Source of the DNA: Frankia tisae
Lineage (GTDB): Bacteria; Actinomycetota; Actinomycetes; Frankiales; Frankiaceae
NCBI RefSeq assembly: GCF_025403405.1
Contig: NZ_JANEZT010000013.1
Location: 1 to 37,969, forward strand
Direction: 5' to 3'
Length of the DNA: 37,969 nt
The number at the start of each line of letters is the position of its first letter. Positions within the stretch are counted from its first letter, which is position 1. Shown here one piece after another: positions 1 to 37,969 of the stretch. The position numbers and the translations under genes are program-made. Below the pieces are notes generated by a model that was given only the letters and a program-made list of their open reading frames with translations, made no database searches and was not told the origin of the DNA.

Positions 1-631
1 GCTCCCGCCCCTCTACCAGCGGCAGGACGAGCAGGGTCGCGGCCGCACTCACGAGCGCGGCGCCGGCCAGGTCCAGCCGTGCCCGCGGGCCGCGCGACTC
101 CGGCAGGACGCGTCGGGCGGCCGGCAGGGCGAGCAGGCCGACCGGCACGTTGATGAGGAACACGGCCCGCCAGCCCGCGCCGGCGAGGTCCGCCTCGATG
201 AGCGCACCGCCGATGAGCTGGCCGAGGACCCCGGCGATCCCCATCGCGAACCCGTAGGCCGCGAACGCGGGCCCCCGGCGTTGCCCGGCGTAGAGGGTGC
301 CGAGGATCGCCAGCACCTGTGGGGTGAGCAGCGCGCCGGCGGCGCCCTGCAGGAACCGGGCGACCACGAGCACCTCGGCGCTCGGGGCGAGGCCGCAGGC
401 CGCTGACGTGAGGGTGAACAGCGCCAGCCCCGCCAGGAACATTCGGCGCCGGCCGTAGAGGTCACCCAACCGCCCCCAGGTGATCATCCCCACCGCGAAG
501 GTGAGCCCGTAGCCGGCGACGACGAGCGACAGCGTCGCCGACCCGGCGTCCAGGTCCGTCTCGATCGACGGCAGCGCGACGTTGACGATGAAGAAGTCGA
601 GAAAGGTGACGAACGTGCCGGCGAGCACCAC
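1..631 (-). CDS. MFS transporter, DHA2 (EmrB/QacA-like) family, C-terminus outside window
   Basis: This is the N-terminal half of a proton-driven drug exporter of the 14-helix DHA2 family, which would sit in the cytoplasmic membrane. Visible signatures are the first helix ending FFIVNVALPSIETDL, the motif GRLGDLYGRRRMF between helices 2 and 3, and GVLGQLIGGALIE with FLINVPVGLLALP further on. The frame runs open off the left edge. The start is unclear: no ATG lies in frame between the upstream TGA near 735 and the first helix, so a GTG at 631 (or 628) with no clear ribosome binding site is used here. An upstream GTG at 671 is out of frame by exactly one unit of a CCGG repeat. The upstream TetR gene in the same orientation is the likely regulator. 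The family is clear, the substrate is unknown. Confidence 0.8.
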   Translation of the reverse strand, partial: MVLAGTFVTFLDFFIVNVALPSIETDLDAGSATLSLVVAGYGLTFAVGMITWGRLGDLYGRRRMFLAGLALFTLTSAACGLAPSAEVLVVARFLQGAAGALLTPQVLAILGTLYAGQRRGPAFAAYGFAMGIAGVLGQLIGGALIEADLAGAGWRAVFLINVPVGLLALPAARRVLPESRGPRARLDLAGAALVSAAATLLVLPLVEGRE

Positions 632-891
632 GACCAGTGGCAGCCAGCCGGCCGGCCGGCCGGCCGCGCACCGTCGGTCCGCGGCAGAGCTTGCGTAGAC
701 GATCTCACGGATCTCCCAGAGCAGCCGGCATCCTCACGGCGCCGCCGCCGCCCCGCAAGCGGCCGGCCGGTTGATGCCGAGAACGGATCGGATCGGCGGC
801 GGCGAGGGAACATCCCCGCCGCGCCCGATCCTCCGGTGACCCGCACATCCCGTCGATTACGCGCGAGGTAATGCCGCGGGGCCTCGGGTGC
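632..891. other. Spacer between TetR gene and MFS gene
   Basis: This 260-base stretch separates two minus-strand genes. Apart from the CCGG tract I see no convincing gene in either strand. It should hold the promoter or leader of the MFS gene, but no clear -35/-10 pair was recognised. Confidence 0.4.
648..666. repeat. CCGG tetranucleotide repeat at the 5' end of the MFS gene
   Basis: The tract holds four full CCGG units plus CCG. It lies just upstream of the first usable in-frame start of the MFS gene. Because the unit is four bases, gain or loss of one copy changes the reading frame. Loss of one copy would put the GTG at 671 in frame with the transporter. Confidence 0.7.
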
Positions 892-1524
892 CTACCGCCC
901 TGCGTCGAACTGCGCCGCGTCGGACTGCACGGGGCGGGGAGCCAACCCCTCGACGGTCAGGTGCAGCAGGCGGTCGGGGGTGAGGCTGCCGGGCAGAGCG
1001 GCGGAGGTCTGCTCATGGGCCCAGGACAGCCCGCTGACCAGGCTGAACAGCTCGAGGACGGTGACGTCAGGCCGGATCTGCCCGGCCTGCTGGGCAGCGC
1101 GGAGCAGACCGCCACCGGCGGTGCGCATCGCCTCGCAGGCGGCGTGCAGCTCGCTGGTGGGGTCGAGCAGGGTCTGCATGAGGGCCGCGGTGAGCCCGCG
1201 GTAGGTGCCGTTGAACGCGACGAGTTCGCGCAGCCAGGCGAGCAGTGCGGGCCCGGCGGGCCGGGCGGCCGCCACCTCGCCCGCGGAGGCGGCCAGGTGT
1301 TGGAACTCCTCGTGCAGCACGGCCTCCAGCAGTGCCGCCCGGGCCGGGAAGTGCCGGTAGAGGGTGCCCGTCCCCACGCCGGCCCGGCGGGCGATGTCCT
1401 CCAGGAAGGCGCCGGTGCCGTGCTCGGCGAAGGCGACGCGGGCCTCGGCCAGCAGCCGGGAGGCGTTCGCCCAGCACAGCCTGATCCTCGCCGCCACCGA
1501 GCGGATCATCGTCGGGACGGGCAT
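892..1524 (-). CDS. TetR/AcrR-family transcriptional regulator with replaced N-terminus
   Basis: This is a dimeric DNA-binding repressor of the TetR family. The helix-turn-helix is plain: ASRLLAEARVAFAEHG followed by FLEDIARRAGVGTGTLYRHF. A Leu/Ala-rich ligand-binding domain follows and ends at a TAG at 892-894. The usual basic N-terminal arm before ASRLLAEA is missing. It is replaced by residues encoded on the opposite strand of the luciferase-like pseudogene, so ATGs at 1557, 1524 or 1509 are all possible starts and none has a good ribosome binding site; 1524 is used here. The DNA-binding domain itself looks complete, so the protein may still work if it is translated. It precedes the MFS gene in the same direction, which suggests drug-responsive control of that exporter. 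The family is certain; expression and start are doubtful. Confidence 0.75.
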   Translation of the reverse strand: MPVPTMIRSVAARIRLCWANASRLLAEARVAFAEHGTGAFLEDIARRAGVGTGTLYRHFPARAALLEAVLHEEFQHLAASAGEVAAARPAGPALLAWLRELVAFNGTYRGLTAALMQTLLDPTSELHAACEAMRTAGGGLLRAAQQAGQIRPDVTVLELFSLVSGLSWAHEQTSAALPGSLTPDRLLHLTVEGLAPRPVQSDAAQFDAGR

Positions 1525-2198
1525 CGCGAACGTGTCCGTCCGCGAACCGGCCGCCATGCACACCGGTGCCGCCACCCTCGCCGAGGCGTACCCGGACCGG
1601 TTCGTGCTCGGGCTCGGCGGGCAGAGCGGGCCCCGCCCGCTGACCGCGCTCGGCGACTACCTGCAGGCGGTGGACGACGTCGCGGCCTGGCTCCTGCCGG
1701 CGCCGCGCTACCCGCGAGTGCTCGCCGCCCTGGGACCGCGCGCCCACCGGCTGGCCCGCGACCATGCCGACGGGGTGCACCCCTTCCTGCAGCCAGTGGC
1801 GCACACCGCCGCGGCCCGCGCCGCCGTCGGCCCGGACCGGCTCGTCATCCCCACACCAGGCCGTGATGCTCGACGCCGACCCGGCGACCGCGCGCGGGCG
1901 GCTGCGCGGCATCTTCGGCGCCGGAGCGGGGAGCGCGGACTCCCCGTACGTCCGGAACTACCGGCGCCTCGGCTACGACGACGCGGACGTATCCAACGGG
2001 CACAGCGACCGGCTGATCGACGACATCCTCGCCTGGGGAGACGAGGCTGCCGTGGCGGCGCGGCTGGCCGCCCACCTGGCGGCCGGTGCCGGCCACGTAC
2101 TCGTGCACCCGTTCGCCGCCGACCTGCCGGCAGCCGTCGACCTGCCGGCAGCCGTCGACCAGCTCGAACGGCTGGCCCCGCTGCTGACCGACTCCTAG
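1475..2198 (+). pseudogene. Decayed F420-dependent LLM-class (luciferase-like) oxidoreductase
   Basis: Luciferase-like F420-dependent oxidoreductases reduce or oxidise small organic substrates with coenzyme F420. The remaining sequence starts in mid-protein at LILAATERIIVGTGIANV and continues through FVLGLGGQSGPRPLTALGDY to DHADGVHPFLQPVAHTA. It then breaks at about 1849-1856, where one extra base shifts the frame, and resumes with QAVMLDADPATARGRLR up to the TAG at 2196-2198. Roughly the first 50 residues of the family are absent. The left end abuts the TetR gene head to head, as if a deletion removed the shared promoter region and both 5' ends. An 18-bp tandem duplication (2121-2156) repeats the DLPAAV codons near the end. 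With no start region and a frameshift, this is almost certainly non-functional. Confidence 0.85.
2121..2156. repeat. 18-bp exact tandem duplication
   Basis: The unit GACCTGCCGGCAGCCGTC occurs twice in direct succession. In the pseudogene frame it encodes DLPAAV twice. It preserves the frame, so it is not the cause of the gene's decay. Confidence 0.9.
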
Positions 2199-2199
2199 A

Positions 2200-2697
2200 T
2201 CAACGCTCATCGTACTGCTGGCGCGCGTCGTCGATCTGGTCCATGTGCTCCAGGGCCCAGCTCATCAGCGCCCAGGCCGTGTCGAGCAACGTCCGGCCCA
2301 GCTCGGTCAGCTCGTAGTCGACCCGCGGCGGGACGACCGGATGCACGGTCCGGCGGACCAGGCCGTCGCGTTCGAGCCCGCGCAGGGTCGCGGTGAGCAT
2401 GCGTTGGCTGATGCCCGGCACGGCCCGCCGCAGCTCGGTGAACCGCTGGCTGCCCCGGCCGAGCTCGCTGACCACCGCCAGCGTCCACTTGTCGCCGACT
2501 CGGTCGAGGATCTCGCGGACCCGGCACGTCGCGTCGTCGCGGACCGCCAGGACCGCCGCCGCCCGCGTGTCGGCCTGCCCGCCGCCGCCCGGTCCATCCA
2601 CGCGCCCGCTCCGGCCGGCCGCATCACCACTCGGGCCGCCAACATCGCCATTCGGGCCGCTCCTGCCCCCGTCGGCGTCGGCGGGGCTTGCGGACAT
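2200..2697 (-). CDS. HxlR-family winged-helix transcriptional regulator
   Basis: HxlR proteins are small dimeric winged-helix regulators, often responding to aldehydes, quinones or redox stress. The domain spans about residues 55-150: a Cys in DDATCRVREILDRVGDKWT, then GSQRFTELRRAVPGISQRML, LRGLERDGLVRRTVHPVVPP and RVDYELTELGRTLLD. The single Cys just before the winged helix is at the position where redox-sensing members carry theirs. The ATG at 2697 is chosen because the longer GTG-started frame would run through the divergent promoter; the N-terminal 45 residues are low-complexity Gly/Asp/Ser. It is divergent from the LUD-domain gene, and a 10-bp inverted repeat in between is a likely operator. 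It ends 1 base from the luciferase-like pseudogene stop. Confidence 0.88.
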   Translation of the reverse strand: MSASPADADGGRSGPNGDVGGPSGDAAGRSGRVDGPGGGGQADTRAAAVLAVRDDATCRVREILDRVGDKWTLAVVSELGRGSQRFTELRRAVPGISQRMLTATLRGLERDGLVRRTVHPVVPPRVDYELTELGRTLLDTAWALMSWALEHMDQIDDARQQYDER

Positions 2698-2748
2698 GGT
2701 TACCTCCACATCACCGAGGCAGAAAAAAGTGCCGTCTTCCGGCGTACT

Positions 2749-2792
2749 CGATGGTTCCGCAGAATCGGTCCAGTTACCAGCAGGAACCATCG
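2749..2792. promoter_or_regulatory. Inverted repeat in the HxlR / LUD divergent promoter
   Basis: Perfect 10-bp arms CGATGGTTCC (2749-2758) and GGAACCATCG (2783-2792) face each other across 24 bases. They lie in the 116-base gap between the divergent hxlR-type and LUD genes and end 21 bases before the LUD start. This is a natural candidate operator for the HxlR regulator; binding is inferred, not shown. Confidence 0.5.
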
Positions 2793-2813
2793 ACCCGCAT
2801 CGGAGTAACCGTC

Positions 2814-3443
2814 ATGACCACGCTGGCACCCCCTCTCGACGAGGCGTTCGCAATCCCGGCCGACGCGGCGCGGCTCGACCGGACGGCCGTGAACCTGCGC
2901 GAGCGCGGCTACCTCGTCCACCTCGTGGACACCGCCGAGCAGGCCCGCGGACTCGTCCGGGAGCTGCTCCCCCGGAACGAGGAGATCTTCACCGCCGCCA
3001 GCGAGACGCTGCGCCTGTCCGGCATCGCGGCCGACATCGACGAGTCCGGCGAGTTCCGGTCCGTGCGGCGTGACGCCCCGTCGCCCGGGGCCGACGTGGT
3101 CGCTCAGATTCGGCTCGGGGCCCTGCCCGACGTGGTCGTCGGCAGCGTGCACGCGGTCACCGAGGACGGCCAGCTCGTCATCGGCTCGGCCAGCGGCAGC
3201 CAGCTCGCGCCGTACGCCTCGGGCGCCCGCCGGGCGATCTGGGTGGTCGGCGCGCAGAAGGTGGTGCCGGACCTGGCGACCGGAATCCGCCGCGTCCACG
3301 CCTACAGCCTGCCCAGGGAGTGGCAGCGGTTGCAGGATCTCTACGGGCAGAGCTCGTTCATCGGCAAGATCCTCATCGTGGAGCGGGAAGCCCTCCCGGA
3401 TCGCGCCACCATCGTCCTGGTCCGCGAGGCGCTGGGCTTCTGA
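2814..3443 (+). CDS. LUD-domain (LutC/YkgG-like) protein
   Basis: This 209-residue protein belongs to the LUD superfamily, which includes LutC of the LutABC lactate-oxidation complex and also stand-alone proteins of unknown role. Family features are EEIFTAASETLRLSGIAADI, the central DVVVGSVHAVTEDGQLVIGS, then SGSQLAPYASGARRAIWVVG and the end motif ERATIV-like ALPDRATIVLVREALGF. The ATG at 2814 has GGAG at 2802-2805 as its ribosome binding site. No lutA or lutB gene is nearby, so it is probably not part of a lactate oxidase. Its control by the divergent HxlR regulator suggests a stress or detoxification role, which is inference. Confidence 0.85.
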   Translation: MTTLAPPLDEAFAIPADAARLDRTAVNLRERGYLVHLVDTAEQARGLVRELLPRNEEIFTAASETLRLSGIAADIDESGEFRSVRRDAPSPGADVVAQIRLGALPDVVVGSVHAVTEDGQLVIGSASGSQLAPYASGARRAIWVVGAQKVVPDLATGIRRVHAYSLPREWQRLQDLYGQSSFIGKILIVEREALPDRATIVLVREALGF

Positions 3444-3481
3444 CCCGCGTCGCCCGACGTACGCGACGGTAGGGAAGCGGC

Positions 3482-4440
3482 GTGAGATTCCTGGCCAGCA
3501 CGCTGGCGGCACGCGATATCGGCGCCGCCGCCGCGGCAGCGACGGCGGCTGTGACAACGACGGCGGCCGCGACACCTGTGACGGCGACGGCGCGGTCATC
3601 TCCCGGCGGAGCACGACCGGGAGCGGCTGCGGGCTCTGGTCGACCTCGCGACCTGGGCCGAGGGCGTGGGTTACGACGCGTTCGGCGTCGGCGAGCGGCA
3701 CAACCCCGCGTTCCTGTCGTCCGCCCCCGCCGTGCTGCTCGCCCACATCGCCGCCCGGACCAGCCGCATTCGCCTGGTTACCACCGTCGCCGTGTTCTCG
3801 CTGGCCGATCCGGTCCGCGCCGCCGAGGAGTACGCCACGCTCGACCATCTCAGTGACGGGCGCCTCGATCTGATCATCGGCAAGGGCAACGATCCGGTCT
3901 CACCGGGCATGTCCGGCGTCGACGCCACCGAGCTCTGGGATCGGTTGGCGGAGAACTACGAGCTGTTCCGCCGGCTGTGGTGGGAGGAGAACGTGACCTG
4001 GACGGGCCGCTTCCGCCCGCCGCTGCGGGGGGCGACCACCCGGCCGCGGCCGTTGCAGCAGCCGGCGCCGCGGGTCTGGCACGGCTCGGCGTCCAGCGAG
4101 CGGTCCACCGACCTCGCCGCCCGCTGGGGCGACCCGTTGTACGCAGAACCACTTCCCGTTCGACTCGCTGGAGGACTTCATCGACAACGGCTCGGCCCTC
4201 GTCGGCACCGCCGACCAGATCACCGACAAGCTGCTCGACCTGCATCGACGCTTCGGCAACCAGGTCCTCGGCGTCGGCGTGGAGGGCTTCTTCCTCACCG
4301 ACCCCGCCACCACCCGCGCCCACCTGGAACGCTTCTTCACCGAGGTTGCCCCCACCCTGCGCGCCGAGCTCCCCTCTGCTGTCTGGGCCGCCGACCCCCC
4401 GGGCAGTCACGACCGCGGCATCACTCGACCCGCTCAGTGA
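3482..4440 (+). pseudogene. Decayed LLM-class flavin/F420 oxidoreductase
   Basis: The recognisable core begins at EHDRERLRALVDLATWAE near 3606 and continues GVGERHNPAFLS, ARTSRIRLVTTVAVFSLADP, DHLSDGRLDLIIGKGNDPVS, YELFRRLWWEENVTWTGRF and RVWHGSASSERSTDLAARWG. After DPLYA at about 4143 the frame changes and the C-terminal part resumes as QNHFPFDSLEDFIDNGSALV, ending at TGA 4438-4440. The middle barrel section that normally separates these two parts, about 60-100 residues, is missing. At the 5' end a GTG at 3482 opens MRFLASTL, but that frame runs into low-complexity Ala/Thr and is out of frame with the core. At least two frame breaks plus an internal deletion make a functional enzyme very unlikely. 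Confidence 0.85.
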
Positions 4441-4586
4441 CCAGCGGCCACGGCCTGCCAGTCGGCATCGCCCTGGGCGGCGGCAAGGTCCTCGATGGTC
4501 GCGGCGATCCGGCCGCGCTTCCTTGCCAGATGTGGGTCACTGAGGTAATTGGGCCGGCCGGCGCGGCGGGGATGAGCCACTACCAT
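4434..4586 (-). CDS. Possible 50-residue protein of unknown function
   Basis: An open frame starts at the ATG at 4586 and ends at TGA 4434-4436. Its C-terminal part, LSDPHLARKRGRIAATIEDL followed by AAAQGDADWQAVAAGH, reads like a real charged helix rather than antisense noise. No family is recognised. It lies in the gap between the luciferase-like pseudogene and the threonine aldolase gene and has no clear ribosome binding site. It could also be the tail of an eroded gene. Confidence 0.22.
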   Translation of the reverse strand: MVVAHPRRAGRPNYLSDPHLARKRGRIAATIEDLAAAQGDADWQAVAAGH

Positions 4587-4594
4587 CGCCAGCC

Positions 4595-5755
4595 ATGACC
4601 ATCGACGCTTCCCGTGACGGCACCCCCACGGACGACGCGGCGGCGACCGGCGCCCAGATCGCCACGCCGGCCTCGCGGTCGACACATCGACCGGCCGTCG
4701 GGCCGGCCGGGCCGGTCGACCTGCGTAGCGACACGGTGACCCGCCCGACCGCGGCGATGCGCCGGGCGATGGCGGCGGCGGAGGTCGGCGACGACCACTA
4801 CGGCGAGGACCCGTCGGTGCGGGCCCTGGAGGAGTACGCCGCGGACCTGCTCGGCCATGAGGAGGCCGTGTTCGTCCCGAGCGGGACCATGGGCAACTTC
4901 ATCGCCCTGCGCGCCAGCGCGGCGGTCGGCACCGAGATCATCGCCGACACCGAGGCCCACATCGTGACCTACGAGATGGGCGGCCTGGCCGCACTCGGCG
5001 GGATTCAGACCCGGACGATCCCCGGGCTCGCGGACACCGCGGAGCTGGCGGACGTCGCCGCGGCGATCCGCTCGCACAGCATCGGCGGCAACTACAACAT
5101 GGTCCGCACCAGCGTGCTGGCCGTGGAGAACACCGCCGCCCGGGCCGGCGGCCGGGTCTGGTCACCGGCCCGGCTGGACCAGTTCCGCGACCTCGCCACC
5201 ACCGCCGGGATCGCGCTGCACTGCGACGGCGCCCGGCTGTGGAACGCGGCCGTCGCCGGCGCCGTCGAACCGCGCCGGCTCGCGGAACCGTTCACGACCC
5301 TGTCGGTCTGCCTGTCCAAGGGGCTCGGCGCACCGGTCGGATCGCTGGTGATCTGCGGCGCCGGACGGGTCGGCGAGGTTCGGGACTGGCGCCGGCGGCT
5401 CGGCGGGGCGATGCGCCAGTCCGGGGTGCTGGCCGCGGCGGGCCTGCACGCGCTGCACCACCACGTCGAACGCCTCGTCGAGGATCACCGGCGGGCGGCC
5501 GAGCTCGCCGCACTGCTCGCCGACGCCGCGCCCGGCCGCGTCGACCCCAAGCAGGTCGAGACCAACATGGTGCTCGTCGAGGTCGCCGACACCGGGCGGT
5601 TCACCCGCCGCGCCGCCGAGCAGGGCGTGCTGGTCGGCGCGGTCGGCCCGACCACCCTGCGGCTCGTCACCCACCTCGACGTCGACGACGCGGGCATCCA
5701 CCACGCCGGATCGGTCCTCGCCGGCCTGCTGCGCGCCGAGCCGGCCGCCGCCTGA
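4595..5755 (+). CDS. ltaE: Low-specificity L-threonine aldolase
   Basis: This cytoplasmic PLP enzyme cleaves L-threonine and allo-threonine to glycine and acetaldehyde. It is a fold-type I aldolase of 386 residues, longer than the usual ~340 because of a 40-residue disordered N-terminus. Family motifs are VDLRSDTVTRPT (41-52), VGDDHYGEDPSV (64-75), FVPSGTMGN (93-101), the PLP-contacting Asp211 in LHCDGARLWN, and the Schiff-base Lys242 in SVCLSKGLGAPVGS. The start could be shorter, since there is no clear ribosome binding site before 4595. The gene stands alone and a stem-loop 33 bases after the stop may terminate it. Substrate preference between L-threonine and L-allo-threonine cannot be judged from sequence. 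Confidence 0.93.
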   Translation: MTIDASRDGTPTDDAAATGAQIATPASRSTHRPAVGPAGPVDLRSDTVTRPTAAMRRAMAAAEVGDDHYGEDPSVRALEEYAADLLGHEEAVFVPSGTMGNFIALRASAAVGTEIIADTEAHIVTYEMGGLAALGGIQTRTIPGLADTAELADVAAAIRSHSIGGNYNMVRTSVLAVENTAARAGGRVWSPARLDQFRDLATTAGIALHCDGARLWNAAVAGAVEPRRLAEPFTTLSVCLSKGLGAPVGSLVICGAGRVGEVRDWRRRLGGAMRQSGVLAAAGLHALHHHVERLVEDHRRAAELAALLADAAPGRVDPKQVETNMVLVEVADTGRFTRRAAEQGVLVGAVGPTTLRLVTHLDVDDAGIHHAGSVLAGLLRAEPAAA

Positions 5756-5788
5756 ACCGACCGGCCCTGGGACATCGAACCCGGGAAA

Positions 5789-5804
5789 CCCACCTCGCGG
5801 TGGG
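5789..5804. terminator. Stem-loop between convergent ltaE and VOC genes
   Basis: CCCACC TCGC GGTGGG forms a perfect 6-bp stem with a four-base loop. It sits 33 bases after the ltaE stop and before the convergent VOC gene. There is no T-tract, as is common for actinobacterial terminators, so termination activity is inferred from position and shape. Confidence 0.4.
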
Positions 5805-5842
5805 CCCAGCTCGCACCGGGTGCACCTCGCGGCGGGCATCAG

Positions 5843-5876
5843 CTCACGGCAGGGCTCAGATCACGGCAGGGTTCAG
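5843..5876. repeat. 17-bp near-exact tandem repeat over the VOC gene stop
   Basis: CTCACGGCAGGGCTCAG is followed directly by ATCACGGCAGGGTTCAG, with two differences. The right copy contains the TGA (5873-5875 on the minus strand) that ends the VOC gene, so the stop-codon context is doubled. Confidence 0.85.
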
Positions 5877-6664
5877 CTCGTGGCGGGGGTGGAGACGTTC
5901 GGCCCGAGCAGCTTGAACACGGCTCCGGTGGGGTCGGCGGCCGCGGCGAGGCGACCGTACGGGGTGTCCTCGGCCGGCAGGACGACCGAGCCACCGAGCG
6001 CGGCGACCCGCTCCAGCGTCGCGTCCGTGTCCGCCGTGGCGAAGTACACCGACCAGTGCGCCGGCACGCCGTCCGGCAGGAAGCCGCTCGCGTCCATGAT
6101 CCCGGCGTGGGCGGCGTCGGCCTCCCCGTAGGTCGAGTAGCGGAACTCCGGGGTGTCGCTGGCGACGTGGACGTCCCAGCCGAAGACATCGCGGTAGAAG
6201 GGGACCGCGGCGTTGTAGTCCCGGGTGAGCAGCTCGAACCAGGCCGGCGCGCCCGGCTCGGCGGCGACGCCGAACCCGCTGTGCAGGCCGGGCTGCCACA
6301 GGCCGACGGCCGCGCCGCTCGGGTCGGTCACCACGGCCATGACGCCGAGGTCGGCCACGGCCATCGGCCCGACGATCACCCCGCCCCCGTGCTCGGTCGC
6401 GGCGACGACGGTCTTCTCCGCGTCGGGCGTGGCCAGGTAGACCGACCAGCCGTCGGGCGCGTCCATCCCCGGCCGCTTGGGCATCAGGCCGCCGACGCGG
6501 ACACCGTCCTTCGTGAGGTTGGTGTAGCCGCCGAACTCGGGGGCGGACTCCTCCGCCCCCCAGCCGAACAGCTCGCCGTAGAACGCCTTGGCCCCGTCAG
6601 CGTCGGAGGTCATCAGATCGACCCAGCAGGGGGCGCCGGCCGGGATGTTGTCTCGCGTGGGCAT
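5873..6664 (-). CDS. Two-domain VOC (glyoxalase/bleomycin-resistance-like) protein
   Basis: The 263-residue protein has two tandem vicinal-oxygen-chelate domains, as in mycobacterial CFP32-type proteins. Domain 1 (about 10-125) shows WVDLMTSDADGAKAFYGELF and VTDPSGAAVGLWQPG. Domain 2 (about 135-260) shows WFELLTRDYNAAVPFYRDVF and ADPTGAVFKLLGP. The ATG at 6664 is chosen over longer frames because AAGGAG lies five bases upstream. The function is unknown; members of this group are often annotated as glyoxalases or hydroxylases without proof. It stands alone, convergent with ltaE. Tandem repeats lie at both ends of the gene (5843-5876 and 6676-6705). Confidence 0.88.
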   Translation of the reverse strand: MPTRDNIPAGAPCWVDLMTSDADGAKAFYGELFGWGAEESAPEFGGYTNLTKDGVRVGGLMPKRPGMDAPDGWSVYLATPDAEKTVVAATEHGGGVIVGPMAVADLGVMAVVTDPSGAAVGLWQPGLHSGFGVAAEPGAPAWFELLTRDYNAAVPFYRDVFGWDVHVASDTPEFRYSTYGEADAAHAGIMDASGFLPDGVPAHWSVYFATADTDATLERVAALGGSVVLPAEDTPYGRLAAAADPTGAVFKLLGPNVSTPATS

Positions 6665-6967
6665 GGTGACTCCTTCGAGTGCTGCGAACCCGAGTGCTGC
6701 GAACCGTGCCACCACCCTGGACCCCGCCACCGACAGTTTTTCCTCGTCGACTGTCAGGACACCGCCCGGAGGCCACGACGCCGAACACGACTCGGACTCG
6801 CGACGAGACCGCCGACCCGGGCGGCGCCGATCGCACGGAACGCCCGTGACCAGGGCATACCCATGCCCGGATCGCCGCATCCCGGCCTGGGCCGCGCGGC
6901 GCCGGCACCAGGTGGCGGCCGTCGAGCAGGATTCGGCGCTCAAGGCCTGTCGCTCAGGGCCTGTCGC
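6665..6967. other. 303-base gap between VOC and CoA-transferase genes
   Basis: No protein-like frame was found here. It carries two tandem repeats (6676-6705 and 6945-6972) and must hold the promoter of the VOC gene on the minus strand. Confidence 0.4.
6676..6705. repeat. 15-bp exact tandem repeat upstream of the VOC gene
   Basis: CGAGTGCTGCGAACC occurs twice in direct succession immediately 5' of the VOC ribosome binding site, so it lies in the leader or promoter of that gene. Confidence 0.9.
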
Positions 6968-6972
6968 TCAGG
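6945..6972. repeat. 14-bp exact tandem repeat over the CoA-transferase stop
   Basis: GCCTGTCGCTCAGG occurs twice back to back. The right copy contains the minus-strand TGA (6968-6970) that ends the CoA-transferase gene, and the left copy gives a second identical TGA context just downstream. Confidence 0.9.
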
Positions 6973-8170
6973 GTTCGGCGATGACCTTGTCGTCGAGCAG
7001 GCGGAGGATCTCCGCCTCGCCATAGCCGAGCTCGGTGAGGACCTCGCGGGAGTGCTGGCCCAGGGCCGGTCCCGCACGGCGGGCCGACGGCAGCTCGTCG
7101 TCGAACTGCACCGGAGCGGCCGCGAGGCGGACGTCGGGATGCTCGGGATGCGCCATGAGATAGCCGTTCTCGACGACCGCAGGGTCGGCGACGACCTCCG
7201 TCGGGGTCGCGAAGAACGAGAAGATGCAGCCCTGGGCGCGCAGCTTCGCGTCCACCTCGGCGTGGTCGAGGGTGGTGATGACCGCGTTGATCCGCTCGTA
7301 GATCACCGGCCAGCCGGCCTTGCGCGAGGCCGGGTCGGGGAAACGGGCGATGAGATCGTCCAGGCCGAGGGCCCGGCAGGCCTGCTCCCAGTAGCGAGCC
7401 TCATCGATCATCATCAGGGACACCCACCGGCCGTCGACCGTCCGGTACTGGCGGATGAGCGGCGACAGCCGCTCCTCGGCCGCCATCGGCATCTGCTCGC
7501 CGGCCAGGGTGGTGTACGCCAGATCGGGTCCGAGCGTCCACGCCGCCGAGCCCAGCAGCGAGGTGTCGACCACGATGCCCTTGCCGGTCCGCCCCACGTG
7601 CACGAGCCCGGCGCAGATTCCACCGGCCAGGAACATCCCGCTGGGACCGTCGCCGAGTGCAGGACGCTGCTGGGTCAGGCGCGGCGCGTCCGCGGCGGTC
7701 AGGACGTGGGCCACGCCGCCGCGCGCCCAGTACGAGACACCGTCGAAACCGCCGGCCTCCGCGTCGGGCCCGCGCTGCCCCTGGCCGTGGCCGCGGGCGT
7801 ACACGATGCTCGGGTTGAGGGCGAAGATGTCGGACGGTTCCGTGCGCAGCTTTCGGCGGACGCGGGGAAGCTGGTTGGTGATGTACACCTCGGCCCAGCG
7901 CACGAGCTTCTCGAAGATCTCGCGGCCCGCGGGCTGCTCGACGTCTAAGGCGATGCCGCGCTTGTTGCGGTTGAACAGCTCGAACTGGAAGTCGTAGCCG
8001 TCCTTCGTGGCCACCAGGCCACCGGCGATGATCCTGCGCATGGCGTCGCCGGCCAGCCGCTCGATCTTGACCACGTCGGCGCCGAAGTCGCCCAGCGCCG
8101 CGGCGGCCGACGGCACGAAGCCGTGCTCGGAGAAGTCGAGGACTCTGACGCCCTCCAACGGTCTGGTCAT
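6968..8170 (-). CDS. CaiB/BaiF (family III) CoA-transferase
   Basis: Family III CoA-transferases move CoA between carboxylic acids through mixed-anhydride and thioester intermediates. The 400-residue protein has the N-terminal RPLEGVRVLDFSEHGFVPSA, DFGADVVKIERLAGD (28-42), FELFNRNKRGIALDV (63-77), and the catalytic Asp expected at Asp174 in ALGDGPSGMF, followed by GRTGKGIVVDTSLLGSAAW. The ATG at 8170 is used; longer frames would extend into the divergent promoter. It is divergent from the PrpE-like acyl-CoA synthetase across 179 bases, which suggests joint use in acyl-CoA metabolism. The acid substrate is unknown. Confidence 0.9.
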   Translation of the reverse strand: MTRPLEGVRVLDFSEHGFVPSAAAALGDFGADVVKIERLAGDAMRRIIAGGLVATKDGYDFQFELFNRNKRGIALDVEQPAGREIFEKLVRWAEVYITNQLPRVRRKLRTEPSDIFALNPSIVYARGHGQGQRGPDAEAGGFDGVSYWARGGVAHVLTAADAPRLTQQRPALGDGPSGMFLAGGICAGLVHVGRTGKGIVVDTSLLGSAAWTLGPDLAYTTLAGEQMPMAAEERLSPLIRQYRTVDGRWVSLMMIDEARYWEQACRALGLDDLIARFPDPASRKAGWPVIYERINAVITTLDHAEVDAKLRAQGCIFSFFATPTEVVADPAVVENGYLMAHPEHPDVRLAAAPVQFDDELPSARRAGPALGQHSREVLTELGYGEAEILRLLDDKVIAEP

Positions 8171-8349
8171 GACTGCTCTCCCCACGTCGATTCGCTTTGG
8201 CGCGAAAACGTAACACCACGAGCCGGGCCGAAGTCGTGGTCGACGGCGGAAGGCCAGGCCACGCCGACACGCCCGGTGGTGCCGCGCGACGGCGATCAGG
8301 AGTGCCGGAATTCGCTCCGGTGGTCGCCGGGGGCGGGAGGATGACGGCC

Positions 8350-10236
8350 ATGGGCGCATACCAGCGGGAGTACGAACGGGCGGCGAACGATCCCGAGAAG
8401 TTCTGGGCGGCCGCCGCGCAGACGCTCGACTGGACTCGGCCGCCGAGGCGGATACTCGACGTGAGCGCCGAGCCGACGGTCACCCACTGGTTCCCCGACG
8501 CCGAGCTCAACACCTGCGCCAACGCCCTCGACCGGCACGTCGCCGCGGGCCGGGGCGGCGAGCTCGCGCTGATCTACGACTCGCCGGTCACCGGGACCGT
8601 CCGCCGCTTCACCTTCGCCGAGCTGACCGACGAGGTGGCTCGGGCCGCCGGGGCGCTGGCCGCCCTCGGGGTGGGCCGCGGCGACCGGGTCATCATCTAC
8701 CTGCCGATGATCCCCGCGGCGGTGGTGAGCATGCTCGCCTGCGCCCGTCTCGGCGCGGTGCACTCCGTGGTGTTCGGTGGGTTCGCCGCCGCCGAGCTCG
8801 CCGCCCGGATGGACGACGCCCAGGCGTTGGTCGTCGTCAGCGCGTCCTGCGGGATCGAGCCGGCGCGGCTGGTGCCGTACAAGCCGATCCTCGACGAGGC
8901 GATCACGCTGGCCGCCCATGCTCCCACCGCAACCCTCATCGTCCAGCGCGACCAGCAGCGCTGCTCGATGATCACCGGCCGCGACCACGACTGGGACGCG
9001 GCGCTGGCTGCGGCCGCCCCGCTGCCGCCGGTGCCGGTCGCCGCCACCGACCCGCTCTACATCCTCTACACGTCCGGCACCACCGGCCGGCCGAAGGGGA
9101 TCGTGCGCGACAACGGCGGGCACGCCGTCGCCCTGGCCTGGTCGATGGGCAACGTCTTCGGGATCCGGGCGGGGGACGTCATGTGGGCGGCCTCCGACGT
9201 GGGCTGGGCGGTCGGGCACTCGTACGCGGTCTACGCCCTGCTGCTCGCCGGCGCGGCGACCGTGCTCTACGAGGGCAAACCGGTGGGCACGCCGGACGCC
9301 GGCGCCTTCTGGCGGGTGGTCGCCGAGCATGGGGTGAACGTGCTGTTCACCGCGCCGACCGCGATCCGGGCGATCAAGAAGGAAGACCCGGCGGGCGCCC
9401 TGCTGCGCGGGCATGACCGCTCGTCGCTGCGGGCGCTGTTCCTGGCCGGCGAACGGCTCGATCCGGCCACCTACGACTGGGCCGTCGCCACCCTGGGCAT
9501 CCCGGTGATCGACAACTACTGGCAGACGGAGACGGGCTGGCCCATCTGTGCAAATCCGATCGGCCTGGAACCGCTCCCCACCCGCGCGGGCTCCCCCACC
9601 GTGCCGATGCCGGGCTACCACGTGCGGGTGCTGGACCCGGCGGGCCAGCCCGTCCCCGCCGGCACGGAGGGTGCGATCTGCCTGCGCCTGCCGCTGCCGC
9701 CGGGCACCCTGCCGACCCTGTGGGAGGACGACGACCGGTTCGTCGCGTCCTACCTGTCCGCCTTCGACGGGTACTACCTGACCGGCGACGGCGGCTACCT
9801 CGACGATGACGGGTACCTGTTCGTGCTGGGCCGCACCGACGACGTGATCAACGTGGCCGGGCACCGGCTGTCCACCGGGTCGATGGAGGCCGTTCTCGCC
9901 GCGCACCCGGCCGTGGCCGAGTGCGCCGTCGTCGGCGTCGCGGACGCGTTGAAGGGCCAGGTGCCGCGCGGGCTGGTGGTGGTGAAGACCGGAGTCGAGA
10001 TCGGGCCGGACACGCTCGCCGCGGAGCTGGTCGCCCGGGTCCGCGCGGAGATCGGGCCGGTGGCGGCGTTCCAGCGGGTCGACGTGGTGGCGGCCCTGCC
10101 CAAGACCCGCTCCGGCAAGATCCTGCGCCGGACGATGCGCGAGATCGCCGACGGCCGCTCCCCCGCCGTTCCCCCGACCATCGAGGACGCCACCGTCCTC
10201 GACGCCCTGCGCCCCGTCCTCACCGCCACCCCCTGA
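8350..10236 (+). CDS. prpE: PrpE-type propionyl-CoA (acyl-CoA) synthetase
   Basis: This AMP-forming ligase activates a short acid, probably propionate, to its CoA ester. The N-terminal region YQREYERAANDPEKFW matches the acetyl/propionyl-CoA synthetase N-domain. The core shows YILYTSGTTGRPKGIVRDNG (P-loop), DVGWAVGHSYAVYALLLAGA, and IDNYWQTETGWPI, which is characteristic of PrpE. The C-domain has YYLTGDGGY, GRTDDVINVAGHRLSTG and the acetylatable Lys in PKTRSGKILRR. GGGAGG at 8335-8340 abuts an ATG at 8341 but is ideally spaced (9 bases) from the ATG at 8350, which is therefore chosen. The length, 628 residues, is normal. The second-choice function is another short-chain acyl-CoA synthetase. 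Confidence 0.92.
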   Translation: MGAYQREYERAANDPEKFWAAAAQTLDWTRPPRRILDVSAEPTVTHWFPDAELNTCANALDRHVAAGRGGELALIYDSPVTGTVRRFTFAELTDEVARAAGALAALGVGRGDRVIIYLPMIPAAVVSMLACARLGAVHSVVFGGFAAAELAARMDDAQALVVVSASCGIEPARLVPYKPILDEAITLAAHAPTATLIVQRDQQRCSMITGRDHDWDAALAAAAPLPPVPVAATDPLYILYTSGTTGRPKGIVRDNGGHAVALAWSMGNVFGIRAGDVMWAASDVGWAVGHSYAVYALLLAGAATVLYEGKPVGTPDAGAFWRVVAEHGVNVLFTAPTAIRAIKKEDPAGALLRGHDRSSLRALFLAGERLDPATYDWAVATLGIPVIDNYWQTETGWPICANPIGLEPLPTRAGSPTVPMPGYHVRVLDPAGQPVPAGTEGAICLRLPLPPGTLPTLWEDDDRFVASYLSAFDGYYLTGDGGYLDDDGYLFVLGRTDDVINVAGHRLSTGSMEAVLAAHPAVAECAVVGVADALKGQVPRGLVVVKTGVEIGPDTLAAELVARVRAEIGPVAAFQRVDVVAALPKTRSGKILRRTMREIADGRSPAVPPTIEDATVLDALRPVLTATP

Positions 10237-10269
10237 CCACCCACCAGCGGCGACTCCCGCTTGTCAGTA

Positions 10270-10282
10270 GCGCGAGCCGCGC
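10270..10282. terminator. Small GC hairpin between convergent prpE and gad genes
   Basis: GCGCG AGC CGCGC gives a 5-bp all-GC stem with a three-base loop in the 48-base gap between two convergent stops. It is flanked by CTGACC and GGTCAG, which could lengthen the structure. There is no T-tract; the assignment rests on position. Confidence 0.3.
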
Positions 10283-10284
10283 GG

Positions 10285-11688
10285 TCAGTGATGGAAGGAC
10301 GCCTCGCCGTCCGGTGAGGGCGGCGGGAAGGGCCGTCCGGCGCCGGTCAACCTGTCCACGGCTCGGCGCAGATCGACGATGAGCATCCCGGCGAGATCGC
10401 GGCTGAACTCATGCCGCACGACGACCCGCAGCACGGCGAGCTCCGTCAGATCCGCCGGGAACCGGTAGGCGGGCACCAGCCAGCCGCGGGTGCGCAGCAG
10501 CTCGGAGACGTCGAAGACGGTGTAGTCGGTGATCTCGTCGCGCAGCCGGAACGCGAAGGCGGGGATACCGCTGCCGTCCGACACCAGCTCGAACGGACCG
10601 ATCCGGGCCACCTCGTCGGCGAGCCACCGGGCGTTGTCCCGGCACGCCTGGGCCACTCGCCGGTAGCCGGAGAAGCCCAGCTGAAGCAGCGTGTAGTACT
10701 GCGCGACGACCTGCGCCCCGGGGCGGGAGAAGTTCAGTGCGAACGTCGGCATCTTCCCGCCGAGGTAGTCCACCTCGAACACCAGTTCCGCCGGCAGGTG
10801 CTCGCGGTTGCGCCACAGCACCCAGCCGACCCCCGGATAGACCAGCCCGTACTTGTGCCCGGAGGTGTTGATCGACACCACCCGGTCGAGCTGGAAGTCC
10901 CAGACCAGCTCGGGGTCGCAGAACGGGGCGATGAACCCGCCCGACGCGGCGTCGACGTGCACCGCCACGTCCGGCCCACCCATCGCGGCCAGCCGGTCGA
11001 GCGCGCCGGCGATCTCGGCGACCGGCTCGTAGCTGCCGTCGAACGTCGAGCCGAGGATCGCCACGACGCCGATCGTGTTCTCGTCGCAGCGGGCGACGGC
11101 CTCCTCGGCGGTCAGGTGGGTGCGGCCCGGCGCCATCGGCACGAGCCGGGGCTCGACATCCCAGTAACGGGCGAACTTGTCCCAGCAGACCTGCACGTTG
11201 ATGCCCATGACAATGTTGGGCTGGTCGGCTGGCGCGCCCGCCGCGCGCCGGCGGGCCCGCCAGCGGCGCAGCAGCGCCAGCCCGGCGAGCATGCACGCCT
11301 CGGACGAGCCGGTGGTCGAGCAGCCGACGGCATGCTCGGCGTCCGGGGCGTGCCACAGGTCGGCGAGCATGTTGACGCAGCGTTCCTCCAGCGCGGCCGT
11401 CTGCGGGTACTCATCCTTATCGATCATGTTTTTGGGGGTGCACTCGGCCATCAGCCGGTCGGCCTGCGGATCCATCCAGGTCGTGACGAAGGTGGCCAGA
11501 TTCAGCCGGGCGTTGCCGTCGAGCATCAGCTCGTCGTGCACGATCTGGTATGCGGTCTCCGGCGAGATCGACTCCCGCGGGAGCCGGTACCTCGGCACGG
11601 TCGTGTCCTCCCCCGGTCGAACCAGCTGCGGCCGCACCTCGACCGTCTGCTCCGCCCGCTGCCCCTTCGCCTGCCCATGCAGCGCCAT
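10285..11688 (-). CDS. gadB: Glutamate decarboxylase (PLP, GadB-like)
   Basis: This enzyme decarboxylates L-glutamate to GABA, consuming a proton. At 467 residues it matches Escherichia coli GadA/GadB in length. Motifs include NLATFVTTWMDPQADRLM (63-80), IDKDEYPQTAALEERCVNML, CSTTGSSEACMLAGLALLRR, Asp246 in VHVDAASGGFIAPF, and the PLP Lys279 in INTSGHKYGLVYPGVGW. The C-terminus ends ASFHH, which resembles the E. coli tail whose penultimate His blocks the active site at neutral pH, so pH-gated activity is possible. GGAGG nine bases upstream supports the ATG at 11688. No glutamate/GABA antiporter gene is adjacent, so whether it serves acid resistance or GABA metabolism is open. Confidence 0.94.
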   Translation of the reverse strand: MALHGQAKGQRAEQTVEVRPQLVRPGEDTTVPRYRLPRESISPETAYQIVHDELMLDGNARLNLATFVTTWMDPQADRLMAECTPKNMIDKDEYPQTAALEERCVNMLADLWHAPDAEHAVGCSTTGSSEACMLAGLALLRRWRARRRAAGAPADQPNIVMGINVQVCWDKFARYWDVEPRLVPMAPGRTHLTAEEAVARCDENTIGVVAILGSTFDGSYEPVAEIAGALDRLAAMGGPDVAVHVDAASGGFIAPFCDPELVWDFQLDRVVSINTSGHKYGLVYPGVGWVLWRNREHLPAELVFEVDYLGGKMPTFALNFSRPGAQVVAQYYTLLQLGFSGYRRVAQACRDNARWLADEVARIGPFELVSDGSGIPAFAFRLRDEITDYTVFDVSELLRTRGWLVPAYRFPADLTELAVLRVVVRHEFSRDLAGMLIVDLRRAVDRLTGAGRPFPPPSPDGEASFHH

Positions 11689-11760
11689 TCGGTGCCACCT
11701 CCCGTCCCAGTCACCGTCGACGTCGCCCGCCGACGCCGGGCCGCTGCGCGACCCGCCCGA

Positions 11761-13899
11761 TCAGGCCATGGCCCCCGGGCCGCGCAGCATCCGCCGGACC
11801 TGTTCCCGCTGATGAGGCAGCAGCGCGGGCCCGTGTGCCTGCAACGCCCGCCGGAGCAGGTCGTCGGCGCGGGAGTCGTCGCCAATCGCGCGCAGCACGC
11901 CGCCTGCGCACCACAGGACCGGGCCGCTGTCCGGGGCGTCGTCGAGGACGGCTGTCGCCTCGGCGGATGCGGCAGCCGAACGTCCCAGCCGCGCCAGCGC
12001 GAGCGCCCGGGCGGCGCGGGTCTCGGTGGCCCGGTCGGTATCCGGAGCGCTGCGGCGGATCGCCTGCTCGAGGTCGTCGAGGGCGGCGACGTCGTCGCCC
12101 AGTTCGAGCATCAGCCGGCCGCGTTCGATCCGGGCCGTCATCGACTCCGGCGCGATGGTCAGCACCGTCGAGAAGATTGCGGCGGCCGCCCAGCGCTGGC
12201 CCGAGTACCACAGCGCGCGGGCAAGGTCGATCTGCACGCCGAGGTCAGCGGGCAGGCGCACCGTGGCGGCCTGTAGGTCCTCGACCGCGCCGCCGAGCCG
12301 ACCGAGCCGCAGCAGCAGCCGTCCCGTCGCGGCCAGCGCCCGGCCGGACGCCTCGGTGTCCGGCAGTGACTCGCCGAGTTGCGCGGCCTCGCGGTAGCGC
12401 CGTTCCGCCTGTTCGACCCGCCCCTGCGCTTGGTCGAGCTCGGCCCGCAGCATCAGCGCCTGCACCATGGTGCGCGGCTCGTCGGCGCTGCGCCGCAGGG
12501 CCTCGTCGACCTGGTCGCATGCGGCCGCGAGGTCCCCATCCCCCTGGCTGATCAGGGCCGCCTGCAGGTAATCCGCCGCCGCGATGTCCGCGGCGGACGC
12601 CCCGGCCAGCGCCCAGTCCGGCACCGCCGCCTGCAGCGGTGGGATGAGCCGGTCATCGAAGAGCTCGAACCGCCGCGCGCCCGAACGCCACTCGCCGGCA
12701 AGGACGTACCGCTCGGCCAGCGCGGCCAGCAACCGGTTGGGCATCCCGGCGGTCGTCGCGATGCCCTCGTCGACTGTCGCCCGCCGCCCGCGCTCGGTGA
12801 TGAACGTCCGGGTCAGCCAGCGGCGCACGACCGCGTCGTCGAGGCCGTGCCGCCGAGACTCGGCCACGATGACCCGGGTCAGGTACGCCCCCAAAACGGC
12901 GTCCGACACTCCTCCCCGGGCCAGCGAGGCAGGGACGACGGACGCGGCGGATCCGGTCTCGTCCCGCCAGAGCGCCGCGGCCACGAGCTGCAGGTAGGCC
13001 GGCTGAACCCGGTCGGCCACCAGGACTGCCGGCGTCCCTGCGGCGTCGACGACCCGACTGGTCCGCAGATCGTCCACGCAGGCCGCTGCGGCATCCGGCG
13101 GCAACACGCGGCCCGCGCGCCGCATCGGCTCGGCCATGGCCGCGATCGCCGCGCGCCGCTCCAGCGGCTCGACGGCGACCCAGGTGATGCCGCCGTCGCT
13201 GGCCAGGGTGTTCTCGTACCGGGCGAGCGCCGCCCGGAAACTCTGCCGGATCACCAGGAGCAGCCGCAGGTTGGGCAGCGCCGCGGCCGCCTCCGCCAGC
13301 ATCGTCACGAACTGCTCGCGGAACACCTCGAGATGCGGCGTGCGCGGGGCGAAGAACTCCTCGAACTGATCAACCGCGGCCAGGATCGGCCGATTCGGGT
13401 CGAAGGACTCCCCTGGTCTCCCGGTGTCGGCGCCGCTCAGGCCGCCGCTGTCCCGCCCGCTGCTACCTCGGCCGGCCTCGCCGTCCAGAGCTGGGCCCCG
13501 GACCGGGCTCGGTGACCAGTCGCCGAGATGGTGCCGGAGTTCGACGGGCAGCGTTCCCGTGCCCCCCGGACCAGACCAGGTCCGCAGCACCGCCTCGGCA
13601 TAGGGGTTGCCACCTTGACCGGCCGAAGCGGGACCTCTGCCGGTTCCCCCCGGTGCCGACGAGATCCGCCCCACCGGCAGCACGTCGGCGACTTCCGGAG
13701 AAAGATGTGGAAGCACTCCTGCCCGAAGCAGCGAACTCTTTCCTGCTCCGATTGGTCCGTACACGACAACAAGGCGGTTCTCAAGCCATTGGGCCAGGAG
13801 GGTGTGGGCAACGGCCACCCGCCCGAAGAACTGCGCCGAGTCAACCTCCACAAAAGACCGAAGGCCGGGAAACGGCGGGTCGCCTGGAACGACCGCCAT
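11761..13899 (-). CDS. nSTAND1-type STAND NTPase with C-terminal TPR-like repeats
   Basis: STAND NTPases are signalling switches that oligomerise on ligand binding. The N-terminus PFPGLRSFVEVDSAQFFGR (10-28) is the typical entry of the nSTAND1 family. Walker A is GPIGAGKSS (about 49-57) and Walker B is ILAAVDQFEEFF. A winged-helix-like region with DAVVRRWLTRTFI follows. From about residue 440 the chain is a TPR-like helical solenoid (ALMLRAELDQAQGRVEQAER, ERGRLMLELGDDVAALDDLE). No effector domain such as protease, TIR or nuclease is visible at either end, and no membrane segment. A Gly/Pro-rich insert lies between Walker A and Walker B. The ATG at 13899 follows a possible GAGG site; a GTG lies one codon earlier. 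It is transcribed away from the NB-ARC gene across an 869-base gap, and may belong to the same response system; that is inference. Confidence 0.85.
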   Translation of the reverse strand: MAVVPGDPPFPGLRSFVEVDSAQFFGRVAVAHTLLAQWLENRLVVVYGPIGAGKSSLLRAGVLPHLSPEVADVLPVGRISSAPGGTGRGPASAGQGGNPYAEAVLRTWSGPGGTGTLPVELRHHLGDWSPSPVRGPALDGEAGRGSSGRDSGGLSGADTGRPGESFDPNRPILAAVDQFEEFFAPRTPHLEVFREQFVTMLAEAAAALPNLRLLLVIRQSFRAALARYENTLASDGGITWVAVEPLERRAAIAAMAEPMRRAGRVLPPDAAAACVDDLRTSRVVDAAGTPAVLVADRVQPAYLQLVAAALWRDETGSAASVVPASLARGGVSDAVLGAYLTRVIVAESRRHGLDDAVVRRWLTRTFITERGRRATVDEGIATTAGMPNRLLAALAERYVLAGEWRSGARRFELFDDRLIPPLQAAVPDWALAGASAADIAAADYLQAALISQGDGDLAAACDQVDEALRRSADEPRTMVQALMLRAELDQAQGRVEQAERRYREAAQLGESLPDTEASGRALAATGRLLLRLGRLGGAVEDLQAATVRLPADLGVQIDLARALWYSGQRWAAAAIFSTVLTIAPESMTARIERGRLMLELGDDVAALDDLEQAIRRSAPDTDRATETRAARALALARLGRSAAASAEATAVLDDAPDSGPVLWCAGGVLRAIGDDSRADDLLRRALQAHGPALLPHQREQVRRMLRGPGAMA

Positions 13900-14130
13900 C
13901 ACACGCCTCGTATGCTACAGCGCCGGGACGGCGGAACCTCGTGCACCTGGGTGGATGGATCAGGCCCCGAGGATTCGGCCGACACCACGGAACGCCACCC
14001 CTCGTGGCCGGTACCGCCCGACAGCGGGCGAACGGGCCGCACGACGACCGCGCGCCGGAAAACCGCATTTACGCTGACAGCTGCGACCGTTTCAGTAGCC
14101 AATGTAGTAGAGCCCCTCGTTGCCAACCTC

Positions 14131-14140
14131 GTGACGTCAC
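14131..14140. promoter_or_regulatory. Palindrome GTGACGTCAC
   Basis: A perfect 10-bp palindrome lies in the divergent spacer about 230 bases upstream of the nSTAND1 gene, in a locally AT-richer stretch. It could bind a dimeric regulator. Chance occurrence of a single 10-bp palindrome is not negligible. Confidence 0.25.
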
Positions 14141-14638
14141 TAAATTCTATCGGACGCCGGATCGGCGGTGGTGGACAGTCGCCCGGCGGACCACCTGGAC
14201 CATATTGTCGGCGGCCAGGAATGGGCTCCCCTGCCGACCCTGGCTACTCGGAGTCCGGTGCCGGCGGCCCGAGGGGCGTCGAGCCCAGCTCCTGTGGGCG
14301 TGTCGGGTGGCAGCGCGATTCGAGGCAGTGCACCCTGTGCGGCGAAGCCGGGCTGGCCTCGATCCCGCCACCCTGAGTCCACTCTCGCGCCGAGAGGGGG
14401 CCGAGGGGGGCCGGCCGACGCGCTCCCGGCATCGGGCGGCGCACCACAATCCCACCCGGCGATCCGTGCCCGCCCACCCGAGGCCGCCATCTACACATCG
14501 TTCGAACTTCGCTGGCTGGATCATCCGGCTCGCAAGCCCTCGTTCCGGCACGTTCACCCCCTTCGGGCCGTTCCGACCTGGGCGTTCTTGCACCGCTTCG
14601 CCGCGCATAGCCCGGCATCATGGCTAACATCCGTTAAA

Positions 14639-14659
14639 CCCCATATGATACGTATGGGG
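14639..14659. promoter_or_regulatory. 21-bp inverted repeat upstream of the NB-ARC-TPR gene
   Basis: CCCCATA and TATGGGG form perfect 7-bp arms around TGATACG. The site is AT-rich against its surroundings and ends 110 bases before the NB-ARC-TPR start. Its shape fits a dimeric repressor operator. A TAGTAT at 14742-14747 could be a -10 element, but no matching -35 was seen. Confidence 0.4.
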
Positions 14660-14768
14660 GGTCGTCGCAGAGCGACACGCGACGCGACTGCCGGAGGGGA
14701 TGGCAACCGCCCCCACGCGAAGAGTAAGATCCAGCCGTTGGTAGTATGGAGCATTTTTCATCGGCGAG

Positions 14769-17381
14769 GTGTCGCGCCAAAGCAAGCTGTTTCGCATCGG
14801 ACAACGCGGGGGCAAAGTGGATTCGTCGGTGGTGAGGTCAGTTCCGATACAGGACACCGGCCGGCGGGTCCCGACCGTATGGGGGAACGTCCCGCAAAGG
14901 AACAAGAACTTCACCGGCCGAGAAGGGCTGCTCACCGAGCTACGTGCCCAGATCACCTCGGACACGCGAGACATCACCGCGGTGCTGCCGCATGCTTTGC
15001 AGGGGCTCGGCGGCGTGGGTAAGACTCATCTGGCGATCGAGTACGCCCACCGATTTCAGACCGACTACGACCTCGTATGGTGGGTCCCCGCAGACCAGCC
15101 CTCGCTAGTCCGGTCGACTCTTGCCGCGCTGGCCCCACGGTTGGGACTGGCCGACGCCGCCCCACTGCGGGTCGACGACGCCGTCGCCCTGGTCCTGGAC
15201 GCGCTGCGCCGCGGGGAGCCGTACCGCCGCTGGCTACTGATCTTCGACAATGCCGAGCAGCCGGAGCTGATCCGTCCCAGCATCCCGCAGGGTCCGGGGC
15301 ACATCATCGTGACCTCGCGCAACCGTAGCTGGCTGAGCCATGTCGACACGATCGAGGTCAACGTCTTCGACCGCAGAGAGAGCCTGGAGTTCCTCCGCCG
15401 TCGAGTTCCGGCGATCTCGGCGCCCGACGCCGACGAGCTGGCCGAGGCCCTCGGCGACCTGCCGCTCGCTCTGGAGCAGGCGGGCGCGCTGCAGTCCGAG
15501 ACCGGCATGGGCGCCCAGGAGTATCTGGAGTTGTTGCGCAACGCCGGCGGCAGGCTGCTCGCCGAGAACTCGGCCGCCGACTACTCCAGGCCGGTCGCCG
15601 CGGCGTGGAGCCTGTCGGTGAACCGCCTGCAGGAACAGGCCCCGTTCGCGCTGGAACTGCTCCGCCGCTGTGCGTTCTTCGGCCCGGAGCCGATCTCGAT
15701 GGAAATGCTCGACCGCGGCAAGTACATCCTGAAATCCGAGTTCGGCATCGCCATGCAGGACCGGCTGCTGGTCAGCCGCGCGATCCGGGAACTCGGCCGC
15801 TACGCCCTCGCCCGCATCGACACCAACAACCGGACGCTACAGGTCCACCGGCTCGTCCAGAAGCTCATCCGCGACGACCTGCCCGCCGAGGATCAGCGGC
15901 GCGTGCGCGACGAGGTGCACCAGCTGCTCGTCGGGGCTGACCCGGGCGACGCGGACGACGAGGAGAACTGGGCTCAGTTCGGTCGGCTGCTGCCGCACAT
16001 CGTGCCCTCCGAGGTGCACCAGGCCCAGGATCCGCCGTCACGCCAGCTGATCGAACACATCGTCAGGTACCTCTACCAGACCGGTGACTTCACCACCGGC
16101 CTCGTCGAGGCGGACCGGGCGCTGGCCAGCTGGATCGCCGATTCCGGCGACAACGACCCCGATGTCCTCGTGCTGCGGGGCATCAAGGCGGACATCCTCT
16201 GGGCGCTCGGCCGATACCGCGAGGCCTATGACCTACGGCGTCCCACCCTCGAGGCCATTATCGAGGTGCTCGGCGCCGATCACGAGGAGACGCTGATCAT
16301 CCTCAACGGCCACGGCGCGGACCTACGTGCCCGCGGCGAATTCGACGCCGCGCGCGAGCTTGACGAAAACTCCCTTGCCCGTCACCGGACGGTGTTCGGC
16401 GAGGAGACCCGGGCCACCCAGAACGCCGCCAACAACCTCGCCGTCGACTACAGCCTCACCAGCGCCTACGCGCGTGCGCTTGCCGCCGACGAGCGCAACC
16501 TCGCCGAGCGGCGTGCCCTCCACGGCCGCGATGACGCCCAGTGGGTGGTACACGCGATGGCCGCGCTGGCTCGCGACCTCCGACAGGCCGGACAGTACCT
16601 GGAGGGCAGGAAGCTGGCAGAGCAGGCGTACCTGATCTATCGCGACATGGTTCAGCGCCGCGTACTGCCAGTCGAGCATCCCCACGTGCTTCTGCAGTTC
16701 AAGGAACTCTCGGTGGCGCGCCGCAAGGCCGGTGACTTCACCGCCGCACTGGAGCTGGCGCAAGAGGTGCACAGCCGGTACACCAACAGCCGGCAGTACG
16801 GCTCGGAGCACCCGGACACCCTCGCCGCCGGGATCAACCTCGGCAACGCGCAGCGGGTGGCCGGCGATCCGGAGGAGGCCACCATCCGGATCGAGAAGAC
16901 GGTCCGCCGGTACCGTGACGTGCTCGGCCCCGACCATCCGTACACCTACGGCTGCGCGCTGAACCTCGCCCTCGTCCACCGCCAGCTCGGGCAGGTCGAG
17001 GAAGCCGAGAGCCTCCTGATCGCGTCACTCGCCGGCCTGGAGACGAGGCTGGGCGCCGACCATCACTACACCCTGACCTGTCTGGCGAACCTGGCGACGG
17101 CACGCTCAGCCCTGGGACGCCCGGACGAGGCCCTGAAAATGGGTGAGGCGGCGCTGGCCCGGTTCCGTGAACTGATCGGGCCGGACCATCCGCACACGCT
17201 GGTCTGCGCGACCAATGTGGCGCTGGACCTTGGTGCCGTCGGCCGGGTGGAGGAGGGCCGGACGCTCACCGAGGACACGATGCGCCGCTACCGGCGGGTC
17301 CTCGGCGAGAACCATCCGGACGTGCAGGCCGGCCTGCGCGGCGAGCGGCTCGACTTCGACTTCGAGCCGCCACCGCTATAG
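14769..17381 (+). CDS. NB-ARC NTPase with TPR repeats, FxSxx-COOH system type
   Basis: This 870-residue NLR-like protein resembles the C-terminal two thirds of the FxsT protein at 22703-26638. After a short N-terminus the entry RNKNFTGREGLL leads to the P-loop LQGLGGVGKTHLA (Lys85), a Walker B-like RRWLLIFDNAEQPE, HIIVTSRNRSW and LGDLPLALEQAGALQ. A winged helix follows, ending LQVHRLVQKLI. From about residue 430 there are TPRs of the kinesin-light-chain type with repeated LGADH/LGPDHP-x-T motifs. The end is FEPPPL, matching the DPPPP end of the paralogue. It lacks the KGGTGR and TIR-like parts of that paralogue. The start is uncertain: the GTG at 14769 has no spacer to a GGCGAG, and a GTG at 14817 is an alternative. 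Its stop is 5 bases from the convergent HExxH gene. Confidence 0.87.
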   Translation: MSRQSKLFRIGQRGGKVDSSVVRSVPIQDTGRRVPTVWGNVPQRNKNFTGREGLLTELRAQITSDTRDITAVLPHALQGLGGVGKTHLAIEYAHRFQTDYDLVWWVPADQPSLVRSTLAALAPRLGLADAAPLRVDDAVALVLDALRRGEPYRRWLLIFDNAEQPELIRPSIPQGPGHIIVTSRNRSWLSHVDTIEVNVFDRRESLEFLRRRVPAISAPDADELAEALGDLPLALEQAGALQSETGMGAQEYLELLRNAGGRLLAENSAADYSRPVAAAWSLSVNRLQEQAPFALELLRRCAFFGPEPISMEMLDRGKYILKSEFGIAMQDRLLVSRAIRELGRYALARIDTNNRTLQVHRLVQKLIRDDLPAEDQRRVRDEVHQLLVGADPGDADDEENWAQFGRLLPHIVPSEVHQAQDPPSRQLIEHIVRYLYQTGDFTTGLVEADRALASWIADSGDNDPDVLVLRGIKADILWALGRYREAYDLRRPTLEAIIEVLGADHEETLIILNGHGADLRARGEFDAARELDENSLARHRTVFGEETRATQNAANNLAVDYSLTSAYARALAADERNLAERRALHGRDDAQWVVHAMAALARDLRQAGQYLEGRKLAEQAYLIYRDMVQRRVLPVEHPHVLLQFKELSVARRKAGDFTAALELAQEVHSRYTNSRQYGSEHPDTLAAGINLGNAQRVAGDPEEATIRIEKTVRRYRDVLGPDHPYTYGCALNLALVHRQLGQVEEAESLLIASLAGLETRLGADHHYTLTCLANLATARSALGRPDEALKMGEAALARFRELIGPDHPHTLVCATNVALDLGAVGRVEEGRTLTEDTMRRYRRVLGENHPDVQAGLRGERLDFDFEPPPL

Positions 17382-17397
17382 CTCCGCTACAGCTCCG
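17376..17397. repeat. 11-bp near-exact tandem repeat over two convergent stops
   Basis: CTATAGCTCCG is followed by CTACAGCTCCG. The left copy includes the TAG of the NB-ARC-TPR gene on the plus strand, and the right copy includes the TAG of the HExxH gene on the minus strand. Confidence 0.75.
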
Positions 17398-19246
17398 TTG
17401 TCCCCGTTGTTGTCCCAGCGGGGACCGGTTCGGGCAGCCAGGACGTCAGGGCGTCCGGGTCGATACGCTTCCCGGTCAGCTCCTCGATGCCTCGGTGCAC
17501 CGCGCGGACCAGCTCCGGGTGAGCGATGAGTATCCGGCTGCCGCCCGGGTCGGTCTCCCGCCGGCATAGGGCGAGACCGGCCCAGGCTCCGAGGCGGTCC
17601 GGATCGCCGGCGATCTCCTGCTTGTACGCGGCCGCGGCCAAGTGGACGTCCCCGAAGGCATGGGCGCGATCGGCGAGCGAAAACTCCTGTTCGAGCACAC
17701 CGGGAACGCCCTCCCGTGCCGCGGCGAAGACCTTCGGCTCGTTCAGCCGGAGATGCACCAAATCCAGCCGGGCGCTGTGAACCAGACCGCGGCTGCCGGG
17801 CCGGACACCGGCGTCCACCCGCATCCCGGCCGGAGCCTGACGGCCCTTCGCCCAGGCTTCGGCGAGGGCCGCCACCTGGTCGGCGGCGGGTTCCAGGTTG
17901 CACAGCCGCCAGGTCGTCCAGGTGTCGAGGCTGATCTGGCGGGCCAGCCGCCGCGGCTCGGCCGGGACCGCAGCCTGACGATGCCGCCCAATCACCGTCC
18001 GCATGCCGTCGATGAAACGCAGCCCGAGCGGGGTGAGGGCACCGGAGAGCCGGATCGTCACGAGAACCCGCCACACCTCCTCCCGCCACCGGGCGAACTC
18101 GAAATGCGCATAATCCGGTTCGGAGAGCACTCGACGTTGGAAATTCCAGAAGTCGACGAGGCCGAGATAGGCATACGCGCCCTGCAGCAGACCGGGCAGG
18201 GGACGCGGATCGGCACGCCAGGGCGCGTAGAACAGCCGACCCTCGACCGATTCGAACAGGGTGACGAGGTCGAGCAGCGCCGACAGCTTGTTGTGCTGGA
18301 ACTCGTGGATCAGCGCGGCCGCACACGACAGGCCGTCCTTCGGCAGCGTCATCGCCACCGCGCCGAACGCCTCGCCGGCGGAGGCGCTGAGCTCGGTCGC
18401 CTCGCTCGTCACCCGCAGCGGAAAGATCGTCGTGAGCCCGGCAGCGAGCGCCTCGGCGGCCGGCGGGTCGTGTCGTCGCAGGATCCGCCAGCCCTCGTCG
18501 ATCCGCTGCTGCCACAGCTCCACCGCGTCCGGCTCGACCTCGGCCGTCATCGGGAGATCGAGCCAGCGGCGGGCGGGATCGTGGAAATCCAACCGCAGGT
18601 CAATCCGCCCGCCGTCGGCCTCACTGCCAAGCACGGGCACCGGTTCCCAGCCAGCATCGGCGCCACCGGGCCCGCTTCGACCCGGCTGCGCCGGCCGCTG
18701 CCAGTCGATCCGGACCGGTCGACCATCGGCCGGATCGGCGCTGCGGATCGTCAGCATGCGGCCGGCGGTTCGCGCCCGGGCCCAACCGGTCAGCTCGCCT
18801 CGGTAGCGGCCCAGCGTGGGCAGAACCAGCTCGCTGCCGCTGATCAGCAAAGTGACCTCAGCGTCCAGCCCGGTGCGCAGGGCCGCCACGACGGCGAGGG
18901 TCCCGAGACCGGCCAGATCGTCCTCGATCGGCGTCGGCGAGGTGACGGTACCGTGTAGTCGCCGCAGGCAGTGCATCGCCCACAGCCCGAAACCCGGGGA
19001 GAGTAGCAGCTCGCCAACCTCGTCGGCGGCGATCCGCTGGGCTGCGACCAGCACTTTGAAGCTGGCGTCGAGGCCGCTCTTTGCGACGGCGTCCGGTTTC
19101 AGGTGGGCCGCATCGTCCAGGAACGCTCGCAGGACCAGCAGCCGCTTGCTGAGTTGCGTCACCCGAAGCTGGCGGACAAGCTTCGCTCCAGACCACCCGG
19201 CCGCCAGTTCATCGAAGTCGGAAGTGGCCAGCCGATGAAATTTCAC
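17387..19246 (-). CDS. HExxH-motif protein, peptide beta-hydroxylase-like, FxSxx system
   Basis: This 619-residue protein has the HExxH motif HEFQHNK at residues 314-320 in the context SCAAALIHEFQHNKLSALLD. It belongs to the HExxH-motif proteins that travel with radical SAM/SPASM enzymes; some relatives have been described as 2-oxoglutarate-dependent peptide beta-hydroxylases rather than proteases. Metal binding by His314 and His318 is expected. The N-terminal 160 residues are helical, and the region after the motif contains YAYLGLVDFWNFQRRVL. The last 150 residues look like a helical repeat tail. The GTG start at 19246 overlaps the TGA of fxsB as GTGA, so translation is coupled and equal expression likely. 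The chemical reaction on the FxsA peptide is inferred from family and context. Confidence 0.85.
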   Translation of the reverse strand: MKFHRLATSDFDELAAGWSGAKLVRQLRVTQLSKRLLVLRAFLDDAAHLKPDAVAKSGLDASFKVLVAAQRIAADEVGELLLSPGFGLWAMHCLRRLHGTVTSPTPIEDDLAGLGTLAVVAALRTGLDAEVTLLISGSELVLPTLGRYRGELTGWARARTAGRMLTIRSADPADGRPVRIDWQRPAQPGRSGPGGADAGWEPVPVLGSEADGGRIDLRLDFHDPARRWLDLPMTAEVEPDAVELWQQRIDEGWRILRRHDPPAAEALAAGLTTIFPLRVTSEATELSASAGEAFGAVAMTLPKDGLSCAAALIHEFQHNKLSALLDLVTLFESVEGRLFYAPWRADPRPLPGLLQGAYAYLGLVDFWNFQRRVLSEPDYAHFEFARWREEVWRVLVTIRLSGALTPLGLRFIDGMRTVIGRHRQAAVPAEPRRLARQISLDTWTTWRLCNLEPAADQVAALAEAWAKGRQAPAGMRVDAGVRPGSRGLVHSARLDLVHLRLNEPKVFAAAREGVPGVLEQEFSLADRAHAFGDVHLAAAAYKQEIAGDPDRLGAWAGLALCRRETDPGGSRILIAHPELVRAVHRGIEELTGKRIDPDALTSWLPEPVPAGTTTGTTEL

Positions 19247-20481
19247 GCTTGTCCCAGGCGGCGTCGGACGGGTTCCAGATCGGCATGGATCCGGTCCCCG
19301 ATGTGCACGATCAGCTTGAACAGGTCCGCACAGTACACCGAGCGGTTACGGAAACCGCTGCCCGGCCGGTACCGGTGTGGATAGTAGCCGCCGCCGCAGA
19401 CCCGGTGGATCGAGCAGCGGGCGCATTCCTCGCCGAGGGCCTCGACCCCGATCTGCCGGGCGACGATGCCTGGATGACCGAGCGCGGCGTCGAAATCGTC
19501 CCGTTCTACGTGCAGTCCGGTCAACGCCGCCCCATGGTAGGCGGACTTCAACGCGTCGACCTGCTCGATCGACCCGTCCGTCTCCACCACGATCACCGTC
19601 GACGGGGTCAGACCGACAGTCTCGACCCGACTACGTCCACCGAGGAGAAGTGCGATGATCTCGTCGAACAGGCGGAGGCTCGTCTCGTGTTCCGGGGCCG
19701 TATACCAGCGCTCGAACAGGGCGATGAGCCAATCCGCGTACGGAGCAAGCGTCTCGTCCTCCACCCGGCCGGCCGGCCGGACCAGCCAGTTTCCGTGCGG
19801 CAGCAGGAAGTCGACCCCGGGCGGACGCCAGGCGAGCAGGCTTTCGTAGACTTCCACCGGATCGCTGTCCAGGTCAATGACGCAGAGCAGACCGGCGAAG
19901 GCGGCACGGAACCGTTCGGACGTCAGTCGCTCGAGCCCGACGTGCGTGCCCGCTAGGCTGCTGGCCCCGTCGCGGCGCACCCGCCGCCGATTGTGATGCT
20001 CGGCTCCCCCGTCGATGCTGACCCCCACGCCGATGCCGTGGCGCAGGCACAGCTCGAGCATCCGCTCGTCGAGGAGCACGGCGTTGGTCTGAATACTGAA
20101 GGCGATTCGGGTGTGCGGTGGCGCGGCCTCCCGGAACACCGTGACCAAATCGTCAAGCATGCCGGCACCGGCCAACAGTGGCTCGCCGCCGTGGAGGACG
20201 ATCTCTATCGCGGCCAGCCCGTGCCGATGGACGTGATCCGCCACCCGCCCGGCCGTCGCGGCGACGGTACGGCGACTCATCACGGTGGGCTGGCTGCGCC
20301 ACCCTTGATCAGCTTGATGATAGACATAACAGTAAGTACACGAAAGGTTGCAGCGACTGTGAATCTTGAGAACGACCTGCCGGAAAGGCTCCGGGCGCCG
20401 GCCCGACCAACTACGCTGCTCGCCTGTTAGAAAGCCGTACGGCCACTCGGGCCGCCGCGTCTCAGCGCGAATGTTCTGCAC
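19243..20481 (-). CDS. fxsB: FxsB-type radical SAM/SPASM peptide maturase
   Basis: Radical SAM/SPASM enzymes install carbon-based crosslinks or other modifications in ribosomal peptides. The [4Fe-4S] motif is Cys44-x3-Cys48-x2-Cys51 in HSRCNLSCTYCYVYHQAD, with the SAM-binding GGEP at 98-101 and SIDGG further on. The C-terminal SPASM-like part has Cys353, Cys356, Cys362 and Cys384 (EECARCSIHRVCGGGYYPHR), enough for an auxiliary cluster. At 412 residues it has the normal length of the FxsB family, and YHQADQGWRSQP matches that family. The GTG at 20481 lies 11 bases after the precursor stop, with GGGAG just upstream. The order precursor, FxsB, HExxH protein on one transcript argues that the small peptide is its substrate. 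Confidence 0.92.
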   Translation of the reverse strand: MQNIRAETRRPEWPYGFLTGEQRSWSGRRPEPFRQVVLKIHSRCNLSCTYCYVYHQADQGWRSQPTVMSRRTVAATAGRVADHVHRHGLAAIEIVLHGGEPLLAGAGMLDDLVTVFREAAPPHTRIAFSIQTNAVLLDERMLELCLRHGIGVGVSIDGGAEHHNRRRVRRDGASSLAGTHVGLERLTSERFRAAFAGLLCVIDLDSDPVEVYESLLAWRPPGVDFLLPHGNWLVRPAGRVEDETLAPYADWLIALFERWYTAPEHETSLRLFDEIIALLLGGRSRVETVGLTPSTVIVVETDGSIEQVDALKSAYHGAALTGLHVERDDFDAALGHPGIVARQIGVEALGEECARCSIHRVCGGGYYPHRYRPGSGFRNRSVYCADLFKLIVHIGDRIHADLEPVRRRLGQA

Positions 20482-20492
20482 CTCGCTCCCGC

Positions 20493-20690
20493 CTACGGAG
20501 CCGAGAGGCTGGAATTGAAACCCGCGCTCGACGTGAAGCCGGCATGCGCAGCTGGCTGCTGTGTGGCCTCCCAGCCGAGCCGCTGCACGGCTCGGCGCAG
20601 CGCGGGGTTATCCACCGCCTCGATCGCGCCAAGCGGCCACCCGCTCATGTCGGGTAGGCGTGTCTCAATGCCTGTCAGCCACCTGTCCAC
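20493..20690 (-). CDS. fxsA: FxsA-like precursor peptide with doubled FxSxx motif
   Basis: This is the presumed substrate of the downstream FxsB and HExxH proteins. The GTG at 20690 is chosen because a perfect AGGAGG (20697-20702) lies six bases upstream, giving 65 residues. The leader has RLPDMSGWPLGAIEAVDNPA (11-30) and LRRAVQRLGW, which matches the leader style of FxSxx-COOH proteins. The core region holds two motifs, FTSSA (52-56) and FNSSL (58-62), and ends with the three extra residues SAP. The family rule is that FxSxx is the very C-terminus, so both the doubling and the extension are unusual. The stop TAG is 11 bases from fxsB. Missed or alternative starts (TTG at 20723) are less likely given the ribosome binding site. 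Confidence 0.85.
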   Translation of the reverse strand: MDRWLTGIETRLPDMSGWPLGAIEAVDNPALRRAVQRLGWEATQQPAAHAGFTSSAGFNSSLSAP

Positions 20691-20696
20691 CAGCAA

Positions 20697-20702
20697 CCTC
20701 CT
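20697..20702 (-). promoter_or_regulatory. Ribosome binding site that fixes the fxsA start
   Basis: A full AGGAGG on the minus strand stands six bases before the GTG at 20690. It is the strongest Shine-Dalgarno match in the fxs locus, which fits the need for more peptide than enzyme. Confidence 0.75.
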
Positions 20703-20845
20703 AGACCCGCCCCGATCATCCAATCTAGCCTGGGTCGGCGCCGGGCGCCCCTAAAGTGAACCATGGCGCTCCGCCCACCGTAGATAGTCGGTCTGGGGGG
20801 ACAGCCAACGCCTGAGATCCGGAGCCCGCACGTCCGCGGTCCTCG

Positions 20846-20867
20846 GAAACCGTACTTAGCCGGTTTC
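20846..20867. promoter_or_regulatory. Inverted repeat in the fxs divergent region
   Basis: GAAACCG (20846-20852) and CGGTTTC (20861-20867) form perfect arms around eight bases, TACTTAGC. It lies between the two divergent fxs operons and is a candidate operator shared by both. Confidence 0.4.
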
Positions 20868-21232
20868 TGAACCAGCAGCGCACGTCAACTCCGCGCCCGT
20901 GCGACGCTCTCCACCGGATGACCACGCTGCGCCGATCTGGCCGCAAACCAGCCTGCCGCATACGGCAGGACCACGACGTAGACTCTGTTCTCACTCAGCG
21001 ATACCTGGTGCGGGAGGGGCCGACGGGGACGCCGAACCCGGCGTCGTCGCACGAGAATCGAGGGGACCAGTGGAGTCGGGGGAGATCATCTGGGGATCGT
21101 CGAGTCGTCAACGGACGCAACACGGGGCAGAGCCCGAAAACACCGATAGCCGACTGCCAGCAAGTCGCACCGCCATCCATCCAACTCAAATGATCATGCG
21201 GGTGTACGTACCCCCGGCCGCGTCCTGACCCG

Positions 21233-22693
21233 ATGATGACGCCGCCCCCGTACTTCTTTCTCAGCTACGCTCGGGCGGACAACACGGACGGCCCCTATCT
21301 CGAAACGTTCTTCACCGATCTACGACACGAGGTACGCACCCGGGGCGGCCATCCCAGCCTGGACGAGGTCGGTTTCCTCGACACCGCAAGTATCCAGCCG
21401 GGCGAGGCATGGTCGGATGAGCTGGCGAACGCCCTCGGGCGATGCCGGACCTTCGTGGCTATCTGTTCGCGCAGCTTCTTCACCAGCGAGTACTGCGGCC
21501 GAGAGTGGCAGGTCTTCACCGACCGGCTCCGCGAGCGGGCACTGGCGGGAGCAGTGCGCCCGCCGGCGCTACTCCCCGTGATCTGGACACCGTTACGTCC
21601 ACCGCCGACGATCCTCGCCCACTTACAGTACAATCACGATGATCTAGGGAGGTGCTACGCCCAGAACGGCCTGCGATATCTCCTGCAGCTGAAGCGGAAC
21701 CACGACGAGTACCAGGAGTTCCTGGTGGCGCTGGCCGAGCGGATCGTACATCTGGCCGAGAACTCCCCGCTGCCGCCCATGGCTCAAGCCCCTGACTTCC
21801 ACGCGGTGCGAAACGCGTTCGGGCCGACGGCGCCCCCCGACCCGCCAGAACCGCCTGCTCCGCCGACTTCCCCAGCTCCGCGGACTCCGCCGGCTCCCCC
21901 GGTACCGCCATCGGTTTCGCCGGCCCAGACGGCCGCCCCGCCGGACGGGGGTGTCGCCCGGAACATCCATCGGATAGCAGGTCCTGCGGCCCAGCCGCAG
22001 CCCGGACCCGACTTCTGGCTCGGCAGGTCCCGTGAACCGCAGGCGGCGCCCCAGACCCCCGGGGCGGAGGAAGCCACAATGGCAGATTCCGAGGGCGGCG
22101 GCCCCAAGCGGGTGACCTTCGTGTTCGCAGTCACCTCGGCTCGGGCGATATCGGCACTGCGTCAGCAGCTGGATTACTATGGCAGCGATTTCGACGACTG
22201 GACGCCCTACCATCCGAACTTCCGGCAGCGGGTGTGCATCTCAGCGCAGGCCGTGGCGGCGAGCCAGGAGATGTCGTCCAGCGTCGTACCACTGCATGCC
22301 GGGATCAGCGAGCTGCTCGAGAGATCAAGAGAACGCAACGAGGTCGTCATCTTCATCATTGACGTGTGGACGGCAACGCTGGAGCCGTTCCGTACCGCAC
22401 TCATCGAGTACGACCGACGCAACGAGCCCACCACGGGTGTATTGGTTCCCTGGAACCCGGATGATGTCGAGACGGCCGAGAACGCCACCGAGCTGAGAGC
22501 CGCCCTGGCCGAGGCGCTGAGCAACAACATGCTCCGCCGGGACAATCTTATGGATGTCAGCTCATATGATGAGTTTGGACCGACTCTCATCCAACTTCTC
22601 ACCGACCTGCAGGCCCGGATCTTCTCCTCCCGCCCGTCGTTCCGAACCCGTAACACCCAGTCCCGCCGTCGACCCTTCCTTCAGGGACCCTAG
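21233..22693 (+). CDS. fxsC: TIR-like protein FxsC
   Basis: FxsC proteins join an N-terminal TIR domain to a conserved C-terminal domain and occur with FxSxx-COOH peptides. Here the TIR part covers residues 1-165: YFFLSYARADN at the start, SIQPGEAWSDELANALGRCR, and FVAICSRSFFTSEYCGREW, where Glu91 is at the position of the catalytic Glu of NAD-cleaving TIRs. A Pro-rich linker follows (about 195-235). The C-terminal domain (about 285-465) shows VTFVFAVTSARAISALRQQL, VVIFIIDVWTATLEPFRTAL and TTGVLVPWNPDD. Two ATGs in tandem form the start and no ribosome binding site is seen. A TTA leucine codon occurs at 21623. The gene ends nine bases before fxsT, forming an operon. NADase activity is untested. 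Confidence 0.88.
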   Translation: MMTPPPYFFLSYARADNTDGPYLETFFTDLRHEVRTRGGHPSLDEVGFLDTASIQPGEAWSDELANALGRCRTFVAICSRSFFTSEYCGREWQVFTDRLRERALAGAVRPPALLPVIWTPLRPPPTILAHLQYNHDDLGRCYAQNGLRYLLQLKRNHDEYQEFLVALAERIVHLAENSPLPPMAQAPDFHAVRNAFGPTAPPDPPEPPAPPTSPAPRTPPAPPVPPSVSPAQTAAPPDGGVARNIHRIAGPAAQPQPGPDFWLGRSREPQAAPQTPGAEEATMADSEGGGPKRVTFVFAVTSARAISALRQQLDYYGSDFDDWTPYHPNFRQRVCISAQAVAASQEMSSSVVPLHAGISELLERSRERNEVVIFIIDVWTATLEPFRTALIEYDRRNEPTTGVLVPWNPDDVETAENATELRAALAEALSNNMLRRDNLMDVSSYDEFGPTLIQLLTDLQARIFSSRPSFRTRNTQSRRRPFLQGP

Positions 22694-22702
22694 GGGATAT
22701 CG

Positions 22703-25700
22703 GTGACGGGATCACTACTGGGACGCATCGTCACGTTCTACTCATACAAGGGCGGGACCGGCCGCTCGATGGCACTGGCCAACATCGCCTGGCTGCTTGC
22801 CAGCAACGGCCGGCGCGTCCTCGTCGTGGACTGGGACCTGGAAGCGCCTGGCCTGCAGCGATACTTCCATCCGTTCCTGCACGACCCCGAGCTTCGCTCG
22901 ACCCGCGGGGTAATGGATCTGATCTGGGACTTCACCGCGACGGTGATGTCCCCACCGGTGCGCGGCGAGGAGGACTGGTTCGAACGAGCCACCGCGATCA
23001 CTCCCTATGCAGAGTCTCTGGATTGGGACTTCCCGAAGGACGGGACGATCGACTTCGTCTGTTCCGGTCGGCATGACCCGGCCTATTCTCAACGCCTGAG
23101 CACGTTCGACTGGAGCACGTTCTACGATGCGCACGGCGGCGCCGATTTTATCGATGCCCTTCGAGAGAATATGCGTTCCGCCTACGACTGGATACTCATC
23201 GACAGCCGGACCGGGCTAAGCGACACCGCGGGAATCTGCACAGTCCAGTTACCCGACATAGTCGTCAACTGTTTTACACTCAGTACCCAAAGCATCGAAG
23301 GTGCGGCCGCCGTCGCACGGTCAATCAGCGGCCGCAACGATTCCCATGATATTCGAATTTTCCCGGTCCCGATGCGAGTCGAAGACGGCGAGCAGAAGAA
23401 ACTTGAACTCGGGCGCGATCTCTCTCGGGCAACCTTTGATGTCTTCCTCCAGGAGCTGGATTCAGGCGAACGTGACCTGTACTGGGGTGACGTCGAGATA
23501 CCGTACAAGCCTTACTACGCCTACGAGGAGATTCTCGCCGTCTTCGGAGATCGGCCGCACCAGGAGGGAACGCTGCTCGCCGCCTACGAACGGCTGGCCT
23601 CTCATCTCACCGACCACGAGATAGACACCATGCCCGCGCTGAACGAGCGGCAACGCCGCCGCGTTCTGGCAGGCTTCGAGCGCACCCAGATCTCGATTCC
23701 GACCGACATCGTGGTCAGCTATGCCGCCGGAGATCGCAACTGGGCCGACTGGATCGTCACCGAGTTGACGGCGGTCGGCTTCGCCGTGACCCCGGAGCCG
23801 GTCGCAACCGAGCCGCCGGGTCGGATCGATGGTGTCTCGGCGGAATCCGATGGCGGCGCTGGGCGCAGAACGGTTGCCCTTCTGTCCGCTGCCTACGTCC
23901 GATCGGCTCAGGGGCAGGCAAGGTGGCGCCGGGCGATCGCCCGAGACCCGGATGGACTCGCTCGGCATCTTCTACCTGTGCGCATCGAGGACTTTGCGAT
24001 TCCAACCGAGTTCGGCGACCATGATCACACCGATTTCGTCGGCTTAGACGAGGCGCCCGCACGCCGAGCCCTGCTCGCCGCTGTAGGTCGCCCGCACCAG
24101 CGCGCGACGGTCGACCGGCCGCAGGCCGACGTGGCCGCCATCGTCCGGTTTCCCGGGGCGCCGCCGCAGATCTGGGCAGGCGTACCAGCGCGTAATCCTG
24201 CCTTTGTGGGCAGAGAAAACATGCTCGCCCACATCCGCGACCGCTTCGTCGGCAACGACGGCGCGCCAACCCACGCCCAGGTGCTGCAGGGTCTCGGCGG
24301 CGTGGGCAAGACCCAGCTCGCCGTGGAGTACGTGTACCGCTTCGGCGCCTCCTACGATCTGGTCTGTTGGGTGGGCTGTGACCAACCCGCGCTGGTCCGC
24401 AGCGGCCTGGCGGGCCTGGCACGGGAGCTTCGGCTACCCGTCAGGCCGGGCCACGAGCCGATCGACGATGTGCTGAACTCTCTGCGCCGAGGCGCTCCGT
24501 ACCGGCGCTGGTTACTCGTCCTTGACAGCGCGGACAGCCCCGACGAGATTATTCCACTGGTCCCGCACGGCCCGGGACATGTACTCATCACCTCCCGGAA
24601 CCAACGCTGGCAGGGACGCCAGGAACGCGTGGAGATAGGCGTGTTCAGCCGGGACGAAAGCATCGCTCTACTCCGTCGGCGGGCACCCACGCTGACCGCC
24701 GAGGTTGCCGCCCAGCTTGCCGAGGCACTCGGCGATCTACCGCTGGCCCTCGAACACGCGGGTGCCTGGCACGCCGAGACCGGGATGAGTGCCGAAAGCT
24801 ACCTTCGTCTCCTCGGCAGCAGTCCCGGCCCGCTGCTGTTGGAGGGAGAGATCCCCACCTATCCACGGCCCGTCGCCCGGACATGGCTGCTGTCGGTCGA
24901 GCGACTGCGCGAAAAGGTTCCCATCGCGGCCCGCCTCGCCGAGCTGTGCGCTTTCTTCGGACCGGAACCGATCGGCCTGCAGATCTTCACCGGGGACGGG
25001 CTGCGGGATCTCGCGGACCCGGGGGACCAGGTGTTTCGGAACCCGATCACGCTGGCCACCGCCGTACGGCACATCACCGAGCACGCGCTAGCCCGGGTCG
25101 ATGAGAAGGGCCAGAGCCTGGAGATGCACCGACTCGTGCAGGCGGTGATCCGAGACGACCTCGCGCCCGATCGACGAGCCGACGTCCGCCGCCGGGTCCA
25201 GACCCTACTCGCCGCCGCCAATCCCGGCAAACCGGATGATCCGGACAGTTGGCCCCGCTATGCTCTACTCCGTCCGCACATCGGGCCAGCCGGCGCGGCC
25301 CGTTCCGACTCGCCGGAGGTTTGCGGCCTGGTCGCCAACCTCGTGCGCAGCCTGTACATGCAACGCGATCACAGCGGCTGCCGAGAGCTCGCCGGCGAGA
25401 CACTCGCCGTCTGGCGGGACACCCTGGGCGAGGACGACCGGCGGACCCTGGAACTCGCCTTGGACCTCGCCGACAGTCTGCGGGCTTTGGGCGAGCCAGA
25501 GCAGGCCCGGGGCCTGGACCAGTCGGCCAGGCAGCGACTGCTGCACACTCTCGGTCCCGATGCTCCGCTTTCCCTGCGAGCAGCGATGGCGCTGGGTGGC
25601 GATCTGCGCGGAATGCGCAGCTACCAGGAGGCTCGCTCGCTGGACGAGGAGACCTACGAAAGATTTCGCGCCCACGGCTTGCTAGACGAACCCGACAGGA

Positions 25701-26638
25701 TCAAGATTGCCAATAATCTCGCGGTGTCCCTACGCTTCGTGGGCGATTTCGAGCATGCCCTCGAACTTAGCCGGGACGTATATGAAAGAGTACGCCGACT
25801 GCGCGTCAAAAATGTCGTCTCCGAACTCCAGTTCGCCGACAGCCACGCTCGGGATCTGCGAGAGTTCGGCCAGTACCGGGAATCCCTCCTGATCCTGAAG
25901 GCGACGGTAGCCCGGTGCCGCGATATTCTCGGAAATGATCATGCCGACACTCTCCGATCGCTACGCAACTATGCGATCTCATTGCGCTGGTGCGGCCAGG
26001 TCGAACGCGCCCGCAGGGAGTCCGTCCACGCCCTCGACATGTTTCGCGCCCGGGTCGGTCGAGATCATCCGGAGACTCTGGCAACCGCAGTAAGCCTGGT
26101 CTGCGACCTGTGTCTGGCCCAAGATGCCTCGGCCGCGCGCAACCTGGCAGAAGAAACATCCCGGCGCGCCCACAGTCGGCTTGGACCGGACAGTCTCTAC
26201 ACACTCGCCGCAGCGAATTCACTGATTATGGCGTATCGTCTGGATGGCAGCACGATCACTGCCATCCAACTCGCAGAACAGACGGTCGAAAGACTGAGGA
26301 CCTCTCTACCGGAGGATCATCCGTTCATATTCTACTGCACCGCTAATCTTGCAAACTGCTATTATGATGCGAACAATTTCATACGCGCGCATGAGCTCGA
26401 CCAGAACGTCGAGTCCCACCTGCGAGCGAAACTCGGCAACGGCCACCCGCTCACGATGCTTGTCGCCGCGAATCATGCCGCCAGCCTGACGAAGACGGGC
26501 CAGGAATCGACCGGGCTCGCGGTGCGGGAAAGCGCACTGACAGATCTCGAAGCAAGCCTCGGATCAGACCATCCGAGTACCGAACGAGTGCGCAACGGCG
26601 TCCGTATAGATCTTGAGATCGACCCTCCGCCGCCCTGA
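22703..26638 (+). CDS. fxsT: FxsT-like protein: KGGTGR P-loop, TIR-like, NB-ARC and TPR domains
   Basis: This 1311-residue protein combines four parts. Residues 1-290 are a ParA/MinD-like NTPase with the deviant Walker A KGGTGRS (16-22), VLVVDWDLEAPGLQRYF and ILIDSRTGLSDTAG. Residues about 330-465 are TIR-like (TDIVVSYAAGDRNWADWIVT), but the catalytic Glu position reads Arg in QARWRRAI. Residues about 490-840 are an NB-ARC switch with LQGLGGVGKTQLA (Lys536) and LGDLPLALEHAGAWH. Residues about 880-1300 are TPRs with LGRDHPETLATA-type repeats, ending DPPPP. The GTG at 22703 has AGGGG upstream and follows fxsC by nine bases. Three TTA codons (23249, 24044, 24512) and a lower GC content near both ends set it apart from its neighbours. 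The likely role is sensing or signalling in the FxSxx system; the ligand is unknown. Confidence 0.88.
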   Translation: MTGSLLGRIVTFYSYKGGTGRSMALANIAWLLASNGRRVLVVDWDLEAPGLQRYFHPFLHDPELRSTRGVMDLIWDFTATVMSPPVRGEEDWFERATAITPYAESLDWDFPKDGTIDFVCSGRHDPAYSQRLSTFDWSTFYDAHGGADFIDALRENMRSAYDWILIDSRTGLSDTAGICTVQLPDIVVNCFTLSTQSIEGAAAVARSISGRNDSHDIRIFPVPMRVEDGEQKKLELGRDLSRATFDVFLQELDSGERDLYWGDVEIPYKPYYAYEEILAVFGDRPHQEGTLLAAYERLASHLTDHEIDTMPALNERQRRRVLAGFERTQISIPTDIVVSYAAGDRNWADWIVTELTAVGFAVTPEPVATEPPGRIDGVSAESDGGAGRRTVALLSAAYVRSAQGQARWRRAIARDPDGLARHLLPVRIEDFAIPTEFGDHDHTDFVGLDEAPARRALLAAVGRPHQRATVDRPQADVAAIVRFPGAPPQIWAGVPARNPAFVGRENMLAHIRDRFVGNDGAPTHAQVLQGLGGVGKTQLAVEYVYRFGASYDLVCWVGCDQPALVRSGLAGLARELRLPVRPGHEPIDDVLNSLRRGAPYRRWLLVLDSADSPDEIIPLVPHGPGHVLITSRNQRWQGRQERVEIGVFSRDESIALLRRRAPTLTAEVAAQLAEALGDLPLALEHAGAWHAETGMSAESYLRLLGSSPGPLLLEGEIPTYPRPVARTWLLSVERLREKVPIAARLAELCAFFGPEPIGLQIFTGDGLRDLADPGDQVFRNPITLATAVRHITEHALARVDEKGQSLEMHRLVQAVIRDDLAPDRRADVRRRVQTLLAAANPGKPDDPDSWPRYALLRPHIGPAGAARSDSPEVCGLVANLVRSLYMQRDHSGCRELAGETLAVWRDTLGEDDRRTLELALDLADSLRALGEPEQARGLDQSARQRLLHTLGPDAPLSLRAAMALGGDLRGMRSYQEARSLDEETYERFRAHGLLDEPDRIKIANNLAVSLRFVGDFEHALELSRDVYERVRRLRVKNVVSELQFADSHARDLREFGQYRESLLILKATVARCRDILGNDHADTLRSLRNYAISLRWCGQVERARRESVHALDMFRARVGRDHPETLATAVSLVCDLCLAQDASAARNLAEETSRRAHSRLGPDSLYTLAAANSLIMAYRLDGSTITAIQLAEQTVERLRTSLPEDHPFIFYCTANLANCYYDANNFIRAHELDQNVESHLRAKLGNGHPLTMLVAANHAASLTKTGQESTGLAVRESALTDLEASLGSDHPSTERVRNGVRIDLEIDPPPP

Positions 26639-26655
26639 GTTCAGCACCGAGCGGT

Positions 26656-26844
26656 TCATCGACCGTCGTCAGAACGAACGCTCGAGTTGAACCCTGACTG
26701 TGAGGCGGTCGGGCTCTCGGCCTCCTGACGCAGCCTGGCCAGGGCGCGCAGGAGGTGGGGGTTCGAATGGTCGCCGAGCTCGGCGAGTCCTGTCCTGGAC
26801 AGGTCGGGCAGAACCGACTCGAACACGTTGTCCCCGTCGATCAT
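26656..26844 (-). CDS. Second FxsA-like precursor peptide with C-terminal extension
   Basis: This 62-residue frame starts at the ATG at 26844, with GGGAG ten bases upstream, and ends at TGA 26656-26658, 17 bases from the convergent fxsT stop. The leader has VLPDLSRTGLAELGDHSNPH (11-30) and LLRALARL, which lines up with the first precursor (LPDxS, NP, RL, EA). The core has GFNSSV at 51-56, with Phe52 at exactly the same residue number as in the first precursor. The peptide then continues six residues, RSDDGR, beyond the FxSxx motif. It has no modifying enzyme next to it, so modification would have to be by FxsB encoded 6 kb away. It was found by reading the sequence and could be missed by automated annotation. 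Expression is unproven. Confidence 0.72.
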   Translation of the reverse strand: MIDGDNVFESVLPDLSRTGLAELGDHSNPHLLRALARLRQEAESPTASQSGFNSSVRSDDGR

Positions 26845-27445
26845 GCGTTGGTCGCTCCCGTCGTGGCTCCGGCCCCGCGCGGCTGGCGTCAGGTGCAGCG
26901 TACGGGCAGGTCGTCAACCCACCGACAACACCGCGGACAGTGCGCGCGAGTCGTCCGTCACCCCGTCTGTCCAGCAGCTGCCAGCGCGGCTCACCACCGC
27001 GTCTCGAGTCGCCCTGGCCGGCCGGCAGAGCGAACGGAAAGCCGCAGTTCACCGGCAGTCACAATTCGATGGCATCAGGCGAACCGGCGGCGGCGCCGCT
27101 CGGCCTCCAGTGATCCTCCGCCGGACGGATTCGACGAGCGGCCGGATCGGGCACATCGGGCCATCCTCCGAACGGGGGATGGCAGCCGATCCGCGGCCCG
27201 CAGATCGGACCGCTCACCACACCTGTTGACTGTGATCTGGGCGACCTGTTTAGGTCGGATGGCGAGATGCGGCATAGCTCACACTCCGCACGTCATCCTG
27301 GTGCCCAGCCGCCCGTCGGCTCCGGGCCCCGCCGAAGGGTCGGGGGCCGGTCAGGTTCAAGGGTGGGCGCGGAGGCGATCGCAGGATCGCTGGTGGGAGC
27401 ACGCCGGCATCCGAGGTGTCCTGTCGTCCATGCGGGGAGTGGCCC
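26845..27445. other. 601-base spacer between second precursor and acyl-CoA dehydrogenase
   Basis: The two genes diverge here. Open frames cross the region but none is protein-like. A possible promoter with an overlapping palindrome lies at 27226-27257, pointing toward the acyl-CoA dehydrogenase genes. Confidence 0.4.
27226..27257 (+). promoter_or_regulatory. Possible promoter with overlapping palindrome
   Basis: TTGACT (27226-27231) is a good -35. Seventeen bases later TTTAGG is a poor -10. The palindrome CGACCT GTTT AGGTCG (27242-27257) covers the -10 position, as an operator would. It lies about 190 bases before the first acyl-CoA dehydrogenase gene. Confidence 0.3.
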
Positions 27446-28636
27446 ATGAGCTCGGAGTTCGCCTGGTCCACTGAGCAGGTCGAGCTGCGCCGGACGGTGC
27501 GTGCGTTCGCCGCGGCGGCCTCCCCGCAGGAGGAGGTCCGACGGCTGATGGCGTCGCCGCTCGGCCACGATCCGGCCGTGTGGTCCCGGCTCGGCGAGGA
27601 ACTCGGCGTGCTCGGCCTCGCCGCGGACGAGGAGTACGGCGGCGCCGGCGACGGGCTGGTCTCCCAGGCGGTGGTGATCGAGGAGCTCGGCCGGGCCCTC
27701 GTGTGCGGGCCGCTGCTCGGGTCGGTGATCCTCGGCGCCACGGCCCTTGGCGCGCTGAACGACACCGCGGCGCGGGCCGAGCTGTTACCAGGGCTCGTCG
27801 AGGGCCGGACGTCCGCCGCGCTGGCGGCGCCGCTGCATAGGGGCGGGTTCGATCCGGCCGCCGTCACCGTGACCGCCACCGCACACCAGCGCGCCGCCTC
27901 GCCGGACGGCGCCGCGACCGCCGGGTACACGCTGCGCGGATCCGTCCCGCATGTGCTGGACGGCGCCGCGGCGGACCTGCTGCTGGTGGCCGCGACGATC
28001 GGCGGCGCGGACACGGACGACGACGATGACGCGGTCGGGCTGTTCGCGGTGAACGCCGGCGCGGCCGGCCTGATTCGGGAGTCCGCGCCGACGATGGACC
28101 TCACCCGCCGGCAGGCGACCGTGAGCTTCAACGACGTCCCGGCCCGGCTGCTCGCCGCGGCGCCGGAGGCCGCGGCCGTTCTCGCCACCACCGCGGAGAC
28201 CGCCGCCGTGCTGCTGGCCGCCGAGCAGGTCGGCGCCGCCCAGTACCTGCTCGATCTCTCCGTCGAGTACGCCAGGACCCGGCTGCAGTTCGGCCGGCCG
28301 ATCGGGTCGTTCCAGGCGGTCAAGCATCTGTGTGCCGACATGCTGGTGCTGGTCGAACAGGCTCGCTCGGTGGCTTACCACGGGGCATGGGCGCTCGACG
28401 AGGGCACCGACGACCCGCGGATCGCGGCAAGCCTCGCGCAGTCGGTCTGCTCGAAGGCCTTCACCCAGGTCGCGGCGATGACCGTGCAGGTGCACGGCGG
28501 GATCGGTTTCACCTGGGAGCATCCCGCGCACCTCTACCTCAAGCGGGCCTACACCGACGCGGCCCTGTTCGGCAGCGCCGAGACGCACCAGGAACGGCTG
28601 GCGCAGCTCGTCCTCGACGAGGCCGGCGCGCCGTAA
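27446..28636 (+). CDS. Acyl-CoA dehydrogenase-family subunit, apparently without catalytic Glu
   Basis: This flavoprotein-family subunit has 396 residues, typical for the family. Visible features are LGVLGLAADEEYGGAGDGLV, YARTRLQFGRPIGSFQAVKH and VQVHGGIGFTWEHPAHLYLK. At the position where active enzymes carry the catalytic Glu of the YEGTSQI motif it reads LFGSAETHQERL, so the base is missing. Such subunits form alpha2-beta2 heteromers with an active partner in actinobacterial steroid and side-chain degradation. GGGGAG six bases upstream supports the ATG at 27446. One TTA codon occurs at 27785. The adjacent gene at 28708 probably supplies the partner. Confidence 0.9.
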   Translation: MSSEFAWSTEQVELRRTVRAFAAAASPQEEVRRLMASPLGHDPAVWSRLGEELGVLGLAADEEYGGAGDGLVSQAVVIEELGRALVCGPLLGSVILGATALGALNDTAARAELLPGLVEGRTSAALAAPLHRGGFDPAAVTVTATAHQRAASPDGAATAGYTLRGSVPHVLDGAAADLLLVAATIGGADTDDDDDAVGLFAVNAGAAGLIRESAPTMDLTRRQATVSFNDVPARLLAAAPEAAAVLATTAETAAVLLAAEQVGAAQYLLDLSVEYARTRLQFGRPIGSFQAVKHLCADMLVLVEQARSVAYHGAWALDEGTDDPRIAASLAQSVCSKAFTQVAAMTVQVHGGIGFTWEHPAHLYLKRAYTDAALFGSAETHQERLAQLVLDEAGAP

Positions 28637-28707
28637 GCACGCAGGCGGACCATCAGGCAGGACGACGTGGCATAGACGACGTGACAGATGACAGGCGGGA
28701 GACGGCG

Positions 28708-29913
28708 ATGAGCGCCGACACGGCCGACGCCCTGGCTGCGGCGGGGACTTCGCAGGACGACGATCGGGGGCGCGTCGAACGGGCCGCCCGCGGGGTGCTC
28801 GCCGGCATCGACCCGGCCACCGCGACGACGGCGGAGTTCCTCGGCGCCTGCTACGACGCTGGCCTGGCCTGGGTGCACTTCCCCGTCGGTTTCGGTGGGC
28901 TCGGGCTGCCCGCGGGGCTGCAGGCTGCCGCCGACGCGATCCTGGCGGCCGGCGGGCGGCCCGACCCGTTCCTGAACAACCCGATCGGCGTCGGGATGGC
29001 CGGCCCGACCCTGCACGGTCACGCCGGTGAGGAGCTGCGTGCGAAGCTGCTACGCCCGCTGTACACGGGCGAGCAGATGTGGGCCCAGCTGTTCAGCGAG
29101 CCGGGTGCGGGCTCCGACCTCGCCGGGCTGTCGACCCGCGCGGTGCGCGACGGCGACGGGTGGGTGGTCGACGGCCAGAAGGTGTGGACGAGCCTCGCGC
29201 ACCTGGCGAGCTGGGCGCTGCTGCTGGCCCGGACCGACCCGGATCTGCCCAAGCACCGCGGTCTGACGTACTTCATCGTCGACATGCACGCCTCCGGCGT
29301 CGAGGTCCGGCCGCTGCGGCAGGCGACCGGCCAGGCTGAGTTCAACGAGGTCTACCTGACCGGCGTGCGCATCCCGGACACCCAGCGCCTGGGTGACGTC
29401 GGCCAGGGCTGGAACGTGGCGATGACGACGCTGATGAACGAGCGATCCGCGATCGGCGACTCCGCCCTCGGCCGCGGCTCCGGCACGATCGCCGACGCGC
29501 TGGGGCTGTGGCGGGACCGGCCCGACCTGCACAGCCCGGCGCTGCGGCTGCGGCTGGCCGACCTGTGGACGCAGGCCGAGGCGTACCGGCTCACCGGGGA
29601 GCGCGCCCGGGTCGCTCGCACCGCCGGGCCGCCTGGGCCGGAGGCGTCCATCGGCAAGCTTGTCGGCGCCGAGCTGAACCAGAAGATCTATGACTTCTGC
29701 ATGGACATGCTCGGCCCCGAGGGCACCCTCTACGACTCCTACGACGACCCCGCCGACACCCTGCAGCGCCGGTTCCTGCGGGCGCGGGCGAACACAATCG
29801 AGGGCGGGACGTCGCAGATCCTGCGCAACGTCCTGGGCGAACGGGTGCTCCGGTTGCCCGGCGACGTCCGCGTCGACACCGGAAAACCCTGGCGGGACAT
29901 CCCGCGCGGCTGA
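28708..29913 (+). CDS. Acyl-CoA dehydrogenase, likely active partner subunit
   Basis: This 401-residue FAD enzyme oxidises acyl-CoA to trans-2-enoyl-CoA. Motifs are WVHFPVGFGGLGLPAGLQ, the FAD-binding LFSEPGAGSDLAGLSTRA, GWVVDGQKVWTSLAH, and near the C-terminus ARANTIEGGTSQILRNVLGE, which contains the Glu expected as catalytic base. It follows the first dehydrogenase by 71 bases in the same direction, so the two are probably co-transcribed and may form a heterotetramer like the FadE26/FadE27 type. GGGAG upstream supports the ATG at 28708. The natural acyl-CoA is unknown; no other beta-oxidation gene is adjacent. Confidence 0.9.
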   Translation: MSADTADALAAAGTSQDDDRGRVERAARGVLAGIDPATATTAEFLGACYDAGLAWVHFPVGFGGLGLPAGLQAAADAILAAGGRPDPFLNNPIGVGMAGPTLHGHAGEELRAKLLRPLYTGEQMWAQLFSEPGAGSDLAGLSTRAVRDGDGWVVDGQKVWTSLAHLASWALLLARTDPDLPKHRGLTYFIVDMHASGVEVRPLRQATGQAEFNEVYLTGVRIPDTQRLGDVGQGWNVAMTTLMNERSAIGDSALGRGSGTIADALGLWRDRPDLHSPALRLRLADLWTQAEAYRLTGERARVARTAGPPGPEASIGKLVGAELNQKIYDFCMDMLGPEGTLYDSYDDPADTLQRRFLRARANTIEGGTSQILRNVLGERVLRLPGDVRVDTGKPWRDIPRG

Positions 29914-30031
29914 TTCCACCCGGCACCGACCCATCCGTCCCTAACCACCCGGCGCCGGCCGTCCACGGTCAGATCTCGGCGCGCTCGCGCCAGCCCGCGA
30001 GGGCCGGTGTCGCAACACCGTTACCCGAACG

Positions 30032-30703
30032 ATGCCGCGAACGGGCAGGATCGGACAGGTGCGCACACGGCGGGCGTCCCCGGAGGACTGGGACACGATC
30101 TGGCCGGTCTGGCGAGCCGTCGTGATCGAGGGCGAGACCTGCCCCTGGGAACCGGACACCGGCGAGGAGACCGCCCGAGCCGTCTGGATGCTCCCGCGGC
30201 CGGCCGCGGTGCTGGTCATGGAGCAGGACACGGCATCCGACGAGGGGCTGGACAACGCTCGGGACGAGGGGTTGGGTGCGACGACCGTGGTCGCGACCGC
30301 GCTGCTGACCCCGAGCCTGCCGGGTCTCGGCGACCATGTCGTGCAGGCCATGTTGTTGGTCGACCCGAAGCAGATCGACCAGGGGGGGCCGCGCGCCGGC
30401 GGCAGCCAGTACGACGACCACGGGCCCTACGGTGGCCCTGCGTCCCCCACCCGTGGGCGTGCCGGCGGTCACTGGGAAAGCGTGAGCCGCCAGGCTGCCG
30501 AAGAAATGATCGAATATGCCACCGACCTGGGGTACCAGGCGATGCAGGTGCACGTCGTCGCCGCCAACCCGAGGCTGGTCTCGCTGTGGCGTTCGCTGGC
30601 GTTCCGCCAGGTCGGCACGCTACCCGCCGCGTTCCGCCACCCCTGGCTCGGCAACGTCGACCTTTACGTCATGTACCGCTTCCTGCCCCCGCGCGAACGC
30701 TGA
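30032..30703 (+). CDS. GNAT-family N-acetyltransferase
   Basis: This protein has the GNAT fold seen in small-molecule and protein N-acetyltransferases. It begins VRTRRASPEDWDTIWPVWRA, with GETCPWEPDTGEETARAVWM following, and the C-terminal part has MIEYATDLGYQAMQVHVVAA then NPRLVSLWRSLAFRQVGTLP, typical of motif B in this family. A roughly 45-residue low-complexity insert (about 120-150) replaces part of the region around the acetyl-CoA loop, whose R/Q-x-x-G-x-G/A signature is not clear. The protein may thus be longer or less active than standard relatives. The ATG at 30032 has no strong ribosome binding site. Substrate unknown. Confidence 0.8.
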   Translation: MPRTGRIGQVRTRRASPEDWDTIWPVWRAVVIEGETCPWEPDTGEETARAVWMLPRPAAVLVMEQDTASDEGLDNARDEGLGATTVVATALLTPSLPGLGDHVVQAMLLVDPKQIDQGGPRAGGSQYDDHGPYGGPASPTRGRAGGHWESVSRQAAEEMIEYATDLGYQAMQVHVVAANPRLVSLWRSLAFRQVGTLPAAFRHPWLGNVDLYVMYRFLPPRER

Positions 30704-31034
30704 CTCCACCGGGGCCGGGACACCAGCTCAGGCAGCTCAGGCAGCTCAGGCGGCCTGCGGTGCGGTCCGGTCGAAGAGCAGGGCCCCGGCAAGTCTGCTG
30801 GGTAGCGACTCGCGGGTCGTGCTGGATGTTTCCGGTGGGGGTGGGGCGTGGTGGGCTGCCAGGGCTCGGGCCCCAAAAAGACTCGAAGTGGGCTATGGCC
30901 GGGCCTGGGCTGGCGCGAACGCCCGTGGGCTGTTACCCGCCGGACGGCTATGGCACGGATCACTTCTTGAGTCGCCAGATCACGGGCAGAGCACCCGAGG
31001 AACCCTGCCCCCACTAGGGACGAGGAGCCTGCCT
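30704..31034. other. 331-base leader region of the MscS-type gene
   Basis: No protein-like frame was found. The stretch is G-rich with several possible stems. A 9-bp unit CAGCTCAGG is repeated three times at 30724-30750, 20 bases after the acetyltransferase stop. A structured leader is possible, but I could not match it to a known riboswitch class. Confidence 0.35.
30724..30750. repeat. Three exact copies of a 9-bp unit
   Basis: CAGCTCAGG is repeated three times without interruption shortly after the stop of the acetyltransferase gene. Confidence 0.9.
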
Positions 31035-32717
31035 GTGCGTGTAAGCGCCGCGCCCGATTTTTCCTTCTCCAACATGCAGTCGACGATTGCCGTGCTGACG
31101 GTCCTGGTCAGCGCGGTCGTCGTCGCCGTGGCCGCCGCCACGCTGCTGCACCGGGTCGCCCTGCGCATCGGCCGACATTCCCAGGTCGTCGCCGACCTCG
31201 CGCATCGCGGCCGGCGACCCGTTCGGCTGACCCTGATCCTCGTGGCGCTGCTCATCGGCCTGGGCGCCACCCACGAACAGGACTGGACGGAGCCGGCGGT
31301 CCACCTCTGCGGCATCCTGCTGATCGCCGGGATCGGCTGGTGTGTCACCGTCCTCGCGTTCGTCTTCGAGGAGCTGGCACTCGCTCGCTACCGGGTCGAC
31401 GTGGTCGACAACCGCCATGCCCGGCGGGTACGCACCCAGGTCACGCTGATGCGGCGGATGACCGTCGCCATCATCTCGATCATCGCCGGCGCATCGATGC
31501 TCATGACGATCCCGAGCGTCCGCGTCGCCGGAGCCAGCATCTTCGCCAGCGCCGGCGTCGTCGGCATTGTCGCGGGCCTGGCCGCCCAGACCTCGCTCGC
31601 CAACGTCTTCGCGGGCCTGCAGCTCGCGTTCACCGACGCCATCCGGGTCGACGACGTCGTCGTCGTCGAGGAGGAGTGGGGCCGGATCGAGGAGATCACC
31701 CTGACCTACGTCGTCGTCCACATCTGGGACGACCGGCGGATGATCCTGCCGTCGACGTACTTCACCACGACGCCGTTCCAGAACTGGACCCGCAAGGAGT
31801 CCGCGGTGCTCGGCGCGGTCGAACTGGACCTCGACTGGGAGGTTCCGCTCGAGGAGATGCGCGCCGAGATGCACCGGGTCCTGGAGGCCACCGACCTGTG
31901 GGACCAGCGGGTCTGCGTGCTGCAGGTGACCGACGCCATCGAGGACCACATCCGGATCCGGGTGCTGGTCAGCGGCAAGGACGGCCCGACCACCTTCGAC
32001 CTGCGCTGCCACGTACGGGAGGCCCTCGTGTTGTGGCTCCAGCGCAACCATCACCGGGCCCTGCCGCGAACCCGCATCGAGTTCGACGCCGCCGCCCATC
32101 TCTCCGGCCCCGGCCGCTTCAACCCGGCCGACGACCGTCGCAACGACGACCGTCGCCACGAAGACCGATACGATGAAGACCAACACAATGGTGCCGGCCC
32201 TTACGGTGCCAGAAGCCGCCAGGATGGAGCCGGCGACCGCGACGGCAGCGCGATCGGCACGATCGTACGCGAGCGGGATGACCGCGGCGGCGCGCCGAGC
32301 GACCGACTCCGCAAGCGTGACGGAACCCGGCGCGGCTGGGAGCCGATCACCACGATCACCCTGTCCACCCGGGACGGCGACGGCAACCCCCGGCCACCGA
32401 TGCCCCGCACTCCCGACGACCAGGCCGGTCCGGGCCGCACCGGCGATGCCGCGGGCGGGCCGCAACCCCCCCATGCCGATGCCGCCGACGACGCGCGCCT
32501 GTTCTCCGGCGCGAGCCCGGACGCCGCCCAGCGGGCCCGTGACTTCAGCGAGACTCCCGACCACGCCCCTGACGACCGCCCCGACCATGGCGGCGAGGAC
32601 GGTCACGACGATCCGAGTGCCGAGCGGCAGACCGCGCGGGACGCGGACACCCCCGGCGCCACCAGCACCGGGGACCATGAGCCGCGCAACCGCGAATCCG
32701 GCGACCACGACCGGTAG
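31035..32717 (+). CDS. MscS-family mechanosensitive ion channel with long charged tail
   Basis: MscS channels release solutes on hypo-osmotic shock. The 560-residue protein has a hydrophobic helix after MQSTIAVLTVLVSAVVV, two helices around 60-110 and a further one near 150, then the pore-lining helix region GVVGIVAGLAAQTSLANVFA and the beta domain (RVDDVVVVEEEWGRIEEITL, ILPSTYFTTTPFQNWTR). The last ~190 residues are Asp/Arg/Pro/Gly-rich, without hydrophobic segments, and probably disordered in the cytoplasm. GAGGAG (31022-31027) seven bases before the GTG at 31035 supports this start over the ATG at 31074. The tail is unusual for the family and its coding DNA is repetitive in style, but the frame stays open to a single TAG. 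Confidence 0.88.
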   Translation: MRVSAAPDFSFSNMQSTIAVLTVLVSAVVVAVAAATLLHRVALRIGRHSQVVADLAHRGRRPVRLTLILVALLIGLGATHEQDWTEPAVHLCGILLIAGIGWCVTVLAFVFEELALARYRVDVVDNRHARRVRTQVTLMRRMTVAIISIIAGASMLMTIPSVRVAGASIFASAGVVGIVAGLAAQTSLANVFAGLQLAFTDAIRVDDVVVVEEEWGRIEEITLTYVVVHIWDDRRMILPSTYFTTTPFQNWTRKESAVLGAVELDLDWEVPLEEMRAEMHRVLEATDLWDQRVCVLQVTDAIEDHIRIRVLVSGKDGPTTFDLRCHVREALVLWLQRNHHRALPRTRIEFDAAAHLSGPGRFNPADDRRNDDRRHEDRYDEDQHNGAGPYGARSRQDGAGDRDGSAIGTIVRERDDRGGAPSDRLRKRDGTRRGWEPITTITLSTRDGDGNPRPPMPRTPDDQAGPGRTGDAAGGPQPPHADAADDARLFSGASPDAAQRARDFSETPDHAPDDRPDHGGEDGHDDPSAERQTARDADTPGATSTGDHEPRNRESGDHDR

Positions 32718-33322
<605 letters not shown>

Positions 33323-33643
33323 TTACCGGCGGGCGTAGCGGCGGCTGCGACCATGCGACCGGCCGTGGCTGTGGCTGTGGCTGTGGCCACCGACGTTGCG
33401 CCAGATCAGCAGGACCAGGATGGCGCCGATGATGGAGCCGATGATGCCGGACGGCTGAAGCGCGCCCTCACCGATGTCCTTGTTGAACAGGACGTAGCCG
33501 AGGAATCCCCCGACGAACGAACCGATGACGCCCACGACAATGGTGCCGAGAATACCGATCGGATCGGGTCCGGGTAGCACCACGCGAGCGACCGCGCCGG
33601 CGACCAGACCGAGCAGAATCATGACGACAATGAATGTGACCAT
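33323..33643 (-). CDS. GlsB/YeaQ/YmgE-family small membrane protein
   Basis: This 106-residue protein of the transglycosylase-associated (GlsB/YeaQ/YmgE) family has three membrane helices: TFIVVMILLGLVAGAVARVV, PIGILGTIVVGVIGSFVGGF and IIGSIIGAILVLLIWRN. Family members are stress-linked in other bacteria, with no proven enzyme activity. The ATG at 33643 has GGGAG seven bases upstream. Unusual is the His/Arg/Ser-rich tail after the last helix (GGHSHSHSHGRSHGRSRR), which could bind metal or contact acidic partners. It follows the helical anchored protein gene on the same strand by 152 bases. Confidence 0.88.
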   Translation of the reverse strand: MVTFIVVMILLGLVAGAVARVVLPGPDPIGILGTIVVGVIGSFVGGFLGYVLFNKDIGEGALQPSGIIGSIIGAILVLLIWRNVGGHSHSHSHGRSHGRSRRYARR

Positions 33644-33795
33644 TTTATTCTCCCTGCCGAGGTGGTTGAGTCTTCTGTCCCCGCACCCGAACGGCATAAA
33701 CACCGCTATGGGTGCTCTTTTCCGGTCGGAGTGGGGGCACTCTGGCGGGAAGCGGGGCGGGGACGGGCGACCGACCCACCTCGGGCAGGTGGTCC

Positions 33796-34458
33796 TCAGT
33801 CGGCGCGGCGGCGACGCCGACGGGCTCGCCGAACCAGCAGCAGCAGTGCGGTGCCGGCGAGGGCGCCGCCAGTGACCCGCGGGTGGTTGCGGGCCCGCTG
33901 CCCCGCGGACCGGGCCGCCTTGCCGCTGGTGGCGAGGGTCTTCTCGGCCGTGGCGTTCACCTGCGGGTGCTGCGCGAGCCGCTCCCGCACGGTTCCGACG
34001 GCCCGGTCACGGGCGCCGAGCGTCCGCTCGGTCGCGGCGGCCAGCCGGGGGTTCTCGGCGACCTTCTCCCGCACCGTCCCGGCGGCCTTCTCCGCCGCGC
34101 CTCGGGTCCGCTCGGTTGCCGCCGCGACGTGCGGTGCGAGGGTCGCAGCCGCGCCGTTGACGCGCCCGCGGACCTCGGCGGCGCCGACCGCCACCCGCTC
34201 CCGGGTGCTCGGTGACTCACCAGATCCGGATCCCTCCTGACCCGACACATCCTCCTGACCCGACACGCCCTCCTGACCCGACACGCCCTCAGCCGGCACA
34301 GGCGCCGTCGCCGCAGCCTCGGGGGTAGGCGTGGGCGGAAGAGGCCGGGAAGGCGGGGAAGGCCGCGAGGGGGCCTCGTCGAGCGCGGAGGGCGACGCGC
34401 CGTCCGGCGGAGTGATCGACGCGGGGTCTGGCGTGGCCGGGTTCGAATCCACTGACAT
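33796..34458 (-). CDS. Ala-rich amphipathic helical protein with C-terminal membrane anchor
   Basis: No family was recognised. The 220-residue protein has a Pro/Ser/Thr-rich N-terminus (1-55), three copies of VSGQE-G/D (about 58-76), then about 100 residues of amphipathic helix with a repeat style of RTRGAAEKAAGTVREKVAEN and RTLGARDRAVGTVRERLAQH (22-23 residue spacing), recalling LEA or apolipoprotein-like helices. Near the end GGALAGTALLLLVRR is a single hydrophobic segment followed by RRRRRR, which fits a C-terminal anchor with a cytoplasmic basic end. The ATG at 34458 has AGGAGG nine bases upstream. A possible sigma-B-like promoter lies upstream, and the neighbour is a GlsB-type stress protein, so an envelope stress role is plausible but inferred. 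Confidence 0.75.
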   Translation of the reverse strand: MSVDSNPATPDPASITPPDGASPSALDEAPSRPSPPSRPLPPTPTPEAAATAPVPAEGVSGQEGVSGQEDVSGQEGSGSGESPSTRERVAVGAAEVRGRVNGAAATLAPHVAAATERTRGAAEKAAGTVREKVAENPRLAAATERTLGARDRAVGTVRERLAQHPQVNATAEKTLATSGKAARSAGQRARNHPRVTGGALAGTALLLLVRRARRRRRRAD

Positions 34459-34980
34459 CGTGTGGTTCCTCCTGATCGTCTTTCTTCGTCTCGAGGTCTT
34501 GCGACCCCGACAGTCCGGCCGGGCGGGCCGAGCGGGCCGGTGCCCGCACCGGTCGGAGGAGCTGCCGCGAGGACTCACCAGCGCCACCGCCTGTGTCCGC
34601 CGGGCGGCCCTGCCAGCGGAGCGGGTCGGACCTGGGTGCGGGTCGCACCGCTCGCCCACGGGAGGCCCCCTGGCGGCCGCCGGGACCCGCGGTATCGCCA
34701 CGAGATGTTCACGATCCGTTCTGCCGACGGCGATACCCCGTCCTCGATGTTGATAACACGATGTGGGGCGTGTGATACGGCGGTGGCACGAAAACCTGTC
34801 CGACACGCGCGATATCACCCGAATCCTGCGGTGATGCACGTTAAACCGTTCTCTTCCTCATGGCTCTCCCAAATCGGTGACCGAGACGGAGAATAGGAGG
34901 TATCGCGCGAGGGGCAGGGCGAGCGGCCCGGGTTCGGTTACGGTGCGGGCAGCAGGCCCGATGCGGCAGGGGGGTGGCTG
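34459..34980. other. 522-base divergent spacer before the amidase gene
   Basis: It separates the minus-strand helical protein gene from the plus-strand amidase. The part from about 34700 to 34860 is AT-richer than its surroundings and holds the possible stress promoter. No protein-like frame was found. Confidence 0.4.
34733..34757 (-). promoter_or_regulatory. Possible sigma-B/F-type promoter
   Basis: On the minus strand GTTA (34757-34754), 15 bases, then GGGTAT (34738-34733) matches the GTTT / GGGTA form of actinobacterial general-stress sigma factors, with one mismatch in the -35. It points at the helical anchored protein and GlsB-type genes, but is about 275 bases before the first start, giving a long leader. 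Confidence 0.35.
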
Positions 34981-36465
34981 ATGTCGGACGCGCCTGAGGT
35001 GCTCGTCGAGCCGGAGCGGGATGGCCCGCTTGACGGCGTCGCCGTCCTCGCCGCCCGGCTCGCGCGGGGCGAGGTTTCCTCCCGCGAGCTCGTCGAGGCC
35101 GCGCTGGACCGGATCGAGGCGACGCAGTCGACCCTCAACGCCTTCCGCCGGGTACGGACGCAGGAGGCACTCGCGGAGGCGGTGGCAGCCGACACGGAGC
35201 TCGCGGCCACGGCGGCCGGTCGAGACAGGCCGGCGGCGGGCCGCCGGCACCGCCCGTTGCTCGGCGTCCCGATCGCGATCAAGGATGACACGGACATCGC
35301 GGGCCTGCCGACGGCGTTTGGCGCCATGGGGGAGTTCCCGCCGGCGGTGCGGGACAGCGAGATGGTGCGGCGGCTGAAGGCCGCCGGGGCCGTCATCGTC
35401 GGCAAGACGAACACGCCCGAGTTCGGCCAGTGGCCGTTCACCGAGGGCCGGGCGTTCGGGGTGACCCGCAACCCGTGGAATCTGGACCACTCCCCCGGCG
35501 GCTCCTCCGGTGGGGCGGCGGCCGCGGTGGCCGCCGGCCTGGTTCCCGGCGCGATCGGTTCGGACGGCGCGGGTTCGGTGCGCATCCCGGCCGCCTGGAC
35601 GCACCTGGTCGGGATCAAGCCGCAGCGCGGGCGCATCTCCAACGCGCCGGTGCGCGAGCAGTTCAACGGCCTCACCGTCTACGGCCCGCTCACCAGGACC
35701 GTCGCCGACGGCGCCCTGCTGCTGGACGCCCTGGTCGGCAGCCTGCCCGTCGACCGGGACCGGCTACCGACACCGCTCGAGCCTTTCCTGGCCGCGGCCG
35801 GGCATCCCCCGCCCCGGCTGCGGATCGGGCTGTCGCTGCACCGCCCCTACAGCGGGATGCCGGCGAGCCTCGACCCGGCGGTGCGCGCCGCGGTGGAGCG
35901 GATGGCCGAGGTGCTCGCCCAGCTCGGGCACGACGTCGTCCCGGTGGAGCCGCCCTACGGCCTGCTCGGGACGATCTTCCTTCCGCGGTCCATGGACGGC
36001 ATCCGCGACTGGGCCGGGCGCGTCCCGGACCCGTCCCAGCTCGACCCGCGGACCGTGGCCAACGCGCGGACCGGCCGCCTGCTGCGCCCGTTCCTGCCGC
36101 TGACCCGCGCGGCGGAGCCGCTGGCCCGGCTCAACATCAGCCGGATCTTCCGCCGGGTCGACGTGGTGCTCGCGCCGACGACGGCGACGCCCCCGCCGCG
36201 CGTCGGCGAGCTCAACCGGGACACCAACTGGGCCACCGACCAGGCGATCGTCGCGGCCTGCCCGTTCGCCTGGCCGTGGAACGTGCTGGGCTGGCCGGCC
36301 GTCAACGTGCCCGCCGGACGCACTGCCGCCGGTCTGCCGGTCGGCGCACAGCTTATGGGGCCCGCGAGCAGCGAGGCCCTGCTGATCTCGCTGGCCGCGC
36401 AGGTCGAGGACCGCGAGCGCTGGCACCTGCATCACCCGGGCGAACGCACCACCCGCACCGCCTGA
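34981..36465 (+). CDS. Amidase-signature family hydrolase
   Basis: Amidase-signature enzymes hydrolyse amide bonds with a Ser-Ser-Lys triad. Here Lys101 is in GVPIAIKDDTDIAG, the cis-Ser is in SPGGSSGGAAAAVAAG (175/176), and the nucleophile is Ser199 in IGSDGAGSVRIPAAW. The C-terminal half has VVLAPTTATPPP and NVLGWPAVNVPAG, both usual. At 494 residues it is full length. The ATG at 34981 lies behind a GGGGGG run. The gene is alone and not beside gatB/gatC, so it is unlikely to be GatA. Substrate unknown. Confidence 0.92.
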   Translation: MSDAPEVLVEPERDGPLDGVAVLAARLARGEVSSRELVEAALDRIEATQSTLNAFRRVRTQEALAEAVAADTELAATAAGRDRPAAGRRHRPLLGVPIAIKDDTDIAGLPTAFGAMGEFPPAVRDSEMVRRLKAAGAVIVGKTNTPEFGQWPFTEGRAFGVTRNPWNLDHSPGGSSGGAAAAVAAGLVPGAIGSDGAGSVRIPAAWTHLVGIKPQRGRISNAPVREQFNGLTVYGPLTRTVADGALLLDALVGSLPVDRDRLPTPLEPFLAAAGHPPPRLRIGLSLHRPYSGMPASLDPAVRAAVERMAEVLAQLGHDVVPVEPPYGLLGTIFLPRSMDGIRDWAGRVPDPSQLDPRTVANARTGRLLRPFLPLTRAAEPLARLNISRIFRRVDVVLAPTTATPPPRVGELNRDTNWATDQAIVAACPFAWPWNVLGWPAVNVPAGRTAAGLPVGAQLMGPASSEALLISLAAQVEDRERWHLHHPGERTTRTA

Positions 36466-36549
36466 CCTTCTGGACAGGTTTATCTGACCCAACCGGGCCC
36501 GTTGCGAGGGTGTGTGGTCGAACGTCTGGTCTGCTCGGGAGAATGAACC

Positions 36550-37686
36550 ATGCGATCTGCCCGGACGAACCCTGCCGCGCCCGCAGGAACCGATGCCGTG
36601 GGTGACCCGGAGAACGTGCGCCTACTCGTCGCCGGAACGGCCGTGCTCGTCCTGGCCCTCGTCGTCGATCTGGGCCCCGGTGTCGCCCTGACCGGGTACT
36701 TCGGCCTCGGGCCGCTGATCCTCGCCGCCGCCTGCCCGCCACTGATCACCGCCGGCATCGGCGGTCTCACGGTGGCCGTGGCGATCATCTCCGGGATCTG
36801 GGACCACCGCTTCGGCACGCAGGCGCACATCGCCGCGATCATTCTGGTCCTGGTCCAGTCCGCGATCGCGGTCTACATCTGCGTGTACCGGGAGCGGCAG
36901 CGCTCGAAGCTGCACCGCGTCCAGGCCGTCGCCGAGGTCGCGCAGCGGGCGCTGCTGCCGGCGGTCCCGGGCCAGCTCGACGGCACCGGCTTCGCCGCCC
37001 GCTACCTGTCGGCGGCGCAGGAGGCATCCGTCGGTGGCGATCTCTATGAGGTCGTGTCCACCTCGAACGGCATCCGAGTGATCATCGGGGACGTGCGGGG
37101 CAAGGGGTTGCCGGCGGTTCGGCTGGCCTCGGTGGTGCTCGGCGCCTTCCGCGAGGCCGCGGTGACCTGGCTGGATCCCGAGCAGGTGACGGCGGCGTGC
37201 GCCCGCGCGGTGGGGCGGGAGGCCGGGCCCGAGGACTTCGTCACCGCGCTCGTCCTGGACATCCATCCCGATGGCCGGCTGGGCATGTGCTCGGCGGGCC
37301 ATCACCCGCCGCGGCTCGTCTCGGCGGACCGGTCGTCGATCCTGGAGGTGCGCTCGCCCAGCCCCCCGCTCGGGCTGGCCGAGCGGTTCACCGTCACGAC
37401 GGCGCAGTGGGAGGTCGGCGACCGGCTGCTGCTGTTCACCGACGGGCTGATCGAGGCCAGGGACAGCCGGGGACGCTTCTTCCCCCTGGACGATCACCTG
37501 GACCTGGTGCGGGGCGGCGGCCAGGAGGAGGCTCTCGACCGGCTCATCGCCGCCCTCAGCTCCCATGCCGGCGGCGCCCTGCACGACGACCTCGCGGTCC
37601 TGCTGGCCGAACGGCAACCCGCTCCGACCGCACCAGCCACTCCGACCGTGCCAGCCGCACCAGCCGCGCGGGCCGCCGCCGACTAA
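36550..37686 (+). CDS. Membrane-anchored PP2C/SpoIIE-type serine phosphatase
   Basis: Phosphatases of this type dephosphorylate anti-anti-sigma factors in partner-switching control of sigma-B-like factors. The N-terminus has four hydrophobic helices (within 23-112; for example LLVAGTAVLVLALVVDLGPG and IAAIILVLVQSAIAVYICVY). The catalytic domain (about 125-355) shows metal ligands in SVGGDLYEVV, IGDVRGKGLPAV, SAGHHPPRLV, FTDGLIEARD and HDDLAVLL. Unlike RsbU, no GAF or PAS sensor is present, so the membrane part may sense the signal. The ATG at 36550 has GGGAG eight bases upstream. The last ~25 residues are Ala/Pro/Thr-rich. No sigma or anti-sigma gene is adjacent. Confidence 0.91.
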   Translation: MRSARTNPAAPAGTDAVGDPENVRLLVAGTAVLVLALVVDLGPGVALTGYFGLGPLILAAACPPLITAGIGGLTVAVAIISGIWDHRFGTQAHIAAIILVLVQSAIAVYICVYRERQRSKLHRVQAVAEVAQRALLPAVPGQLDGTGFAARYLSAAQEASVGGDLYEVVSTSNGIRVIIGDVRGKGLPAVRLASVVLGAFREAAVTWLDPEQVTAACARAVGREAGPEDFVTALVLDIHPDGRLGMCSAGHHPPRLVSADRSSILEVRSPSPPLGLAERFTVTTAQWEVGDRLLLFTDGLIEARDSRGRFFPLDDHLDLVRGGGQEEALDRLIAALSSHAGGALHDDLAVLLAERQPAPTAPATPTVPAAPAARAAAD

Positions 37687-37702
37687 CCGGACCCCACCGG
37701 TG

Positions 37703-37744
37703 CCGGCGTCAGCTCTCGGCCCGCCGGCGTCAGCTCTCGGCCCG
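37703..37744. repeat. 21-bp exact tandem repeat
   Basis: CCGGCGTCAGCTCTCGGCCCG is present twice in direct succession just after the phosphatase gene. Each copy contains TGA on the minus strand; the right one (37730-37732) ends an open minus-strand frame. Confidence 0.9.
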
Positions 37745-37840
37745 CCGGCGGCCGCGGCCCTCCCGCCGGTAGGAGAACGGCCCCGGCAGGTCCACGCTGG
37801 ACAGGCCGCCGCGGCGGTTGCGCGACCAGACCCGCCAGGA
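37730..37840 (-). pseudogene. Possible C-terminal remnant of a minus-strand gene
   Basis: Read on the minus strand, SWRVWSRNRRGGLSSVDLPG then PFSYRREGRGRRRAES ends at TGA 37730-37732. The composition looks like a real basic protein tail. Its upstream part is occupied by the plus-strand metallophosphoesterase-like frame, so if it is real, its 5' end is lost. No family is recognised. Confidence 0.22.
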
Positions 37841-37969
37841 GATCCGCCCGGGCGAGCTGCTGCACGACAAGGTCGACACCTATGCCGCGCTGTCGTCGGT
37901 CCTCGCTCAGATCGAGGCGTCCACGCTGAAGATCAGCGTCCTGCTGCTCACCGGTGACCTCGCCGACAG
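37818..37969 (+). CDS. Metallophosphoesterase-like fragment, cut at the right edge
   Basis: The frame RPGELLHDKVDTYAALSSVL followed by AQIEASTLKISVLLLTGDLAD resembles the first part of calcineurin-like phosphoesterases (cAMP phosphodiesterase type), in which TGDLAD carries a metal-binding Asp. The Asp-x-His motif that should precede it (SDTH) is absent: the residues before are RLRDQTRQEI. An in-frame TAG lies at 37770-37772 and there is no ATG or GTG between, only a TTG at 37818. The gene has therefore probably lost its 5' end, or starts in an unusual way. The family call rests on a short stretch. Confidence 0.45.
   Translation, partial: MRDQTRQEIRPGELLHDKVDTYAALSSVLAQIEASTLKISVLLLTGDLAD

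What the first reader, a model, noticed from the sequence alone, without database searches (positions are those of the whole stretch)
17387..26844. FxSxx radical-SAM peptide locus with two precursor-like genes and NLR-like proteins
Seen: a short peptide, an FxsB-type radical SAM/SPASM enzyme and an HExxH protein in one coupled operon; divergent TIR-FxsC and FxsT (ParA-like, TIR-like, NB-ARC, TPR); a second peptide frame at the far end. Known: the FxSxx-COOH set of FxsA, FxsB, FxsC, FxsT and HExxH proteins has been defined by genome comparison in actinobacteria, but to my knowledge its product and purpose are not established. Inference: a modified peptide is made and sensed by STAND/TIR proteins, which resembles a built-in signalling or immunity circuit.
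Basis: partly seen in the sequence, partly recalled or inferred. Interest (0 to 1): 0.78.

Follow-up and report, generated by a model that had tools for sequence, protein, structure and literature searches.

The report
Peptide-maturing locus with NLR-like switches
A Frankia gene cluster makes two short peptides that are probably cross-linked into tight rings, and carries them with proteins built like the immune switches of plants and animals; the family is known, but this version has more parts than first seen and nobody has shown what the peptide does.

Summary
The named parts are present and match curated families: FxsB, an HExxH protein, FxsC, FxsT and two FxsA-like precursors, one of them just under its cut-off. 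Two parts were missed: a second, full-length FxsT (14769-17381), tail to tail with the HExxH gene, and an nSTAND1-TPR gene (11761-13902). The layout recurs in 8 Frankia-group relatives. Among 80 FxsB loci from other genomes, FxsT lies nearby in 70, a precursor in 71, HExxH in 61, nSTAND1 in 47, FxsC in only 10. The chemistry is no longer unknown: an FxsB-family enzyme makes a Phe-Ser cyclophane (PMC11002830), and characterised HExxH relatives are hydroxylases, some of which also cut (PMC12636437). A 2020 paper described such standalone systems and proposed the peptide as toxin or signal (PMC7159879). My best reading is a modified peptide that acts as a regulatory ligand of the CED-4-like FxsT switches, with the FxsC TIR domain among the outputs. 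Ligand binding is inference. Against it: MFS transporters in 30 of 81 loci, and no sign that FxsA2 tracks its neighbour receptor. A new variant of a known system; purpose untested.

The parts
   Evidence: Pfam nSTAND1 2e-28; family in 47 of 80 related loci; in 34 family genomes 20 of 23 distinct homologues at E<=1e-50 lie near an over-cut-off FxsB on the same contig (one search compared)
14769..17381 (+).
   Evidence: NF040586 970.5 bits, cut-off 300; AlphaFold pLDDT 89.3, CED-4/Apaf-1-like NB-ARC and peptide-receptor-like TPR superhelix
17387..19246 (-). aKG-HExxH-type peptide beta-hydroxylase family protein (619 aa), motif HEFQH
   Evidence: TIGR04267 176 bits, cut-off 40; PDB relatives 22nu 5.1e-48 and ChlH 8s5f 1.1e-6; HExxH kept in 64 of 64 aligned homologues
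19243..20481 (-). FxsB: radical SAM/SPASM cyclophane-forming peptide maturase (412 aa)
   Evidence: TIGR04269 434.7 bits, cut-off 370; PDB relative ChlB 9gm3 5.5e-77; C12, C16, C19 and C321, C324, C330, C352 of the aligned stretch invariant in 20 sequences
20493..20690 (-). FxsA1 precursor, about 65 aa from a GTG placed 6 nt after AGGAGG (open frame from TTG 20723); core GFTSSAGFNSSLSAP
   Evidence: TIGR04268 24.9 bits, cut-off 28, so just under; in-house profile 5.2e-21; start chosen by eye
21233..22693 (+). FxsC: TIR domain plus a second Rossmann-like domain and a conserved C-terminal tail (486 aa)
   Evidence: NF040588 and TIGR04276 over cut-off; model and fold matches; Glu of CGREW kept in 11 of 13 homologues
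22703..26638 (+). FxsT-b: ParA-like (KGGTGRS), TIR-like, NB-ARC, TPR (1311 aa)
   Evidence: NF040586 874.4 and NF047398 149.6 bits; TIR_2 at 336-453; its TIR has no Glu at the place aligned with that of FxsC in 12 of 12, by eye
26656..26844 (-). FxsA2 precursor (62 aa), convergent with FxsT-b, 17 nt apart; core GFNSSVRSDDGR
   Evidence: TIGR04268 31.4 bits, cut-off 28; same place in the 8 close relatives, 25-60 nt between the open frames

Best explanation
This is a Frankia-type FxSxx-COOH system. FxsB probably joins the Phe ring to the beta carbon of the Ser two residues on in FxsA1 (two possible sites) and FxsA2 (one), making three-residue cyclophanes; the HExxH protein then probably beta-hydroxylates the peptides. 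These two steps rest on homology to characterised enzymes. I infer that the modified peptides stay in the cell and act as regulatory ligands of the two FxsT proteins, CED-4-like NB-ARC switches with a TPR superhelix of the peptide-receptor type. Activated FxsT would nucleate an output: the TIR domain of FxsC, which keeps the presumed catalytic Glu and so may destroy NAD+, and possibly the nSTAND1 protein. The most likely use is a defence or cell-death circuit against phage or other intruders. Whether the peptide switches the circuit on or holds it off cannot be told.
Against: No binding, modification, NADase or phage data exist here. MFS transporters lie in 30 of 81 loci, which suggests export in those lineages. 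The FxsA core follows the NB-ARC part of FxsT, not the TPR part, and in the 22 loci with FxsA by FxsT the core shows no preference for FxsT. In the nine two-receptor loci both precursors follow FxsT-a, and FxsA2 does not follow its neighbour FxsT-b. FxsC is in 10 of 80 loci only. The permutation tests do not remove shared ancestry. TPR fold matches are common and show no ligand. PADLOC names no known system; only the ParA part of FxsT-b matches a candidate, PDC-M28B.
Confidence: 0.5

Rival explanations
1. The peptides are an exported RiPP, a signal or antibiotic, and the FxsT/nSTAND proteins are AfsR-like regulators or self-protection of its production.
For: MFS transporter gene in 30 of 81 loci: 9 in tandem within 300 nt of nSTAND1, 9 opposed to it, 5 in tandem with VMAP, 1 near FxsA, 6 in Nocardia loci beside FxsB or HExxH. 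Six Nocardia loci have FxsB without FxsT. FxsT-b has a weak match to the regulator AfsR, 2.3e-07.
Against: No MFS hit in the window or L031-L038 in that one search. Of 11 neighbour clusters shared by 8 or more loci, one was MFS-like and one ABC-ATPase-like (8 loci); no peptidase was recognised, though several clusters had no Pfam match. MFS genes are abundant in such genomes and I did not measure the background.
Confidence: 0.25
2. The modified peptide is itself the toxic effector, held or released by FxsT, as PMC7159879 allows ('peptide toxin or signal').
For: Section 24 of PMC7159879, read whole; variable C-termini of the precursors.
Against: A TIR or SIR2 enzyme in part of the loci already supplies an effector; nothing here shows toxicity.
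Confidence: 0.13
3. The HExxH protein is a protease that releases the C-terminal peptide, as proposed in 2020.
For: HExxH motif in 64 of 64; proposal in PMC7159879.
Against: NCBIfam now names the family aKG-HExxH-type peptide beta-hydroxylase; one of its two solved relatives is ChlH, a hydroxylase according to PMC12636437 (passages). PflC/PosC of the same family do cleave the backbone oxidatively, and PflC also hydrolytically, so cleavage is not excluded.
Confidence: 0.12

Closest known systems
FxSxx-COOH system (NCBIfam TIGR04267, TIGR04268, TIGR04269, TIGR04276, NF040586, NF040588)
   Same: All five protein families present
   Different: Two FxsT genes, two precursors, an added nSTAND1 gene; HExxH separate and not fused to FxsB; precursors run 3-9 residues past FxSxx
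Standalone actinobacterial peptide-processing systems of PMC7159879 (section 24)
   Same: Precursor, radical SAM-SPASM, zincin-like HExxH protein, AP-ATPase with inactive MinD/ParA domain
   Different: Its main text has 0 occurrences of SIR2 and of 'novel STAND' (figures and source data not seen); HExxH called a peptidase there
Triceptides / 3-CyFE enzymes (MscB, ChlB)
   Same: FxsB family; MscB makes C4(Phe)-Cbeta(Ser) (PMC11002830, passages); ChlB is the closest solved relative
   Different: Those clusters are described as biosynthesis; here the enzyme sits with STAND and TIR proteins
CED-4/Apaf-1 and plant resistosome NLRs; RRNPP peptide receptors (Rap, NprR)
   Different: No ligand known; fold likeness only

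Membership tests
FxSxx-COOH system | FxsB over curated cut-off | tested here: met
   434.7 of 370 bits
FxSxx-COOH system | FxsA precursor over curated cut-off | tested here: met
   A2 31.4 of 28; A1 24.9 is below it
FxSxx-COOH system | Precursor ends exactly in FxSxx | tested here: not met
   Both window precursors run on. Of 81 precursors found, 29 end so, 19 have FxS elsewhere in the core and 33 have none, so this does not define the family
FxSxx-COOH system | FxsC and FxsT over cut-off | tested here: met
Triceptide-forming radical SAM enzymes (3-CyFE) | CxxxCxxC and SPASM cysteines | tested here: met
   Invariant in 20 aligned FxsBs
Triceptide-forming radical SAM enzymes (3-CyFE) | Aromatic residue two before the linked residue in the core (here F-x-S) | tested here: met
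   Two in A1, one in A2
Triceptide-forming radical SAM enzymes (3-CyFE) | Makes the cyclophane | not testable with these tools
   Needs expression and mass spectrometry
aKG-HExxH peptide beta-hydroxylases | Family model and HExxH | tested here: met
   176 of 40 bits, HEFQH
STAND NTPases of the AP-ATPase/NB-ARC type | Walker A and NB-ARC fold | tested here: met
   GLGGVGKT in both FxsTs; CED-4 match for FxsT-a; FxsT-b was not folded
TIR NADases | Catalytic Glu in the TIR domain | tested here: met
   FxsC: CGREW. The TIR-like domain of FxsT-b lacks it in 12 of 12. That this Glu is catalytic is recalled
VMAP ternary conflict system | MoxR and VMAP genes alongside | tested here: not met
   None found in the window; present with another HExxH-FxsT pair on contig C45 of this genome (L111)
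Known anti-phage systems in PADLOC | Match of HExxH protein, FxsB, FxsC or FxsT-b to a named system | tested here: not met
   Only the candidate PDC-M28B for the ParA part of FxsT-b; FxsB hits viperin models at 5.9e-12, as a radical SAM relative. FxsT-a and nSTAND1 were not scanned with PADLOC

The most novel reading that the evidence does not exclude
One pair of maturation enzymes makes two different cyclophane peptides for two separate NLR-like receptors in one locus: FxsA1 for FxsT-a and the nSTAND1 protein, FxsA2 for FxsT-b and the FxsC TIR enzyme. That would be a ribosomal, post-translationally modified peptide serving as the ligand of a bacterial NLR. The covariation test agrees for FxsA1 with FxsT-a but not for FxsA2 with FxsT-b; nine related loci cannot exclude the pairing.
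Probability: 0.2. Interest if true: 0.87.

Novelty: new variant of a known kind. Interest (0 to 1): 0.6.

Why it matters
If a modified peptide gates an NLR-like switch, RiPP chemistry would be part of bacterial innate immunity, and the ligand question for a large family of actinobacterial STAND proteins becomes directly testable. The conserved neighbours (nSTAND1, SIR2, FxsC) tell which proteins to put together in the test.

Tried and rejected
Chance or artefact: rejected; curated models, conserved order in 8 relatives, reversed-ORF control.

Strict one-to-one pairing of precursor and receptor: counts of (FxsA, FxsT) over 81 loci were (1,1) 52, (2,2) 9, (1,2) 6, (1,0) 5, (0,0) 5, (0,1) 3, (0,2) 1; suggestive, but within the nine two-receptor loci both precursors follow FxsT-a (partial rho 0.61 and 0.46) and not FxsT-b (-0.16 and -0.03).

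TPR as the sensor tracked by the core: not supported (TPR given NB-ARC -0.059, 392 of 500; NB-ARC given TPR 0.183, 4 of 500). In the 22 loci with FxsA by FxsT, the core gave 0.163 (46 of 500) for FxsT and 0.143 (49 of 500) for FxsB, so no preference there.

'ParA-bearing FxsT always goes with FxsC': the KGGxGR motif does (12 FxsTs in 11 loci), but the FxsT of L084 has a ParA-like and a weak TIR match and no FxsC was found there, so the rule is not strict.

Limits of the counts: first precursor counts missed long open frames and were redone; the placement table still uses the earlier ones. L036's A1 (E 0.021) is left out of the counts but used, cut by eye. The profile missed a Streptomyces precursor (L118, E 0.12) that TIGR04268 finds over cut-off. 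Gene cut-offs in the scripts were my own. In one search at most 5 candidates per genome were scored. The first tail count was wrong and was redone. By eye, several FxsT-b TIRs have a Glu one or two residues before the aligned place.
Full report
What is there. The window lies on contig C44 of a 7.07 Mb, 882-contig genome. Its closest FxsB relatives are Frankia (83% identity in Frankia sp. AgB32), so Frankia is inferred. On the minus strand, in order of transcription, lie a precursor (FxsA1), FxsB and an HExxH protein; on the plus strand FxsC and FxsT-b; then a second precursor (FxsA2) on the minus strand, convergent with FxsT-b.

Relatives. I aligned 20 FxsBs and fetched 80 loci with up to 10 kb flanks from named genomes; 438 candidates encoded a relative and the best 80 were kept, so the sample leans to near relatives. 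Some loci are cut short by contig ends. Five of the 47 nSTAND1 loci also hold VMAP, and the hit there may be another protein. Of the 10 loci without FxsT, six are Nocardia. The window's layout recurs in L031-L038 (FxsA1 of L036 seen by eye and weak, E 0.021).

Three types. Type 1, 42 of 80 loci, has nSTAND1 and neither VMAP nor MoxR; the usual order is FxsB, HExxH, then FxsT facing them. In 25 loci FxsA is followed on the same strand by nSTAND1, in 9 of these with a SIR2_2 gene between (my count; Pfam 8.2e-27 in L068). Type 2 has MoxR or VMAP genes and fits the VMAP ternary systems of PMC7159879. Type 3 has FxsC directly before a ParA-TIR-NB-ARC-TPR FxsT; the KGGxGR motif was found in 12 FxsTs, all in the 11 loci (window included) that also have FxsC, but L084 has a ParA-like FxsT without a detected FxsC. 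The window combines types 1 and 3.

Co-occurrence in whole genomes. In a sample of 158 genomes of the class, 27 have FxsB over cut-off, 34 have FxsT at E<=1e-100, 11 FxsC at E<=1e-12 and 31 HExxH at E<=1e-8. Of the 27 FxsB genomes 26 have FxsT (missing: G064), 24 HExxH (missing: G064, G088, G158), 10 FxsC. FxsT occurs in 8 of the 131 others. The sample is enriched for the window's own family (12 genomes seen in the listings); outside it 17 of 18 FxsB genomes have FxsT, against 5 of 128 without FxsB. The FxsA search was noisy: 40 genomes at E<=0.01 but 17 over cut-off. For the nSTAND1 protein, 34 family genomes gave 23 distinct homologues at E<=1e-50 in 21 genomes; 20 lie near an over-cut-off FxsB on the same contig, one lies beside an FxsT on another contig (G034), and two are on contigs without FxsB (G012, G014).

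Without FxsB. I fetched seven loci with FxsT but no FxsB (L111-L117). On contig C45 of the same genome (L111), and in G001, G025 and G103 (L113-L115), HExxH and FxsT occur with MoxR and VMAP. A precursor-like leader was found in L111 (7.2e-06), L114 (3.7e-08), L115 (6.8e-05) and L116 (1.2e-04), none of them with FxSxx, and not in L112, L113 or L117. So peptide, HExxH and FxsT look like the core, with FxsB an addition for the FxSxx type. PMC7159879 says much the same for its RxD and acidic types.

Chemistry. FxsB is related to ChlB (5.5e-77), and PMC11002830 (passages) reports that MscB, given as IPR026335, links C4 of Phe to the beta carbon of Ser; that IPR026335 is the FxsB entry is my recollection. 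[quoted passage not shown] The window's HExxH protein matches 22nu (5.1e-48) and ChlH (1.1e-6).

Covariation. In 52 loci with one FxsA, FxsT and FxsB each, FxsA follows FxsT given FxsB (0.222; 2 of 500 permutations reach it) more than FxsB given FxsT (0.079; 56 of 500). The effect holds in 20 loci where FxsA lies by FxsB (0.364 against 0.187; core alone 0.444 against 0.260) and in 22 where it lies by FxsT (0.559 against 0.011, whole peptide), but not for the core alone in the latter (0.163 against 0.143), and the core follows NB-ARC rather than TPR. Shared ancestry is not removed. In the nine two-receptor loci both precursors follow FxsT-a, so FxsA2 shows no tie to its neighbour FxsT-b.

Against my reading. 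MFS transporters are in 30 of 81 loci, in fixed places in several groups, which fits an exported product; none was found in the window or L031-L038. No experiment supports ligand binding.

Literature. Nine searches listed no paper that I could recognise, by title, abstract start or the passages opened, as tying an FxSxx peptide to a tested function or as describing the nSTAND1/SIR2 neighbours; listings are capped and subscription journals are mostly missing. Of papers I saw section 24 and passages of PMC7159879, and passages of PMC11002830, PMC12636437 and PMC8195603; in the last nSTAND1 is named but 'FxS' does not occur.

Verdict. A real, conserved, Frankia-type variant of a known system. The new points are the second FxsT and the nSTAND1 gene as fixed parts, the frequent placing of the precursor beside the receptor instead of the enzyme, and the lack of a strict FxSxx-COOH end.

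Noticed in passing
G000 contig C45 (L111: HExxH 611-2554 +, FxsT 2613-8171 -, MoxR 6749-8038 -, VMAP 7897-9000 -; open frames): A second HExxH-FxsT locus of the VMAP type in the same genome, without FxsB, with a precursor-like leader that lacks FxSxx.
   Followed up: partly
L039, L041, L045, L050, L051, L052, L056, L057, L067, L068, L077, L079, L082, L083, L092: A SIR2_2-type gene next to nSTAND1 in 15 of 80 loci; in 9 of them it lies between FxsA and nSTAND1 on one strand, like an operon.
   Followed up: partly
L061, L065, L078, L090, L096, L106: Nocardia loci with FxsB and an MFS transporter but no FxsT found; perhaps an ordinary exported RiPP made by the same enzyme family.
   Followed up: no
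C-termini of FxsT (window 14769-17381, 22703-26638) and FxsC (21233-22693): Conserved last residues, acidic-PPP in FxsT and PxLxGP in FxsC, the latter after a low-confidence, probably disordered linker; meaning unknown.
   Followed up: partly
window 4595-5755: PLP enzyme over the cut-off of the NCBIfam GntG (guanitoxin) aldolase subfamily, 376.5 of 230 bits; probably an ordinary aldolase.
   Followed up: no
L094 17501-21082, L098, L101, L108: MFS and KAP NTPase regions downstream of nSTAND1 in four loci (one open frame in L094), another P-loop protein near the system.
   Followed up: no
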